From the NCBI RefSeq assembly GCF_900250115.1, contig NZ_LT984804.1:1379301-1443300 (forward strand): a DNA stretch of 64,000 bases. Direction: 5' to 3'. Positions 1-64,000 of the stretch are shown in pieces. The stretch is from Cupriavidus taiwanensis. GTDB taxonomy: Bacteria > Pseudomonadota > Gammaproteobacteria > Burkholderiales > Burkholderiaceae. The first letter of the stretch is position 1. The number at the start of each line of letters is the position of its first letter. The position numbers were made by a program, and so were the translations under genes. The notes under the pieces are model-generated. The model had not been told where the DNA came from. It saw nothing but the letters and a program-made list of their open reading frames with translations, and made no database searches.

Positions 1-717
1 GAAGCTGCGGATGATTTCCCACAGCACCGTGCCGATGCCGCCGGCACCGACGATGCCCACCACCGACGCCGAGCGCACGTTGGACTCGAAGCGGTACAGC
101 GCGAACGACAGCCACAGCGGCAGCACCTGCGGAATCACGCCGTAGACGATTTCCTCGACCGGGCCGGCGCCGGTGGCGCGCACGCCTTCCACCGGGCGCG
201 GGTCGATGGCCTCGACCGCTTCGGCAAACAGCTTGGCCAGCACCCCGGTGGTGTGGATCCAGATCGCCAGCACGCCGGCGAACGGGCCCAGCCCGACCGC
301 GACGATAAACAGCATGGCGAACACCATTTCATTGATGGCGCGGCACGCGTCCATGATCCGGCGCGCCGGCTGGTAGACCCAGGCCGGCACGATATTGGCC
401 GAGCACAGCAGCCCCAGCGGCACCGCCATCACCACCGCCAGCGCCGTGCCCCACAGCGCGATCTGCACGGTGACCAGCATCTCGTCGAGGTAGTGGCGCC
501 AGTCGCGGAAATCGGGCGGGAAGAAATCCGCCGCGAACCTGGCCATGTTGTCGGAATCGCGCAGCAGGTCGAGTGGGCGCATGTCGGCGCCTTGCCACGA
601 CAGGGCCAGCATGGCCAGCAGCACCGCCCAGGTCAGCGGCACGGCAAGGGGCGTGCGCGGCGGGCGCACATGGCTTCGGGGCGTGGGAGGCAGGCCAGGC
701 GTGGCGGAGACGGTCAT
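1..717 (-). CDS. phnE: Phosphonate ABC transporter permease PhnE (3' end outside window)
   Basis: Inner-membrane permease of a phosphonate importer. The frame starts at the ATG complementary to 715-717 and stays open to base 1, giving 239 codons of a family usually about 260-270 residues, so the C-terminus lies outside the window. A hydrophobic segment occupies about residues 23-42, and further membrane segments follow. The cytoplasmic coupling loop is recognisable as [19 protein letters not shown], typical of PhnE. It is the last visible gene of phnC-phnD-phnE on the minus strand, about 104 bp after phnD. Substrate (phosphonate, phosphite or phosphate ester) cannot be told from sequence. No C-P lyase gene is visible here; any such genes would lie to the left. 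Confidence 0.9.
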
Positions 718-821
718 GGAGCGGTCCGGATACAGCGAGGATTGGAAAGCGGTGCGAGGCGGGCGGCGACGGCCGCCGGCCCCGGTGAGACAGGTGGAAC
801 AGTGTGGTGGCAGCGAACGGG

Positions 822-1823
822 TTACTGCGTGCTGCTGGCGCTGGCGGCGGCCTTGTCCAGCTCCGCGAGGCGACGGGTCACGTCGGACAGGCGCTTTTCC
901 TTGTCGGCGGCCGCCAGGGTGGTGTCCGATTCGATCTTGGCCTTTTCGCGCGCCAGCTCGATCTGGCGGATCGGCACCAGCTGCGCATCGCTCGAGGCGC
1001 GGAAGCCCTGGTAGGTCAGCGCCGCCAGCACCTGCTTCTCGCGCGCCGCGTCGGCACCCTTGCCGTAGTTGACGAAGAAGGTCTGGATCTTCTTCTTCAG
1101 TTCGGGCGCCAGGTCCTTGCGGTAGACCATCGGGTCGGCCGGGATCAGCGGCGACTTCCACAGCACGCGCACCTGGTCATAGGCGTTCTTGCCCGTGTTG
1201 ATGCGGTAGCGCTCCATGTTCTCGGTGTTGTTGACGGCCACGTCGACCTGCTTGTTCAGCACCGACAGCAGGTTGGTTTCATGGTTGCCGATGCGCACGG
1301 CCTTGAACAGCGTCTTCGGCTCGACCTTGTTGACGCTCCACAGGTAGAAGCCCGGCACCGCCGTGCCCGAGGTGGAGTTGGGGTCGCCGGCGCCGTAGGT
1401 CAGCTCCTTGCCGCGCCTGATCACGTCCTCGACGCTCTTCAGGTCGCTGTCCTTGTTGACCATCAGCACCGACCAGTAGCCGGGGTTGCCGTCCTTGTCG
1501 ATCACCGACGCAAAGACCTCGCCGCCGGCGCGGTCCACCGCTTCCATGGCTGACTTGTTGCCGAACCAGGCGATCTGCACCTTGTTGAAGCGCATGCCTT
1601 CGATGATGCCGGCATAGTCGGAGGCGAAGAACGGCTTGATGGGCACGCCCAGGGCCTTGCTCAGATCGTCGATCAGCGGCTGCCACGCGGTCTTCAGGTT
1701 GGACGACGATTCGGTCGAGATAAAGCCGATGTTCAGGCTCCTGGCGTCCTGGGCAAAGGCGGGCAGGGCGGGCAGGGCAACCGCGGCCGAGGCCGCGATG
1801 GCGATGAAGGTTCTGCGAAGCAT
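822..1823 (-). CDS. phnD: Phosphonate ABC transporter periplasmic binding protein PhnD
   Basis: Periplasmic receptor that delivers phosphonates or phosphate esters to PhnCE; 333 residues. The start [20 protein letters not shown] was chosen because a CGGAG ribosome site lies just upstream and a classic signal peptide ending in AFA follows; a longer frame beginning at 1871 would put 16 unlikely residues before the signal. The mature protein has the PhnD-family features: an early [13 protein letters not shown] segment, [19 protein letters not shown], and a central [17 protein letters not shown] ligand-binding loop. It lies 52 bp after phnC and before phnE, so the three probably form one transcript. 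Confidence 0.93.
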
Positions 1824-1875
1824 GGGCAACTCCGGTGGCAAGCGGTTTTGGGTGGAACGGGGCTGCGGCAACCGC

Positions 1876-2730
1876 TCAGGCGGCGGCCAGGTTCATCGTG
1901 ACCAGCGCCGGCGCCGGCATGGGCGCGGCGCTGCCTTCGTCTTCAGGCACGGCGTCGCGCAGCAGTTCGTCGGCTTCGGTGCCGTAGAGGTCGCGCAGCA
2001 TCGCCGGCGTCAGCGCGGCCGAAGGGCCGTCATAGACCACCTTGCCATGACGCAGCGCCACCACGCGCGGGCAGTAGCGCATGGCTACGTCGACCTGGTG
2101 CAGCGACACCACCACCGACACCTTGCGGGTGCGGTTGATCTGCCTGAGCAGCGACATCACGCGGCGCGAGGATTCCGGATCGAGCGAGGCGATCGGCTCA
2201 TCGGCCAGGATCACGCTGGCGTTCTGCACCAGCGTGCGCGCGATCGCGGCGCGCTGCTGCTGGCCGCCCGACAGCGTCGAGGCCCGCTGAAAGGCATAGT
2301 CGTCTATACCAACTTGCGCAAGCGCGTCGAGCCCGCTGCGGATTTCGTCGGCCCTGAACATGCGCAGCAGGCCGCGCCACTTGGGCACGCGCGCCAGCAT
2401 GCCGACCAGCACATTGGTGATCACCGGCAGGCGTCCCACCAGGTTGAACTGCTGGAACACGAATCCGATCTCGCGCCGCACCTGGCGTACGTTGCCCGCC
2501 AGCCGGCCGTTGCGCTGCACGTGGCGGCCGTTGACCAGGATCTCGCCGGCGCCGGCGTCGCCGGTGACAAAGCCGGCCACGTGGCGCAGCAGCGTAGACT
2601 TGCCGGATCCGGATGCGCCCAGCAGCGCGACCATCTCGCCCGGTGCGACGTGCAGCGTGACATCGTCAAGCGCCTTGCGGTCCGCACGGAACGATTTGCT
2701 CAGCCCGCGGACTTCAATTGCGTGCGTCAT
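1876..2730 (-). CDS. phnC: Phosphonate ABC transporter ATP-binding protein PhnC
   Basis: Cytoplasmic ATPase that powers phosphonate uptake; 284 residues. The start MTHAIEVRG follows a GGGGAG ribosome site; the open frame extends far upstream but that part is only a shadow of the divergent beta-lactamase. Walker [10 protein letters not shown] is at residues 38-46, the Q-loop near FVFQQFNL (90-97), the ABC signature LSGGQQQR at 153-160, and Walker B VILADEP at 173-179. It is the first gene of the minus-strand phnCDE operon and sits directly behind a Pho-box-like promoter, which suggests induction by phosphate starvation. Confidence 0.94.
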
Positions 2731-2760
2731 GTCGACTCCCCTGACTTGAATGACCTGCGC

Positions 2761-2794
2761 ATTCTGGCGGGGGTGGATGACAGAACGATGACCG
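2761..2794 (-). promoter_or_regulatory. Putative Pho box and -10 of phnCDE
   Basis: On the minus strand two 7-base repeats, CGGTCAT and CTGTCAT, are separated by CGTT (2777-2794), the 7-4-7 geometry of a PhoB half-site pair. Exactly 10 bp downstream lies CAGAAT (2761-2766), a plausible -10 element, which is the spacing known for PhoB-activated promoters. The phnC start codon lies about 30 bp further on. Seen directly in sequence; PhoB binding is inferred. Confidence 0.6.
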
Positions 2795-2925
2795 GCCGAC
2801 CGATCCGGCACGGTCATCGGACACCGGTTTCGGCGGGCGCGGCCGGGAAGCCGGTAAAGTCTCGTTTTATTTCTCCGCGCCGGCGGCGCTGTTTGCCGGC
2901 GCATCAAGGTCTTCCACGGGCTGAT

Positions 2926-4119
2926 ATGAACAGGATTCTTGAGAAGAGGGTGCCAGCCGTTGCCGCCGCCGCGGCGCTGCTGTGCGGCGCTGGTGCCCAT
3001 GCCGCGCAGCGTGTCGATGCGGCCACGCTCAAGCGTGTCGTCGACGCGGCGATCCAGCCGGTGATGCAGGCGCACGACGTGCCGGGCATGGCCGTGAGCG
3101 TTACGGCCGGCGGCAGGCAGTACGACTTCCACTACGGCGTCGCCGCCAGGGCGAGCGGCCGCAAGGTCGACGCCGACACGCTGTTCGAGATCGGCTCGGT
3201 CAGCAAGACCTTCACCGCGACACTGGCCGCCTATGCGCAGGCCCGCGGCGACCTGTCGCTGGCCGACCATGCGGCGAAGTATCTGCCCGCGCTCGCCGGC
3301 AGCAGCGTGGGCGCGACCAGCCTGCTGGACCTGGGCACGTATGCGGCCGGCGGGCTGCCGCTGCAGTTTCCGGCGACCGTCACCGACACCGGCACGATGG
3401 TCGACTATTTCCGCAACTGGCGCCCCCGCTACGCCGCCGGGAGCCACCGGCAGTATTCGAATCCCAGCATCGGGCTGTTCGGCTACCTGGCCGCGCGCAG
3501 CATGGGGCAGCCGTTCGAGGTGCTGATGGAGCAGACGCTGTACCCCGCGCTGGGGCTGCGCAGCACCTACCTCACGGTGCCGAAGGCGCGCATGGGCGAC
3601 TATGCCTATGGCTACGGCAAGGACGGCAAGCCGGTCCGCGTCACGCCCGGCGTGCTGGATGCCGAGGCCTACGGCGTCAAGACCACCTCGGCCGACATGA
3701 TGCGCTTCGTCATGGCCAATATCGACGGCAGCGGGCTGGACCCGACCCTGCGGCGCGCGCTGGCCACCACCCGCACCGGTTACTTCAGGGTCGGCGACAT
3801 GGTGCAGGGGCTGGCCTGGGAAATGTACCCCTGGCCGGCGCAGCGCGACAGCGTGCTGGCGGGCAGTTCGCCGCAGGTGGTGTTCGAGGCCAATGCGGTG
3901 GCGCGGCTGCAGCCGCCGCAGGCGGCGCGCAGCGACATGCTGGTCAACAAGACCGGCTCGACCAATGGCTTCGGCGCCTATGTCGCCTACGTGCCGTCGC
4001 AGCGCATCGGCATCGTGATGCTGGCGAACAAGAACTACCCGGTCGCGGAGCGGGTGAAGGCGGCGTTCCAGGTGCTGACATACCTGGACGGCCAGGCCGC
4101 GCGGGACCGAAAGCCATGA
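2926..4119 (+). CDS. ampC: Class C (AmpC-type) serine beta-lactamase
   Basis: Periplasmic enzyme that hydrolyses beta-lactams through an acyl-serine intermediate; 397 residues, usual size for class C. The start at MNRILEKR gives a good signal peptide ending near AHA (residues 23-25). All three family motifs are intact: SVSK at 91-94 (nucleophile S91 and K94), YSN at 177-179, and KTG at 342-344. It is divergent from phnC across a 195-bp gap that also holds the Pho-box-like site. No ampR gene is adjacent, so inducibility by the classic AmpR route is not supported locally. A closely related DD-peptidase or esterase role is possible, but the full motif set makes a beta-lactamase most likely. Confidence 0.88.
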
Positions 4120-4165
4120 CAGGGTCTTGCCGGTAGCGGCCCAGGCTCCGCAACGCCAAAAATTT

Positions 4166-4667
4166 GGTTCATCGCCGAATTCCGGGGACGGTGCAGGGAC
4201 CGAAGAATTGATGCGGCCGACTTCGTGGATGCGCCGGCCCTCTCCCCTCGCCCCTCTCCCGCACGCGGGAGAGGGGAGAAAACATGCGGGCGGAGATAGA
4301 CTGTTGGGCTCGCCCGCGACAAGGCCGTGCTAGCGCAGCGACGCACTCGGTGCCAGAGCAGTAGACCTGCGATCGGGAGCGCGCGCAGAGCAGCCGAAGG
4401 CGTCCCACCAATAACGTGCTTAGCAGGTTGCCACCGACCTAAAGTCGGGTTCGTCCATCCGCCCCCGAACGCCAGGCACCTCCAGGTAGCGTCAGCAGGG
4501 GTGGAACCACCAACCGCCTCACCGCAAGTCACCACCGCTCGAACCACCAACGCCGCCTTAGCCGGCCGCTCAGGCAACGCGTTTCTTGCGTACTTCTTGT
4601 CGGACAAGAAGTAGGTGGCCGGCTACGCCGGCGAAACAGGCACGCCCGCCCAGCACGACAACCAAAT
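4166..4667 (+). repeat. Long non-coding direct repeat, copy 1 (about 500 bp)
   Basis: This stretch is nearly the same as 13604-14100, in the same orientation, by eye around 85-90% identical with small indels. It contains a 12-bp inverted repeat (CCCCTCTCCCGC / GCGGGAGAGGGG, 4251-4276), a 10-bp inverted repeat ACTTCTTGTC / GACAAGAAGT (4592-4612), and a GCCGGC-TAC-GCCGGC palindrome. No conserved reading frame covers both copies, so it is treated as a dispersed intergenic element. Function unknown. The remainder of the 4120-4794 gap (4668-4794) is a leader for the DUF305 gene. Confidence 0.85.
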
Positions 4668-4794
4668 CCCCCCAAAACCCGAACCAATTTTTTTTCCTCC
4701 GTGACGGGAATAATCGCCGCGTCCCGCGTGTATACGCAAGGTAACCGCCCGAGCCCAGGCACACGCCAGGCGCCGGGCCAACCGGAGACCCGCG

Positions 4795-5235
4795 ATGCAA
4801 CAGAGTTCCTCACGCCATGGCGCCGGCACCGCGGCACGCGCCGTGGCGGCGCTGTGCCTGTCGGCCGCCAGCTTTGCCGTACCGGCCGAGAACGCCCACC
4901 AGCACCCCGCCCACGCGGCGGCACCGCCGCCCTTTGTGGCCAGCACCGCAAAACCCTACGCCGGCCTGATCGATGACGCCATGGGCGTGATGCACCACGG
5001 CATGACGCAGGCCCCCACCAACGGCATTCCCGACCATGACTTCGTCGCCATGATGATCCCGCACCACCAGGGCGCGATCGACATGGCCAAGGCGCTGCTG
5101 CTATACGGCAAGGATCCGGCGCTGCGCAACCTGGCGCAGGGCATCATCACCGAGCAGCAGAACGAGATACGGCTGATGCAGGCGTGGCTGCAGCGCCACC
5201 AGGCCCAGCCGTCCCAGGCCAACCCGCCGCGCTGA
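4795..5235 (+). CDS. DUF305 family exported protein
   Basis: Small periplasmic four-helix protein of 146 residues. The start is supported by an ACCGGAGA ribosome site. An N-terminal signal peptide ends near residues 27-30 (SFAVPA). The DUF305 core is clear: DHDFVAMMIPHHQGAIDMAK, followed by NLAQGIITEQQNEIRLMQAW. The His/Met-rich core (MMIPHH, and the earlier MGVMHHGMTQ) fits the family's suspected metal role, often copper-linked, though the biochemical function is not established. It begins the module that lies between the two long repeats and is 52 bp upstream of a beta-propeller gene, probably in one operon. Confidence 0.85.
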   Translation: MQQSSSRHGAGTAARAVAALCLSAASFAVPAENAHQHPAHAAAPPPFVASTAKPYAGLIDDAMGVMHHGMTQAPTNGIPDHDFVAMMIPHHQGAIDMAKALLLYGKDPALRNLAQGIITEQQNEIRLMQAWLQRHQAQPSQANPPR

Positions 5236-5287
5236 CCCCATGCCGCTCGCGCGCCTCTTGCCAACCTCATCCAACTCCTTTGCCGCC

Positions 5288-6676
5288 ATGAAGAAGAACA
5301 CGCTTGTCGCCCTGGCCATTTCACTCGGCGCCCCACTGGCCAGCGCCGCCCCGCAACCGCAGGACCGCGTCTACACCGCGGACCAGAACAGCAACACCGT
5401 GTCGGTGATCGACCCCGCCGCCAACACGCTGCTGGGCCAGATCCGGCTCGGCAACGCACGGCCCGACGTGCTGTCGCCGCTGTACAAGGGCGAACTCAAC
5501 GTACACGGCCTGGGTTTTTCCCCGGACCACCGGACCCTGATCGCCATCTCCAATGGCTCCAACTCGGTTGCGTTTATCGATACCGCCACCAACCGGGTCA
5601 AGGGCATCGCCTATATCGGCCGCTCGCCGCACGAGGGCTTCTTTACCGCCGATGGCAAGGAAGTCTGGGTGGTGGTGCGCGGCGAGGACTACATCTCGGT
5701 CATCGACCCCGCCACGTACCGCGAGACCCGCCGCATCCCGACCACGGCGGGACCGGGCATGGTGCTGTTCCACCCGGCGGGCAAGCTTGCCTTCGTCGTG
5801 TCCAGTTTCAATCCGGTGGTCGACGTGATCGACGTCAGGGCCCGCAAGGTGGTAAAGCGGCTGGACGTGGCCAGCCCGTTCTCGCCCTTCCTGCAATTCA
5901 CGCCGGACTTCAAGGAAGTCTGGATGACGCACAAGGACGTGGGCAAGGTCACGCGCATCGACACCGACAAGCTGGCCGTGAAGGGCGTGTTCGATACCGG
6001 CTTCATCACCAACCACCTGGCCTTTGCCCGCACCGGGCGCGGCACGCTCGCCTATGTGACCGTGGGTGGCGAGAACGTGGTAAAGGTGTTCACCACCGAC
6101 GCCACCCCCACGCTGCTCGCGACCATTCCGGTCGGCGCGCTGCCGCACGGCATCTGGGCGGCCGACGACGGCACGCGCATTTATGTCGGCCTGGAGAACG
6201 GCGACGCGGTGGATGTGATCGACACCGCCGACCACCGCGTGATCGCACGCGTGCCGGTGGGCCAGGCGCCGCAGGCGCTGGTCTATGTCAGCAACGCGGT
6301 GCCGGGCGGCGCCGGCACCGGCAACCTGGTGCCGAGAGCCAACACCGAGCCGCTCAACCTTGCGCTCAGGCCAGTCCGCGGCGACGCCAAGGGCTTTGTG
6401 GTGGCGCGCAACCTGGGCGTGGTCGACGCGCTCGAGGTGTCGCTGTTCAAGCTGAAGCCGGAAACGCAATACAGCGTCTACGTGGGCGGGCAGAAGGCGC
6501 CGGTGGCAAGCTTCCGGACCAACCCGGCCGGCATGGCCAACGGCACCGCGATCGGGCCGCTGCGGGAAGTCGTGCCGACGCTGTCGCCGCAGGCGCCGTC
6601 ACCGGTGCAGCTGGTGGTGATGGAGGGCAACGCACCGCCGGACCCGGCCAACGCGGTACTGCTCAGCGCGCCTTGA
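5288..6676 (+). CDS. YVTN-family beta-propeller exported protein
   Basis: Exported beta-propeller of 462 residues. The start MKKNTLVALAISLGAPLASA gives a standard signal peptide cleaved before APQPQ; the frame extends 16 residues further upstream without a ribosome site. Repeated blades carry the signature of the YVTN / cytochrome-d1-like family, for example TADQNSNTVSVIDPAANTLL, ISVIDPATYRETRRI, VDVIDVRARKVV, and VDVIDTADHRVIARV. The last ~110 residues form a separate beta-rich domain. Such proteins act as periplasmic scaffolds or metal/heme-related factors; the specific role is unknown. It pairs with the DUF305 gene upstream. Confidence 0.82.
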   Translation: MKKNTLVALAISLGAPLASAAPQPQDRVYTADQNSNTVSVIDPAANTLLGQIRLGNARPDVLSPLYKGELNVHGLGFSPDHRTLIAISNGSNSVAFIDTATNRVKGIAYIGRSPHEGFFTADGKEVWVVVRGEDYISVIDPATYRETRRIPTTAGPGMVLFHPAGKLAFVVSSFNPVVDVIDVRARKVVKRLDVASPFSPFLQFTPDFKEVWMTHKDVGKVTRIDTDKLAVKGVFDTGFITNHLAFARTGRGTLAYVTVGGENVVKVFTTDATPTLLATIPVGALPHGIWAADDGTRIYVGLENGDAVDVIDTADHRVIARVPVGQAPQALVYVSNAVPGGAGTGNLVPRANTEPLNLALRPVRGDAKGFVVARNLGVVDALEVSLFKLKPETQYSVYVGGQKAPVASFRTNPAGMANGTAIGPLREVVPTLSPQAPSPVQLVVMEGNAPPDPANAVLLSAP

Positions 6677-6719
6677 GCGTGCCGTAGCGCGCGCCGCGGG
6701 GCAGCGCGGGGCAGGGTGC

Positions 6720-8732
6720 TCACGGCACATTGCTCTGGGTGAAATCGAACGGCTTGCCGGGCACGGCATAGGCGCCGCCGAACTCGAACGGCGCATTGCC
6801 CGACTTGCCGACGCCGATATGCAGCGGGGTATTGCCGCCTTGCAGGGCAATCGGCGCGTAGCGGTAGTTCATCACCTGCCTGCCGGTGTAGTCCGCGATG
6901 GTGATCACGCTGGTCAGCAGCGGGTTCTGCTGGGTCTCGTCGACCGTGATCGGGTCGACGATGCGCGAGTCCTGCAGCGTTTTCTCGACGGTCAGGCCCA
7001 CCATGTCGACCAGCTGGATTTTCTGCGCGCCGCGCGACACCACCCACAGGCGGGTGTTGGAATTGCCCAGCCCCACGTTGACATGGTGCTTCATGCTGGT
7101 GGGATTCTTGCCGACCTGCACACTCAGCATCTCTTCGATCATCCGCGGTTCCGGATTGCGGCCGGACTGCAGCCCCGCCACGGAGAACGCGCGGATCTTG
7201 CCTTCCTCCGTGGCCACCCACGCGCGACCGGGGACCGGCAGGATCGAGATCCTGACCACCGTGGGCTTTTGCGGCAGGCGCACCGACTTGACGATGGTCG
7301 GCGCATAGTTGTCGACGGCGAATACCGGCGGCCACTGGCCATCGCCCAGGCCGGTGTTGGCCAGCGTCGCCTGCAGCGCGGCATGGCTGCCTTCGAAGTA
7401 AGCCCGGTTGACCTTGTCGAACAGCGGCTTCAGGTTCAGGAAGAGCACCTTCTTCTCGGACTTCGAGATCACCGCCGCGACGCCGGCGCGCGATACCAGC
7501 CTGCCGTTGATGCCGGCACGCGTAAAGCTCCTCTGGTTCACGCTGCTGGTGGCCGGGTTTACCTCGGTCATGGTCAGGCCGGCGCCGCGGCGGCCGACCG
7601 GGTCGATCAGCCAGCCTTGCGTGCTGTTGTCCTGCATCACGGCGAAATCCGTCACGGCCGAGACATCCGTCGGCGCCACCATGCCCGGCAGGTCGATAAA
7701 GCCCAGCAGCTTGATAAAGACAAAGTTGGACATGTTGCGCAGGCCGGGGTAGAGGCCCGGCCACGACCCCGCGCTGGGGTCATAGGGCCCGCCCACCTTG
7801 CTGCCATCGGCCAGGCTGCCCAGCGCCAGCACCGCCAGCTGGCCCTTGAAGCCGACCGTATCCCAGATCGTCACCAGCGCGAATTCCGAATTGGTCGTGA
7901 TCGCAATCGCCGTGGGCACCTTGCCCGCAGGCAGTTTCACTGCCGCCGAGTGCGACGCGGTATTGCTGCCGACCGAGGCAATCAGCCCGTTCTGGAACGC
8001 GATCAAGGCCTGGGCGCAGTCGTGTTCGCTGCAGCGTCCCATCGCAATCGGGCGCCTGGGCATTTCGCCGCCATTGGCGGCAATATGATTGTGCAACTGG
8101 GGATCGGTCGCGACATGCCCGTAAACCCACGGCAGCTGCGGTTTCTCGGCAACTGTCCCGGCACTCAGGGCCAGCGTCAGCAATGAGGTGACGCCAGGGT
8201 CCGACGCCGCATCGGCGCGATAAATGACATCCCCCATATTGCTGCCGTAATCGTTGCGGGCGCAATCCAGCTGGCCCAGCTGATAGATGACCTTGAGGCT
8301 GTGATCCGGCTCGGACTTGGGAAACTCCTTCTGATAGCAGGCATTGCCATGCGGATAGAAGGTCTGGTCGCCCGGCTGCCAGTGGGTCGGCGCCGTCGCC
8401 AGCGGCCTGGTATTGGCCGGGCCGTAGCGATAGGCAATGGCCTCGTCGCTGCTGTAATCGGAGGCGATGGCCAGATAGGCTTCGCGCACCAGCGTGCCGT
8501 CGGCATCCAGGATGTCGTCGAACCATGGCCGCGGTGGCGCTGCCGCGACCGCCGGCACGGGTGGCGCTGGTTGCGCGGGCGCCGGCGCGGGCACCGGCTT
8601 GGTGGCAGCCGCCACCGATGCGGTGCCGGACGGCACGGGCGCCACGGCGCGGCGCTCCGCTTCGCGCTCGCAGGCCGCCATCGCCAGCACGACGGCGCAG
8701 GCAGCCAGCGTCGGGCTCACGGCCTGACGCAT
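6720..8732 (-). CDS. Large putative lipoprotein, beta-propeller-like, unknown function
   Basis: Predicted lipoprotein of 670 residues. MRQAVSPTLAACAVVLAMAAC is a lipoprotein signal with the lipobox LAMAAC and lipidated cysteine at residue 21. The frame also allows a start at 8768, adding 12 residues; neither start has a strong ribosome site. A proline/alanine-rich linker (about residues 30-65) precedes a large globular part with repeated short beta segments ending in hydrophobic-D/N patterns (VRISILPVPGRAWVATEEGKI, then LWVVSRGAQKIQLVDMV), which suggests a propeller fold. I do not recognise a named family. It converges with the YVTN gene and is divergent from the histidine kinase, so it belongs to the extracytoplasmic module. 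Confidence 0.72.
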   Translation of the reverse strand: MRQAVSPTLAACAVVLAMAACEREAERRAVAPVPSGTASVAAATKPVPAPAPAQPAPPVPAVAAAPPRPWFDDILDADGTLVREAYLAIASDYSSDEAIAYRYGPANTRPLATAPTHWQPGDQTFYPHGNACYQKEFPKSEPDHSLKVIYQLGQLDCARNDYGSNMGDVIYRADAASDPGVTSLLTLALSAGTVAEKPQLPWVYGHVATDPQLHNHIAANGGEMPRRPIAMGRCSEHDCAQALIAFQNGLIASVGSNTASHSAAVKLPAGKVPTAIAITTNSEFALVTIWDTVGFKGQLAVLALGSLADGSKVGGPYDPSAGSWPGLYPGLRNMSNFVFIKLLGFIDLPGMVAPTDVSAVTDFAVMQDNSTQGWLIDPVGRRGAGLTMTEVNPATSSVNQRSFTRAGINGRLVSRAGVAAVISKSEKKVLFLNLKPLFDKVNRAYFEGSHAALQATLANTGLGDGQWPPVFAVDNYAPTIVKSVRLPQKPTVVRISILPVPGRAWVATEEGKIRAFSVAGLQSGRNPEPRMIEEMLSVQVGKNPTSMKHHVNVGLGNSNTRLWVVSRGAQKIQLVDMVGLTVEKTLQDSRIVDPITVDETQQNPLLTSVITIADYTGRQVMNYRYAPIALQGGNTPLHIGVGKSGNAPFEFGGAYAVPGKPFDFTQSNVP

Positions 8733-9141
8733 GGCAGTGTGGTGCGATGGCAAGCGCTTTCCGGGCATCTGTCTCTATGCGGCGCAAAGGAAAATCGTGG
8801 GCGCAAGGATGCGCCAGGTTGACTTTGGCAGCTTTGCGGGCGCGGCTTAGTACGCCAGCACATATTTCTGCTGCATTGGCTGGCGCGGCTGTGGTCCATG
8901 TCTGCATTGTTATCGGTAATCGCCCCAATCGACGTTTCCGCGCGCTTGCATCCTGCGCTGCGGGCTCCGGCACGCTGCTTGCTTTTTGCCACAAAACGTC
9001 ATAGGTTTCCTCATGCATATCGGTTGAGCCAGTGCGTTCGCCGGCTGCATCAGGGGTCGAGAAACCGGCTGGCAAAGCGCGGGACCAGAACGCGCGCACA
9101 GGGCGGTTTCAATCAATCGAACTGGGAGGAATCGATTTGTC
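8733..9141. other. Divergent intergenic region between lipoprotein gene and histidine kinase
   Basis: About 400 bp without a supported gene. It must hold promoters for both directions. The only clear signal is a GGGAGGA ribosome site at 9124-9130, 11 bases before the GTG used for the kinase. Short frames here are G+C-driven shadows. Confidence 0.5.
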
Positions 9142-10743
9142 GTGGCGGCGTTGGCATTCGCGCCTACGCCGCTTCGGTGTTTTCGTCGGCGGCCTGCGCA
9201 GTCGGCCCGCCAGCCCGAGTATGACCGGCTCCCCTGGGCCCCCCCGATGATCCAACTGCCCCCGTGCGTGCAAAGCATGACGATCCGCATGAGAACGGTC
9301 GCCTTGTCGGCGGCCTTCATGCTGGTGGTGTTCCTGCTGGTGACCTGGATGGTCTCGTACCAGATGGTCGGCCATTCCCGGCAGGACCGCAAACAGGTCC
9401 AGGCGGTCTATGTGGCCAGCAAGGAAAAGGAATTGCGCCACTACGTCGAACTCGGCCATGCCACGCTGGCTCGCATCGCCCAGGGCAGCGGCGAGGAAGC
9501 CGCGCTGCAGCAACAGGTGCTCGCGGCGCTCTCGCGCATGCATTTCGGCAATGACGGCTACTTCTTTGTCTACGACCGCCTCGGCAACGTGCTGCTCAAT
9601 CCCGGCAGCATGGGCATCGACGGGGTCGATTTCTGCGACCCCGCCGATACCGGCAGCGACCAGGCCAGGATGCTGATCAGCCAGGCGCAAGCCGGCGGCG
9701 GCATTGTCCGGTACAACTGGATCAAGCCGTCCTCCCGCACCGAGGCACCCAAGATGTCGTACGTGAGGACCGCCGACAAATGGGGATGGGTGATCGGCGC
9801 CGGCCTCTATATGGACGACATCGAGCGCGAACTGGCCGCGTTCGATGCCAATGCCGCGCGCACGCTGCGCGATACGCAGATACGGCTGACCGCCTTCGCG
9901 ATCGGCTCGGTCATGCTGATCAGCCTGGCCGGACTGGCCTGGAACCTGCGCAACTCGCGCATCTCCGGCGAGAAGCTGCGGCGCCTGGCGCGGCGCGTGG
10001 TGAGCTCGCAGGAAGAGGAGCGCGCCCGTGTCGCCCGCGAACTGCATGATGGCGTGGTGCAGGTGCTGGTGTCGTCCAAGTACCTGCTCGAGACCGCACA
10101 GGTTCATCTGGAACAGGAGCCCGGCACCGACCCGGACCAGGAGCGCGTGCCAGCGCGCCGCCACGCGCCGCAGGCACTGCTGGCACAAGGCCTGGGCCGG
10201 CTGCAGGAAGCCCTGGTCGAGATCCGGCGGGTCTCGCACGGGCTGCATCCGGCCTTGCTGAGCGACCTCGGGCTGGCCGCCGCGCTGCGCATGCTGGTCG
10301 AGCAGTTGCGCCCGCAGCGCGCCGTCGAGCTGCGCTTCATCGAGCAGGGCGCCATCCCCGCGCTGTCGCAGGCCCAGCGCACCGCGCTGTTCCGGGTCGC
10401 GCAGGAGGCCCTGAACAACGCCCTCACGCACGCGCAGGCCGGCTGGGTCCAGGTCACGCTGGCCGGCAAAGGCCATCACGTCGCGCTGACGATCGAGGAC
10501 AACGGCCATGGCTTCGACCTGAACAAGGTCCGCGCCGACGGCAAGGGCGGCATCGGCCTGCGCAACATGCGCGAGCGCATCGAAAGCCTGGAAGGCAGCG
10601 ACTTCGTCGTGCACACCGGCCCCCGCGGCACGCGCGTCGAGGCCCGCCTGCGCCTGCCGCCGCCGGTGCCCGAGACCCGCACCAGGACCCGGCCCGGACG
10701 AGGCCTGGGCCATCATTCCCCTGCAAGGAGGCCTGCCGCATGA
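9142..10743 (+). CDS. Sensor histidine kinase with Cache sensor domain (NarL-type partner)
   Basis: Membrane sensor kinase of 533 residues. I chose the GTG start because GGGAGGA lies 11 bases upstream; ATG codons at 9247, 9277 and 9289 are alternatives and have no ribosome site. Membrane segments at about 52-72 and 249-267 enclose a periplasmic single-Cache domain (HFGNDGYFFVYDRLGNVLLNP, then KWGWVIGAGLYMDDIERE). A HisKA_3 domain follows, with phospho-acceptor H302 in ARELHDGVVQ. The ATPase domain shows the N-box EALNNALTHA, the G1 box IEDNGHGFD and the G2 box GGIGLRNMRERIE. Cache domains of this type often bind small organic acids or amines. Its stop overlaps the regulator's start by 4 bases (ATGA), so the pair is co-translated. 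Confidence 0.9.
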   Translation: MAALAFAPTPLRCFRRRPAQSARQPEYDRLPWAPPMIQLPPCVQSMTIRMRTVALSAAFMLVVFLLVTWMVSYQMVGHSRQDRKQVQAVYVASKEKELRHYVELGHATLARIAQGSGEEAALQQQVLAALSRMHFGNDGYFFVYDRLGNVLLNPGSMGIDGVDFCDPADTGSDQARMLISQAQAGGGIVRYNWIKPSSRTEAPKMSYVRTADKWGWVIGAGLYMDDIERELAAFDANAARTLRDTQIRLTAFAIGSVMLISLAGLAWNLRNSRISGEKLRRLARRVVSSQEEERARVARELHDGVVQVLVSSKYLLETAQVHLEQEPGTDPDQERVPARRHAPQALLAQGLGRLQEALVEIRRVSHGLHPALLSDLGLAAALRMLVEQLRPQRAVELRFIEQGAIPALSQAQRTALFRVAQEALNNALTHAQAGWVQVTLAGKGHHVALTIEDNGHGFDLNKVRADGKGGIGLRNMRERIESLEGSDFVVHTGPRGTRVEARLRLPPPVPETRTRTRPGRGLGHHSPARRPAA

Positions 10744-11411
10744 CCCCCAACCTTCGTGTGCTGCTGGTCGATGACCATCCGTTCGTGCTGGACGGCGTCC
10801 GCCTTCGCCTGGAGGCCACCGGGGAAATGACGGTGGTGGGCCAGGCGGCGAGCGTGGAGGAAGCCATCATCCTGGCGGGGCGGCATGAGCCGGACCTGGT
10901 GGTGTCGGACATCAACATGCCCGATGCCAACGGCCTGCAGCTTGCCACGCGCTTTGCCGAACGCTTTCCCTCGGTGCGCGTGATCGCGCTGTCGATGCAC
11001 AAGGACCCGGAATACGTGCGGCGCGCCTTTGCCTTAGGCATCGCCGCCTATGTCCTCAAGGAAGCGCCGGCGCACGAGCTGGTGACCGCGATCCGCACCG
11101 TCGCGGCCGGCGGGACCTACCTCAACGCCGAGCTGCAGGCCTTCCTGCAGACCGGCGAGCCGCCGCCATCTTCGCGCCGCGCGCTGACCCCAAAGGAAGC
11201 CACGGTGCTGAAGCTGCTGGCGGAGGGCCGCTCCAACAAGGAGATCGCCGAGCGGCTCGGCACGTCGGTGCGCACCGTCGAGACGCACCGGCTGCACCTG
11301 CGCCGCAAGCTCCAGGTCGGCGGCCGCGCCGAGCTGGTCAAGTACGCGGTCCACTTCTCCGACCTGCACGCGATCCAGCTGGCCGACGCGGCCCTGGCCG
11401 CGGACTGCTGA
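10740..11411 (+). CDS. NarL/FixJ-type response regulator
   Basis: DNA-binding response regulator of 223 residues and partner of the preceding kinase. The receiver domain carries the acidic pair DD at 11-12, phospho-acceptor D57 in VVSDINMPD, and the conserved K in YVLKEAPAHE. A LuxR-type helix-turn-helix occupies about 148-205 (ALTPKEATVLKLLAEGRSNK, then IAERLGTSVRTVETHRLHLR). It overlaps the kinase by ATGA. The next gene, 237 bp downstream, encodes an exported PLP enzyme, which is a plausible target of regulation. Confidence 0.93.
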   Translation: MTPNLRVLLVDDHPFVLDGVRLRLEATGEMTVVGQAASVEEAIILAGRHEPDLVVSDINMPDANGLQLATRFAERFPSVRVIALSMHKDPEYVRRAFALGIAAYVLKEAPAHELVTAIRTVAAGGTYLNAELQAFLQTGEPPPSSRRALTPKEATVLKLLAEGRSNKEIAERLGTSVRTVETHRLHLRRKLQVGGRAELVKYAVHFSDLHAIQLADAALAADC

Positions 11412-11648
11412 CTGCCCATTACCCGTACGATGTGTCCGTGCCTGGTGCGGTTGCACCGGGGCAGGGCGGTGGTGCGCACCATGATTGGAGCGCGCAACGC
11501 GCTCTCTGTATTACTGCGTAGGGGAAAGTCGTGCTGCTGTCGCGGCCGTTGTTTGCGTAGACTTTTTTACAGAACAGGCGCCAGGCATGCAGGCACGCAA
11601 GCGCAAGCACGCCGCTGCGCCGATCGTGGGACACAACGGGAGAGCACC

Positions 11649-13097
11649 ATGGACGAGCTGAAGCAAAAGCAGAGAGCGGCTGTCGCAACGCCATCGCATC
11701 CGGAAGAGCTGGCGACGTGGACGCCCAAGCGGCGCGAATTCCTGCGCATGCTGGCCTACGGGGCCGGCTCGCTGGCGCTGGCGCCGCTGATCAGCGCCTG
11801 CTCGGACGACGCCTCGGCGGCATCGTCGGACCTGCGCTCGCAGCTGGCGCAGGATGAAGCCTTCTGGAGCGAGGTGCAGGGCATGTTCGTGCTCAAGCCC
11901 GAGAAGGTCTACATGAACATCGGTACCGGCGGCTCGATGCCCAAGGTGGTGCTCGATGTCTTCAGCCAGGAAAACCTGGCCAAGGCCGCCGATTCGTCCA
12001 GCGGCTACGGCAACCTGGCGGACCTGCGCGCGGCCGTGGCCAAGGGCTTCGGCGTTGACGGCGATGAAGTGGCATTCTCCGGCAATACCTCGTCGGGCAT
12101 GTGCCATGCGATCCTCGGCATCAAGTGGGAACCGGGCGACGTGGTGGTCACCACCAACCACGAACACGGCGGCGGCCTGACCCCGCTCAATATCGCGGTG
12201 GACCGCTATGGCATCGAGGTCTCGACCATTGCGCTGCCGGTCGGCAACAACCAGACCGCGAGCACCTATGTGCAGCTGTTCGACGAGCGCATCCGCGCGC
12301 TCAAGGGGCAGGGCAAGCGGGTACGCGCGATGATGTGGTCGTCGCCCACCTACAAGACCGGCACCATGCTGCCGATCGCCGACCTGATGCAGGTGGTCAA
12401 GGCCCACAGCCTGATCAGCATCGTCGACGGTGCGCACCTGCCTGGCATGATGGCGTACGACTACGGCGCGCTGGGCATGGACTTCATGTCCGGTGCCGGC
12501 CACAAGTGGCAGTGCGGCCCGGGTTCCACCGGCATCCTGGTGATCCGCAACAAGATGCGCCCGTCCAATCCGCTGCCGCTGCCGGAGTGGTATCCGATCC
12601 ATACCAGCTCCTACGTCAGGCAGGCGCGCGGCACCTATGACATCGCCGCCACCGTGACCTCCTGCGGCAGCCTGCACGTGCCGATGTTCCGCGCACTGGC
12701 CCGCGCCTGCGAGATGTGGGACACCATCGGCAGGAAAAAGATCGAGACCTACGACCTGACCCTGTCGTCGTACCTGAAGGAGAAGATCGTCGAGCGCTGG
12801 GGCGTCGAGGCGCTGTACTCGCCCAAGGACGATCCGAAGCTCCTGTCCGCGCTGACCTGCTTCAATCCGTTCCGCAATCGCGATGATGTCATGAACCAGC
12901 AAAAGGTGACGATGTTCGTCAACCGCATGCTGAGCGACTTTGCCCCCGGCTTCGTGATCCGCTCGGTGAACTTCGAGGTCATCGGCGCGCCGGCCCAGCA
13001 CTACGGCGTCCGCATTTCCACGCACCTGTGGCACGACGCGAACGACATCGACCGGCTGGTGGAATCGATGTGGACCCTGTCCGGCGCCATGGCGTAA
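11649..13097 (+). CDS. Exported class V aminotransferase-fold PLP enzyme (Tat lipoprotein)
   Basis: PLP-dependent enzyme of the class V aminotransferase / isopenicillin-N-epimerase-like group; 482 residues. Start at MDELKQKQ after a GGGAG site. The N-terminus has a twin-arginine signal ([10 protein letters not shown] at 28-29) that ends in a lipobox, LISAC, with cysteine 51, so the folded holoenzyme is probably exported and lipid-anchored. PLP-site features are present: [12 protein letters not shown] phosphate-binding loop, [10 protein letters not shown] with the aspartate that pairs the pyridine nitrogen, and Schiff-base lysine in [11 protein letters not shown]. It is 34 bp upstream of an exported RidA-type gene. 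Whether it is a lyase, desulfurase, epimerase or transaminase cannot be decided here. Confidence 0.85.
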
Positions 13098-13131
13098 CCG
13101 GTCCCGCTTCAACACGACAAGAGTCAAGCCC

Positions 13132-13593
13132 ATGAAACGATCTATCGCTCTGATGGCCGCGGCGCTGTGCGGCGTGGCATCGCTGTCGGCCTGCGCACAG
13201 CACGGCGGCACGCTGCGCGCCGTCGCTTCGACCGACGCCCCCAAGGCCATCGGTCCATACTCCCAGGCGGTGCGCGCCGGCAATGTGCTGTACCTTGCCG
13301 GCCAGATCCCGATCCATCCGAAGACCGGCGAATTGCTCAAGGATGCCCCCATCGAGGCCCAGACCCGGCTGGTGCTCGACAACCTCAAGGCGGTACTGGC
13401 GGCCGACGGCATGACCATGGCCGACGTGGTTTCCACCACCGTCTACATGAAGGACCTGAACGACTTCGGCAAGATGAACGAGGTCTATGGGACCTACTTC
13501 AGCGGCGTCGCGCCGGCACGGGCGACGGTGCAGGTCGCGCGCCTGCCGCGCGACGTTGCCGTGGAGATCGGGGCGATCGCGGTCAAGCCCTGA
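13132..13593 (+). CDS. Exported RidA (YjgF/UK114) family protein
   Basis: RidA-family enamine/imine deaminase of 153 residues with an unusual export signal: [21 protein letters not shown] is a lipoprotein-type signal with cysteine at residue 21. The RidA core is complete: [57 protein letters not shown], and the ligand-binding [20 protein letters not shown]. Cytoplasmic RidA removes reactive enamines released by PLP enzymes; here the partner gene 34 bp upstream is also an exported PLP enzyme, so the same division of labour may occur in the periplasm. Confidence 0.88.
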
Positions 13594-13603
13594 GGTTTTT
13601 TGG

Positions 13604-14100
13604 GGTTCATCGCCAAATTCCGGGCGATGATGCGGATGTGCAGGGATTGATGCGGTTGACTTCGTGGATGCGCCGGCCCTCACCCCCGCCCCTCTCCCGC
13701 ACGCGGGAGAGGGGAAAAAACATGCGGGCGGAGACAGGCTGGGCTCGCCCGCGACAAGGCCGTGCTAGCGCAGCGACGCACTCGGTGCCAGAGCAGTAGA
13801 CCTGCGATCGGGAGCGCGCGCAGCGCAGCCGAAGGCGTCCGACCAATAGCGTGATAAGCAGGTTGCCACCGACCTACAGTCGGGTTCGTCCATCCGACCC
13901 CGAACGCCAGGCACCTCCAGGTAGCGTCAGCAGACTGGAACCCCCAAACCGCCTGAGCGCAAGTCACCACCGCCGGAGCCACCAACGCCGCCTTAGCCAG
14001 CCGCGTGGGCGACGCGCTCTTTGCCTTCTGTCGCTCGGACAGAAAGTAGGTCGCCGGCTGCGCCGGCGAGACAGCCACGCCCGCCAAGCACGACAAACAA
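13604..14100 (+). repeat. Long non-coding direct repeat, copy 2 (about 500 bp)
   Basis: Second copy of the element at 4166-4667, same orientation, beginning 11 bases after the RidA stop. The 12-bp inverted repeat CCCCTCTCCCGC / GCGGGAGAGGGG recurs unchanged (13689-13714). The other hairpin has different bases but still pairs: TTCTGTC / GACAGAA (14026-14044), against ACTTCTTGTC / GACAAGAAGT in copy 1, which suggests that the fold rather than the sequence is kept. The remaining bases up to 14357 are the leader of tcuA, in which I see only an AAGGAGA ribosome site before the ATG. Confidence 0.85.
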
Positions 14101-14357
14101 GTCAACCTCGGTACCCCAGTTCTACCAACAAGCCCTACCAAGGTTCAGCCTGATACTCCACGGCCACAGGATACGGACAGTGCCAATCCAGCCCCGGCGA
14201 GCCTGCCCGCCATGGGGTACAGCGTGATCAACGGCGCGGCGTTCTCGCCTCGCGCCACCGCCCCGACCCTTCACAAAAACTGAACACGCCTTAATCGGCA
14301 CCATCTTTCGTCTCCACCGGGCCGTGCTTACAGTCGAGCCCACAAGGAGATTCCCCC

Positions 14358-15788
14358 ATGAAAGATGTGCTGGTGATCGGCGGCGGCAATGCCGCGCTGT
14401 GCGCCGCGTTGATGGCGCGCGAGGCGGGTGCCTCGGTGCTGCTGCTGGAGGGCTCGCCGCGCGCATGGCGCGGGGGCAATTCGCAGCACACCCGCAACCT
14501 GCGCTGCATGCATGAGGCGCCGCAGGATGTGCTGGTCGATGCCTACCCGGAAGAGGAATACTGGCAGGACCTGTTGAAGGTGACGGGCGGCATCACCAAC
14601 GAGCGCCTGGCGCGCATGACGATCCGGGCATCGTCGCGTTGCCGGGGCTGGATGCGCCGGCACGGCGTCCATTTTCAGCCGCCGCTGTCGGGAGCGCTGC
14701 ATGTGGCGCGGACCAATGCCTTCTTCATGGGCGGCGGCAAGGCGCTGGTCAACGCCTATTTCCGCAGTGCCGAGGCACTTGGGGTCGAGATCCGCTACGA
14801 CGCCCGGGTGGTTGCCATCGAGCGCGACGGTGACCGTTTCGTCGCAGCCGTGACCGCTGCCGGCGAACGCATCGAGGCCAGGTCCTGCGTGCTGGCCGCC
14901 GGCGGGTTCGAATCCAACCGCGACTGGCTGCGCCAGGCCTGGGGCCGGAACGAACGCGGCGAGTGGCCGTCCGACAACTTCCTGATCCGCGGCACGCGCT
15001 TCAACCAGGGCGTGCTGCTGCGCCACATGATCGACGCGGGGGCCGATGCGATCGGCGATCCGACCCAGGCGCACATGGTGGCGATCGACGCGCGCGCTCC
15101 GCTCTATGACGGCGGCATCTGCACGCGGATCGACTGTGTCTCGCTCGGCGTGGTCGTCAATCGCGACGGCGAACGATTCTACGATGAGGGCGAGGACTTC
15201 TGGCCCAAGCGATACGCCATCTGGGGACGCCTGGTCGCGCAGCAGCCGGGCCAGATCGGCTACTCGATCATCGACCAGAAGGCCATCGGCCGCTTCATGC
15301 CGCCGGTCTTTCCGGGCACGAGCGCCGATACGCTCGGCGAACTGGCGCGCAAGCTCGGCGTGCCCGAAGCCAGCTTCGTGCGGACCGTCGAGGCCTTCAA
15401 CGCCGCGTGCCGGCCCGGCACCTTCGACCACACGGTGCTGGACGACTGCGCCACCGCGGGCATCTCGCCGGCCAAGACGCACTGGGCGCGGCCGCTCGAC
15501 ACGCCGCCCTATATCGGCTACGCGCTGCGCCCCGGCGTGACCTTCACTTACCTGGGCCTCAAGGTCAACGAGTGCGCGCAGGCCCACTTCCATGGCAGGC
15601 CCAGCCCGAACCTGTTCGTCGCCGGCGAAATGATGGCCGGCAACGTGCTGGGCAAGGGGTATACCGCAGGCGTCGGCATGGCGATCGGCACGGCGTTTGG
15701 CCGCATCGCCGGCGTGAGCGCCGCGCATGCCTGCGGCTTCCGACATCCCGATTTCGATATGGAGCAGTCCCATGCCATCGCTGGCTGA
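14358..15788 (+). CDS. tcuA: FAD-dependent tricarballylate dehydrogenase TcuA
   Basis: Flavoprotein of 476 residues, related to fumarate reductase / succinate dehydrogenase flavoproteins, that oxidises tricarballylate to cis-aconitate and so allows growth on tricarballylate. The start follows AAGGAGA. The FAD-binding dinucleotide fold is at the N-terminus ([20 protein letters not shown]). The family signature [14 protein letters not shown] follows, with the C-terminal flavin segment [20 protein letters not shown]. The adjacent tcuB overlaps its end by 17 bases, and a LysR gene lies nearby, matching the known tcu arrangement. Confidence 0.9.
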
Positions 15789-16983
15789 ACTGGTCGATCA
15801 GGCTCGTGCCGATGCGCAAGGCGTGGGCAGCACTGACCGGCGCGTGATTCCGATCCATCCCGTATTGCCGCTGACGGCTGCCGAAGGCGAAGTCGCGCGC
15901 ATCCTGCAGATCTGCAATGCCTGCCGCTATTGCGAAGGCTTCTGCGCGGTGTTTCCCGCCATGACGCGGCGGCTCGAGTTCGGCCGGGCCGACGTGCACT
16001 ATATGGCCAACCTGTGCCACAACTGCGGCGCATGCCTGCACGCCTGCCAGTACGCGCCGCCGCACGAGTTCGCCGTCAATGTCCCGGTGGCGATGGCGCA
16101 GGTGCGTGGCCAGACCTACCAGGACTATGCCTGGCCGCCGGCGCTCGGCGCGCTGTACCGGCGTAATGGCCTCACCGTGTCGCTGGCGCTGGCGCTCGGC
16201 CTGACGCTGTTCCTGCTGCTGGCCGTGGCGCTCAACGGTACCTTGTGGGGCGGCCCCGCCAGCGGCAATTTCTACGCCCTGTTCCCGCACAACCTGCTGG
16301 TGTCGATGTTTGCGCCGGTGTTCGGCTTCGTCGTGCTCGCATTGGCAATGGGCGTGCGCAGGTTCTGGCGCGAAGTCACCCCCGCGACCAGCGGTGCGCC
16401 AGTGAACGCGCCGGCGGCGGCGGAAGCGGGGGCCGCGGTGCTGCGGCTGAAATACCTCGACGGCGGCCACGGTGCCGGCTGCAACAATGCCGACGACGCC
16501 TTCACGCTTTCGCGCCGGCGCTTCCACCATCTGACCTTCTACGGCTTCCTGCTGTGCTTTGCCGCCACCACCGTGGCCACGATCTATCACTATGCCTTCG
16601 GCTGGCACGCGCCATACGAGCTGCCGAGCCTGCCCAAGGTGCTCGGTGCCCTCGGCGGCGCCAGTCTCGCGGTCGGCACCGCAGGGCTCGGCTGGCTCAA
16701 CCTGCAACGTCACCGCCTGCACCTGGCACAAGACCAGCGGCCGATGGACCTCGGCTTCATCGCCTTGCTGTTCCTGACCGCCACCAGCGGCCTGGCGCTG
16801 TGGCTGGGCCGCGCCACGCCGGCGCTGGCGCTGCTCTTGTGCCTGCACCTCGGTGCGGTGATGGCCCTGTTCGCGACCATGCCCTACGGCAAATTCGGCC
16901 ACGGCGTGTTCCGCAGTGCGGCGCTGCTGCGCCATGCGGTGGAAAAGCGCCGCCCGAACCCGGTCGGGCTGGGGGCGGACTGA
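15772..16983 (+). CDS. tcuB: TcuB, iron-sulfur / membrane electron-transfer partner of TcuA
   Basis: Membrane-bound redox protein of 403 residues that reoxidises the FADH2 of TcuA and passes electrons to quinone. Start at [10 protein letters not shown] after GGAG, inside the end of tcuA. Two cysteine clusters typical of [4Fe-4S] sites are visible: C48, C51, C54, C58 and C82, C85, C88, C92. The C-terminal half contains about six hydrophobic segments (for example [19 protein letters not shown] and [19 protein letters not shown]) with histidines suited to heme b. Tight coupling with tcuA supports the assignment. Confidence 0.9.
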
Positions 16984-17036
16984 GCCGCCGGCCGACAAAA
17001 GACCCTTTCCAGAACGACAATACGGAGACCGAATCG

Positions 17037-18017
17037 ATGGACCGTCGACTGATCCTGCGCGCAACCTTGCTGGCCGCGCTCTGTTTTCCCCTGACCCCGG
17101 GGCTCGTGCAAGCGCAGCCCATCGCCGGCGGCAAGCCGGTCACGCTGGTGGTGGGCTTCGCTGCCGGCGGCGCTGCCGATGCCGCCGCGCGGCTGATCGC
17201 CAAGAAGCTGGCGGACAACCTCGGCCAGCCGGTCGTCGTCGATAACCGCGGCGGCGCCGGCGGCAATATTGCCCACCAGCTGGTGGCCCGCGGTCCGGCG
17301 GACGGCAGCATGCTGCTGTTCGGCTCGGTCGGGCCGCTGACCATCGCGCCACACCTGATGAAGCTGCCCTACGATCCGTTCAAGGATCTGGCCCCGGTCT
17401 CGGGCGGCGTGAACTTCCCCAATATGCTGGTGGTGCACAAGGGCGCCGGCGTGAACAACCTGGCGGAACTGGTCGCGCTGGCGAAGAAGAAGCCGGGGGC
17501 CGTGGACTACGCCTCGACCGGCGCGGGTTCCGCCTCCCACCTTGCCGGGGAACTGTTCAACCAGCGTGCCGGCATCGAGATGGTCCATATTCCCTACAAG
17601 GGCGGAGCACCGGCGCTGCAGGATCTGCTTGGCCAGCGCGTGACCTCGTACTTTGCGGCACCGCCGACGGCGATGCCGCAGGTCGAGGCCGGCAAGCTGG
17701 TGCCGCTGGCCACCACCGGCCCGGTGCGGCCGGCGTACCTGCCCAACGTGCCCACCGTGGCGGAATCCGGCTATCCCGGCTTCGAGGCGCTGAACTGGTA
17801 TGCCTTCGTGGCACCGGGCAAGACACCGGCCCCGGTCCTCGATCGCTGGAACCAGGAGATCGTCAGGGTGCTGAACGACGCAGCGGTGAAGGATGCGCTG
17901 AACAAGCATGGCCTGACGCCGCAGCCGACCACGCGCCCGGAACTGCTCGCCTTCATGAAGAAAGAGAGCGCCAAGTGGGGCGCGATCGTCCGGGAGCGGA
18001 AGATCACCGTAGATTGA
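17037..18017 (+). CDS. Bug/TctC-type tricarboxylate-binding receptor
   Basis: Periplasmic solute receptor of 326 residues, Bug family. A signal peptide ends at LVQA (residues 23-26). Family marks are the early VTLVVGFAAGGAADAAARL loop, VVDNRGGAGGNIA, the central YASTGAGSASHLAGELF, and HIPYKGGAPALQDLLGQ. It lies 53 bp after tcuB with a GGAGA ribosome site, so it probably captures tricarballylate or citrate for the TcuAB pathway. No TctA/TctB membrane genes are next to it; it may work with a set elsewhere, or act as a sensor-type orphan receptor. Confidence 0.88.
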   Translation: MDRRLILRATLLAALCFPLTPGLVQAQPIAGGKPVTLVVGFAAGGAADAAARLIAKKLADNLGQPVVVDNRGGAGGNIAHQLVARGPADGSMLLFGSVGPLTIAPHLMKLPYDPFKDLAPVSGGVNFPNMLVVHKGAGVNNLAELVALAKKKPGAVDYASTGAGSASHLAGELFNQRAGIEMVHIPYKGGAPALQDLLGQRVTSYFAAPPTAMPQVEAGKLVPLATTGPVRPAYLPNVPTVAESGYPGFEALNWYAFVAPGKTPAPVLDRWNQEIVRVLNDAAVKDALNKHGLTPQPTTRPELLAFMKKESAKWGAIVRERKITVD

Positions 18018-18058
18018 GGCCGAGGCTCAGGCCGGGCGGCAGCACCGCCGTCCCGGTC

Positions 18059-18982
18059 TCAATCCTTGTGCAGCGTCGCGCCAAACCACGCGCCGTCGCG
18101 AACCAGGCTGCGCGCGGTATCGGCCAGCACCACCCGCGCCGCCAGGGCCGCAGGAGACAGCTCGTCATCGGAAAGGCTGGCCAGCAGGTTGTGCCGACCC
18201 ACCTGGGCGTCGGCCACCCGCGCGCGGACCAGCGCCGGATCGAGGCGCGCGGTCGCCGCGCCTGGCTGGATGGTGGCGCCAAAGCCCGCGCGCACCGCAT
18301 CCATCAGCAGCGACAGGCCGTCGATTTCCGCCACCACGTTCGGCGTCACGCGCACCCGTGCGAAGGCCGCATCGAGCAGGGCGCGCAGACCGTGGGTCGC
18401 GCTCGGCAGGATCAGCGGCAGCTGCCCCAGCTGGGCGAGCCGGGCACGCTGGCTACCGGGCAGGCCGGGCAAGCCCGCCGCGCCGAGCACATAGAGCTTT
18501 TCGTCGAGCAGCGGCGTCACGCTCCAGCGGCGCGCGGTCTCGGTGCGGAACACGATCGCCAGGTCGAGCCGGCGCGCATTGAGCATCTCGCTCAGATGCC
18601 CCGACAGCGCCTCGACCACGTGGACCCGCACGTCGGGATAGCGCGCAGCCATGGCGCGCAGCAGCGGCACGCCCAGCACCGCGGCGGTGGTCGAAGCCAG
18701 GCCGATGCTGACGTGGCCGGATAGCCGCGCCTGCTGCGCCGCGCGTACCGCGTCATCGGCGTGGCGCAGCGTCAGCTGTGCCTGCCGCAGGAAGGCAAGT
18801 CCGGCATCGGTCGGCACCACGCCCGTGGACTGGCGCTGCAGCAGGCGCGTCGACAGTTCGCGCTCGAGCCTGCTGATCTGCTGGCTGAGCGCTGAGGTCG
18901 CGAGTTCCAGTTCGAGCGCTGCCTTGCCGAAGCTGCCGAGTTCGCAGACCTTGGTGAAGTAGCGGAGTTGACGCAGTTCCAT
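18059..18982 (-). CDS. tcuR: LysR-type regulator of the tcu genes (TcuR-like)
   Basis: LysR-type transcription factor of 307 residues, convergent with the tcu operon and 41 bp from it. The N-terminal winged helix is clear (MELRQLRYFTKVCELGSFGK, ALSQQISRLERELSTRLLQR), followed by the two-lobed effector domain (LSGHVSIGLASTTAAVLGVP to the end). In known tcu systems a LysR protein controls tricarballylate use, so TcuR is the likely role, but this is inferred from position. Confidence 0.82.
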   Translation of the reverse strand: MELRQLRYFTKVCELGSFGKAALELELATSALSQQISRLERELSTRLLQRQSTGVVPTDAGLAFLRQAQLTLRHADDAVRAAQQARLSGHVSIGLASTTAAVLGVPLLRAMAARYPDVRVHVVEALSGHLSEMLNARRLDLAIVFRTETARRWSVTPLLDEKLYVLGAAGLPGLPGSQRARLAQLGQLPLILPSATHGLRALLDAAFARVRVTPNVVAEIDGLSLLMDAVRAGFGATIQPGAATARLDPALVRARVADAQVGRHNLLASLSDDELSPAALAARVVLADTARSLVRDGAWFGATLHKD

Positions 18983-19146
18983 GGGGTATTGGATGGCATC
19001 GCACCAAGCGATCGCAGCGGCGACCGCTCAGTGGCTGGCCGTCGTACCGTGCGGCATGCCGCGCAATGGTAGCACCTGGCGGGATGGATGCCCGAATGGA
19101 AGCACGGGAGGGAACTGCCCGGCGGGCGTTGAAATGGGGTACTTGT

Positions 19147-19165
19147 CCGCCCGGGATCCGGGCGG
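19147..19165 (-). terminator. Inverted repeat after DUF3422 operon
   Basis: A 7-bp perfect stem CCGCCCG / CGGGCGG with loop GGATC, placed just after the last minus-strand frame. There is no T-run, so it may be only a partial or factor-dependent terminator. Confidence 0.35.
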
Positions 19166-19177
19166 GCATTGCCAGCT

Positions 19178-19363
19178 TCAGTTGTAGCCCAGCACCGCGA
19201 TCGTGGCGACGTCCGGCCGGTCGTTCGAGTTGTCGGTCAGCACTTCCGTGGGGGGCTTTTGCTTGCCCGTCCGGATCACCCGATGCGGGCCGGGCTGCGG
19301 CGCTTGCCGGACAGCGCCAGGCAACGACAGCGGAGACGGGACAATGCTGGTGACGGCGTTCAT
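19178..19363 (-). CDS. Small hypothetical protein downstream of DUF3422 gene
   Basis: A 61-residue frame on the same strand as, and 42 bp after, the DUF3422 gene, with a weak GAGA element before its ATG. It is polar, proline-rich and has no signal peptide or recognised domain. A strong inverted repeat (CCGCCCG / CGGGCGG, 19147-19165) lies just after its stop and could end the transcript. It may be a real small gene or chance coding potential. Confidence 0.35.
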   Translation of the reverse strand: MNAVTSIVPSPLSLPGAVRQAPQPGPHRVIRTGKQKPPTEVLTDNSNDRPDVATIAVLGYN

Positions 19364-19405
19364 GGGCGATTCTCGAAAAAAGGTGCGCTGCAGGTTGACG
19401 GTGGT

Positions 19406-20719
19406 TCAGGCGTGGCCGGCGCGGGCAGGGCCATCGTGGGCCTTCTGGGTCCGGCTGCGCTTGATGACGCCGAACACGATCATTACCACCGGAACGATCA
19501 ACAAGCCTTCGGCCAGTTCGGGATCCACGGGCAGCTTGACGACATGCAATGCCTTCAAGCCCGCTGCCGCGATGGACAACACGTAATACGAGATCGCGGC
19601 AACGGACAGCCCCTCGACGGCATGCTGCAGATGCAACTGGTTGCGCGCGGTACGTTCCAGCCCTGCCAGCAGCCTGGTGACGTCGCGCTCCTGCGCCAGG
19701 TTGACACGGGTGCGGAGCAGGTCGACCGCGCGCGCGACCCGTGCCGCGATCTGTTCGTGGCGCGACCAGACGCTGCGGCATGTCTCCATGGCGGGACCGA
19801 AACGCCGCTCCATGAATTCAGAGATGGTGGGCATGCCTTCGATGCGCTGTTCGCGCAACTCCTGGATGCGCGCCAGCACGATGCGCTCATAGGCGCGCGA
19901 CGCGCTGAAGCGCCCACTGTGCCCGGACAGCGACTCCACGCGCACGGCCAGCTCGGTGAGCCGGTCCAGCAATCCGGCATCGTCGTCGCCGGCACGGCGT
20001 GTGTCCATGGCCCGCATCAGTTCCTGCAGCGAGGCGTGGATCTCGTCGAGCTTGCGCCCCAGGCTGCGGGCAACCGGCAGCGCCAGCAAGGCCATCATGC
20101 GATACGTCTCGATCTCGTAGAGCCGTTGCAGCAGCCTGCCGCCCTGTTCCTCGCGGAAGTCCTCGTCGATCGCCAGGATGCGCACGTAGCCGTCGGCGCG
20201 CACACTCCAGTCGCCATAGACCTTGCCCCCGCCCAGGACTTCGCTGCCGACCAGGACCGGTCCGTCGAGCCAGTCACGCAAGTTCGCGCTGACGGCGGCC
20301 GCCGCCGGTCCTGACAGCAATTCCATCCGCACCGCATGGAAGCGCTTGCCGGCCAGCAAGGTCAGCCAGTCCGCCGGCACGCCATCGATGGCGAGGTCGT
20401 TGAAGAAGTCGGTGTCGTCGCGCGGACTGACGAACGTGAAGGTGGAGAACTCGGTGTGGCGCTCCCATTTCAGATGCCAGCCGAACCGGGATTGCACCGC
20501 GTGGTGCGTGACCCCTTCCGCGGGCAGCGCCATGCCGGTCTGCTCGCACAAGGTGCGCACCAGATACTCGTGGATGGCAGCATCCTCGTCCGAGTAGATG
20601 GCGTAGTGGGTCAGTGACACGCTGCCGCCGAGCCGGAGGAAGGGGCGGGCATGCAGTTCGGCGACGAGGGAGGCGCGTAGCGGGTGATCGACCAGCAGCG
20701 AAGCGGCGTTGTTGTCCAT
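19406..20719 (-). CDS. DUF3422 family membrane protein
   Basis: Protein of 437 residues matching DUF3422 along its whole length, with the conserved N-terminus HPLRASLVAELHARPFLRL and RFGWHLKWERHTEFSTFTF. A central part is helical (MMALLALPVARSLGRKLDEI) and the end carries two membrane segments at about 372-391 and 404-419, followed by a basic tail. No function is known for the family. It is divergent from a LysR-type gene, with 151 bp between the two starts. Confidence 0.85.
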   Translation of the reverse strand: MDNNAASLLVDHPLRASLVAELHARPFLRLGGSVSLTHYAIYSDEDAAIHEYLVRTLCEQTGMALPAEGVTHHAVQSRFGWHLKWERHTEFSTFTFVSPRDDTDFFNDLAIDGVPADWLTLLAGKRFHAVRMELLSGPAAAAVSANLRDWLDGPVLVGSEVLGGGKVYGDWSVRADGYVRILAIDEDFREEQGGRLLQRLYEIETYRMMALLALPVARSLGRKLDEIHASLQELMRAMDTRRAGDDDAGLLDRLTELAVRVESLSGHSGRFSASRAYERIVLARIQELREQRIEGMPTISEFMERRFGPAMETCRSVWSRHEQIAARVARAVDLLRTRVNLAQERDVTRLLAGLERTARNQLHLQHAVEGLSVAAISYYVLSIAAAGLKALHVVKLPVDPELAEGLLIVPVVMIVFGVIKRSRTQKAHDGPARAGHA

Positions 20720-20870
20720 GCTCTAGGGGCGGATGCCGGACGCCCGCGCTCAGGGCGCGGCGCCGGCTTGCTGTCCAGGATTCCTTGGTTCTTGCCGGCG
20801 AATATCGCATGCCGTTTGCAAGAAGAAAAACGCATAATATTGATTGTTGCGTTCAGTTTCCCTGATAGCC

Positions 20871-21737
20871 ATGAAAATGCTCGACCACGATGTGCTGGCG
20901 ACGGTGATCGCCGTCGCCGAGACCGGCAACATGACGCGGGCCGCCGAGGCGGTGAACCGTTCGCAATCCGCTGTCAGCATGCAAGTCAAGGCACTGGAGG
21001 AAGCGCTGGGCCGGCCGCTGTTCGTGCGGCGGCCGCGCAGCATTGTGCTCACGCATGAGGGCGAAGTGCTGCTGGGCTTCGCCCGGCGCATGCTGGCCCT
21101 GCGCGACGAAGCCTGGGCGGCGGTGGTGCGGCCGGAGGTAACCGGCAAGGTGGCGATCGGCGTGCCCGACGACTACGCGTCATCGCTGCTGCCCTCGGTG
21201 CTGAAGAAGTTCTCGACGACGTACCCGAAAGTTGAGATCCAGGTGGTCGGCCTGCCCAGCAGCGCGCTCGCGCCACTGGTCAAGGACGGGACCGTCGACC
21301 TCGTCTGCGGCACGCGCGTAAAGGGCCTGTCCGGCGACTTCATCCGTCATGAGCCGATGGCATGGGCCGCCATGACCAACGGGCCGCAAGTCTGGGAGGA
21401 CCGGCCATTGCCCATCGCCGTGTTCATGCCGGGCAGCGTGGCGCGCGAGAACGCGATACGCAGCCTGGATCGCGCACGGATCGCGCATCGGACCTCGTAC
21501 GAAAGCCCGAGCCTGCTGGGCCTGCTCAGCATGGTCGAGGCCGGCCTGGCGGTCGCCGCGCTGGCCCGCTGCGCGATCCCGTCGCAACTGACCGTGCTTG
21601 GCCAGGCCCATGGTCTGCCTGACCTGCCGCCGCTCGAACTGATTCTCGCGCGCAGCGCCAAGTCCAAGCGGCCGCCTTGCGACTTCCTTGCCGAGCAGAT
21701 CATGACGGATCTGCGAGCAGGGGCGGTGCAGCCATAG
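20871..21737 (+). CDS. LysR-type transcriptional regulator
   Basis: LysR-type regulator of 288 residues. The winged-helix domain covers about 1-65 (TGNMTRAAEAVNRSQSAVSM, QVKALEEALGRPLFVRRPRS), and the effector domain begins near GKVAIGVPDDYASSLLP. A start six bases further on (a second ATG) is also possible. An AT-rich stretch (CATAATATTGATTG, 20832-20845) lies just before it and probably holds the promoter. It is divergent from DUF3422, which is its likeliest target. Confidence 0.88.
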   Translation: MKMLDHDVLATVIAVAETGNMTRAAEAVNRSQSAVSMQVKALEEALGRPLFVRRPRSIVLTHEGEVLLGFARRMLALRDEAWAAVVRPEVTGKVAIGVPDDYASSLLPSVLKKFSTTYPKVEIQVVGLPSSALAPLVKDGTVDLVCGTRVKGLSGDFIRHEPMAWAAMTNGPQVWEDRPLPIAVFMPGSVARENAIRSLDRARIAHRTSYESPSLLGLLSMVEAGLAVAALARCAIPSQLTVLGQAHGLPDLPPLELILARSAKSKRPPCDFLAEQIMTDLRAGAVQP

Positions 21738-21819
21738 CGCCAGCCTCAGAGCACGCGTAATGCCAGGGGTGGCAAGGAGGTACGACGTTTCTATTTAGCC
21801 CTGACAGTCCTTGTCCAGG

Positions 21820-22790
21820 CAAAGTTGAAATGTCCGGTCGCCGGCAAAGCTAAAATGTCCGGTCAGTCTTCAACTTGCTTGGTCAGTTTTCTGGGTGTTC
21901 CGTAGGGCGGTGGTGCTGGCCTGACACGGTTGAATCCAGCTCAGGGTGAAGCAGTCATGCCGGCGGAGCGGATTTGAATTCCGGTAGCAAGCTGAGTTCA
22001 GTTCTCCGTTCCGTTAAGCGGCCACGGCTGCTGCTGTAAGCGTTGCAGAGCTTCCAACATATCGTTCTGGCCCAGGGAACGCTGGGACTTCTTGCCGGGC
22101 GGCCGTCGCGCTTCTCCTGAACGTATTGCGCTATCTGCAACACAGCTCCGAGCCGCTTGTTGTCCACAATCGCGCCCTGATCGATCTCCGATAGGCGAAA
22201 ACCAGCAGGGTGCAGGCTGGGGCGCGCTCCTCAAACCAGCGGTGATCGCTGCCGTCGATCTGGATCAGTTCGCCATAGCAGGCGTGCCGGTTACGAGGCT
22301 GGTAGACCTTCGGCGGCCGCTGTTTGCGCGGCACCCACAGGCCGGCCACCGTCATCAGCCGGCGGATCGTTTCCTTCGCCAGAGTGAGCCCGTGTGCTTC
22401 GCGCAGCTTCTCGGCCGCCAGGGTCGGGCCGAAGTCGGCATAGTGTTCCCGGATCAGGCCGAGCGCTGCGGCTTCGCGCTCGCCAGACAGACGGTTGTTG
22501 CTGGGTCGGCCGCGCTTGCGCGAGACCAGCCCGGCTGGGCCTTCCAGCCGGTAGCGCTCCAGTAACCGCCGCAGCTGCCGGTCAGTGATCTCCAATCGTT
22601 CGGCGGCCACGCCGGGCCGCAACTGACCATCCATGACCGCCTGGACGGTCTTGAGCCTGTCAATCTCGCGCATGCTTACTGTAATGACCTCTGGTCTTGC
22701 CATGCCTGGCGTCTCCATTGCATTCAACCGGACAGGCTGAATACCATGGGCAGCGCCTCGGGCGGACATTTCAGTCCTCTAACGTAAAGT
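21820..22790 (-). mobile_element. Decayed insertion sequence of the ISNCY type
   Basis: Remnant of an insertion sequence at the edge of the low-GC island. The left edge carries GTTGAAATGTCCGG and a second AATGTCCGGTC, and the right edge carries, in the other orientation, ACTGAAATGTCCGCC; these look like degenerate terminal inverted repeats. Between them lies a broken transposase. Edges are approximate. Confidence 0.6.
21955..22703 (-). pseudogene. ISNCY-type transposase, internally deleted and frameshifted
   Basis: The N-terminal part is intact from MARPEVITVSMREIDRLKTV through helix-turn-helix segments to the first catalytic region, IQIDGSDHRWFEERAPACTL. After CTLLVF the frame jumps to a different frame that encodes IDQGAIVDNKRLGAVLQIAQ, which belongs near the C-terminus of full-length ISNCY transposases. 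The middle (probably around 200 residues with the other two catalytic acidic residues) is gone. The protein cannot be functional. Confidence 0.72.
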
Positions 22791-23154
22791 TGTCGGCTGA
22801 GATTTGGCTTGACTGTTACCCTAGCGGCCTGTCCTTGGAGTACGCGGCACTTTTTCTCCCACGATCTATGTGTGGAAACATGACGTGGAAAAGTAAGAGC
22901 AACGTAAAACTGGAGGCAAAAGTAGGGAGGCGCATAAGGTACAAATGCTCGGGAAATATTAATCCGTGATAGCGATGGCCGGCTCCACCGTTAGCGCGAT
23001 AAGGTCTGCTTCTCCCGCTAGGCCGTAGTAACTAGCAACGTAAGCCGTGTTATAAACTTCACGGACTAAGATGAAACAGCCATGCGGAGTGAGCATTGTT
23101 CTACTTTTTGCTGTTGCCAGGCATCTGTTGATACCACCCATCGGAAGATCCAGC
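22791..23154. other. Gene-free stretch after the IS remnant
   Basis: 364 bp of lower-GC DNA in which I see no supported gene, RNA or repeat. Confidence 0.4.
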
Positions 23155-23445
23155 ATGAGTTCCCGTGACGTCGAAGCTGGACTCCTACGTCGCTGCGCGA
23201 CCGTTGCACGCGAGCGCACGGGGTCCGCACTGAACCAGCGTGAGGCCAACGTATTCCGGCTGGCCGCTATGGTGGTGCAATCGAGCTTCCCGCGCGAAGC
23301 CGCGCGTCTGATGCAGGCGAGCGAGCACTACTTCGCCGCGCATCCCAGCGAACGACTGCCGGCGCAAGACGTGGTGACCAAAGGTTGGGTGGCCAACTTG
23401 CCTCGCTTGCGCGACCGGCTCAGTCGCACATTCCGGCACCAATGA
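23155..23445 (+). CDS. Hypothetical protein, island-borne
   Basis: A 96-residue frame starting at MSSRDVEAGLLRR with GGAAG upstream. It is soluble, helical and arginine-rich (LNQREANVFRLAAMVVQSSF, then PREAARLMQASEHYFAAHPS); no domain is recognised. Codon use looks like genuine coding DNA and differs from the low-GC flanks. An alternative start 28 codons upstream lacks a ribosome site. It is the only plausible gene in the 2.1 kb between the IS remnant and the transposition operon. Confidence 0.5.
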   Translation: MSSRDVEAGLLRRCATVARERTGSALNQREANVFRLAAMVVQSSFPREAARLMQASEHYFAAHPSERLPAQDVVTKGWVANLPRLRDRLSRTFRHQ

Positions 23446-24653
23446 GGCCATGGCGCCGTGGATTCCAACTTCATATCCCCCGGCGCTGGCCAACTCTTGC
23501 AGCGAAGGTCCCGGGTTCTGACGCGCCAAAACTCTTATGCGCGCATGTACTCTGAGAGCTGTTCGATGATTCTCAGAGGAGTCGGGGTCCTGACCCATGG
23601 CTCATTCGGCGGCCGTCAACATTGCAAACGGTTCAGTCGCCTCGTCTGTTTTTGATAAGCGGGTAGCACAATTGAGCGATAGCAACTTGCGCCGCGCAAG
23701 GCGTCGCGGCATTGCGCACCTATGGTGTGTGCGCCATCGGATCTGACCGGCATGCCGAACATAACGTGTAAGCTGGCCATCCGCGACATCGCTGCAAGAA
23801 GGCGCGAGAGTTCTGCGTCATGGACGAGCAAGCGGCCGGAGTGTGCTCGCCTGAAATGGTCGATTAAGGCGACTGCAAGTAGGCAGACGGTTTCGTGAGC
23901 CAGCGCTAGGGAGCGTTCCTTTCAACGACACTCAAGACTGGTTCGCCCAGGTCGGCGAAAGTCGACCGGCCTTTTGCGGCGAACAGGGCAATCAACTCCG
24001 ATGGGTCCAACACTGCATGCGCTGCGTTGCTAATTTTCGGCTATGGGACTAGCTGAGATGACGCCACCGGTAGCGCTGACGAATGGCAGGGAATATTAGC
24101 CAAGCCCTGCAGAACGATAGTCCACGACTGCAGAGCGCGACGAGGGGCGAAGCATCTGAACTTGCCAAGCGTTTGTGTCCAGCAGACCTGCGGCGGTGAC
24201 AGCTAAATCGTCAAGGGACCTCTCACGACGTGTGACTTCTAAGCTGCAATAGCAGAGCCGGCATCAGAACGCCTACGGGAGAGGTGGTCAGTATGACGTT
24301 CCAATTTCCTAGTCGAGTCTGCTTTTCCACACAAATAACAATGTCGCACGCGTGTTCCGCAGGTCACTTTGGTCGCGATTACGGCCGTGGTGGTCAAAAG
24401 GCCATATGGCGCGCCGATCACGCAAAAATGCGGCGCATTCGTGCCTTCCGACGCCCGGGCTTATGAGATTTTCTGGAAATGCGTCAAGTTTTCCAACAAA
24501 AAGCGAAAAACCGACAGCCATGGATAATAAAAAAATATTTTATTTATATGCCGGCCAAAATGCCCGGAGAAATCCTCCCGTCTTGCGCCTTAAAATCATC
24601 TTGGCGAGATTTCTGACTCGCCGATAAAGCTTGCAATTTTTGGGGGGGCGACT

Positions 24654-24716
24654 ATGACAAATACAATTACGAGTCAGTTGCTCGTGCTTGAAAACAGCAC
24701 GGCGCGAGATCAGTAA
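24654..24716 (+). CDS. Possible 20-residue leader peptide
   Basis: A 20-codon frame (MTNTITSQLLVLENSTARDQ) preceded by a run of seven G that can act as a ribosome site. Its TAA stop falls exactly at the loop of a perfect 13-bp hairpin (24701-24732). The arrangement resembles a leader/attenuator ahead of the transposition operon, but there is no T-run after the hairpin and coding cannot be shown from sequence. Confidence 0.25.
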   Translation: MTNTITSQLLVLENSTARDQ

Positions 24717-24732
24717 CGGCTGATCTCGCGCC
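24701..24732. promoter_or_regulatory. Perfect 13-bp hairpin upstream of the transposition operon
   Basis: GGCGCGAGATCAG and CTGATCTCGCGCC are perfect complements around the loop TAACGG. It could be an attenuator, a terminator or a protein-binding site; on the minus strand a TTTT tract occurs a few bases past the stem, so a minus-strand terminator is also possible. Confidence 0.45.
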
Positions 24733-24926
24733 AAAACCTAAATCGTCCGACACGACGAGGAGAATATTATCGCCTGAAAGAATTCCGGCCAGTGCCGCGT
24801 TCGCACTTACCCGAAACATCTCCGCAAGCTTGGATTGACTTTGCTTCATTTTTTCCCGGAAGTCAAGGGGAATGTTTTGCTGCCGCGTAAGGCCTGGTCT
24901 CATCCCTCGAAAATATGAGGATCGCG

Positions 24927-25556
24927 ATGAAACACGAGGCACATGTGGTAGTTCTGCCGCGAACAATCGCTGCGCGGCATTATGTTGACTTGCCCGGACG
25001 AGGCTTGCGCAACCTTTACGTTTTTGAGTCCCCCAAGAACAATAAACGGTTGGCGGTATTTGGGCAAGTTTGCTTCTGGCACCTGATGTTGGCGGAGGGG
25101 AACCCCGAGATTCGCCGATATATCTTGCGCTCAGATTTTGCCGGCAATGCTTCCGCTTCCGACGCCGTGGACGTCCATTTTGTGGGTGAAAAAATTGAGC
25201 GCTGGTATTTCAGCCGCCGCGGCTTGCCAAAGGAAGATCAGTGCCCCTATCCAATCATTATTAAGACTGAAGCGCAAATTCGCGCTGCCGGGCTACTTCC
25301 GCAAAATTGGAGATTCCTCTGTGCGGCACGTACCCGCGCTCATGGCAAGTATGCAGGCAAAGAGTTATTAGTGCTCGCGGGACTCTTTGAGGACCGCCAT
25401 ACCGTTGCGCTGAGCGAAGTGATCGCTCAGCCGGGCATAGATGTTGCCATTATGCTCGCTGCCGTTGCACAGCAACTGGCAATAGGGATTTTGCGAACCG
25501 AGCTCAAGAAGCAATTGTTTTCGCGGCGTTCCTTGCTCTCAAGGGGTGCAGAATGA
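24927..25556 (+). CDS. Small protein in the TnsA position of a Tn7-like operon
   Basis: Protein of 209 residues. ATG 24927 was chosen because GAGG lies about 6 bases upstream; ATG 24915 is in the same frame but has no ribosome site. By position (first gene, ATGA overlap with the DDE transposase) it is the TnsA/TniC counterpart, which would cut the 5' ends of the element. The segment FWHLMLAEGNPEIRRYI resembles the helix and 'dP.V..y' of TnsA nucleases, followed by a strand VDVHFVGEKIERWYF where PDF...EVK would be expected. The usual catalytic E, D and K are not evident, so this may be a highly diverged or inactive nuclease, or an unrelated accessory protein. Confidence 0.6.
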   Translation: MKHEAHVVVLPRTIAARHYVDLPGRGLRNLYVFESPKNNKRLAVFGQVCFWHLMLAEGNPEIRRYILRSDFAGNASASDAVDVHFVGEKIERWYFSRRGLPKEDQCPYPIIIKTEAQIRAAGLLPQNWRFLCAARTRAHGKYAGKELLVLAGLFEDRHTVALSEVIAQPGIDVAIMLAAVAQQLAIGILRTELKKQLFSRRSLLSRGAE

Positions 25557-27514
25557 AATCAGGTGCGAGACGTTCTATGATTCCTGCTGCATTGCAGGAT
25601 ATTGCAGCTTGGCCAGATATCGACGTATCTAACCTAGACGAAAATGCACGTCGTGGCGTAGCACGCAAGAAGGAGGCGATCGCTCTCTACATTGCAGGGT
25701 ATAGCTTTAAAGCTATTGCAACCGAAACGCTGATTTCTGACGATACCCTTCGTCGTATCATCAAGCGCTGTCTCGCCGTCGCCCCGGATAAACGGATTTT
25801 CGGTTTTCGCGCCCTTTATCCAGGGCTTCACGTCGTAACATACAAGCGGTCGAAGTCGGCAGCGCGCAATTTTGTAGGGGGCACAATCTGCTCAAGCGGA
25901 TATGCAGGCGCCCTGGGGCAGCTATTCGATCGCTTTCCCTGGTTGCGTGAACGAGTCATAAATCAGTTTCTTGGGCGGAATGACGACGGCGAATATGTTG
26001 AAGCCAGGAAGTCAATTGCCAATATTCACAAGGAGTTCTTTGAAGAATTGAAGGGAAAACTCAAGCCGAGCGAATGGCCTTTACATACGAAAAATCGTGG
26101 ATACTCCGCACTTCGGAAGTATTTGCATGCGCTGTTGAAAACCAGACCGACCGCATACATTCGGGAGCGCAGTGGGGAGGAGGCCGCGAGGCACTTGATG
26201 ATCGGAAGGGGGCATCCACGCTTGATTCAAGCGTGGATGCCGTTTTCGATCTTGGAATTGGATTATGTCCGGCAGGATGCACCCGGGTACATCGAGTTCG
26301 AGGACCGCTATGGCCAACTACATCGTTTGCTTGTCGCGCGTTGGTACGTCGGTTTGCTGGCCGATGAGTGCACTGGGGGCGTATGTGGCTATCACGTCGC
26401 TTATGAGGCCGAGCCGTCGGCCGATACGGCCCTCCAGACTGTCCTCTCTTCGTTGATGCCGGTAGCACAGGACGACGTCGCGCCATTGATGCGCGATGTT
26501 GTACCTGAACACGCCTCACTCCTGCCAAATCTTATTCTCCTCTATGCGCGACAGGGGTGTTGCCTGCTTAAAGTCGACAATGGGTGGGCGAACGTTGCCA
26601 ATGACTTTGTGAACAATGTCATCGATGTACTCGGTTGCGCTGTCGAGTTCGGCGTTCCGCGCGCCTGGTGGCTCCGACCCTTTATCGAGCGACTCAATGG
26701 AAAGCTGGCTGAACGGGGCCTCCATCGACTGCGGTGTACCTATGGCAGTGGTCCGCATGATCCGCGGCGCCACCAGCCAGAGAAGGAGGCAGCGCTGTAT
26801 ACACTGCGTGACAAGGATCTTACGGCAATCCTCGATGCCGTCATCGCAGAGCATCACACCGTGTTTACGCCGGAAAAATTCTTCCGCAGCACCATTCGCG
26901 ACATATTGGAAGGCTATGCGACACGGCCGGAGCTCGATTGGGTACCACAGCCGTTGCCAATCTCGAGCGAGCCGGAACTACGGCTCCTGATGCATAAGAC
27001 GGTGGCCACTGTCCGAGGTTCAGTGAAGAAGGGCGTGCGGCCCTACGTTCAATTTGATCGATGCCGCTATACAAATCAGCGACTCTCCTCTGACTTCACG
27101 CTGATTGGGCAGAAAGTGGAGCTTCAAGTCCAGCGGATGGACATTCGCAAAGCATGGGCCGTCCTCCTCAGTACTGGACAGGATCTTGGACAACTAAATC
27201 CGGACGCCCGCTGGGCCGACTGGAAGTATTCGATTCTGGCTCGGCAAGTCATGAATCGGAAAGCCTTAGCGTGTCCAGCCGAACGAGATCCTCGGGTTGT
27301 ACATGAGGTTATAAAGGCGAGGCGTCAAGCACTCATCGAACAGAAGCCAAAAAAGCGAAGTAAACGCGAAGCTTTGGAAATCGCCAAACTACAGCGACAG
27401 ATCGCGTACGACCCAGCGGAGGGATCAACCAGGTCATCTGCCGAGCACGGTAGTAGGGAACCACGGGGGATATTCGGCGAATTTCGCAATACCAGGAGAG
27501 ACGATGATGTCTGA
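25553..27514 (+). CDS. tniA: DDE transposase of Tn7/Tn5053-like element (TnsB/TniA family)
   Basis: Transposase of 653 residues that cuts 3' ends and joins them to the target. An N-terminal helix-turn-helix lies at about 40-72 (IALYIAGYSFKAIATETLIS), followed by a second DNA-binding region. The retroviral-integrase-type catalytic core is intact: D237 in ILELDYVR, D342 in LKVDNGWANVAND, and E379 in RPFIERLNGKL, with 36 residues between the last two. A Mu-type C-terminal beta-barrel region follows (about 505-560), and the end is basic (EQKPKKRSKREALEIAKLQR). It overlaps the upstream gene by ATGA and the ATPase gene by 11 bases. All catalytic residues being present suggests activity. Confidence 0.88.
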   Translation: MKSGARRSMIPAALQDIAAWPDIDVSNLDENARRGVARKKEAIALYIAGYSFKAIATETLISDDTLRRIIKRCLAVAPDKRIFGFRALYPGLHVVTYKRSKSAARNFVGGTICSSGYAGALGQLFDRFPWLRERVINQFLGRNDDGEYVEARKSIANIHKEFFEELKGKLKPSEWPLHTKNRGYSALRKYLHALLKTRPTAYIRERSGEEAARHLMIGRGHPRLIQAWMPFSILELDYVRQDAPGYIEFEDRYGQLHRLLVARWYVGLLADECTGGVCGYHVAYEAEPSADTALQTVLSSLMPVAQDDVAPLMRDVVPEHASLLPNLILLYARQGCCLLKVDNGWANVANDFVNNVIDVLGCAVEFGVPRAWWLRPFIERLNGKLAERGLHRLRCTYGSGPHDPRRHQPEKEAALYTLRDKDLTAILDAVIAEHHTVFTPEKFFRSTIRDILEGYATRPELDWVPQPLPISSEPELRLLMHKTVATVRGSVKKGVRPYVQFDRCRYTNQRLSSDFTLIGQKVELQVQRMDIRKAWAVLLSTGQDLGQLNPDARWADWKYSILARQVMNRKALACPAERDPRVVHEVIKARRQALIEQKPKKRSKREALEIAKLQRQIAYDPAEGSTRSSAEHGSREPRGIFGEFRNTRRDDDV

Positions 27515-28496
27515 AGCTATTCTCGATGATATCCGTAGTCGTTTGCAAACCGGTACCCATCCGCTTCTCGCACACGAGAGTAATACTCCATTGTGGACGC
27601 CACCGATAAGACAAGCTTATGCGGCATGCAAGCTATGTATCTTGCAGCGTCGAAGCTTTTACATCTCAGAGGTAACGGGAGAGGGGAAAACGTCGCTGTT
27701 GCGCGCGCTGAGCGCGCAGTTACCGAGCGATTTTGGTGGTAGCCTCGCAACACTTGATTACTCGGCAGCAAACCGCGAGGTGCCTTCCATACGCGCCTTC
27801 TTCATAGAAGTTCTTTGGTCGATAGATCATCCTAAGCTTAGCGGAGAAACCCCTAGGCTCAAAGTGCGCGTGTGCAACAGCCTCGAAGTATTGGCTAGCA
27901 CGACGTTGTGGAACATGATGGTGCTGCTGTTGGACGAGGCCCAGGCGTTTCTACCTGAAGATTTCGGATTTCTCAAGGACATACATAATAAACTTGTGAA
28001 GCGAGGAAGTTCATTGATCGTAGTGACATGTGGAGAGGACCCGGATTTGAAGATGAAGCTGGAATCCATGCAATCACACGGGCCCGCTGGCGCATGTGCT
28101 GATCGGTTTGGTCTTCACAGAGTGAGATTGCGCGGTTACAACAAGGAATCACTGCAAGCCTTACTCCACGCGGTTGACGTCAAAACTTGGCCGAAAGAGT
28201 CCGGATGCACGTGGGCCCAGTACTTCTTCCCGAAGGCGGTCGCAGAGGGATATCGGCTTGAAAACGACTTGGAAGTCTTTTGGAAATCCTTTGAAAGTCT
28301 TGGTCTAGTCAGAGAGATACAGGTTGGAAGTGGGGTAAATAAGAAAATGGAGAGGTACTTGCTGAGTCGGCGAATTTTCGATGCGCTTTCGTACTTTGTC
28401 GTTCGCGTTGCGGACGACGATTTCAAAAAAGGTAGCCTGGAAAAAGAGTACTGGGACGCAGCGGTAGCGCATGCCGCCGGTATGATGGATGACTAG
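27504..28496 (+). CDS. tniB: AAA+ transposition ATPase (TnsC/TniB family)
   Basis: ATPase of 330 residues that links target selection to the transposase. It starts at one of two tandem ATG codons after AGGAGAG. The Walker A is slightly unusual: EVTGEGKTS (56-64), which lacks the first glycine of GxxxxGKT. Walker B is LLLDEAQAF (141-149), and a sensor-1 segment LIVVTCGEDPD follows. The C-terminal part is longer than in classical TniB and may contact TniQ. Confidence 0.85.
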   Translation: MMSEAILDDIRSRLQTGTHPLLAHESNTPLWTPPIRQAYAACKLCILQRRSFYISEVTGEGKTSLLRALSAQLPSDFGGSLATLDYSAANREVPSIRAFFIEVLWSIDHPKLSGETPRLKVRVCNSLEVLASTTLWNMMVLLLDEAQAFLPEDFGFLKDIHNKLVKRGSSLIVVTCGEDPDLKMKLESMQSHGPAGACADRFGLHRVRLRGYNKESLQALLHAVDVKTWPKESGCTWAQYFFPKAVAEGYRLENDLEVFWKSFESLGLVREIQVGSGVNKKMERYLLSRRIFDALSYFVVRVADDDFKKGSLEKEYWDAAVAHAAGMMDD

Positions 28497-28511
28497 CATC
28501 TGGTGCTCATT

Positions 28512-29822
28512 ATGGCAACGAACGAAGCGGACAGACAACTGCTGGCTTGGACAGGCGTCCAGTGGGGGCCGCTTCCTTATGAGTCGACGTTATCTTTACT
28601 GATGCGATGGGTTCAGCTAAATGACCTAAGCGAGGGCGACTTGACAGTGCTGCATGTCAAACGTTACTGGGGCAGGAGGAGGAAATGCTACTTTGATGCG
28701 TCCAATGTACTAGCCGCGGCACTGGAGAATGCTGGGGTCATTCTGCAGCGCCCGGTCGAGGAAGCGAGCGTCATGACCGGGCGCGCGGCCTGCCTCTTGG
28801 GTGCGTTGTTTTCGTCGATGCTGAGGATATGTCCGTTGTGTTTGGAGTGTGGCTACCACAGCTTTTGGTTTCAATGCGTTGCGCTTCCCTTGTGTCCGAT
28901 CCACGCGGTACCGTTGACGTCTCGTTGTCAAAATTGTGGTTGCGCACTACCAGGCGTGATTGATGCCTGCAACACGTCGAATCCCTATTACTGCAAACGT
29001 TGCCGATCGCCGATCTCCGGCGGGGAGTTTTTACCTCTCATGCATTGTGAATTCCGAGACCACGAAGCAGAACTTCACCGAAGGTTCGAGAGCCTATTGG
29101 CCTGGGCAAACAGCCTACATCTGGCTCATGCTGACGTTGGGTCTGCGTATGCAGAGATTTGCAGCTATTGGGAGAGGCGCGAAGCGCTTGCCTACGCGCT
29201 ATGCGCTCGTCTTTCGGCTTCCCTCCCGCCAAGCCTTGAGAGCTCTAAGCACTATGTATCGATACTCAGTTGGTGTTTGCGCCGAGATGGGACACTATTG
29301 TTTCAATCAAGGCGTCGGAGGGATGAGCGGCGGTACGTCGATCTCGTGTATCGGGCTACGCTACGAATGCTGGCGAAATGGCTGCTAGTACAAACGGCGC
29401 CTTGTACCGAGCGACACTGTTCAAGGGTGTGGCGGGACGGTAGACTGCTACGAATTGAATCGCAAGATCATCACGTTGCAGCTCTTCATGTTCTCCGCTA
29501 TTTTTTTGATGGAGGGCCGTCTTTGGGGAACTACTCATTGACGGACGATGTTCGTCATGTATGGGCGGAGAAGGGCGTGCAAGGTTTGCTCCGTAGTAGC
29601 CTTTGCCGATTATCTGTGCGGGCCGTGACGCTCTGCCTCTATGCGACCATCGTAAAAATCCTCAAGCGCGGAAAACCCATCGTGTTTGACAGCTTTCTGA
29701 TCGAAATCGTAGAAAATGCGTGTGTCGCGGATTTCGGGAGTGACGAGTACTGCCACGGATTTGTAGCCTTCGAAAGCGTGGCGGGCATGCCGATAAACCC
29801 GTTTCATCGGTTGTCATATTGA
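28512..29822 (+). CDS. tniQ: TniQ family target-selection protein
   Basis: TniQ/TnsD-family protein of 436 residues that chooses the insertion site. ATG 28512 is preferred; a GTG nine bases upstream is also in frame. The N-terminus LLAWTGVQWGPLPYESTLSL is the usual TniQ opening. A zinc-binding region is clear: CPLCLECGYH (C107, C110, C113), FQCVALPLCPIHAVPL (C128, H131), CQNCGC (C139, C142) and CKRC (C161, C164). The C-terminal ~250 residues show no match to a known DNA-binding domain, so the target cannot be predicted. No tnsE-like gene follows. Confidence 0.85.
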   Translation: MATNEADRQLLAWTGVQWGPLPYESTLSLLMRWVQLNDLSEGDLTVLHVKRYWGRRRKCYFDASNVLAAALENAGVILQRPVEEASVMTGRAACLLGALFSSMLRICPLCLECGYHSFWFQCVALPLCPIHAVPLTSRCQNCGCALPGVIDACNTSNPYYCKRCRSPISGGEFLPLMHCEFRDHEAELHRRFESLLAWANSLHLAHADVGSAYAEICSYWERREALAYALCARLSASLPPSLESSKHYVSILSWCLRRDGTLLFQSRRRRDERRYVDLVYRATLRMLAKWLLVQTAPCTERHCSRVWRDGRLLRIESQDHHVAALHVLRYFFDGGPSLGNYSLTDDVRHVWAEKGVQGLLRSSLCRLSVRAVTLCLYATIVKILKRGKPIVFDSFLIEIVENACVADFGSDEYCHGFVAFESVAGMPINPFHRLSY

Positions 29823-29844
29823 GGAATGGTGGTCTAGATTCCTC
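29821..29844 (+). terminator. Inverted repeat directly after tniQ
   Basis: GAGGAAT / ATTCCTC with a 10-base loop begins inside the tniQ stop codon. It has no T-run and is offered as a weak transcription-end candidate. Confidence 0.3.
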
Positions 29845-30290
29845 AGATAAAATGATAGAAAGACAACTGGGAATCGACGAAGAGGTGCCACGGAAGTACA
29901 AGGACAAAAAATGCCGCCGCTTGGGCGACACAGTTGCGCCAGTGCACTCTCGTGCTGCGCAACACATCGCCGAAGGGTCAAACCACACTCCATTGATAAG
30001 GTGCGCTGATCTCGCCCTGGAGCGCTGTCGCCCACGCTCAACTGTCCGCAGCCGTCACATCCAACAGAATATGTTGCCTGCGACATCCCCGCCTTCCAAG
30101 CGCGCATGCGCAATATGCGCGCTGACAAGCGGGTAGTGTGCCGCGACCTGCGGCCACCCTGGTTACCAGGGTCTCCAAAACCGGCTGCAGCACAGGACGC
30201 AAGTTGCCCGGCGACAGTGAATGCTCGGGGCGGGGGCGCCACGCGAATGGGGCTGTGCAGAGGACGAGCGGCCGCGGAACCGTGCGCGAC
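29823..30290. other. Gene-free stretch between tniQ and catabolic region
   Basis: 468 bp with no supported gene. G+C rises towards the host level near 30150, so the edge of the low-GC island is about there. I see several GGGCGACA-like motifs in both orientations (29923, 30027-30034) but cannot show that they are transposase-binding sites. Confidence 0.4.
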
Positions 30291-30803
30291 TCATACCTGG
30301 CGCGATCGGCGCGCGGCGCCGACCAGCCCGTCTAGCCAATCCTGATGGCCGTTGAGCATCGGGTTCGGCCGGGTCTTGGCAAGGACTGTCGCCGGCTTGC
30401 CCTTCTGCACTTCCTGAGTCAGGATGCGCACCCGTCCGCCGGACAGATCCTCGACGAGCCAAGCGTGGTGTACATCGAGGTGCTCCTCGCCATCGCCCGC
30501 CCAGCCGTGCCACGCCACGCGCCCGGGCATGCCCAGCGCTGGCTCGACGTACTCGGTGACCTGCGCTTCCACCGGAAAGCCGAAAGTGCTGAAGGCGAAG
30601 CGACGGCCGGCGAATAGCGCCGGGCCTTCACCGTCGTGAAAGACGATGTCCGCCGAGTTCTCGTAGTAGTCGGGCCAGCGCTGGGCTTCGCTGAGCCACG
30701 GCCATACTTCGAGCGCACTCAGGCCGTCGACGATGACTTCATTGGAAACGAAATTTTCGGTGGTACCGGGCAGATAGTCGTCCGGCCAGAGGATTGCGTG
30801 CAT
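30291..30803 (-). CDS. SRPBCC-fold protein of unknown function
   Basis: Protein of 170 residues starting at MHAILWPDDYLPG after CGGAG; a longer frame upstream lacks support. The pattern fits the START/SRPBCC (polyketide-cyclase-like) fold: an opening strand, the EVWPWLSEAQRWPDYYENSA helix region, FGFPVEAQVTEYVEP, RVAWHGWAGDG, and a long C-terminal helix NGHQDWLDGLVGAA. Members bind hydrophobic ligands in a deep pocket. It lies 106 bp downstream of a LysR gene on the same strand, near an aromatic catabolic operon, and may bind an aromatic intermediate. Confidence 0.7.
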   Translation of the reverse strand: MHAILWPDDYLPGTTENFVSNEVIVDGLSALEVWPWLSEAQRWPDYYENSADIVFHDGEGPALFAGRRFAFSTFGFPVEAQVTEYVEPALGMPGRVAWHGWAGDGEEHLDVHHAWLVEDLSGGRVRILTQEVQKGKPATVLAKTRPNPMLNGHQDWLDGLVGAARRSRQV

Positions 30804-30909
30804 ATGGGACTCCGTGGCGTGAGAGAAGCCGGCGCAACCGCAGTAGATTGTTCTGCGCGCCGTGAATTGATGTTCCATGATGGCGAGGCGCAAGACATAA
30901 ATCCAATCC

Positions 30910-31869
30910 TCAGTTTTTATGTGTTACATCAAAACTGGTGATATCAGACGCATAGTCCGACCTAAGGCGGGTGTCACCGCAGGTCTCCACCAACAGTTCC
31001 CGCAGCCAGCGGTGCGCGGGCTCGCGATGCGTCCGTTCATGCCAGACCGCGGTCTTAGTGAAGCCGGGAATCGCCACGGGAGGGTTGAAGACAGCGAGCC
31101 CGTCCAGTCCTCGCACCAATCGAGCAGGCAGTACGGCGACCATGTCGCTGGCGCGCAGCAGTTCCGGCAGTATGAGGAAGTTCTGCACCGATAGCATGAC
31201 CCGGCGCGCCTTCCCGATCGTCTCCAGCGCGGCGTCTGTCACACCGCGGAAGCGGTTGCCACTGTAGGACACCAGCGCATGATCGAGTTCACAAAACTTC
31301 CTGAGCGTGAGGCGACGGCCTTGCGCGGCGGGATGGTCGGCGCGCATGACGCAAACGTAGCGCTCGTCGAACAGTCGGCGGGCATACAGGTCCGGCGGCG
31401 AGGTCTCGGGCGTGAGCAGTGCGAGGTCGACTTCGCTGTGTTCAAGCTGGCTCTGGACCCGCGCCTCTTCGACTGCGACCAGCGACACCCGCATGTGCGG
31501 CGCACGCTGGCGCAGCGCCGTCACGAAGGGCGCTGCGATAGCGCGCGCGGCGTAGTCTGTGGCGGCGATGGTAAAGGTGAGTGTCGCGCTGGATGGTTCG
31601 AACACCGCCGGTTGCAGCAGCGCGCTGATTTGTCCCATCACCTGCCGCAGCGGCTCCGCCAGCGCCAGCGCCCGCCGAGTGGGCACAATGCCGCGCCGGG
31701 CGCGGGCGAAAAGCGGATCCCCGAAGGTGCCGCGCAGGCGGACCAGCATCGCGCTCATAGCCGGCTGCGTGACGCCTAGGCGCGCAGCCGCGCGGGTGAC
31801 GTTCTGTTCATCGAGCAGTGCATCGAGCGCCTTGAGCAGATTAAGGTCGAGGGTCTTCAAGTCTTTCAT
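30910..31869 (-). CDS. LysR-type regulator (NodD/NagR-like subgroup)
   Basis: LysR regulator of 319 residues starting at MKDLKTLDLNLLKALDALLD, the opening typical of the subgroup that includes NodD, NahR and LinR. The helix-turn-helix VTRAAARLGVTQPAMSAMLV is at about 26-45. The effector domain has the FTIAATDYAARAIAAPF core. NahR-type members respond to aromatic acids, so control of a nearby aromatic pathway is likely, but the closest operon start (33190) has its own TetR-type gene. Confidence 0.87.
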   Translation of the reverse strand: MKDLKTLDLNLLKALDALLDEQNVTRAAARLGVTQPAMSAMLVRLRGTFGDPLFARARRGIVPTRRALALAEPLRQVMGQISALLQPAVFEPSSATLTFTIAATDYAARAIAAPFVTALRQRAPHMRVSLVAVEEARVQSQLEHSEVDLALLTPETSPPDLYARRLFDERYVCVMRADHPAAQGRRLTLRKFCELDHALVSYSGNRFRGVTDAALETIGKARRVMLSVQNFLILPELLRASDMVAVLPARLVRGLDGLAVFNPPVAIPGFTKTAVWHERTHREPAHRWLRELLVETCGDTRLRSDYASDITSFDVTHKN

Positions 31870-32374
31870 TTGCGAGAAGAGAGAGACTGGTGTGGAGGAC
31901 GGAGGCAGTCTGCATTGTGCCAGGGGCACGTTTCTCGACGCCGGGCAGTTCCCGGCTTCATCTCCATACCGACGCGTTGTGCATTGGAAACCTCGGTCAA
32001 TAGCTACGCTGTCCGGAGGGCGGTCATGCTATGGAACTTCCCGGTTGGAGCTGACGCGCTTCACCGTCCCGGCTGTTACCGCCGGCAACGGCGTTCGCCC
32101 TGGCCCTTGAACACTTGTCCGTCGACACTGGTTTGCAGAAGAACGTCCAGGACGTGCGGCTCTGCCAGTGGTAATGAGCGCGGCCGTTAGGACGCGAGTT
32201 GTCCTATGGCGCTGTGTCACGCGCCCTGGGGCGGCATTTTGTTGCACTCGTTGGCTTCGCGATGGCCAATGTCGTTTCAGATTCCGTCATTGCAGACTAG
32301 AGTTCAATGCCTCCCAATGGTCTGAGCCAGTCATCTCAATCTTGAACCCTTCCCTTAGCACGTGATGCTGCCTA
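31870..32374. other. Intergenic stretch between LysR and TetR genes
   Basis: 505 bp with no supported gene or repeat; upstream region of the minus-strand LysR gene and downstream region of the minus-strand TetR gene. Confidence 0.4.
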
Positions 32375-33091
32375 CTACCCTACAAGGGTGTTTGCACGGA
32401 TCGTTGCTCTTGCTACGAGCGAATCCTCCGGTATGGCAACAGGTTGCAGCGGCTCGAAGGCAATGCGCTGCGCGTCCATTTGCGCCACCCCAAGCGCCCG
32501 CAGCAGCGTCGCGACGACCCACTCCGGATAGTCCTCGGCCGCACCGCCGGCCTCCAGCCGGGCGATCGCCATCAGCGCCTGCCCGCCGATCAAGTCGACT
32601 GCCACTTCCATTGGCATCCGCTGAAAGCGCCCAGAGGCAAAGCCCGCTTCCAAGTGTTGCGGCACGTATTCGTAGATCAAGTTATTCGGGCTTGCCAAGT
32701 GCAAGCCTGTCTGCACGACAAAGCTCGCGAACAATGGAAACGCGCGCGCCTTGTATAGGTAGAGCCGCACGCCCATCGCGATGCGCTCCGCTGGGTCTTC
32801 GTACTGGCTGACGGTGCGTTCAATTGCATCAATTAGTTCATTACTGAGCTCCTCTGCCACGGCCAGCAGCAGTTCTTCATTGGTCCGGAAGTAGTTGTAG
32901 AAGGTGCCCTGTGAGACACCTGCTGTTGCGATCACATCTTGGATCACACTTGCACCGACGCCTTTCTCGGCAAATATCGCCAAGGCGGTTTCTGCCAAGC
33001 GCGCCCGCATGCGCTCGCGCCGCTCTGCAGCGACGCGGGTCCGATGGTCAGTCTTGCTTGCCTCGCTCATAACTTTTTGCGCAGTTGTCAT
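32375..33091 (-). CDS. TetR-family regulator divergent from meta-cleavage operon
   Basis: TetR-type repressor of 238 residues; an in-frame ATG at 33070 is an alternative start. The N-terminal helix-turn-helix is clear (RLAETALAIFAEKGVGASVI, then DVIATAGVSQGTFYNYFRTN). The C-terminal ligand domain is less conserved. It is divergent from the hydrolase gene, with only 98 bp between the starts, and a perfect inverted repeat lies in that gap, so it very likely represses the operon until a pathway compound binds. Confidence 0.88.
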   Translation of the reverse strand: MTTAQKVMSEASKTDHRTRVAAERRERMRARLAETALAIFAEKGVGASVIQDVIATAGVSQGTFYNYFRTNEELLLAVAEELSNELIDAIERTVSQYEDPAERIAMGVRLYLYKARAFPLFASFVVQTGLHLASPNNLIYEYVPQHLEAGFASGRFQRMPMEVAVDLIGGQALMAIARLEAGGAAEDYPEWVVATLLRALGVAQMDAQRIAFEPLQPVAIPEDSLVARATIRANTLVG

Positions 33092-33132
33092 TCACGGCAA
33101 TTCTAACCCCACCCCTAGGGAAAACGAGAGTC

Positions 33133-33147
33133 TTGTCATAATGACAA
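33133..33147. promoter_or_regulatory. Putative TetR operator between divergent genes
   Basis: TTGTCAT-A-ATGACAA is a perfect 7-bp inverted repeat around one base. It sits 42 bases from both the TetR start and the operon start, as expected for a TetR-family operator that controls both directions. Confidence 0.6.
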
Positions 33148-33189
33148 TGTACTCAGTATGATTGGCGCAGTCCAACAGAGGAGCCCGCG

Positions 33190-34065
33190 ATGAATCTTGC
33201 CGACCTGCAGATTTCATTAGCCAGCAGTACCGTCCGTATAAGCGGCAGAAACATCTTCTATGCTGAGGCGGGTGCCGGCGCGCCGTTGATGATGCTGCAT
33301 GGTGGTGGTCCCGGGGCTTCCGGGGTACCGAACTACGAGCGCAATATTGCGGAGCTGGCACGCTATTTCCGCGTGATCATTCCCGACATGCCGGGCTACG
33401 GTCGCTCAACCAAGGGCCTGAGCCGCTCCGATCCATTCGGCGACTGTGCCGAGGCCATGCTCGGCCTACTCGATTACCTAGAGATCGACCGCGCATGCGT
33501 GGTCGGCAACTCACTGGGCGGGGCATGCGCCTTGCGCATGGCGCTAGACCGCCCACGTCGCGTCGCCGGCCTGGTGCTGATGGGGCCGGGCGGGATTGAT
33601 ACCACGCGCAGCCTGCCGACGGCGGGGCTGAAGTGCCTGCTCGACTACTATGGCGGCGCAGGCCCGAGCAAGGATAAGCTCACCACCTTTATCCGCCAGT
33701 ACCTGGTGTACGACGGCGCGCGGGTGCCGCAGTCAGTGATCGACGGGCGCTTCCAGGCCAGCTTGGACCCGGAGGTCGTAGCCTACCCGCCCCTGGTGCG
33801 GCCCAAGGGCTTGCCGAAGTTCCGGCTAATCGACTTCACGCGGGACCCGCGCCTGTCCAAGCTGCAGACCCCGACGCTGGTGCTGTGGGGCACCGAAGAT
33901 CTCGTCAACCGGCCCAGCGGCGCGCAGTCCCTGCAGAAGCGCATGCCGAACTGCGACGCCTACTTGTTCAGCCGCACCGGTCATTGGGTGCAATGGGAGC
34001 GCGCGGAGGAATTCAATGCTGCGGTAACGGCGTTCACTCGCAAGCAGATGGAGACCGTGCAATGA
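33190..34065 (+). CDS. Alpha/beta hydrolase, meta-cleavage product (C-C) hydrolase type
   Basis: Serine hydrolase of 291 residues of the MhpC/BphD type, which cleaves a C-C bond in the ring-opened 2-hydroxy-6-oxo-dienoate. Visible: oxyanion motif HGGGPGASG (37-45), nucleophile S108 in VVGNSLGGA, acid D237 in WGTEDLVNRP, and H265 in TGHWVQWE. It is the first gene of the operon and overlaps the next gene by ATGA. Sequence and neighbours fit the meta-pathway; the exact dienoate is unknown. Confidence 0.88.
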   Translation: MNLADLQISLASSTVRISGRNIFYAEAGAGAPLMMLHGGGPGASGVPNYERNIAELARYFRVIIPDMPGYGRSTKGLSRSDPFGDCAEAMLGLLDYLEIDRACVVGNSLGGACALRMALDRPRRVAGLVLMGPGGIDTTRSLPTAGLKCLLDYYGGAGPSKDKLTTFIRQYLVYDGARVPQSVIDGRFQASLDPEVVAYPPLVRPKGLPKFRLIDFTRDPRLSKLQTPTLVLWGTEDLVNRPSGAQSLQKRMPNCDAYLFSRTGHWVQWERAEEFNAAVTAFTRKQMETVQ

Positions 34066-35771
34066 GTGCCGCTGCATCCATTATTGTCGTGGGCGCTGGC
34101 CCGGTGGGTATGTGCGCCGCGATCGAAGCGGCGCGCCGCGGCATCGATGTGCTGGTCGTCGACGCCAAGTCTGCCGACAAGCCGGCCGATGCCAAGTGCA
34201 ATACCGTGGCGTCGCGCACGCTCGAGACCCTGCGCCGGTTCGGTATTGCCGACCAGGTTCGCGCGGCGGGGCTGCCGGACGACTACACCACGGACGTCAT
34301 CTATGCGACCAGCCTGGCCGGTCCGGAACTCACGCGCATCGAACTGCCGTCGCGCAATGAGCGCGCTGCGCAGCGTTTCCCTAAGGGCTTTCCTGATGCG
34401 CACTGGCGCACGCCCGAGCCCTTCGTGCGGGTCAGCCAGTTGTACTCGAATCCGATCATCGCGCGCTGCATGCATGCGACGCCGGGCGTCACGGTGCGCT
34501 ATGAGACGGAAGTCATTGGCTACACGCAGGACGACGGCGGTGTCGCCGTGCGGCTGCGGCACCGAGACGGCAGCGAGAGCAGCGTGCGCGGCCGGTATGT
34601 CATTGCCGCCGACGGGGGCCGCAGCGTGGTGCGCCAGGGCATGGGCGTGCGGCTGCAAGGCGATGCCGAGCTGGCGCATATGCGTTCCACGCTGATCCGC
34701 GCGCCGGGCGTGCGCAAGTTGTTCGGCGATCGCCGGCCGGCATGGATGAGCTGGATCGTGAACCACAAGGTGCGCGGCGTCGTCGTCGCCATCGATGGCG
34801 AGGATACGTGGCTGCTGCACCGCCAGTTGCCTGCCGGCGAGCGGGACTTTAATGCGTTGGACCTGCACGAGTCGATCCGCGACCTGCTCGGCGTGGAAGC
34901 AAGTTTTTCGTATGAGGTGCTGCACCACGAGGACTGGGTGGGCCGGCGGCTGGTGTCGTCGACATTCCGTGACCGCCGCGTATTCCTCGCCGGCGATGCG
35001 GCTCACCTTTGGGTGCCGTTCGCAGGCTATGGCATGAACGCCGGTATCGCCGACGGCGTCAATATCGCCTGGCTGCTCGCCAACGTGCTGCAGGGCTGGG
35101 CCGATCCGGCGATGCTCGACGCGTATGAGGCCGAACGCCAGCCCATTACCGAGCAGGTCTCCCGGCATGCGATGCAGAGCATGCTCGACACCATCGATGC
35201 GCTGGGGCAGGGAACCGCTCCCAAGGCTTTGTCGTCGCGCTACAACCCGGCCGGCATCGCCATGCGCAAGGTGATGGGGGCGAAGCTGTACAAGCTCAAC
35301 GTCCCGCAATTCGCGCCGGAAGGGCTCAACTTTGGCTATTACTACGAGGGCTCGCCCATCATCGCGTATGACGGGGAACCGGCGCCGCAGTACACCATGG
35401 GCGGCGTTACGCCATCCACCGTGCCCGGTTGCCGCATGCCCCATTTCTGGACGGAGAGCGGCGAGTCGGTCTACGACTTGCTGGGTCCAGTCTACACGCT
35501 GCTGCGCTTCGATGCCTCGGTGGATGTCAACGGACTGCTCCAAGCCGCGACAGCCGCGCGCATGCCGATCAAGGTGGTGGACGTGACGACCGTCAGCGGC
35601 GACCCGGTCTTCCGCCATCGGCTTCTGATCGTGCGCGAAGACCAGCACGTCGCCTGGCGCGGCGACACGGCGCCGGCAGACCCCGGTGCGCTGGTCGAGC
35701 TGCTTTGCGGCAGGGCTGGTGCGCGGGCCGCGCAAGCACGGCATCGCAAGCAAGAGGGCCTGGCCGCATGA
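34062..35771 (+). CDS. FAD-dependent aromatic monooxygenase (class A flavoprotein hydroxylase)
   Basis: Flavoprotein of 569 residues that should hydroxylate a phenolic ring using NAD(P)H. The start is the ATG overlapping the hydrolase stop (ATGA); a long upstream extension of the frame is a shadow. FAD-binding motif IIVVGAGPVGMCAAIEAARR is at the N-terminus, the second flavin motif RRVFLAGDAAHLWVPFAGYG is central, and GMNAGIADGVNIAWLL follows. The ~150-residue C-terminus is a thioredoxin-like fold as in phenol hydroxylases. Two such enzymes in one operon suggest two successive hydroxylations, or two entry substrates. Confidence 0.88.
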   Translation: MSAAASIIVVGAGPVGMCAAIEAARRGIDVLVVDAKSADKPADAKCNTVASRTLETLRRFGIADQVRAAGLPDDYTTDVIYATSLAGPELTRIELPSRNERAAQRFPKGFPDAHWRTPEPFVRVSQLYSNPIIARCMHATPGVTVRYETEVIGYTQDDGGVAVRLRHRDGSESSVRGRYVIAADGGRSVVRQGMGVRLQGDAELAHMRSTLIRAPGVRKLFGDRRPAWMSWIVNHKVRGVVVAIDGEDTWLLHRQLPAGERDFNALDLHESIRDLLGVEASFSYEVLHHEDWVGRRLVSSTFRDRRVFLAGDAAHLWVPFAGYGMNAGIADGVNIAWLLANVLQGWADPAMLDAYEAERQPITEQVSRHAMQSMLDTIDALGQGTAPKALSSRYNPAGIAMRKVMGAKLYKLNVPQFAPEGLNFGYYYEGSPIIAYDGEPAPQYTMGGVTPSTVPGCRMPHFWTESGESVYDLLGPVYTLLRFDASVDVNGLLQAATAARMPIKVVDVTTVSGDPVFRHRLLIVREDQHVAWRGDTAPADPGALVELLCGRAGARAAQARHRKQEGLAA

Positions 35772-36757
35772 AGACGACCCTGTTTGGCAGCGTGCGGCTT
35801 GGCTATGTGATGGTTGAATCCAGCCGGCTGGCGGAGTGGAAGCGCTTTGCCGCCGACGGATTGGGGCTGCACGTCGATGAGGTTTCGACTGACACGCTGG
35901 CTTTGCGTGTGGACGATCGCAACCGCCGTCTGGTGGTGCAGCGTGGCTCGGCGGAGGACGTCGTGGCTCTCGGTTGGGAGCTGGACGACGACGCGGCGCT
36001 GCGCCTTGCGCTGGAGCGCCTGCGCGAGATCGGCATCTCGCCCCAGCTTCACCGCGGCGGCGAGGCCGGGGCGCGCGGTGTTTCGGAGTACTGGTCGTTC
36101 ACCGGACCCAAGCGCACTTCGGTCGAACTCTTCACCACGCCGCTCAAGACCGGGCGCCCGCTACTGATGAAGGCGAGCGGTTTTCTCACCGGTGCCGGCG
36201 GCCTGGGCCACGTCGCCATCACCACGCGCGAGCCGGAGGCGATGCAGCGCTTCTGGCAGCGTATCTTCGATGCACGGGTCTCCGACTACATCGAGGATCG
36301 CCTGAGCGGCATCGATCTCGATTTCACGTTCTTGCGGCTGAACGAGCGGCACCATTCGGTAGCGATCGCCTTCACCCGCGGTGTGCGGCTCAACCCGCTG
36401 CGTACCAGCATCCATCACCTGAACCTGCAGGCAGCGAACCTGGAGGACGTGACGGAGGGCTATCGCCGTTGCCGCAAACTGGGCTACCCGATTGCCAATG
36501 CGATCGGCCAACATTCCAACGATCGCGAACTGTCGTTCTATGTGGAGACACCCAGTGGCTTCGAAATCGAACTCGGCTGGAACCCCATCGTCGTGACTGA
36601 AGAGGCGGAGCGGCAGTGGTTCCAGCAGAGTTATCGCGGTATCAGCCTATGGGGACACTACCCCGAAAACCTTACGCTTGGCCTGTCGGCACGCCGATTC
36701 GGGCGTGGCCTGCTATCGCTCGCACGCCGTGAGTTTACCGTTGGGGCGAAACCATGA
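35768..36757 (+). CDS. Extradiol ring-cleavage dioxygenase (VOC type I)
   Basis: Two-domain vicinal-oxygen-chelate dioxygenase of 329 residues that opens a catechol ring meta to the hydroxyls. It starts at an ATGA overlap. The C-terminal catalytic domain has the iron ligands H148 (GGLGHVAITT), H216 or H217 (TSIHHLNLQ) and E268 (SGFEIELGW), together with the active-site H196 and the conserved QHSNDRELSFYVETPSGF segment known from BphC-type enzymes. The N-terminal domain is the usual non-catalytic VOC repeat. The substrate is presumably the catechol made by the monooxygenase(s). Confidence 0.9.
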   Translation: MKTTLFGSVRLGYVMVESSRLAEWKRFAADGLGLHVDEVSTDTLALRVDDRNRRLVVQRGSAEDVVALGWELDDDAALRLALERLREIGISPQLHRGGEAGARGVSEYWSFTGPKRTSVELFTTPLKTGRPLLMKASGFLTGAGGLGHVAITTREPEAMQRFWQRIFDARVSDYIEDRLSGIDLDFTFLRLNERHHSVAIAFTRGVRLNPLRTSIHHLNLQAANLEDVTEGYRRCRKLGYPIANAIGQHSNDRELSFYVETPSGFEIELGWNPIVVTEEAERQWFQQSYRGISLWGHYPENLTLGLSARRFGRGLLSLARREFTVGAKP

Positions 36758-38517
36758 GCGCGCGGGAGGCGGAATTCGACGTCGTCATCGCCGGCCTCGG
36801 TCCCACGGGCCTGGTGCTTGCGCATACACTCGGCATGCGCGGCGTGTCAGTGCTGGTGCTGGAGCGTGAGCCGCAGTTCTACGGCAACGCGCGGGCCGTC
36901 TACACCGACGGCGAATGCATGCGCATCTTCCAGTCCTTCGGCATGGCCGACCGGCTGCTGCGTGACATGCTGGAAGACGTTCCGGTGCAGATGATGCTGC
37001 CGGACGGCTCATGCCTTGGCACGCTGATGAGCGACGACCGCCAATATGGCTGGGCGATGAGCCACTTTTTCTACCAGCCGTTCCTGGAGACTGCGCTGGC
37101 CGATAACTTGTCGACATACCCGACCGTCACGATCCTGCGCGGGCGCGAAGTCGTCAGGTTTGAGCAGGACGATGCGGGCGTGGATATTCGCCACATCGCC
37201 ACGGCAGGCAGTGGCTACGGCCAGGCGCCGGAGCCCGGCAGCCAGGGCCTGCATGCCGTCGAAGCCAGCGTGCGCGCACGCTATTTCGTCGGTGCCGATG
37301 GCGGACGCAGCCTGGTACGCACGCAGCTTGGCATCAAGATGACGGGACGGTCCTTTCCCAATCCGTGGCTAGTTGTGGATATCAAGGCCAGGGATGGGAT
37401 CGACGGGCTGCGGCACGTGCCGTATTTCGCCTTCGTCTGCGATCCGGCATGCCCGACAGTGAACTGCGTGCAGCCGAAGGGCCATCACCGTTTCGAATTC
37501 ATGTTGGCGCCTGGCCAGACCAAGGAGCAGATGGAAGACCCGGCGACCGTGCGCCACTACCTGTCCCGGTACGTCGATGTCGACCGCTTCGAGATCCTGC
37601 GCAAGTTGGTCTACACCTTCAATGCCCTGATGGCGGAGCGCTGGCGCGATCGGCGCGTGTTCCTGGCGGGCGATGCCGGCCACATGATGCCTCAGTTCAT
37701 CGGGCAGGGAATGAACGCCGGTGTGCGCGATGCCCATAACTTGGGCTGGAAGCTGCACGCCGTGCTGAGCGGCGCAGGATCGGACAGCTTGCTCGATACT
37801 TATGAGCACGAACGCCGTCCCCACGCCACGGCGATGATCCGCGAGGCCGTGCGCGTGAAAGACTTTGTCTCGGTCTCGAATCCGGCGCTCGCGGCGCTGC
37901 GCAACGGGGTGTCGCGCGTGCTGACGCGGCTGCCGGCGATCGGGCCTTTCATCAATCGTGGCGATTTCATTCCCAAGCCGGTCTATCGCCGTGGCGCATA
38001 CCTTGGCCTGCCACGCCGGCGCTGGTCAGGTCGCGAGGGCACGTTGATGCCACAGCCGATCGTGCGCGCCTCCGATGGCTGCCGCCACCGGCTGGACGAC
38101 GCGCTCGGCGCAGGGTTCGTGCTTTTCGGTGCCGGCGTCGACCCGAGGTCGCTGCTGGACGTCGACGCGCGCGCGTGGTGCGACCGTATTCGTATGCGCT
38201 ATGCGGTGATCTATCCCTGGGGCGAGCGGCCGTACGGCGCCATCCCGCAATGCTGGCCGACGGACCTGATCGAACTGGAAGATGTTTCCGGCGACTGGTA
38301 TCGGTGGCTGAAGCGCGCCGGCGCTCGCCATGGCAGCGTGGCGATTCTGCGTCCGGACCGCTTTGTCTTCGGCATCGTGCCGGAGCGCCGGCTTGGCGAT
38401 GCCACGGCGAAGCTGCGCGAAATGCTGGGTACTCCCGAGATCTCCGGCCATGCTTCGCTGGCCGATCGCACTGCTGCCCATATCAGACCATCGTTCCCGA
38501 CCAAGGAGGCCGCTTGA
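36754..38517 (+). CDS. mhpA: MhpA-like FAD-dependent hydroxylase
   Basis: Flavin hydroxylase of 587 residues, similar in layout to 3-(3-hydroxyphenyl)propionate hydroxylase. It starts at an ATGA overlap. It shows GLGPTGLVLAHTLGMRGVSV at the N-terminus, the ADGGRSLVRTQLGI motif, and FLAGDAGHMMPQFIGQGMNA in the centre. The end is thioredoxin-like with SVAILRPDRFVFGI. MhpA hydroxylates 3-hydroxyphenylpropionate or 3-hydroxycinnamate; the true substrate here may differ. Confidence 0.85.
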   Translation: MSAREAEFDVVIAGLGPTGLVLAHTLGMRGVSVLVLEREPQFYGNARAVYTDGECMRIFQSFGMADRLLRDMLEDVPVQMMLPDGSCLGTLMSDDRQYGWAMSHFFYQPFLETALADNLSTYPTVTILRGREVVRFEQDDAGVDIRHIATAGSGYGQAPEPGSQGLHAVEASVRARYFVGADGGRSLVRTQLGIKMTGRSFPNPWLVVDIKARDGIDGLRHVPYFAFVCDPACPTVNCVQPKGHHRFEFMLAPGQTKEQMEDPATVRHYLSRYVDVDRFEILRKLVYTFNALMAERWRDRRVFLAGDAGHMMPQFIGQGMNAGVRDAHNLGWKLHAVLSGAGSDSLLDTYEHERRPHATAMIREAVRVKDFVSVSNPALAALRNGVSRVLTRLPAIGPFINRGDFIPKPVYRRGAYLGLPRRRWSGREGTLMPQPIVRASDGCRHRLDDALGAGFVLFGAGVDPRSLLDVDARAWCDRIRMRYAVIYPWGERPYGAIPQCWPTDLIELEDVSGDWYRWLKRAGARHGSVAILRPDRFVFGIVPERRLGDATAKLREMLGTPEISGHASLADRTAAHIRPSFPTKEAA

Positions 38518-39299
38518 AGGCGACCGAAGCTATCCAACGCGCGGCGCTGAAGCTGCGCGAAGCCAGGGCCACCCGTGTCCCTGTATCCCCAGTCTCCGTG
38601 TCTCACCAGCTTGAGGGGCTCGAAGTCGCCTACCAGGTAGCGGAGCTGAATACTCTTGCGCGGCTGGAGTCGGGGTGCCGCATCGTCGGCAAGAAGATCG
38701 GCCTGACTTCTAAGGCCGTGCAGCAGCAACTCGGCGTCGATCAGCCGGATTTTGGCGTGCTTTTCGACGACATGGAATTCCTTGACGGCGCCGAGATTCC
38801 GACCGAGCGCCTGATTCAGCCGAAGATCGAGGCCGAGGTCGCGTTTGTGGTGGGTCGCGACTTGCCGGCGCGGTCACCCACGTACGGTGAGTTCCTTAAC
38901 TGCCTAGCGTACGCGCTGCCAGCGCTGGAGATCGTCGACAGCGCGATCGCCGATTGGAAGATCAGCCTGTTCGATACGGTGGCGGACAACGCCTCCTCCG
39001 CGCTCTACGTGGTCGGCGATCAGCCGGTGCCCGTCGGCGCATTGGCGCTTGCTGATCTGGGCATGGCCATGACCCGGCAGGGCGATACTGTTTCTGTCGG
39101 AACTGGCTCCGCATGCCTAGGCCATCCGCTGCGGGCAGCCTACTGGCTGGCCCGCACGATGGCCGAACGCAGCCAGGGACTCAAGGCAGGGGAGTTGATC
39201 CTGTCCGGCGCACTCGGGCCCATGGTGCCTGTAAAGGCAGGCGATCTGATCCAGGCCCGTATCGCGGCACTGGGCACCGTGAATTGTCGCATGGCCTGA
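38514..39299 (+). CDS. mhpD: 2-keto-4-pentenoate hydratase (MhpD-like)
   Basis: Hydratase of 261 residues that adds water to 2-hydroxypenta-2,4-dienoate to give 4-hydroxy-2-oxovalerate. The start is a TTG at 38514: AAGGAGG lies five bases upstream and the TTG overlaps the preceding stop as TTGA, so translation is coupled. Family features: [36 protein letters not shown] with the metal-binding acidic pair, and [14 protein letters not shown]. Length is close to the usual 260-270. Confidence 0.9.
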
Positions 39300-39318
39300 C
39301 CGGCCCGGAGCAACGTTT

Positions 39319-40275
39319 ATGACACAACGCACACTGAAAGCCGGCATTATTGGCAGCGGCAATATCGGCACGGACCTGATGATCAAGATCCTGCGCCACG
39401 GACACCAGGTGGAAATGGCGGCGATGGTGGGCATCGATGCCGCCTCCGACGGACTCGCGCGTGCGGCAAGGCTCGGCGTGCCGACCACGCATGAGGGTGT
39501 TGCAGGACTGGCCAGGATGCCGCAGTTCGAGGAGGTCGACATCGTGTTCGATGCGACGTCCGCCACAGCACACGCCCATAACGATGCGCTGCTGCGCTCA
39601 CTACGCCCCGGCTTGCGCATGATCGATCTGACTCCCGCGGCGATCGGTCCGTACTGCGTCCCAGTGGTTAACGGCGACTCACACCTGGATGCGCCCAACG
39701 TCAACATGGTCACCTGTGGAGGACAGGCCACCATCCCGATGGTGGCGGCGGTATCGCGGGTTGCCCGCGTGCACTATGCCGAAATCGTCGCGAGCATCGC
39801 CAGCAAGAGCGCCGGACCTGGCACGCGTGCCAATATCGACGAGTTCACCGAAACCACTGCGCGCGCCATCGAGCAGGTGGGCGGTGCGGCAAAGGGCAAG
39901 GCGATCATCGTGCTGAATCCGGCCGAGCCGCCGCTGATCATGCGGGACACGGTGTACACCCTGAGCGATCCGGCCGACGAGGCCGCGATCGAAGCTTCCG
40001 TTACCGACATGGTGAATGCGGTCCGGCAGTATGTGCCTGGTTATCGCTTGAAGCAACGGGTGCAGTTCGACCGGATCACGGCGCAGCAGCCGATGCGGAT
40101 TCCCGGCGTGGGCGACCGCATGACCGGTTTGAAGACCACCATCTTCCTCGAGGTTGAAGGCGCGGCGCATTACCTGCCTGCCTATGCCGGCAATCTGGAC
40201 ATCATGACCAGCGCGGCGCTGCGCACGGCGCAGACAATAGCCCACGGCATGCTGGCGCGCACTGCCACTGCTTGA
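39319..40275 (+). CDS. mhpF: Acetaldehyde dehydrogenase (acylating), MhpF-like
   Basis: CoA-acylating aldehyde dehydrogenase of 318 residues, which turns the acetaldehyde released by the MhpE aldolase into acetyl-CoA with NAD+ and CoA. NAD-binding [13 protein letters not shown] is at the N-terminus, and the catalytic C133 is in [13 protein letters not shown]. Conserved [13 protein letters not shown] and the dimer region follow. It normally forms a channelled complex with MhpE, the next gene, 11 bp downstream. Confidence 0.93.
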
Positions 40276-40286
40276 GAGGAAAGACG

Positions 40287-41156
40287 ATGAAGAAGCTCTA
40301 TATCTCCGATGTCACGCTGCGCGACGGCGCGCACGCCATCCGCCACCAGTACACCATCGAACAGGCCAAGGCCATCGCGCAAGCGCTGGATTGGGCCGGC
40401 GTCGATTCGATCGAGGTGGCACACGGCGATGGCCTGCAAGGCAGCAGCTTCAACTACGGCTTTGGCGCCCACACGGATATCGAATGGATCGAGGCTGTGG
40501 CCAGCGTCATCAATCGCGCGAAGATTGCGACGCTGCTGCTGCCGGGCATCGGCAACGTCCACGATCTCAAGGCTGCTTACGACGCCGGCGCGCGTATCTT
40601 GCGTGTGGCGACCCATTGCACCGAGGCCGACATCTCCCGGCAGCACATTGAGTATGCACGCCACCTGGGCATGGAGGCCGTTGGCTTCCTGATGATGAGC
40701 CACATGATCTCACCCCAGGAGCTCGCAAGGCAGGCGAAGGTCAGTCTGGGCGTCGCCAACAGTATCGCGGCGGTGGAGGAGGGCTGCGACCGCATCGATG
40801 CCAGCCTCGCCGGCATGGGGGCAGGGGCGGGCAATGCGCCTCTTGAAGTCTTCATTGCCGCGGCGGAACGCATGGGTTGGCAGCACAGCTGCGACCTGTA
40901 CCGGCTGATGGACGCGGCCGACGACATCGTGCGCCCGCTGCAGGACCGGCCGGTGCGCGTCGACCGCGAGACGCTGGCGCTGGGCTATGCTGGTGTGTAC
41001 AGCAGCTTCCTGCGCCACAGCGAGGCCGCCGCGGCCAAGTACGGGCTCAGCACGGTGGACATCCTGGTCGAACTGGGCCGGCGGCGGATGGTCGGTGGAC
41101 AGGAGGACATGATTGTCGACGTGGCGCTGGACCTGTTGCAGTCGCGGTCGCGCTGA
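40287..41156 (+). CDS. mhpE: 4-hydroxy-2-oxovalerate aldolase (MhpE-like) with internal in-frame deletion
   Basis: Aldolase that should split 4-hydroxy-2-oxovalerate into pyruvate and acetaldehyde. It starts at [20 protein letters not shown] after GAGAGGA. It is 289 residues long against about 337 for E. coli MhpE, and both termini align fully. At residue 151-152 the sequence goes from QELARQAK straight to [15 protein letters not shown], whereas intact relatives have about 49 residues in between, including VVDSGGAM and the metal-ligand motif GMHAHHNL. R12, D13 and H16 of the active site remain, but both metal-binding histidines are lost, so the enzyme is probably inactive. The frame is kept throughout. 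Confidence 0.88.
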
Positions 41157-41174
41157 TTCCCTCGGGGAGTCATC

Positions 41175-42266
41175 ATGGAATCACTAGCAGAAGCCTTGCA
41201 GGTCCGCCATGGGCGGATCGATGTCCACCATCATCTCTTTCCTCCGGCGTACAAGGCCGAGAACGCGCGGCGAGGCATCACCGAGGAGGCTGGTGTCCGC
41301 ATTCCGGACTGGACGCCGGAGCAGTCACTGGACGTCATGGATTCCAACGGCATCCAGACCGCCATACTGTCGCTGTCGGCGCCGGGTGTGTATTTTGGCG
41401 ACAAGGGAGAGGCTGTGGCACTAGCCCGGTCGTGCAACGATTACGCAGTGGAACTTTCCCGCAAGCATCCGGGGCGGTTCGGCTCATTCGCCGTACTGCC
41501 AATGCCATTCACGCACGAGGCTTGCGACGAGGCAGCGTATGCGCTGGATGTCCTTGGCGCCGACGGCATCGTGCTGCTGGGAAGTGTGGAAGGGCACTTC
41601 CTTGGCGACCCGCGATATGACGAACTGATGTCCGAACTGGATCGGCGCCAGGCAATCGTCTTTGTGCATCCCAACCTGCATCCGTCGAGCCTGGCACTGG
41701 ATCTGATGGCGCCCGGATTCGTCCTCGAATTTCCATGCGACACCAGCCGGGCGGCGCTAAACCTGATCTTGCGCGGCGTAACCGAGCGGCATCCGCGCAT
41801 ACGCTGGATCCTGTCGCATGCGGGGGGCTTCCTGCCTTACATTGGCTGGCGGGCTTCGCTGGTCAATGCGATGTCAGAGTTCCAGCACGCCATTCCCCAA
41901 GGCTTCCTGACCTACCTACGCCGTTTTTATTTCGACACCGGCTTGTCGCCTTCGCCGATCTCGATGGCGGCGTTGCGCGAACTGGTCGAGCCGGACCACA
42001 TTCTGTTTGGCAGTGACTTCCCGTATGCGCCAGCCGCGGCGACATCGCTGCAGGTGCGGACGCTTGAGGGGAGCACCATCTGGGATGAGACCGTGCGCCA
42101 CGGCATCGACCGGACGCACGCGCTGCGACTGTTTCCAAGGTACGCCGGACATGAGGAGCCTGTCATTGCGGCGCCTGTCTACGAAGGCGAGTCATTAGGT
42201 GCCAAGGCCAGAAGGCTGCTGGCAAAACCGGTAAGTGCTATCGCAGAGCATTTGCGCGACCGCTGA
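41175..42266 (+). CDS. Amidohydrolase-2 family decarboxylase/hydrolase
   Basis: Metal-dependent hydrolase-fold protein of 363 residues from the ACMSD / gamma-resorcylate decarboxylase group. Metal ligands are suggested by RIDVHHHLF (16-20), IVFVHPNLHP, RWILSHAGGFLP and FGSDFPY. Enzymes of this group most often remove a carboxyl group from an aromatic or muconic-semialdehyde acid without oxidation. It is the last gene of the operon, 18 bp after mhpE, so the growth substrate may be a carboxylated phenol. Which step it takes is not evident. Confidence 0.8.
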   Translation: MESLAEALQVRHGRIDVHHHLFPPAYKAENARRGITEEAGVRIPDWTPEQSLDVMDSNGIQTAILSLSAPGVYFGDKGEAVALARSCNDYAVELSRKHPGRFGSFAVLPMPFTHEACDEAAYALDVLGADGIVLLGSVEGHFLGDPRYDELMSELDRRQAIVFVHPNLHPSSLALDLMAPGFVLEFPCDTSRAALNLILRGVTERHPRIRWILSHAGGFLPYIGWRASLVNAMSEFQHAIPQGFLTYLRRFYFDTGLSPSPISMAALRELVEPDHILFGSDFPYAPAAATSLQVRTLEGSTIWDETVRHGIDRTHALRLFPRYAGHEEPVIAAPVYEGESLGAKARRLLAKPVSAIAEHLRDR

Positions 42267-42323
42267 CGCTTTCTCCGGCCGCGCCCCTAACTGGCTGGGT
42301 TCTTTCCGTAACTTTCAAGCTGA

Positions 42324-42850
42324 TTCGCGCCCTATACAGGGGGCGCGAATGCCATCGAACGGTTCCGCATTCTCGCCGGCGCGTCGCTTGTGCTCCCGAC
42401 CGGGCGCTATGACGCGAATCCTGGCCCTGACATCGGCTATGGCAATTTCTATACGTTCCGCCCGGGAATCCAGGTTGACTACTTGCCGAAGCACGACCTT
42501 GCCTTGTCGGCCAAGCTGACCTGGGGCCCCAACACCGGGAACCGGGACAACGACCTGCGCAGTGGCAACTGGATCGGCCTCGATAACGCGCTGGCCTACA
42601 AGACGGCCATCGGCGCGTTCGGGCTGCATACAGTGCTCGTGCATCAATACCAGAGCGATTCGAACAACGCTTGGGGGACGAGCCGTTACCGGACATTCAA
42701 CGGCGGGGCTTTCTTCACTACAAAAGTGCCGGTTCTCGATGCGGCGCTGACCATCCAGTATATGAGGACGGTCGGCTCTCGCAACGCCAAGGCCGGCGAC
42801 TTCACGCAAGTTCGCCTCATTCAAACTGTTCTAACGAAGACAACGCAGGC
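42324..42850 (+). pseudogene. Remnant of outer-membrane channel (Phenol_MetA_deg type)
   Basis: The frame encodes the middle and C-terminal strands of a MetA-pathway outer-membrane protein (RFRILAGASLVLPTGRYD, FYTFRPGIQVDYLPKHDLAL, SAKLTWGPNTGNRDNDL, FTQVRLIQTVL). A stop codon at 42321 and the lack of a signal sequence show that the N-terminal half is missing, and the true C-terminus is replaced by unrelated sequence. Such proteins usually accompany meta-pathway operons and let hydrophobic aromatics cross the outer membrane. A short frame read from GTG 42390 covers part of it, but it cannot give a functional pore. Confidence 0.65.
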
Positions 42851-43616
42851 TTCTGCTCCTGCTCGGGTTAAAGGGTGCCACTTCTTGGTAATCAGGTGTA
42901 GCGCGCCAGGCCTGGGTCACGATCCCCGGCTCTTTCGCGTTGCTCGCACCCGATCACCGGCAGCACCAGCGCCATGGCCTCGCCGGGTTGCGGCGTTGGG
43001 TGCAGGTCATTGACGCGGACCTCCAGCCTCCAGCGCTCGATGCCCTAGGCATCGCGCCTGCAGAAGAAGGCGACCATGGTAGTGACCGTCAGCTCGGACG
43101 CGCGCAGCCTCCAAGTAGAGCACGGTCAGCACCCAGCGGCAGCGCGCCGCACTTGGCGGGCGCGCGCCGCCGGCGGGCGAGGGCAAGCAGGTTGCCGGCC
43201 AGATAGCCAGCCTGGAACGAGGTCTGCGGCTTCGGCGGTTCGTTGATTGCCATCCCTAAATCCGAAGTGGTCATGCCATGAACACTCCAGCGCGCACGCG
43301 TGCCCCACATTGAGTTGCTGTATCTCACTCTGTAAGGCAGTTGTAAGGCAATATGAGAGTCGCGTCGTTCTCAAGCCTATCACTCATTGATTACGGGGTT
43401 TTATCCCATTTATAGGGTAAACCCTTGTGCAACTTCAATTGCATTACGTGATCACGAAAAGCTATACTAGGTTTACGGAACAGCCATTCTTGCACCAGAA
43501 GACAGTGATGGGTGCCGCACCTTCGGCGATGCATCCACGTCGACGCCTTTTTCTTTCAGTTTTTTCGCCAGCCCTTGTAGCGTCAGTGCAGGCATATCGG
43601 AATCGGAGACATCAGC
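42851..43616. other. Degenerate intergenic region and promoter of the cupin operon
   Basis: About 770 bp. The first 400 bp look like scrambled former coding DNA; a minus-strand frame (MTTSDLGMAINEPPKPQTSF, from about 43274) has a plausible start but no ribosome site or recognised family, and is not called. The last 200 bp hold a clear promoter (43439-43468). Confidence 0.45.
43439..43468 (+). promoter_or_regulatory. Sigma-70-like promoter of the cupin operon with palindrome in spacer
   Basis: TTGCAT (43439-43444) and TATACT (43463-43468) are separated by 18 bp. The spacer contains the perfect palindrome CGTGATCACG (43447-43456), placed so that a bound repressor would block polymerase. Confidence 0.6.
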
Positions 43617-44036
43617 ATGACCATCAAAACGCCATCAGGAGCTGTGCTCCTGAAGCCCGAAGCTCTTACTACCCACGAACGCGGCGGTGGTGCCCGCACC
43701 ACGCCGCTCGTCTCACGAGAACTCGGCACCAGCAGCTTCATCACCGGCTACACATCGTTCGATCCCGGTGTGGAGATTCCCTTCCACAGCCACAACTGTC
43801 AGGAGAGCGTCGTGCTGATGGAGGGAGAGGCAATTCTCGACATCGACGGACTGGAATACCGGCTCAAGCAGCACGACGTGACGTTCATTCCTCCGAACGT
43901 CAACCATCGGTTTCGCAACATCTCGAAGACCGAACCGATGAAGATTCTTTGGATTTATGCCACCGTCGACGCGACCCGTACACTAACCGCATCCGGCGCT
44001 ACCAATCCGGTCGCAGCCGAGCACGGTAAGTCGTAA
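43617..44036 (+). CDS. Small cupin-domain protein
   Basis: Single-domain cupin of 139 residues, start supported by CGGAGA. Cupin motif 1 is FDPGVEIPFHSHNCQESVVLMEGEA with possible metal ligands H57, H59 and E63, and motif 2 is HDVTFIPPNVNHRFRNI. Such proteins serve as isomerases, dioxygenases or binding factors. As first gene of a carboxylate or sugar-acid catabolic operon it could handle a substrate isomerisation; not assigned further. Confidence 0.8.
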   Translation: MTIKTPSGAVLLKPEALTTHERGGGARTTPLVSRELGTSSFITGYTSFDPGVEIPFHSHNCQESVVLMEGEAILDIDGLEYRLKQHDVTFIPPNVNHRFRNISKTEPMKILWIYATVDATRTLTASGATNPVAAEHGKS

Positions 44037-44224
44037 GGACGAGGCATCTGCTGCGCCGTGATGGACGCAGCCTCATCGCTGAGCCGGGTGCACATTGCAT
44101 GTGCCCCGACAGCAGCGTTCCCACCAAGATCGACCGCGCCGGCGAACAACCGCATCGCCAACGTCCCGGACACGCAGTACTCCCCACGTCCACCGTCGGT
44201 CAAGAATAGCGAGCGAGACAAAAG

Positions 44225-45691
44225 ATGTTAGTGATTCTCGGATTCGGCATGATTGCCGCGTTCATGTACCTGATCATGACCAAGCGGCTGACGCCGGTGG
44301 CAGCGCTGATTCTGATCCCCATCCTCTTTGGCCTTGCGGCGGGCGGTGGTCTGGACCTTGGCAAGTCGATCATCACGTCTATCAAGACAGTGGCGCCAAC
44401 GGCGTGCCTGCTTTTCTTCGCCATTATCTATTTCGGCATGATGATCGACGTGGGCATGTTCGACCCCTTGATCCGGCTGATTCTTCGGTTCGTACATAAC
44501 GACCCGGTGCGCCTGGCGGTCGGCACGGCGCTGCTGACGGGCATTGTCTCGCTGGATGGTGACGGCTCCACAACCTTCATCATCGTGACGTCTGCTTTCC
44601 TGCCGGTCTATCTGCGGCTTGGCATGAGCCCGTGGGTGCTGACCTGCATTGCGGCGACGGCCAACGGCATCCTGAATACGGTGCCCTGGGGCGGGTCGAC
44701 CGCGCGTGCTGCTGCGGCCCTTAAGCTCAACCCCGTCGACATTTTCGTGCCCATGATGCCTGCCATCGCCGCCTCCATGGCTGCGTTGATTGGCCTTGCC
44801 TACTTGCTTGGCCGCAGCGAGCGGGCCCGCATCGGTCGACTGGAATTTAAGTCGTCAAAAACCTTCTCTGGCTCGCACAAGCCCGCCTTCTCCAATGCGA
44901 TGGCAGGCGTGAGCGCTGCCCCAGTTGCGATGGGCAGCGCCGCCGCCATGCCCGCATCGGCTTTGGGCGCCATGCAAATGAATGTCCCGACCAAGGCCGA
45001 TGTGACAGGCGGTACGTCAGACGATTTCTCCGTCCCTGTCTCCAGCGAAGGCCTGGTGCTCCATCGCCCGAACGCCAAGCCTCACCTCACATGGCTTAAC
45101 GCGCTGCTGACGCTGGGCGTCATGACGCTGCTGGTCGTCGAGATCATCCCGTCGCCGGTGGTGTTCCTGCTGGGTGTCGCGGTCGCGCTGGTCATCAACT
45201 TCCCGCGCGTTGCCGAGCAGTCGGAGCAGATCAAGTCGCATGCATCGAGTATTGTCGGCGTCGTCGGGATGGTCTTCGCGGCCACGGTACTGACGGGCGT
45301 GCTCAGCGGCAGCGGTATGGTAGAAGCCATGGCGAAGTGGCTGGTTGCCGTGATTCCCGCCGCGTGGGGCCCGCACCTGGCCATGGTGACCGGTCTGGTC
45401 AGTATCCCGATGACCTTCTTCACCAGCAACGACGCCTTCTATTTCGGCGTACTGCCGATTCTGGCCGAGACGGCGTCTCATTACGGAATATCCGCGGTGG
45501 AGATGGCCCGAGCTGCGGTTGTCGGCCAGCCGCTGCACCAGTCCAGTCCGCTGGTTCCGTCGTTCCTGTTGCTTGCCGGCCTGGCAAAGGTCGAACTGGG
45601 CGAGCACGCCCGGCGCACGATCTGGCGCGCCGTCGCTGTGGGTCTGGTGATGCTGCTGGTCGGTGGATTGACCGGGGCGTACCCGCTGTGA
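44225..45691 (+). CDS. CitMHS-type citrate/carboxylate:proton symporter
   Basis: Inner-membrane transporter of 488 residues with about 11-12 hydrophobic segments. The beginning LVILGFGMIAAFMYLIMTKR and the conserved VSLDGDGSTTFIIVTSAFLP and VPWGGSTARAAAALKL are typical of the CitMHS family, which takes up metal-citrate complexes. A polar loop of about 80 residues (205-285) divides the two halves. It is 188 bp after the cupin gene and ahead of a dehydrogenase; the carried substrate is probably a di- or tricarboxylate or related acid. Confidence 0.85.
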   Translation: MLVILGFGMIAAFMYLIMTKRLTPVAALILIPILFGLAAGGGLDLGKSIITSIKTVAPTACLLFFAIIYFGMMIDVGMFDPLIRLILRFVHNDPVRLAVGTALLTGIVSLDGDGSTTFIIVTSAFLPVYLRLGMSPWVLTCIAATANGILNTVPWGGSTARAAAALKLNPVDIFVPMMPAIAASMAALIGLAYLLGRSERARIGRLEFKSSKTFSGSHKPAFSNAMAGVSAAPVAMGSAAAMPASALGAMQMNVPTKADVTGGTSDDFSVPVSSEGLVLHRPNAKPHLTWLNALLTLGVMTLLVVEIIPSPVVFLLGVAVALVINFPRVAEQSEQIKSHASSIVGVVGMVFAATVLTGVLSGSGMVEAMAKWLVAVIPAAWGPHLAMVTGLVSIPMTFFTSNDAFYFGVLPILAETASHYGISAVEMARAAVVGQPLHQSSPLVPSFLLLAGLAKVELGEHARRTIWRAVAVGLVMLLVGGLTGAYPL

Positions 45692-45745
45692 ACGGCTCCG
45701 GCAGCAGCCGACAAATGAATCAAAGCCATATTTGGAGAGATTGAA

Positions 45746-46801
45746 ATGACGACAACCGTTAAGGCACAGGCGCTGACCCAATTTGGTACCGCCGTGCTGG
45801 AGTCGCTGGGTGTTCCCAAAGCCGATGCGCATCTGCTGGCCGACAGCCTTGTCGTGGCCGAACTGTGGGGCCATTCGTCGCACGGCATGCTGCGTCTGCC
45901 CTGGTACGTGGAACGCCTGCGTAGCGGCGTGATGACGGCAACAACCCGGCCCGAGATCGTCATGGACAGCGGGGCGGTTACCGTCATGGACGGCCACCAT
46001 GGGATCGGTCAGGTACTGACTGCGAAGGCCGTTGAACTCGGCATCGAGCGGGCTCGCCAGCATGGTATCAGCGCAGTCGGTGTGCGTAACTCGAACCACT
46101 TCGGCACCGCCGCGTACTTCACACGGATGGCGGCGAAGGAAGGTTGCGTGGCGCTGCTTGCGACCAACGCCAGCCCGGCGATGGCGCCTTGGGGTGGTCG
46201 TGTGAAGGGCATCGGCACGAATCCGTGGTCGATCGCCGCGCCCGGCGGACGACGCGGCGTCGCCGTGATGGACATCGCGAATACGGCAGTCGCGCGCGGC
46301 AAGATTTATCTGGCCGCCGAACGCGGCGTGGAAATCCCGGACACCTGGGCCGCTGATGAGAACGGTGTGCCGACAACCGACCCGAAGAAGGCCGTCCATG
46401 GCCTGATCCTGCCGATGGCTGGCCACAAGGGCTACGTCATCTCCTTCATGATGGACGTGCTGGCAGGTGTGTTGACCGGCAGCAACTTTGGCTCCAAGGT
46501 CGCCGGCCCCTACGAAGCAAACCGCACCAGCGGCGCCGGTCACCTGCTGATCACCATCGACATCAAATCCACCATGCCGTTGGATGAATTCGAGCAGCGC
46601 ATGGAAGCCCTGATCGACGAGGTCAAGTCGGCCCCCACCGCCCACGGCGTGGAGGAAATCTTCTTCCCCGGCGAGTTGGAGGACAAGAACACAGTCCGCC
46701 TGCTGGAAACCGGCATTTCACTGGCCGATACGACTTGGCAAAGCCTGGCGAAACTCAGCCAGGAGACCGGGACTTCGCTCCCGCCGACGTTCACCGCATA
46801 A
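45746..46801 (+). CDS. Malate/L-lactate-type (Ldh2) dehydrogenase
   Basis: NAD(P)-dependent 2-hydroxyacid dehydrogenase of 351 residues, of the malate/ureidoglycolate/sulfolactate (Ldh2) fold rather than the classic MDH fold. Visible are LWGHSSHGMLRLPWYVERL, the active-site NSNHFGTAAYF, GTNPWSIAAPGG and MAGHKGYVISFMMDVLAGVL. It probably oxidises the hydroxy acid that the CitMHS protein imports. It is 13 bp upstream of the ABM gene, so it lies within the operon. Confidence 0.87.
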   Translation: MTTTVKAQALTQFGTAVLESLGVPKADAHLLADSLVVAELWGHSSHGMLRLPWYVERLRSGVMTATTRPEIVMDSGAVTVMDGHHGIGQVLTAKAVELGIERARQHGISAVGVRNSNHFGTAAYFTRMAAKEGCVALLATNASPAMAPWGGRVKGIGTNPWSIAAPGGRRGVAVMDIANTAVARGKIYLAAERGVEIPDTWAADENGVPTTDPKKAVHGLILPMAGHKGYVISFMMDVLAGVLTGSNFGSKVAGPYEANRTSGAGHLLITIDIKSTMPLDEFEQRMEALIDEVKSAPTAHGVEEIFFPGELEDKNTVRLLETGISLADTTWQSLAKLSQETGTSLPPTFTA

Positions 46802-46814
46802 GAAGGACTTCGCA

Positions 46815-47117
46815 ATGATCGCACTGATTGTTTCCCTGGATGTGTATCCGGAGCGCCTGGAGGAATTCCTTGCGGCCATCAAGGAAAACGCGGACCGTAC
46901 GTTTAACGACGAGAGCGGATGCAAGTATTTCGACGTGACGCAGGATCTGAAGAACCCGCATCACTTCATGTTCTACGAACTGTACGAAGATGAGGCCGCT
47001 ATCGAAGCGCACCGTGCTGCGCCGCATTTTGCGATCTGGCGCCAGGCCGCGGACCGCTGTGTCGTCAAGGGTAGCCAGGCCAATACGCTCTGCACTCAGC
47101 TCTTCCACCATGCCTGA
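46815..47117 (+). CDS. Antibiotic-biosynthesis-monooxygenase (ABM) fold protein
   Basis: Small dimeric ferredoxin-like protein of 100 residues. The pattern IALIVSLDVYPERLEEFLAA, then ESGCKYFDVTQDLKNPHHFM and FYELYEDEAAIEAHRAAPHF, is the standard ABM signature, seen in quinol monooxygenases and LsrG-type isomerases. It is inserted between two dehydrogenase genes with gaps of 13 and 24 bp. It may process a reactive sugar-acid or keto intermediate. Confidence 0.82.
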   Translation: MIALIVSLDVYPERLEEFLAAIKENADRTFNDESGCKYFDVTQDLKNPHHFMFYELYEDEAAIEAHRAAPHFAIWRQAADRCVVKGSQANTLCTQLFHHA

Positions 47118-47141
47118 CGGCACGGCACACAGGATTAAACC

Positions 47142-48533
47142 ATGACCACCTCCATTACCACCTATAACCCCTGCACCGGTGAGCCGCTGCAGACCTACGA
47201 AAGCTGGACGACAGCACAGATCGACGAGGCTGTCCAGGCTGGCCACGAAGCGGCGCTGGATTGGGGTAAGCAACCTTTGTCGGAGCGGGTCGCAGCGGTT
47301 CGCAGCCTGGCAGATGAACTGCGCCGCCAGAGTGCGTCGTTTGCTAAGCTAATTATGGCCGAGATGGGCAAGATCGAAGCCGAAGCCGCTGGCGAAATGG
47401 AAAAGTCGGCGGTGACTGCGTTGTACTATGCCGACAATGCTGATCGCATCCTCGCGGACGAAGCCGTCCGCATCGACGGCGTCGACGCTTGGGTGAGCTA
47501 CGAGCCTATCGGACTCGTGCTGGCGGTGATGCCGTGGAACTTTCCGGTGTGGCAGGTCATGCGGTTTGCCATTCCTGCCATCACTGCGGGCAACGGCGTG
47601 CTCCTGAAGCACTCTCCCAATGTGACTGGCTGCGCGCTAGCGCTGGAGCAGCTCTTCCTCGATGCCGGATTGCCCAAGCATCTCATCACCACCCTGGTGG
47701 TAGCGGAGCCCGAGGTGCCGGCAGTGATTAATGGCCTGATCGAAGATGATCGTATCGCCGCCGTGACGCTGACCGGTTCGAACCGGGCTGGCGCGGCCGT
47801 TGGCTCAGCAGCCGGGCGGGCATCGAAGAAATCGGTTCTGGAGCTCGGCGGCTCCGACGCCTTCGTGGTGCTCGACGATGCCGATCTCGATAAGGCGGTC
47901 GCGGCGGCCGTGAAGGCACGCTTCCACAACGCTGGCCAGAGCTGCGTATGTGCCAAGCGCTTCATTGTGTCGAAGCCAATCGCCAATGAGTTCACGACAC
48001 GGTTCGTCGCGGGAACGAAGGCACTGATCGTGGGAAATCCCGCCGATGCCGCGACGCAGATGGGTCCGTTGGCTCGGCCGGACCTGCGTGATGCGCTGGA
48101 CGGCCAGGTGCGCCGGTCCGTGGAAGCCGGAGCAGTGCTGCTGACCGGCGGCAAGGCTGTTGAAGGTCCAGGCAATTTCTACGAACCCACCGTGATGGCG
48201 AATTTGCGTCCCGGCATGGCGGCGTTCGACGAAGAGACGTTCGGCCCGCTGGCGGCCATCGCCGTTGCCGAGGATGATGCGGACGCTGTGCGGCTCGCGA
48301 ATGCGACGCCTTTCGGTCTGTCCCTGAGCGTATGGTCGGCCTCCACCGAGCGAGCGTTGAAGGTTGCCAAGGGCGTCACAAGCGGTGCCGCCTTCATCAA
48401 CGCGATCACTGCCTCGGATGCACGGGTGCCGTTCGGCGGAACCCGCAAGTCCGGTTACGGCCGGGAGTTGGCGGCGGCTGGCATCCGCGAATTCACTAAC
48501 GCTCGGACGTATTGGGCCGTTTCCGCGGCCTGA
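47142..48533 (+). CDS. NAD(P)-dependent aldehyde dehydrogenase (succinate-semialdehyde type)
   Basis: Aldehyde dehydrogenase of 463 residues that oxidises a semialdehyde to the acid. Landmarks: MPWNFPVWQVMRFAIPAITA (coenzyme site), LTGSNRAGAAVGSAAG, catalytic E in LELGGSDAFVVL, and catalytic C in NAGQSCVCAKRF. It resembles GabD/Sad-type enzymes, which act on succinate semialdehyde and similar compounds. Its place in the operon suggests it completes oxidation of an aldehyde-acid intermediate. Confidence 0.88.
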   Translation: MTTSITTYNPCTGEPLQTYESWTTAQIDEAVQAGHEAALDWGKQPLSERVAAVRSLADELRRQSASFAKLIMAEMGKIEAEAAGEMEKSAVTALYYADNADRILADEAVRIDGVDAWVSYEPIGLVLAVMPWNFPVWQVMRFAIPAITAGNGVLLKHSPNVTGCALALEQLFLDAGLPKHLITTLVVAEPEVPAVINGLIEDDRIAAVTLTGSNRAGAAVGSAAGRASKKSVLELGGSDAFVVLDDADLDKAVAAAVKARFHNAGQSCVCAKRFIVSKPIANEFTTRFVAGTKALIVGNPADAATQMGPLARPDLRDALDGQVRRSVEAGAVLLTGGKAVEGPGNFYEPTVMANLRPGMAAFDEETFGPLAAIAVAEDDADAVRLANATPFGLSLSVWSASTERALKVAKGVTSGAAFINAITASDARVPFGGTRKSGYGRELAAAGIREFTNARTYWAVSAA

Positions 48534-48565
48534 GTCTATCCACGTAACTACGCCAGGAGACATCG

Positions 48566-49720
48566 TTGGACGCAGGAAGACGCAGGGTATTGCGCAGCCT
48601 TAGTGCGATAGCCGCCCTTTACGGCATGCCTGGTGTTCACGCGCATGGTGCGGAGCAAAAACCTATGTACGCATACGTTGGATGCAGGACCACCAAGGCC
48701 CGGAATGCGCGCGGCAAGGGGATTAACGTCTATCGCGTGCGAGAAGATGGGTGGGAGCACGTGCAATTGATGGAAGGACTCGACAATCCTTCATTCCTTG
48801 CAATGGACCGTGCCCAGCGATATCTCTATGCCGTCCACGGCGACCTGGGCGACATCAGTGCGTTCGCCATCGATGCGACGACAGGCCGGCTCACGCTCCT
48901 CAATCGCCAGGGCACCGAGGGCAAGAATCCAGTGCATCTGGCGGTAGAGCCTGGCAACCGCTTCATCGTTGTCGCCAACTATGCGACCGGATCATTGGTC
49001 ACGCTGCCCATCCAAGCGGACGGCAGTCTGGGGCGCGTTGCCGATCTGGCGAAGCTTCCAGGCAATCCCGGCTCAAATCGGGAGCAACAAGGCGGATCTC
49101 ATCCGCATGATGTCCCATTTGACATTGCAGGGCGTCACTTTATCGTGCCCGATAAGGGAGTCGATCGCGTCTTTGCGTTCAGTGTCGATTCCAGAACGGG
49201 AAAGTTGACTCCCGCGAGTTCGCCCTATGTCGAGGTGCCGGCGGGAGCCGGTCCTCGGCACGTCACGTTCCATCCGGCGCGCCCGCTTGCATATGTCATC
49301 AACGAACTGAACTCGACAGTCACAACCTACCAGTATGATGAAGCGTCTGGAGCGTTGTCGCCCCTGCAGACGGTGTCCACCGTGCCGAAAGATTATGGCG
49401 GTGACAACACCGGGGCGGAAATCCAGATCGCGAACTCGGGCAAGTTTCTTTATGCTTCAAACCGGGGCCACGACAGCATCGTGACGATGGGCATTGACCC
49501 GACAAGCGGACTTCTTACCCCGCTGTCCTGGGTGGAAAGCCGCGGTAAGGGGCCGCGCTTCTTCGCTATCGATCCTGATGGTCGCCGCCTTTACGCGGCA
49601 AACGAACTCTCGGACACAATCGTCCCCTTCGACATCGCGCGGGAGAGCGGAAAGCTCACACCGCTGCCGTGGAGAATTGACACAGGAAGCCCGGTTTGTG
49701 TTGCATTTCGGCGTGTTTGA
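48566..49720 (+). CDS. Lactonase family (6-phosphogluconolactonase-like) beta-propeller, exported
   Basis: Seven-bladed-propeller lactonase of 384 residues. The TTG start was chosen because AGGAGA lies seven bases upstream. The N-terminus DAGRRRVLRSLSAIAALYGM looks like a weak export signal (arginines then a hydrophobic stretch), so it may act in the periplasm. Lactonase marks include DNPSFLAMDRAQRYLYAVH, PVHLAVEPGNRFIVVANYAT, SHPHDVPFDIAGRHFIVPDK, GAGPRHVTFHPARPLAYVIN, and GRRLYAANELSDTIVPFDI. It ends the operon and may open a lactone made by a dehydrogenase. Confidence 0.85.
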   Translation: MDAGRRRVLRSLSAIAALYGMPGVHAHGAEQKPMYAYVGCRTTKARNARGKGINVYRVREDGWEHVQLMEGLDNPSFLAMDRAQRYLYAVHGDLGDISAFAIDATTGRLTLLNRQGTEGKNPVHLAVEPGNRFIVVANYATGSLVTLPIQADGSLGRVADLAKLPGNPGSNREQQGGSHPHDVPFDIAGRHFIVPDKGVDRVFAFSVDSRTGKLTPASSPYVEVPAGAGPRHVTFHPARPLAYVINELNSTVTTYQYDEASGALSPLQTVSTVPKDYGGDNTGAEIQIANSGKFLYASNRGHDSIVTMGIDPTSGLLTPLSWVESRGKGPRFFAIDPDGRRLYAANELSDTIVPFDIARESGKLTPLPWRIDTGSPVCVAFRRV

Positions 49721-50100
49721 TCGCACGCCAGAAAAGTGTCGTTTGCATGTGCCGAATTTCACGCGGGCCCCGACGCTTACTGTATGGGAGCACTAATCTT
49801 TCACGAAAAAGCGTTTCACCGCCGCATTTTCTTAGTCGAGAGCAATAGGTACCGCGCAGCCGCGGCCGGCATAACTAGCGGTGGCTTCTCCGGCTCAGGT
49901 CTACGGTGAATTCCCTCGAAGTTATCCGAAGTTTGCGATTCGTATGGCAGAAGAAAGGGGTAGGCCGGTCAGATGACTGACGATCTTGATGCTGGAGCGC
50001 GTCCCTGGCGAGTTCGAGCTTTTTTTGGGTTCATCGAGGAAGACCGGCGACGCAGCGAGATAGGGGCGTTCCCCTCGGGTGGGAGGAACTTGCCGGCCGG
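49721..50100. other. Intergenic region between convergent lactonase and NDH-2 genes
   Basis: 380 bp without a supported gene. A run of seven T (50019-50025) and a small G+C-rich patch occur, but no convincing terminator stem. Confidence 0.4.
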
Positions 50101-51429
50101 TTAGTGCAGTTTGATGCGCGGATGAGTCTTGCTTCGCAACCAATGCGCCGTGGTGTCGAGTCCCATGCGCAGCGCGCCGTGCAGCGCCATCACGTGCATG
50201 CGGTAGAGCGACGTGTACATGAGTCGAGCGAAAACGCCTTCGATGAACATCGAGCCGCCAATCAAGCCGCCCATCAAGCTGCCCACTGCACTGAAATGTC
50301 CGAGCGACACTAGCGAACCAAAGTCTTTGTACCGAAACGAAGCCAACGGCTTGCCAGCGAGCCTTGCCTTCATCGCTGCAAACAGGAAAGTCGCTTGCTG
50401 GTGCGCAGCTTGCGCCCGTGGAGGAACGACGGTCTGCGTATGCGCACAGGTGCAACTCGCACAATCGCCCAGAGCAAAGATGTCCGGGTCGCCGTCGGCC
50501 TGCAAGGTCGGACCGACTATCACTTGGCCGGCGCGATTGACGGGTAGTCCGAGATTACAAAGGACCGACGGCGCTGTGATACCGGCTGCCCAGACCGTGA
50601 GGTCGGCATCGATCCATTTGCCGTCTGCAGTTTGGATCCCGAGCGGCGAGACTTCAGTGACGCGCTCAGCTGTCAGAACGTTGATGTGGAGCTTCTGCAG
50701 AAGCTTGCGCGTTTCCTCCGAAACACGAGGGGAAAGGGCGGGCAGGATGCGTTGACCGGCTTCGATGACATGGATATGGACGTCGCGGCGCGGATCTAGG
50801 CTGTGGATCCCGTAGGCGGCAAGCACATGGGCTGTATTGCGCAGTTCCGCAGCCAATTCGACCCCTGTTGCACCAGCTCCGACCACCGCAATGTCCACGC
50901 GCGGCTGCTCGGCCGCAGCGGTCCGCCCGCGGCCGCTTTGGGCGCGGATGCACGCCGAAATCAGCTTGCGCCGGAAGCGATCGGCCTGCTCGACGGTATC
51001 CAAGGCGATTGCGTGCGTTTCCGCGCCAGGTACGCCGAAGAAATGCGTTACACAGCCAACCGCAAGCACAAGCGTGTCATAGAAGAGCTCCCGTCCCGGC
51101 AGCAGTTCGCTTCCTTCGGGGTCAAAGCAAGGCGCGATCTCGATGCATTTGCGGCTCCTGTCGATGCCGGTCAGTTCGCCTTGTTGGAACTCGAAGTGAT
51201 GCCATCGGGCCTGCGCAGCGTATTCAAGCTGATGTGTGTTGGGATCCATACTGCCGGCGGCAACCTCATGCAGTAACGGCTTCCAGATATGAGTGGGATT
51301 ACGGTCCACCAATATGACTTCGGCCGACCGTCGTTTGCCGAAGCGGTCTCCCAGCCGGGTGACTAACTCGAGTCCACCGGCGCCTCCGCCGACGACCACA
51401 ATTCGGTGTCGTTCAGTTATTGCTGGCAT
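50101..51429 (-). CDS. ndh: Type II NADH:quinone dehydrogenase (NDH-2)
   Basis: Non-proton-pumping NADH dehydrogenase of 442 residues, which transfers electrons from NADH to quinone on the inner face of the cell membrane. Two dinucleotide-binding folds: FAD at RIVVVGGGAGGLELVTRLGD, and NAD(H) at IAVVGAGATGVELAAELRNT. The second flavin motif DPDIFALGDCASC is present. The C-terminal ~70 residues include SAVGSLMGGLIGGSMFIEG and a possible amphipathic anchor. A palindrome, TTTGTGATCACAAA, lies just upstream, so it may be co-regulated with the neighbouring catabolic genes. Confidence 0.9.
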   Translation of the reverse strand: MPAITERHRIVVVGGGAGGLELVTRLGDRFGKRRSAEVILVDRNPTHIWKPLLHEVAAGSMDPNTHQLEYAAQARWHHFEFQQGELTGIDRSRKCIEIAPCFDPEGSELLPGRELFYDTLVLAVGCVTHFFGVPGAETHAIALDTVEQADRFRRKLISACIRAQSGRGRTAAAEQPRVDIAVVGAGATGVELAAELRNTAHVLAAYGIHSLDPRRDVHIHVIEAGQRILPALSPRVSEETRKLLQKLHINVLTAERVTEVSPLGIQTADGKWIDADLTVWAAGITAPSVLCNLGLPVNRAGQVIVGPTLQADGDPDIFALGDCASCTCAHTQTVVPPRAQAAHQQATFLFAAMKARLAGKPLASFRYKDFGSLVSLGHFSAVGSLMGGLIGGSMFIEGVFARLMYTSLYRMHVMALHGALRMGLDTTAHWLRSKTHPRIKLH

Positions 51430-51453
51430 GCTTCAGAAGCCCCATTAATGCTG

Positions 51454-51467
51454 TTTGTGATCACAAA
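51454..51467. promoter_or_regulatory. Palindromic operator upstream of NDH-2
   Basis: TTTGTGATCACAAA is a perfect 14-bp palindrome, 24 bp before the NDH-2 start. Its TGATCA core matches palindromes at 43447-43456 and 53581-53590. Likely site for the GntR protein next door. Confidence 0.5.
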
Positions 51468-51519
51468 ATGCACAGCGGCGCAAAAATAAGGCCGCCATAG
51501 GTGATGACGACCTGCCGAT

Positions 51520-52494
51520 TCAGGCTGCGCTCCTGAAAACGTCCGCGCTGTGCACCTTTCGCCGTCGCGCGCCTTCCAAATGCTCGCGGAGCAGTGCGGC
51601 GGCTTTCAGCATATCTTGCGCGGCTATGGCGTCCAGGATGGCTAGATGTTCAATAGCCTGTTCTTGCCGCGGTTTGCGGTTTTTGGCTTGTCCGTACTCG
51701 ACCAGCCGTCGCAGCGAATCCATGCGCTTGACCGACTGGACGATGAACCTGTTTCCCGACCACTTTGCCAGCATTTCATGGAAGCGGCTGTTCGACTCGA
51801 ACAGTTCGATCGGCGTCATGGTCTGGTAGCCGCCGTCCACGATCGCGCGCTGCTGGCGGCGCAATGAAGCAAGCTCCACGGGATCAGACTTAAACCAAGG
51901 GCTTAGCAACCCCGTTGGTTCCAGCGCGGTACGGTACAGATAGCTTTCTTCGTAGGCCTGCGCCGAGTCGATCATGGGTAGGAAAATCCAACCATGCCCG
52001 ATGGAACGCTCCACCCAGCCTTCCTGTTGAATGCGGGACAGCGCCTTTCGCAGCGCGCTGCGGGACACGTTGTACTGCCGCATCATGTCGGCTTCGTTGA
52101 CTAAATCCGGCAAGCTCTTGTTCAGCCGGTCCTCAGCGATCCTGAGGTATAGAGGGTCGTCAGGCTCTGCAGAAAGCTCTTCAGCGATAGCGGACAGATC
52201 TGACGCATCCTTCTCCAGGAAATACCCGCGATTGTGATCATGAACTACGGCTCCCATTTCCACCAAGTAGCGCAGGGCGACGTTGACTGGCGAGCGCGAC
52301 ACGCCGATACGGTCCGCCAGCGCGCTTTCCGCTAGATGATCTCCGGCGCGCAGACTGTCGAGTCGGACGAGTGCAACGATCTCCCGGGCGACACGGGCTT
52401 GGAGCTGAGACAGATTCATGATCGGGTGCGAAGCAGTTGCCGATGAGCCGGCGGCGGCTGCCGCCGAACGTGGTGCGGCATGGTCAGACTGCAT
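51520..52494 (-). CDS. GntR-type regulator with two winged-helix segments and FCD domain
   Basis: Regulator of 324 residues from ATG 52494; longer and shorter starts (52578, 52419) are possible, but the long form would overlap the upstream receptor gene. It appears to have two GntR-like winged helices, SLRAGDHLAESALADRIGVS (with RSPVNVALRYLVEMGAVV) and MMRQYNVSRSALRKALSRIQ (with QEGWVERSIGHGWIFL), before a C-terminal helical FCD ligand domain (SNSRFHEMLAKWSGNRFIVQ). Two helix-turn-helix segments in one GntR protein are uncommon. It lies downstream of a Bug receptor gene on the same strand. Confidence 0.82.
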   Translation of the reverse strand: MQSDHAAPRSAAAAAGSSATASHPIMNLSQLQARVAREIVALVRLDSLRAGDHLAESALADRIGVSRSPVNVALRYLVEMGAVVHDHNRGYFLEKDASDLSAIAEELSAEPDDPLYLRIAEDRLNKSLPDLVNEADMMRQYNVSRSALRKALSRIQQEGWVERSIGHGWIFLPMIDSAQAYEESYLYRTALEPTGLLSPWFKSDPVELASLRRQQRAIVDGGYQTMTPIELFESNSRFHEMLAKWSGNRFIVQSVKRMDSLRRLVEYGQAKNRKPRQEQAIEHLAILDAIAAQDMLKAAALLREHLEGARRRKVHSADVFRSAA

Positions 52495-52535
52495 TTTGCC
52501 ACGACGTCGCGCAGGCCGCGCAGGTCCGACCCGGC

Positions 52536-53540
52536 TCAGTCGATGCGCATACCGAGTTGCTTGATGAGCTTGGACCACTTTTCGTTTTCCTTGCGGATGA
52601 GGGTGGCGAACTCAGCGCTAGATCCGGCGGTTGGCTCGTACAGTTGGCTGCGCAGCTTCTCGGCATTTGCCGCATCCTTCAACCCAGCCACTAGCGCTTG
52701 GCTCAACTTCTGCGATATTGCACTCGGCGTGCCTTTGGGCACGACTGCACCAGCCCACGAGGTGGCCTCATACCCTTTTACCACTTCGGCGATTGCTGGC
52801 ACCTCCGGCAAGCCCGCAGCGCGCTTTGCACTGGTCACTGCGAGCGCGCGCAATTTCCCGGACTTTATGTGCGGAAGCGCGGCGAGCGGATCGGCAATGC
52901 TCGCATCGACTTCACCGCCGAGTACCGCGACAACGGCCGGTGCACCGCCTTTATACGGCACGTGAACCAGATCAATCTGTGCCATTGTTTTCAGCATTTC
53001 ACCGCCGAGATGATTGCCGCTGCCGTTTCCGGCGGAGCTGTAAGTCAACTTGCCGGGCTTGGACTTCGCTAGGGCGATAAATTCCTGAAGCGTCTTCGCT
53101 GGAACATTTGGATTGACAACCAGAATGTTGGCTACGGACGCCATCCAGACCAGTGGGTCGAAGTCGGCAACGGAATATCCCGGCTTCGAATACAAGTGCG
53201 GGTTCAAAGCCATGGTCGAGAGGTTGACGAACGTCATCGTGTACCCGTCCGGAGCAGCTCGCGCCCCTGCGACCGTCCCGATGTTGCCCGCAGCCCCAGG
53301 CCGGTTATCAATGATGATGGACTGCCCGAGCGACTCCTGAGCTTTCGCCTGAACCGTTCGGCAAAGCAGATCGGCGCCGCCCCCAGCAGCTTGGGGAACG
53401 ATGAAAGTGACCGACTTGCTGGGAAACTTGTCTTGCGCCCAGGCGAGCGGCGAGGTTAACGCCCCGGCCCCCCCGGCGAACGGTGCCAGGGCGAATCCCT
53501 TGAGGATCGAACGGCGACGCAGATTGCAGATGATCGGCAT
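52536..53540 (-). CDS. Bug/TctC-type receptor
   Basis: Periplasmic carboxylate receptor of 334 residues. Start after AAAGGAG. The signal has tandem arginines (NLRRRSILKGFALAPFAGGA), so export may be by the Tat route, with cleavage near LAWA. Family motifs: SVTFIVPQAAGGGADLLCRT, IIDNRPGAAGNIGTVAGAR, LTYSSAGNGSGNHLGGEML, and HVPYKGGAPAVVAVLGGEVD. It is followed by a GntR gene, with a promoter and a palindrome directly upstream. A partner TctAB is found in the next cluster (55089-57136). Confidence 0.88.
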   Translation of the reverse strand: MPIICNLRRRSILKGFALAPFAGGAGALTSPLAWAQDKFPSKSVTFIVPQAAGGGADLLCRTVQAKAQESLGQSIIIDNRPGAAGNIGTVAGARAAPDGYTMTFVNLSTMALNPHLYSKPGYSVADFDPLVWMASVANILVVNPNVPAKTLQEFIALAKSKPGKLTYSSAGNGSGNHLGGEMLKTMAQIDLVHVPYKGGAPAVVAVLGGEVDASIADPLAALPHIKSGKLRALAVTSAKRAAGLPEVPAIAEVVKGYEATSWAGAVVPKGTPSAISQKLSQALVAGLKDAANAEKLRSQLYEPTAGSSAEFATLIRKENEKWSKLIKQLGMRID

Positions 53541-53580
53541 GATCGATGTCTCCTTTGCTACGCATCTAGTTTTAGCGTTT

Positions 53581-53590
53581 TATGATCATA
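53581..53590. promoter_or_regulatory. Palindromic operator overlapping the -10 of the Bug/GntR operon
   Basis: TATGATCATA is a perfect 10-bp palindrome sharing the TGATCA core with the sites upstream of the cupin operon and NDH-2. Its position on the -10 element suggests repression and autoregulation by the GntR protein. The rest of 53591-53950 holds no supported gene. Confidence 0.5.
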
Positions 53591-53613
53591 GAGGGCATTA
53601 GCGGCGCGCACAA
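53585..53613 (-). promoter_or_regulatory. Promoter of the Bug receptor and GntR genes
   Basis: On the minus strand TTGTGC (53608-53613) and TATGAT (53585-53590) are 17 bp apart. The -10 element is one half of the palindrome TATGATCATA. Confidence 0.55.
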
Positions 53614-53950
53614 GTACAACCGCGAGACTGTTGCGAGAAGTGTCTTTAGAAAGTCATATTCGCCAAATAAAGTTGAACAAAAGCCATCTTCACTCCGTAG
53701 GAAATTGCCGCAAGAATCGCGTTATGTGCATATGAATTGACAATCTAGATAAGCACTGTGATTGTGATAGGTGTTGCCTCTTCGATGCAGTGCGGGCCTG
53801 CGGCTAGTCAATTCGCAGCGCCCGCAAGTCACGGCCCGCTTCACGGCTTAGGCCCATTGCTAGGCGGCCACCACGGTTGCAGCGCGTGGCACCAAGAGGC
53901 AGAAGCGGATCCGACTGCTACGCCCGACAAGGGCGCAGCAGCGCAGTCAG

Positions 53951-55054
53951 TTAAAAGCGGTGTTGTATTCCGAGCGTAACGCCCGTCTGATTGCTCGCTA
54001 CAGGCGTCCGATCGCCAGCCCTCATGACGCCGACTGGTGTGAAGGTGCCATCGTTATTCGTCTTCGCGTATGCATAGCCGACGGTCGAATATAGGCTTGT
54101 CCGCTTCGAAAGCGAGTAGACGGCCTGTAGTACGAACAGCATGGGATCTGACGCCGTGTCTTTCTTATCCTCGTAGTAGACCGCCCCCGTGAGGCGCAGA
54201 GCAGGTGTCACTGCGTAGCGGACGCCCGCCCACCACAAATCACTTCTTGCACTGCCGCCAGTGACAGGTATAAGTTCATACCAACGGTATCCACCTAACA
54301 CGCTGAATGCGCCAAAAGAATAGGAGCCGGATGCGGTGATATCACGGGCCTTTGAATACGTGCCGCTGGCCGTGGGCGCGCCGTTGCCCTGATCGAAGAC
54401 CACACCAAAACTGGCTGGCCCTCCGTCATAGCGAAGCCCTCCGCCGAATGCCGCGCTGGCATTGCCGTTGCCAACCTGCTCGCCGAGACTATAGTGAGCG
54501 ACAGTCGTTACCGGCCCGAAGACGCCTGTGTACTTGACTGTGTTGTCCAGCCGGGTCTTGTATCCAGTGCTGGGCGCCGAGCCGGTGCTGCTTACCCAGG
54601 AATACTGAGGGGCATACCCCATGGGGTCGTGGGGAAGGACCAGGTCGTACATCGAAGACGTTTGTCGACCCAGCGCAAGTTGACCATATCTGCTTTCGAT
54701 ACCCACGAACGCGAGGCGCCCAAACAGTCTGCCATCGGAGGAGTTGCCGGTGTCCGTGTCGATGCCGCTCTCAAGGGTAAAGATAGACTTCAGACCCCCT
54801 CCAAGATCTTCTTTGCCCCGGATCCCCCAGCGCGAGGAGTTCATGCCGCCCGAATTCATACGGTACGCATTGGCAAGACCCGAAGCTGCGCTCTTTCCGT
54901 CGACTGCGTTATGGTTGCTGAACTCGATATTGGTATCAACCAGGCCGTACAAAGTGACGCTTGATTGCGCTGAGGCCGGGACGGCAAGCGTGGAAAGTAG
55001 GCACAGCATCGACATCGACATCACGCGATGGCCGGTGGCCAGCATTTGCTTCAT
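53951..55054 (-). CDS. Gram-negative porin (OmpC-like, Burkholderiales type)
   Basis: Outer-membrane trimeric porin of 367 residues. Start at MKQMLATGHR with GGAGTGAG upstream; a longer frame is not supported. A signal peptide ends at PASA before QSSVTLYGLVDTNIEF, the usual porin opening. The conserved GSRWGIRG-type region appears as SSRWGIRGKEDLGGGLKSIF, and the chain ends in phenylalanine (GIQHRF), as needed for outer-membrane assembly. It is the last gene of the tctCBA-porin operon, probably letting the substrate through the outer membrane. Confidence 0.9.
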   Translation of the reverse strand: MKQMLATGHRVMSMSMLCLLSTLAVPASAQSSVTLYGLVDTNIEFSNHNAVDGKSAASGLANAYRMNSGGMNSSRWGIRGKEDLGGGLKSIFTLESGIDTDTGNSSDGRLFGRLAFVGIESRYGQLALGRQTSSMYDLVLPHDPMGYAPQYSWVSSTGSAPSTGYKTRLDNTVKYTGVFGPVTTVAHYSLGEQVGNGNASAAFGGGLRYDGGPASFGVVFDQGNGAPTASGTYSKARDITASGSYSFGAFSVLGGYRWYELIPVTGGSARSDLWWAGVRYAVTPALRLTGAVYYEDKKDTASDPMLFVLQAVYSLSKRTSLYSTVGYAYAKTNNDGTFTPVGVMRAGDRTPVASNQTGVTLGIQHRF

Positions 55055-55088
55055 TCTCACTCCAGTCAGGATGTAGTTATTCATTGGA

Positions 55089-56600
55089 TCAGTCGTCCTC
55101 GGACAATCGAATACCCTTGCGGCGGAGGACGGTCGGTACCAATAGGATCAGCACCGTCGCCGCAAGCAGGCTTGCTGCGATGGGTTGACTCAGGAAAACC
55201 AGCCAGTCTCCCTGGCTGATGGACAGCGCATTGCGAAGCTGTTTCTCGGCCATCGGGCCGAGGATCATGCCGACGATGACGGGCGCGACCGGGAAGTCCA
55301 AGCGCCGCATCAGTACGCCCCCCCACCCAATGGCCAGCATGAGCAGCAAGTCGAACCAGGACTGCCGCATGCCATAGACGCCGATCGAGGCAAACAGCAG
55401 GATTCCTGCATATAGGAAGGGCCTCGGAATGGAGAGCAGCTTTACCCAGAGACTCACCAGTGGCAAATTCAGCACGAGCAAGATGACGTTGCCGACGTAC
55501 AGAGACGCAATCAGCCCCCATACCAGTTCTGGTGAGTTCTGGAATAGCAGTGGGCCCGGCTGCAGGTTGTAGTTTTGAAAGGCGGCAAGCAGGATTGCCG
55601 CGGTTGCCGACGTTGGAATGCCAAGTGTCAAGAGCGGAACAAGCGAGCCGGTGGCCGTTGCGTTGTTGGCCGCCTCAGGTCCCGCTACTCCCTCAATAGC
55701 CCCACAGCCCTTGTTCGCAGCGAATTCAGCAGGGGCTTTTGACAGACGCTTTTCGAGCGCATACGAAAGGAAGGTGGGGATCTCGGCGCCACCTGCAGGG
55801 ATCGATCCGAAGGGAAAGCCAATGAGTGTGCCGCGTAGCCATGCGGGGGCAGATCGACGCCAATCGTCACGGCTCATCCAGAGCGAGGTCATTCTGTTCA
55901 TGGAGGCGTCGCCGCTTGCGGGATACAGCAATGCATACAGGGACTCGGCGACAGCGAACAGACCTACCGCCACCAGGACGACTTCGATTCCATCGACGAG
56001 TTCGGGAACCCCGAAGGTGTAGCGCGCCAGCCCCGAAATGGAGTCCATGCCAATCAGGCCGATCGACAGCCCGAGGCCAAGACTGGCAAGGCCGCGCAGC
56101 ATTGAGGCTCCCAGTACCGCTGAAACAGTGGTGAAGGCCAGGACAAGGATGGCAAAGTACTCGGCTGGGCCAAAGCGCAAGGCAAACTCGGCCACAAACG
56201 GCGAGAACAGGGTCAGCCCCACAGTCGCCAGCGTGCCGGCGAAGAACGAGCCGATCGCCGCGGTGGAAAGAGCCGGTCCCGCTCGGCCATTTTTTGCCAT
56301 TAAGTTCCCTTCCATCGCGGTAACCATGGAAGCGGATTCGCCCGGCGTATTCAGCAGAATGGAGGTCGTCGAGCCTCCAAACATCGCCCCATAGTAGATA
56401 CCCGCGAACATGATTAGGGCGCTGGTGGGCTCCAGTTGCGCCGTGACAGGGAGGAGCATGGCTACAGTCAACGCAGGGCCAATGCCAGGGAGGACGCCGA
56501 CGGCAGTGCCTAGCAGGCAGCCAACAAAGCCCCATAGCAGGTTCATTGGGACGAGCGCCGCCCCGAAGCCCTGGAGAAGGGCATTCCACAGATCATTCAT
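55089..56600 (-). CDS. tctA: Tripartite tricarboxylate transporter large subunit TctA
   Basis: Main membrane subunit of a tripartite tricarboxylate transporter, 503 residues. It starts at [18 protein letters not shown]; no strong ribosome site is visible. About 12 hydrophobic segments, with the family signature [40 protein letters not shown], and the repeat-related [20 protein letters not shown]. It uses an ion gradient to take up carboxylates delivered by a TctC receptor. It lies between tctB and the porin gene. Confidence 0.92.
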
Positions 56601-56647
56601 GATGGTTGGCGGCCAGTGAGGGGGGCGCCAGCCCCATAGGTGGACGG

Positions 56648-57136
56648 CTAGATCCAGTGATTGAAAAGGCGTGGCAGTGAGATGCCGAGCCCGTTGGCGA
56701 ATCCCCAATACACCGGCAGCGAGATGGCCAGCGCGACCACACAATTCCGGAGCCACATCCCGCTGCCGAAGCCGCGCGCACAGAGGACAAATAGAAGGCT
56801 AGCTGCCAACACAAAGCCAACGCGCTCGATCAGCAGTGCGTCCAGCAGCACGGCGGCAGACACCCAGGCTGCACCAGCGCGAGCATCACGAGTGGCCGGT
56901 TCGGATCCTTCAGGTTCGTCCAGGTTCCTCAGTCCTCCGGTCAGGGCCTGCAGCACTATCCCGGCGGAAACGACGCCGAGGAACAGCGCCACAGCGAACG
57001 GAAAGACACTGGTTCCCATGACCGAGTAACCCGAGTCCGCCGGGAAGCGTGCCGCGCCCATTGCAAGGCCGCCAGCAATACCGGCGAGGCCCAAGCCGAG
57101 CGCGAGGTGACGATAATTTGGCTGCGCGCAGGCCAT
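56648..57136 (-). CDS. tctB: Tripartite tricarboxylate transporter small subunit TctB
   Basis: Small membrane subunit of 162 residues with four hydrophobic segments ([59 protein letters not shown], and [20 protein letters not shown]). The typical TctB 'FP...lGlvGiav' type pattern appears as [12 protein letters not shown]. It lies between tctC and tctA. Confidence 0.88.
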
Positions 57137-57137
57137 G

Positions 57138-58094
57138 TCACTTCAACCCGACGTCGGCAAGGATAGTCCGAAGGCGCGCATGCTCGCTCTCGACAAACTT
57201 GCCGAAGGCCTCGCCAGTAATGACTTCAGCCGTCCACTGGTTGGCTTTGACTGTATCCTGCCAAATCTTTGTCTTGGTTGCCGCCACCACGGCGTCGGCA
57301 AGGGCTTTCTGTTGTTCCGGTTTAAGTCCTGGCGCGCCATAGACGCCCCGCCAATTTCCGATCACGACGTTCACTCGCTGTTCCTTCAGCGTAGGTGTCT
57401 GGACACCTGCCAAGCGCTCAGGGGATGTCACGGCGAGTGCGCGCATCTGCCCCGATTCAATGTACTTGGCGAGTTCGGAGTAGCCGCCAGTGATAACTGA
57501 GATATGGCCGCCGAGCATCGCGGCTGTGCCTTCACCGCCGCCGCCAAATGGTATGTAGTTGATCTTGTTGCTGGGAACGCCGATTGTGCGGGCCAGTTCT
57601 GCTACGCCAATATGGTCAGTGGAGCCTTTCGAGCCGCCACCCCACTTGACAGAGGCAGGGTCCTTCTTGAAGGCCGCCATCAGGTCGGCCAAGTTCCTGA
57701 ATTGCGACGCTTTGTTGACCGCTATGACGTTGTACTCGGTGAACAACTTGGCAATGGGCGTTGCATTCGCAAGCGTAATGGGCGGGTTGTTCTGTACCAC
57801 CCCGGTGACCATGATGGCGCCCATGATACAGATCGCATTGGGATCGCTTTTGCTGCTGTTCACGAACTGAGCGAGTCCCAATGTCCCACCGGCTCCAGGC
57901 TTGTTCTCGTACGTTGCTCCCTTTGCTTGGCCAGATTCCTGCAAGGCTTTGCCCAAGGTTCTGGCAGTTTGGTCGTACCCTCCGCCCGGCGATCCCGGGA
58001 CCATGATCTTTGCCGTATCCATCGCCGAGGCGACGCTGACGGTAACTAAACAAAGTACGCCGACGGCCCGCACCGCAATTGTTCTAAACATCAT
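57138..58094 (-). CDS. tctC: Bug/TctC receptor of the tctCBA operon
   Basis: Periplasmic receptor of 318 residues. Of two adjacent ATG codons the first (58094) is used, since GGGGAGAC is eight bases upstream. A signal peptide ends at SVASA. Ligand-site features: KIMVPGSPGGGYDQTARTLG, YENKPGAGGTLGLAQFV, VKWGGGSKGSTDHIGVAELA, and YIPFGGGGEGTAAMLGGHI, which follow the TctC rather than the broader Bug pattern. Its stop is one base before tctB begins, so the genes form one operon. Confidence 0.9.
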   Translation of the reverse strand: MMFRTIAVRAVGVLCLVTVSVASAMDTAKIMVPGSPGGGYDQTARTLGKALQESGQAKGATYENKPGAGGTLGLAQFVNSSKSDPNAICIMGAIMVTGVVQNNPPITLANATPIAKLFTEYNVIAVNKASQFRNLADLMAAFKKDPASVKWGGGSKGSTDHIGVAELARTIGVPSNKINYIPFGGGGEGTAAMLGGHISVITGGYSELAKYIESGQMRALAVTSPERLAGVQTPTLKEQRVNVVIGNWRGVYGAPGLKPEQQKALADAVVAATKTKIWQDTVKANQWTAEVITGEAFGKFVESEHARLRTILADVGLK

Positions 58095-58534
58095 CTTAAG
58101 TCTCCCCATTAAGCATTCTATTAAAACAAAGTGCAATGCAGGTCGAATCTCGGGCAAACTGGGCATCCGCGTTGATGGTCAGGTTTCCAGGAGGTCGCTC
58201 ACAATGCGATTTGTGATTATGTAATGCATACCGCCCACTTGCAATGAATGGGAGGGCAGGGATAACCCGAGGGAAGTGGTGTAAGCCGAAGCTCGCCAGT
58301 TGGCGCCCGCACAGGAGCGGAACGTATGACCAGCCAAGGGAGGTAGCGAACTTGGGGAAAACCATTATTTGACACATAGTCAAATAATGTTGATTATTGT
58401 TATGGTCTCAAATAATTCTGCGTCGGCATAGAAGTTTTGCCGCATGGCAGCTGTGCTGCTTACCAATACGAGACCGCATGCCCCGCAAGACGCCAAGAAT
58501 CCTCGGCGGGGTCTTTCCCATCATCGGAGGAGCC
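58095..58534. other. Divergent intergenic region between tctC and second porin
   Basis: 440 bp containing promoters for both directions. The clear signal is a perfect inverted repeat (58364-58388), plus a TCTCAAATAATTC half-site near 58407-58419. No gene is supported. Confidence 0.5.
58364..58388. promoter_or_regulatory. Inverted-repeat operator upstream of second porin
   Basis: Arms ATTATTTGAC and GTCAAATAAT are perfect complements around ACATA. The inner geometry TTTGA-N7-TCAAA recurs at 59709-59725, where ACCATTATTTGACAC is the shared left half. The symmetrical form suggests a MarR, GntR or TetR dimer; no such gene lies next to it. Confidence 0.6.
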
Positions 58535-59599
58535 ATGAAGAAATACCTGCCCATCGCGGGCGCCATGCTCGCGGCGGCGGCCACGCACGCCCATGCCCAA
58601 TCGTCGATCACGCTCTACGGCGTCGCGGATATCGGTATTGAGTACTTAAACCATGTGCCCGATGCAACAAGACAAGGTGAAGACTTGTTCCGCATGACGT
58701 CTGGCAATATCGCTGGCAGTCGCTGGGGCATGCGCGGTGTCGAAGACCTTGGCGGCGGTTTGAAGGGTGTGTTTGTGCTGGAAGGTGGCATGGTGCTGGA
58801 CTCCGGTATGGCGTCGCAGGGCGGGCGGCTTTTCGGGCGCAAGGCATACGTTGGGCTGGACAGCGGCACGTTCGGTCAGTTCACGATGGGGCGTCACCAC
58901 AACCTGATGTTCGACCTCATCATCACCTATGACCCGATGTACTTCGCACCAAAGTATTCGGCCTTCAGTCATGACACGTGGCTTGCGGGACGGGTCGACA
59001 ATGCAGCCAAGTACACGGGGAAGTTCGGCGGCCTGACAATCGCGGGTCTTTACAGCTTCGGGGTCGATTCGACAGTACCGAATGGCTCGGAGGTACCTGG
59101 AAACAGTCGGGTCGGCCGCGACATGAGCGCCGGCTTCAGCTACCAGGCTGGCAAGTTCCGATTCGGCGGGGTCTACGATCAACTTAATGGCAACTCAGCC
59201 GCTAAGGCGGGCCTCACCGAGCGACGCTATGTCGGCGCGGCGTCAGTGGAGGTCGGCCCCGTGACGGCGTACCTCGGCTACCGCCGCCTGGTCAGCCAGC
59301 TCGTGACGTCGATGACCCGCACGGATCTGATGTGGGCAGGCGCAAACTGGAGCCTCGCGCCAAGCTTTGCATTGACCGCGGCGGTGTACAAGACCAACGA
59401 CAGGACCTCACCGAAGGATCCCATCTCGTTCGTGCTGTCAGCCGACTACCGGTTGTCAAAACGTACCGATGCCTATGTGACGGCGTCCTACACAAAGAAC
59501 AAGGGCGGATCTGCGCTGGGCGCGAACGGCTATGACGGTTCGGTGATACCCGGCGCAAACCAGATTGGTGCCGTCATCGGCATGCGGCACAACTTCTAA
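58535..59599 (+). CDS. Gram-negative porin, second copy type
   Basis: Outer-membrane porin of 354 residues. The start MKKYLPIAGAMLAAAATHAH follows CGGAGG; upstream extension of the frame is a shadow. Signal peptide ends near HAHA before QSSITLYGVADIGIEYLNH. SRWGMRGVEDLGGGLKGVFV and terminal GMRHNF are typical. It differs clearly from the porin at 53951. It shares an operator with the next cluster, so it likely admits that pathway's aromatic acid. A strong terminator follows. Confidence 0.9.
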   Translation: MKKYLPIAGAMLAAAATHAHAQSSITLYGVADIGIEYLNHVPDATRQGEDLFRMTSGNIAGSRWGMRGVEDLGGGLKGVFVLEGGMVLDSGMASQGGRLFGRKAYVGLDSGTFGQFTMGRHHNLMFDLIITYDPMYFAPKYSAFSHDTWLAGRVDNAAKYTGKFGGLTIAGLYSFGVDSTVPNGSEVPGNSRVGRDMSAGFSYQAGKFRFGGVYDQLNGNSAAKAGLTERRYVGAASVEVGPVTAYLGYRRLVSQLVTSMTRTDLMWAGANWSLAPSFALTAAVYKTNDRTSPKDPISFVLSADYRLSKRTDAYVTASYTKNKGGSALGANGYDGSVIPGANQIGAVIGMRHNF

Positions 59600-59639
59600 G
59601 CGGGCTTCATCTTCTGTGCGGCATCGCCGTGCCTTGGTA

Positions 59640-59668
59640 GCACGCGCCAGAAGGCGCGTGCTTTTTTT
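59640..59668 (+). terminator. Rho-independent terminator of porin gene
   Basis: GCACGCGCC / GGCGCGTGC form a 9-bp stem with loop AGAA, followed directly by seven T. Confidence 0.9.
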
Positions 59669-59704
59669 GCGCCATTGCATGGAGGCGGCGAAACAGCGTT
59701 TACC

Positions 59705-59729
59705 ATTATTTGACACCATATCAAATTAC
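59705..59729. promoter_or_regulatory. Second inverted-repeat operator, upstream of acyl-CoA pathway genes
   Basis: ATTATTTGA-CACCATA-TCAAATTAC is an imperfect version of the repeat at 58364-58388, with the same TTTGA-N7-TCAAA core. It is about 45 bp before the GTG start of the hydrolase gene. Confidence 0.55.
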
Positions 59730-59772
59730 TTTTACATTATTGAGACGGTAGCATTTATCAAGAGGAGACATC

Positions 59773-61026
59773 GTGACAGAGCAAGAGAAGCCAACGGTGA
59801 CAGCGGGCATGCGGGGTGCATCATGGGACGCCCGATTGATGTCCCGGCCTTATCAAATGGTGCCCTATGCACTTGGGACAGCCGATGGCCAACGCACGCT
59901 TGGTTTCCTGTTCACGGTCACCGGGAAGGAAAAAACCGTCGTCTCCCTGATGCACCCCAGGGAAATGGCCATCACCCATTACCTGGTGCCATTCGTGCTG
60001 GACGCCGGCTGCGCCTGCTGGGTCCAGGGTCCGCGCTCGATCGGCAACGACCTGCGCCTGGAGCATGAAATTGCCTTGCTCGACGTAGCCGCCGGCATGA
60101 CCCACTTGCGTGAGCTGGGCTACGAGCGCATCGTGCTGCTAGGCAACTCCGGCGGCGCGGGGCTGTATGCCTTTTACAACCAGCAGTCGCAAGCTGCCCC
60201 TGAGCAGCGCATCGCTCGCACGCCTGGCGGCCGCCCGACCAGCCTGGCCGAAGCCCGGATGCCTGTGGTGGATGGGATGATCCTGGTTTCGCCGCACCCC
60301 GGCCAGGGCAAATTGCTGATGAGCGGCCTCGACCCTTCCGTGGTTGACGAGGACGACCCCATGCAAACCGACCCGTCGCTCGACCCGTTCTCGGCCGCCA
60401 ACGGCTTCGACGCTGGCGCCGGGCGCGGCAGCTATGCGCCGGACTTCATCAAACGCTATCGGGAAGCACAGGAACAGCGCGTGGCCCGCATCGACAGCCG
60501 CGCCCGCGCTCTTCTCAAGGACAAGCACGAAGCGCGGCAGCGCATCAAGGCCGGCAGCGGCACCGCAGCAGACCGCCGTGTGGCCGCGCATGCCCCGATC
60601 TTCCAGGTCTGGCGCACCGATGCCGACCTGCGCTCATGGGACATCTCGCTCGACCCGTCCGACCGCAAGACCGGTTCGCTATGGGGCAAGGACCCATTTG
60701 TATCGAACTGGGGCAGTGTTGGCTTTGGCCGCGTGGTCACGCCGGAGTCGTGGCTGTCGACGTGGTCTGGACTGTCGTCGAATGCCGCGCTCGACAAGAC
60801 CCTCGACGCACTGCACCAGCCCACGCTGCTGCTGGAGTACACCGGCGACCAGTGCACCTTCCCGTCTGACATCGAAGCGATCTACCAACAGATCCCGAGC
60901 GCGCGCAAGCAGCACCTGCGTGTGCGCGGCAACCACCACGGCATGGCGCTGAGCCGGGACGAGGAGCCGGGCCAGCGGATCGCCGGGCGTCATATCGTTG
61001 CCTGGCTGCGCGAGCACATGGGCTAG
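59773..61026 (+). CDS. Alpha/beta-hydrolase-like serine hydrolase of aromatic pathway
   Basis: Serine hydrolase-fold protein of 417 residues. The GTG start is set by AGAGGAG seven bases upstream. A nucleophile elbow is visible in RIVLLGNSGGAGLYAF (S126), an acid candidate in EYTGDQCTFPSD, and a histidine near the end in VRGNHHGMALS. The position ahead of a CoA ligase and two oxygenases suggests a thioesterase or ring-cleavage-product hydrolase. No close named family is recognised. Confidence 0.72.
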   Translation: MTEQEKPTVTAGMRGASWDARLMSRPYQMVPYALGTADGQRTLGFLFTVTGKEKTVVSLMHPREMAITHYLVPFVLDAGCACWVQGPRSIGNDLRLEHEIALLDVAAGMTHLRELGYERIVLLGNSGGAGLYAFYNQQSQAAPEQRIARTPGGRPTSLAEARMPVVDGMILVSPHPGQGKLLMSGLDPSVVDEDDPMQTDPSLDPFSAANGFDAGAGRGSYAPDFIKRYREAQEQRVARIDSRARALLKDKHEARQRIKAGSGTAADRRVAAHAPIFQVWRTDADLRSWDISLDPSDRKTGSLWGKDPFVSNWGSVGFGRVVTPESWLSTWSGLSSNAALDKTLDALHQPTLLLEYTGDQCTFPSDIEAIYQQIPSARKQHLRVRGNHHGMALSRDEEPGQRIAGRHIVAWLREHMG

Positions 61027-61114
61027 CCGGCGAGCATCCACCAGGGCCAGCGCGCGGTCGCCCCCCGACATCAACGCACGCGGCCCCGACCATCGACAAA
61101 AAGGGTAGAGACAC

Positions 61115-62806
61115 ATGTTGCAGAACTACACCGTCCGTCCGCCGCAGCTGCTAGAGGGCGTCAGGTATCCAGACGAAGACAGGCTGCGCCGCTATGTCGC
61201 CGAAGGCGTGCTGACCGGCGAATCCCTGGCAGGCGCATTTCGCGAATCGTTCGAACGCCATGCCGACCGCGTGGCCCTGGCGGGCCCCGAAGGCGAGTTG
61301 ACCTATCGCCAGCTCGACGAGCAGACCGACCGCCTGGCCGCCGCATTGCTGGCGCTGGGCCTAAAGCCGCTGGACCGCGCCGTGTTCCAGTGCGGCAACT
61401 GCAACGAACTGCTGCTGGCGTTCTTCGCCTGCCTGAAGGCCGGCATCATTCCGCTGTGCTCGCTGCAGGCGTTCCGCAAGCTGGAGATCGGCTACCTGGG
61501 CAACCTGTGCGAAGCGCGGCTGCACCTGGTGCAGGGTGACGATCCCAAGTTCGACGATGTCGCTTTCGCCGAAGCGATGCAGGCCGAGGTGCCGAGCTTT
61601 GCCCATATCCTGCAGGCCCGCGGCGAGCGCCGTGGCAAGGCAGTGCTGCTGGCTGACCTGGTAAGGGAGATGCCGCTCGCTCGGGCGCGCGAACTGCTCG
61701 CCGGCGTGCGGCATGATCCCTTCCAGGTGGCGGTGTTTCAGCTTTCCGGCGGCACTACCGGCGTGCCCAAGATCATCCCGCGCTTTCAGAGCGAGTACCT
61801 GTACAACATGCGCGCGGTGGCCGCCTGTAACGGCTACACGCGGGAAGACGTGCTGTTCTTCCCCACGCCGTACATGCACAACCTCAATATGGGCTGCTTT
61901 TTCGGCCCGTTCCTGCTGACCGGCGCGACCGTGACCGTGACGCCCGACATCGGCGAGGAGAACCTGCAGCGACTGGTGCGCGACTACCGCCCGACGTGGT
62001 TCGGCGTCGCCGGCCCGATCCTGACGCGGATCGCGCCGGAGCTGGCCAAGGCCGGCGCGGCCGAGCGCGCGCACCGCAACTTCATCGCGCCGAAGAACGC
62101 AGCGGGGCTGACGCGGCTGACCGGCTCGCCGACGCACCACATCTTCGGCATGACCGAGGGCGTGATCATGTTTGCGCGCCGCGACGACCCGCAGGAAATC
62201 CGCGATACCTCGGTCGGCAGCCCGGTGTCCGAGTATGACGAAGTGAAGATCGTCCATCCCGGCACCGAAGAGCCGGTCGCCGACGGCGAGGCCGGCGAGG
62301 CGCTGTTCCGCGGCCCGTACACGATCCGCGGCTACTACAAGTCCGAGAAGGAAGACATAACGCGCTTTACTGCCGATGGCTTCTACCGCTCCGGCGACCT
62401 GATGTCGTCGCGCGTGGTCGGCGGGCGCCGCTACTACTTCTTCTGCGGCCGCATCAAGGATGTGGTCGACCGCGGTGGCGAGAAAATCAATGCGGAAGAG
62501 CTGGAGAACGTGATTAACCAGCATCCGGCGGTATTGGCTTCGGCCGTTGTCGGCATGCCCGATCGCATCTACGGCGAGCGCGTGTGCGCGTTCATCGTAC
62601 CCAAGCCGCCTGCCACCAGCCTGTCCCTTCCGCAGCTGACCGAATACCTGCAGCAGGCTGGCCTGGCCAAGTTCAAGTGGCCGGAGCGTGTCGAAGTGAT
62701 TAGCGAATTTCCGCTGACCGCATCGGGCAAGCTCAGCAAGGCTCTACTGCGCCAGCAGATCACGCAGACCCTCGAGGCCGAGGCGGCCCGTGGCAACACC
62801 AACTAA
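61115..62806 (+). CDS. Aromatic acid:AMP/CoA ligase (EntE-like)
   Basis: Adenylate-forming enzyme of 563 residues that activates an aryl acid. P-loop-like motif LSGGTTGVPKIIPR, FGMTEGV (A5), YRSGDLMSSR (A7), and GRIKDVVDRGGEKINAEELE (A8) are intact, as is the C-terminal lysine in LTASGKLSKALLR. The N-terminal layout resembles 2,3-dihydroxybenzoate-AMP ligase EntE and salicylyl-CoA ligases. With the following FAD hydroxylase this points to a salicylate- or anthranilate-like CoA route; that is inference. Confidence 0.85.
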   Translation: MLQNYTVRPPQLLEGVRYPDEDRLRRYVAEGVLTGESLAGAFRESFERHADRVALAGPEGELTYRQLDEQTDRLAAALLALGLKPLDRAVFQCGNCNELLLAFFACLKAGIIPLCSLQAFRKLEIGYLGNLCEARLHLVQGDDPKFDDVAFAEAMQAEVPSFAHILQARGERRGKAVLLADLVREMPLARARELLAGVRHDPFQVAVFQLSGGTTGVPKIIPRFQSEYLYNMRAVAACNGYTREDVLFFPTPYMHNLNMGCFFGPFLLTGATVTVTPDIGEENLQRLVRDYRPTWFGVAGPILTRIAPELAKAGAAERAHRNFIAPKNAAGLTRLTGSPTHHIFGMTEGVIMFARRDDPQEIRDTSVGSPVSEYDEVKIVHPGTEEPVADGEAGEALFRGPYTIRGYYKSEKEDITRFTADGFYRSGDLMSSRVVGGRRYYFFCGRIKDVVDRGGEKINAEELENVINQHPAVLASAVVGMPDRIYGERVCAFIVPKPPATSLSLPQLTEYLQQAGLAKFKWPERVEVISEFPLTASGKLSKALLRQQITQTLEAEAARGNTN

Positions 62807-62816
62807 GGGAAGTGAG

Positions 62817-63698
62817 ATGACCCAAGCGACGACCCAAGTGACGACCATTGCCGCAGCGCCTTCCGTGCAGCTGCATGGCGTGCACCATACCGCGCGCCCG
62901 ACCTGGAAGCTGGCCGAGACCGTGCACTTCTACCGCGATCTGCTCGGCCTGCCGCTGGTGCATGCGATCTCCGCCAAGGGCTGGGGTCCGGACAACCATG
63001 CGGACTTCCTGCACTTCTTCTTCGACAGCGGCAACGGCAGCACCATCGCCTTCTTCTACTACATCGGTACCGAACGCCCCGACTGGCTGACCGTGCGCGA
63101 GCACTACCAGGACCGCGCCACGCACACCGCCTGGCGCGTGCGCGATGAGGCCGAACTGCTGATGTGGCGCCAGCGCGTCGAAGCGGTTGGCATCCCGCTG
63201 CGCTACCAGATCCGGCACGAGGTGATCGAATCGATCTACTTTAACGACCCCAACGGGTATCCGATCGAGATCACCTGGCAGGTGCGTCCGTTCAGCGGGT
63301 CCGATGCCGACGATGCCCGGCTGACCATTGAGGCCGCCATCGAGCTGGAGAACGCCGGCAAGGATGGCGCGCCGTTCAGCTCGATCGAACCGGTGTGGCA
63401 GCGCAAGGCCGCGCTGATCGACAAGACCGCGCCGGCGGGCAAGGCTTCAGTGTTCGTGCTCGACGTTCCCGAGTTTTCTGCGCTGCTCGACGTGGCCGGC
63501 AAGATCGAAGGGTACGCCACCACGCCGCTCGGCAACGGCTACGTGCGCATCGACGGCAACCCCGGCATCCGCTTCGGCCGCAAGGCGCTCGGCTTCAAAC
63601 CGGCGGTCTGGTACGGCGCGCTGACGGGAGGGCTGGCAGGGCGCATCGAACAGTTCGACATGGATGCATTGGTCATCGCCCCGGGAGAAGCCAAATGA
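62817..63698 (+). CDS. VOC-family dioxygenase
   Basis: Protein of 293 residues with one well-formed VOC domain (residues about 18-160) and a divergent second half. Iron ligands are suggested by LHGVHHTARPTWKLAETVHF (N-terminal His), DRATHTAWRV and YPIEITWQV (Glu). Start follows AAGGGAAG. It likely cleaves or rearranges the dihydroxylated intermediate of the pathway. It overlaps the next gene by ATGA, so they are co-translated. Confidence 0.78.
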   Translation: MTQATTQVTTIAAAPSVQLHGVHHTARPTWKLAETVHFYRDLLGLPLVHAISAKGWGPDNHADFLHFFFDSGNGSTIAFFYYIGTERPDWLTVREHYQDRATHTAWRVRDEAELLMWRQRVEAVGIPLRYQIRHEVIESIYFNDPNGYPIEITWQVRPFSGSDADDARLTIEAAIELENAGKDGAPFSSIEPVWQRKAALIDKTAPAGKASVFVLDVPEFSALLDVAGKIEGYATTPLGNGYVRIDGNPGIRFGRKALGFKPAVWYGALTGGLAGRIEQFDMDALVIAPGEAK

Positions 63699-64000
63699 AG
63701 ATCGCCATTATCGGGGGCGGCCCGTCCGGGCTGTTCCTGTCGATCCTGCTGAAGGAACGGCTTGCCGATGTCGACATCGATATCTACGAGCAGAATCCGG
63801 AAGACGCCACCTTCGGTTTCGGCGTGGTGCTGGCAGATACCGGACTGTCCAACTTGCGCGCGGCTTCGCCGGCAGTGGTCGATGAACTGGCGCGTGCGAT
63901 GCGTTTCAGCGATCGCCACTCCATCGTCAGCCACGAGCATCTGATCACGATGAAGCGTCCCGGCGCGGGCGGCGGCGCGATCCCGCGCATCCGGCTGCTG
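63695..64000 (+). CDS. FAD-dependent hydroxylase, salicylyl-CoA/anthraniloyl-CoA type (5' part only)
   Basis: First 102 codons of a flavoprotein; the frame is open to the window's right edge. The FAD-binding fold MKIAIIGGGPSGLFLSILLK is followed by IDIYEQNPEDATFGFGVVLA, which is characteristic of hydroxylases acting on aryl-CoA thioesters (salicylyl-CoA 5-hydroxylase, 2-aminobenzoyl-CoA monooxygenase). The aryl-acid ligase two genes upstream would make the CoA substrate. Confidence 0.8.
   Translation, partial: MKIAIIGGGPSGLFLSILLKERLADVDIDIYEQNPEDATFGFGVVLADTGLSNLRAASPAVVDELARAMRFSDRHSIVSHEHLITMKRPGAGGGAIPRIRLL

Follow-up and report, generated by a model that had tools for sequence, protein, structure and literature searches.

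Tn7-like transposons are known to target conserved genes, CRISPR-guided sites, conjugal plasmids, and res sites. The hunting of res sites by the Tn5053/Tn402 family was reportedly described by Minakhina in 1999, and Tn5053 itself carries a serine resolvase. The dif site is where bacteria separate their replicated chromosomes. Tn5053/Tn402 elements are described as combining a Tn7-related core and res-site hunting with cointegrate formation and a resolvase (PMC11406308). Clade 2 of Benler et al. (2021) is described as consisting of Tn7-like elements without tnsA that carry tyrosine resolvases and are predicted to be replicative, in a source whose main text does not mention dif or Xer (PMC8649781). 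Tn6022 with TnsF is described as targeting comM by means of a selector that is a dead tyrosine recombinase, and the main text of that source does not mention dif (PMC10293859). The IS1202 family is characterised by a TnsB-like transposase, a 5-bp duplication, and insertion beside dif; its members, as described, measure 1.5 kb, encode only the transposase, have TGT ends, and lie 5 bp from the XerC arm (PMC10132070). In the Tn3 family, the TnpI/irs and TnpS-TnpT/rst systems are described as consisting of a tyrosine recombinase and a core site of inverted repeats that lies next to the gene or between divergent genes (PMC7157771). Within the literature searched, dif targeting is thus reported for insertion sequences of the IS1202 family and was not found for Tn7-like elements.

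We analysed a 64,000-nucleotide stretch of Cupriavidus DNA (the window) and consider it likely that it contains the transposition module of a giant Tn7-like transposon that inserts beside dif, carries a dead TnsA, transposes replicatively, and is resolved by its own tyrosine recombinase.

The tns operon and the extent of the element

The sequence-only reading had claimed a four-gene operon at 24927..29822, and the four open reading frames, here called A to D, were confirmed with the claimed lengths (Table 1). All three acidic residues of the DDE triad were present in B, for which phmmer also returned a weak similarity to PseTnsAB among the PDB sequences (E 7e-4). The AAA+ ATPase identity of C was borne out by an AAA_22 match (E 5e-7), and the first glycine of its Walker A motif is indeed missing (EVTGEGKT). 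With six sequences compared, this glycine was also missing in two close relatives (EIAGEGKT and APTGAGKT), and three distant relatives have GxxxxGKT; since the oddity is common to the close relatives, it is a clade trait. The reading of D as a zinc-binding TniQ stood in part: D is cysteine-rich and homologous to a relative that matches TniQ (PF06527, E 7e-5, below the family cut-off), but D itself gave no TniQ match against Pfam and NCBIfam. The presence of a TnsB-type DDE transposase, an AAA+ ATPase, and a TniQ-like protein in one operon supported the Tn7-like assignment. Homologues were collected by tblastn on plasmids, whole-genome searches, and one genome-contig scan, and none were found in the viral contigs searched. 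An unrooted TnsB tree of 15 relatives, built without Tn7, Tn5053, or CAST sequences, has weak deep nodes, and the number of active-site losses is not readable from it.

The E-D-K nuclease centre, which had been noted as missing from A, was confirmed to be so for Glu and Lys. The catalytic residues of Tn7 TnsA are E63, D114, and K132, and the window protein has C49, D82, and R97 at these positions; the catalytic Glu and Lys are both gone in 17 of the 18 aligned A proteins, with varied replacements. In a profile comparison, A matched a group that includes a genuine TnsA_N protein (hhalign 95.8%, E 8e-9), and tblastn also linked A to TnsA_N. Furthermore, A occupies the same gene place as TnsA and is fused to TnsB in relatives. 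On the profile match, gene place, and fusion, A is homologous to TnsA, and the sequence comparison indicates that it is best read as a dead TnsA. An alternative in-frame ATG for A lies at 24915, and its homologues start with MKHEA.

The limits of 24927..29822 proved too small, as the whole element measures about 82 kb in Cupriavidus, from a left end at window position 22773 to a right end 41 kb past the window (extended coordinate 105015; G000:C2:1484315), and its relatives measure 75-134 kb. A repeat search near the operon detected no end pair, because the ends lie tens of kb apart; the right end was located by an end-motif scan, and a scan anchored on the duplication did not find it. When one end is inverted, 19 of the first 20 bases of the left and right ends match. 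TGT...ACA termini are a feature of Tn7 relatives, perhaps not universal in the family, but the window-type elements and the 75-kb relative (type 2) have AGT...ACT instead, two copies having AAT at one of their ends. ACGTAAA repeats, seen without statistics, occur near several ends. Two candidate ends were rejected, namely window position ~24313, through which homology continues, and a break at +54/+57 kb common to P10c5 and G411b, whose true right ends lie farther. A three-gene pPIWI_RE defence island of intact relatives is deleted in the window copy, and the inverted repeat upstream of A is kept in six aligned window-type copies, with one spacer base change in one of them.

Table 1. Features of the element and its left flank (window positions unless marked as extended coordinates)
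Feature	Position	Strand	Remarks
ISNCY-type (IS1202-like) transposase fragment, left flank of element	22131..22769	-	HTH domains as in annotated ISNCY transposase
Left terminal inverted repeat, AGTCCTCTAACGTAAAG...	22773..22792	+	same end in 4 relatives with other flanks
pPIWI_RE gene remnants	23536..23696	-	
Perfect inverted repeat upstream of A	24701..24732		13-bp arms, 6-bp spacer
A, diverged TnsA homologue	24927..25556	+	209 aa; catalytic Glu to Cys, Lys to Arg, Asp kept
B, TnsB-like DDE transposase	25553..27514	+	653 aa; D237, D342, E379
C, TnsC-like AAA+ ATPase	27504..28496	+	330 aa; PF13401, Walker motifs
D, TniQ-like protein, probable target selector	28503..29822	+	439 aa; zinc-binding cysteines
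Cargo within window: catabolic genes and regulators	30291..64000		
Tyrosine recombinase	extended 90055-91758		
Gabija	extended 93320-97160		

Insertion beside dif

Twelve insertions from ten genomes were delimited at both ends, seven of type 2 and five of the window type, the two ends being on different contigs in G432 and G415. In all twelve, a dif-like XerC/XerD site lay within 34-120 bp of the tns-distal (right) end: the type-2 ends were 34, 37, 38, 39, 39, 47, and 49 bp away with the XerD arm facing, and the window-type ends were 47, 50, 64, 93, and 120 bp away with the XerC arm facing. Such sites are rare, with 1-7 per genome in the eight of ten genomes counted, and a reversed-pattern control yielded none in all eight; the chance of a random point falling within 120 bp of a dif-like site is ~4e-5 to 2e-4. 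An exact 5-bp target duplication flanks 11 of the 12 delimited copies (7/7 type 2 and 4/5 window-type). The window copy itself shows no target-site duplication, and a homologous unoccupied site is present in its own genome (83% over 437 columns).

Of 14 right-end-like matches, nine were left out of the count, as no full element was delimited for them. Among these, G448 has a dif-like site with two mismatches 46 bp away, G441 has dif 726 bp away, the only site near G455 (79% over 194 bp) carries two mismatches and lies ~0.9 kb off, and the other six have no dif-like site within 1.5 kb. One further, more distantly related element, on G421 C4, gave no end pair, and a dif-like site lies some 64 kb away from it. 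From the positions of the delimited copies, insertion of the element family beside dif is well supported.

Transposition, resolution, and alternative readings

In the mechanism that we propose, TnsB, TnsC, and TniQ would place the element so that its tns-distal end faces dif, which is presumably sensed as a site occupied by XerC/XerD, and TniQ probably acts as the target selector. Because two of its three active-site residues are lost, A is probably a structural subunit that does not cut the 5' strands, and transposition would therefore be replicative and lead to a cointegrate. The sequence-only reading had expected this route if TnsA were inactive, and the lost residues make it likely. We infer that the cointegrate would then be resolved by the element's tyrosine recombinase at the adjacent palindromic core site.

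Both element types encode a tyrosine recombinase adjoining a candidate palindromic core site. Phage_integrase matches were found in all eight delimited elements placeable on one contig (seven genomes searched; in G449 a fragment only), in genomes where tyrosine recombinases are common (7-37 matches each). A serine resolvase was not supported as the resolution enzyme, as none of these eight elements, including the window element, gave a PF00239 match. It is possible, if less probable, that replicative transposition is followed by resolution through RecA or through the host's XerC/XerD acting on dif or on a dif-like site inside the element, the tyrosine recombinases being passengers, for example from lost Tn3-family transposons. 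Dif-like sites are indeed present 1.1-1.2 kb inside the right end in three of five window-type copies; however, P10c5 and G411b have no internal site at up to two mismatches, and the exact duplications speak against exchange at the flanking dif. In favour of passengers, the recombinases differ between the two types, their distance from the right end is 9-26 kb, and recombinases with DUF3701 are similar to the Tn4401 resolvase subgroup found among Tn3-family transposons (PMC8138268). Tn3 transposases also occur in G411b and P10c3, but the window element has none, nor does type 2 in G411 and G158.

It is unlikely that the element retains cut-and-paste transposition, with A cutting through other residues (E57, the conserved D82, and R97 at the Lys position) or the 5' strands being cut by a different nuclease. 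Gene A is retained, E57 is invariant in 18/18 aligned rows, and simple insertions with 5-bp duplications are also products of cut-and-paste. However, the Glu and Lys columns hold varied replacements in 17 of those rows, and E57 aligns with a Glu that is not catalytic and that the intact Klebsiella protein has as well.

Each of the five window-type insertions is situated in the end of an IS1202-like insertion sequence that adjoins dif. In the window, the end region of the left-flank fragment was the target, and this fragment matches, at the DNA level, an annotated ISNCY element and another copy of it in Cupriavidus sp. P-10. Since the targeted ends lie beside dif, the two targets are not separable for the window type. 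That this type aims at the IS end rather than dif itself is nevertheless improbable, as 7/7 copies of the related type 2 lie on the opposite side of dif, where there is no IS, and other IS copies in the window's genome away from counted dif sites (e.g. C3:424003 and C3:444648) carry no element. Finally, it is highly improbable that A is a new accessory factor unrelated to TnsA, as the sequence-only reading had also considered: A matched no Pfam or NCBIfam family, neither A nor a profile of 17 A proteins found anything relevant in the PDB, and an AlphaFold model from three sequences reached a mean pLDDT of only 45.6, too low for a fold comparison, but the profile match, synteny, and TnsB fusion tie A to TnsA.

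Significance and comparison with known systems

Taken together, we lean towards a clade of giant Tn7-like transposons that would use XerC/XerD-bound dif as a landing pad, retain a TnsA without catalytic activity as a scaffold, copy themselves replicatively, and resolve with their own tyrosine recombinase, so that defence and catabolic islands of 75-134 kb could dock in the dif region. If true, such a family would find a landing pad on almost all circular replicons, its targeting would explain how very large islands accumulate at dif, and the sensing of recombinase-bound sites by transposons becomes testable with XerC/XerD.

Tn5053/Tn402 elements target plasmid res sites and lack TnsA, whereas the window family has a dif-like target, keeps a TnsA homologue, and carries a tyrosine-type recombinase; the serine resolvase of Tn5053 has no PF00239 counterpart in the window element. 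The two families are alike in having, as described for Tn5053/Tn402, a single class of target at which site-specific recombination itself takes place (PMC11406308). As in Benler clade 2, the nuclease function appears lost and a tyrosine resolvase gained (a putative one here), but tnsA is described as scored absent from Pfam models in that clade (PMC8649781), whereas a diverged dead homologue remains in the window family. This suggests that a diverged, dead TnsA may be present in some elements that domain models score as tnsA-less. The recombinase with its adjacent, putative inverted-repeat core site resembles TnpI/irs and TnpS-TnpT/rst as described (PMC7157771), but here the pair lies inside a Tn7-like element, and the window element and type 2 are without a Tn3 transposase. 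Compared with the IS1202 family, the window family is multi-gene and measures 75-134 kb, has AGT ends, and lies 34-120 bp from dif. Finally, as described for Tn6022, Tn7-like target selection would involve a Xer-like protein (PMC10293859), in the present case through the sensing of XerC/XerD.

Extent and insertion sites of the elements

Re-examination of the open reading frames and residues bore out the sequence-only reading, in which four tightly coupled genes encode a TnsA-position protein (A) lacking a recognisable nuclease centre, a DDE transposase with all three acidic residues (B, the TnsB), an AAA+ ATPase (C) and a zinc-binding TniQ (D); this operon is real and was correctly described. 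The window corresponds to G000:C2:1379301-1443300, in a genome that its relatives place in Cupriavidus. Proteins from C. oxalaticus and from two replicons of Cupriavidus sp. P-10 are 87% identical to the window TnsB, a C. campinensis protein is 38% identical to it, and the A and B proteins of a related element of ~75 kb, here called type 2, are 42% and 38% identical to the window's. Comparison of near-identical copies gave the exact ends of type 2, whose copies are 99.7-99.99% identical among themselves, and the left end of the window type. Type 2 begins with AGTCAGACGACG..., ~0.5 kb upstream of A, and finishes with ...CGTCTTTCGACT, 75.2 kb from the left end in genome G158, the other copies being longer through inserts. 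Exact 5-bp duplications (AGCAG, TGTTC, GCATC, CAGAG, GGCAT, AGTGT, GTTGA) were found at 7/7 type-2 copies, the ends in genome G432 lying on two contigs. The left end of the window element, AGTCCTCTAACG[T/C]AAAG, is shared by its relatives, which also carry exact duplications: P10c5 (133.7 kb, CTATT) and P10c3 (128.6 kb, TTTGG) of Cupriavidus sp. P-10, G411b (132.0 kb, TCAGG) and G415 (AAAGC, on two contigs). The window copy has no target duplication (ATTTC versus ATGCC); its two flanks derive from one same IS end, overlap and differ slightly from each other, and look as if two insertions had recombined.

Features of the window element and related loci (extended coordinates carry the window numbering beyond its right edge)
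Feature	Position	Remark
Left end, tns side	window 22773	
pPIWI_RE fragments	window 23536-23696	
Perfect inverted repeat upstream of A	window 24701-24732	13-bp arms, 6-bp spacer; conserved in six aligned copies
Near-palindrome within tnsB coding sequence	window 26211-26245	kept in P-10 and C. oxalaticus copies
Tyrosine recombinase with DUF3701	extended 90055-91758	567 aa
Right end	extended 105015 = G000:C2:1484315	total length 82,243 bp
Two large adjacent ORFs next to Gabija, between window edge and right end	L143:13430-19770	1385 and 727 aa
pPIWI_RE three-gene island in relatives	L013:6053-13745	
Chromosome-1 dif (L191)	G000:C1:1667857	

In each of the 12 delimited copies, which come from ten genomes, a dif-like site lies just outside the right end. 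Type-2 right ends lie 34, 37, 38, 39, 39, 47 and 49 bp from dif, in a single orientation with the XerD arm first, while those of the window type lie 47, 50, 64, 93 and 120 bp away on the XerC arm side; in genome G411, one dif is bordered by a type-2 element on one side and a window-type element on the other. The counting pattern, TTTAACATAA-N6-TTATGCG with ≤2 mismatches, occurred 4, 3, 2, 1, 2, 2, 7 and 7 times in eight genomes (G432 and C. campinensis were left out), and the reversed control pattern 0 times in the same eight; the site in G399 is more diverged and came from a looser scan. The seven type-2 right ends found, from 6/60 genomes plus C. campinensis, were all taken in. A further right-end search gave 14 matches in 8/60 genomes, five of them belonging to delimited copies; the other nine were dropped because they were incomplete or scrambled or had no left end to pair with. 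Among these nine, a dif-like site with 2 mismatches lies 46 bp past the end in G448, a dif lies 726 bp past it in G441, and G455 (79% match over 194 bp) has only a 2-mismatch site ~0.9 kb away, with no dif-like site within 1.5 kb of the other six.

All of the window-type insertions lie in IS1202-like IS ends that themselves adjoin dif, which PMC10132070 gives as a target of IS1202-family ISs, so that the IS end and dif are not separable from the window type alone. Type 2, on the IS-free side of dif, separates the two. Targeting of dif by these elements is very likely. In the window's own genome, the dif of chromosome 1 provides a homologous site without an insertion (83% over 437 columns across the junction). 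An IS1202-like end sequence adjoins this dif on the XerC side, and no Tn7-like element is present on the XerD side.

The TnsA-position protein

A-position proteins (n = 18) were collected by gene neighbourhood. That of Klebsiella grimontii pNY3A retains all three catalytic residues (E, D and K) and matched TnsA_N (PF08722, E 4e-12), a profile to which the nine other A proteins scanned gave no match. In tblastn, the Klebsiella protein retrieved A proteins of Burkholderiales, the strongest match having E 4e-6. When the five nearest sequences were compared by hhalign with a group of eight that includes the Klebsiella protein, the probability was 95.8% over 186 columns (E 8e-9, for a single comparison). 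In the alignment of all 18, three being near-identical window-type rows, the catalytic Glu and Lys are each lost in 17/18 and the Asp in 2/18. The TnsA active site has very likely been lost. As described in Benler et al. 2021 (PMC8649781), tnsA active-site mutations abolish cut-and-paste but not replicative transposition. Transposition here is likely replicative. A is fused to B in Paraburkholderia caribensis MBA4, as one ORF of 920 aa, and in Caballeronia SBC2, and probably also in Burkholderia pyrrocinia.

Recombinases and cargo

The DUF3701 of the window element's 567-aa recombinase marks, according to PMC8138268, a recombinase subgroup with TnpR of Tn4401, and a perfect inverted repeat (12-bp arms, 6-bp spacer) lies ~30 bp upstream of the recombinase gene. 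In the type-2 element, the gene for a 444-aa tyrosine recombinase and a KfrA_N gene are divergently oriented and separated by a dif-like palindrome, the layout described for TnpS-TnpT/rst in PMC7157771. Phage_integrase matches were found inside 8/8 elements on single contigs in the searched genomes, one being a fragment, although their presence alone is weak evidence because these genomes hold 7-37 such matches each; no serine resolvase matched inside the same elements. Tn3 transposases were absent from the window element, P10c5 and type 2 of G411 and G158 (G399, G449 and G415 lay outside this search) and present in P10c3 and G411b. In MBA4, Robbsia, B. vietnamiensis G4 and C. necator H16, the operon likewise has tyrosine recombinases or DUF3701 proteins next to it. 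The element-encoded recombinase is a plausible resolvase. Of the window-type copies, 3/5 (loci L172, L173 and L174) share a dif-like site within the element, 1.1-1.2 kb from its right end, which may be a XerC/D site that the element carries; P10c5 and G411b have none at ≤2 mismatches. The repeat upstream of A is arranged like the core site of a tyrosine recombinase, but it could be a hairpin or terminator.

The pPIWI_RE three-gene defence island beside A in C. oxalaticus is common to P-10, and the window copy has lost it, retaining only fragments. Gabija lies near the right end of the window element, and type-2 cargo includes a CBASS-type SAVED effector and a TPR-GreAB-PIN protein. The 1385- and 727-aa ORFs gave no Pfam or PADLOC match and are candidate unknown defence genes. 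On plasmids of Klebsiella, Cupriavidus and Xanthomonas (loci L162, L165 and L159), operons of the wider family have CBASS-like, Shedu and Pycsar genes as neighbours.

Comparison with known systems

In the open-licence literature, taken without supplements, where absence is not proof, we found no description of a Tn7-like element aimed at dif, and neither dif nor XerC appears in the main text of the Tn7 target-selector survey by Faure et al. 2023 (PMC10293859). The giant element works like Tn5053, yet is not a member of Tn5053.
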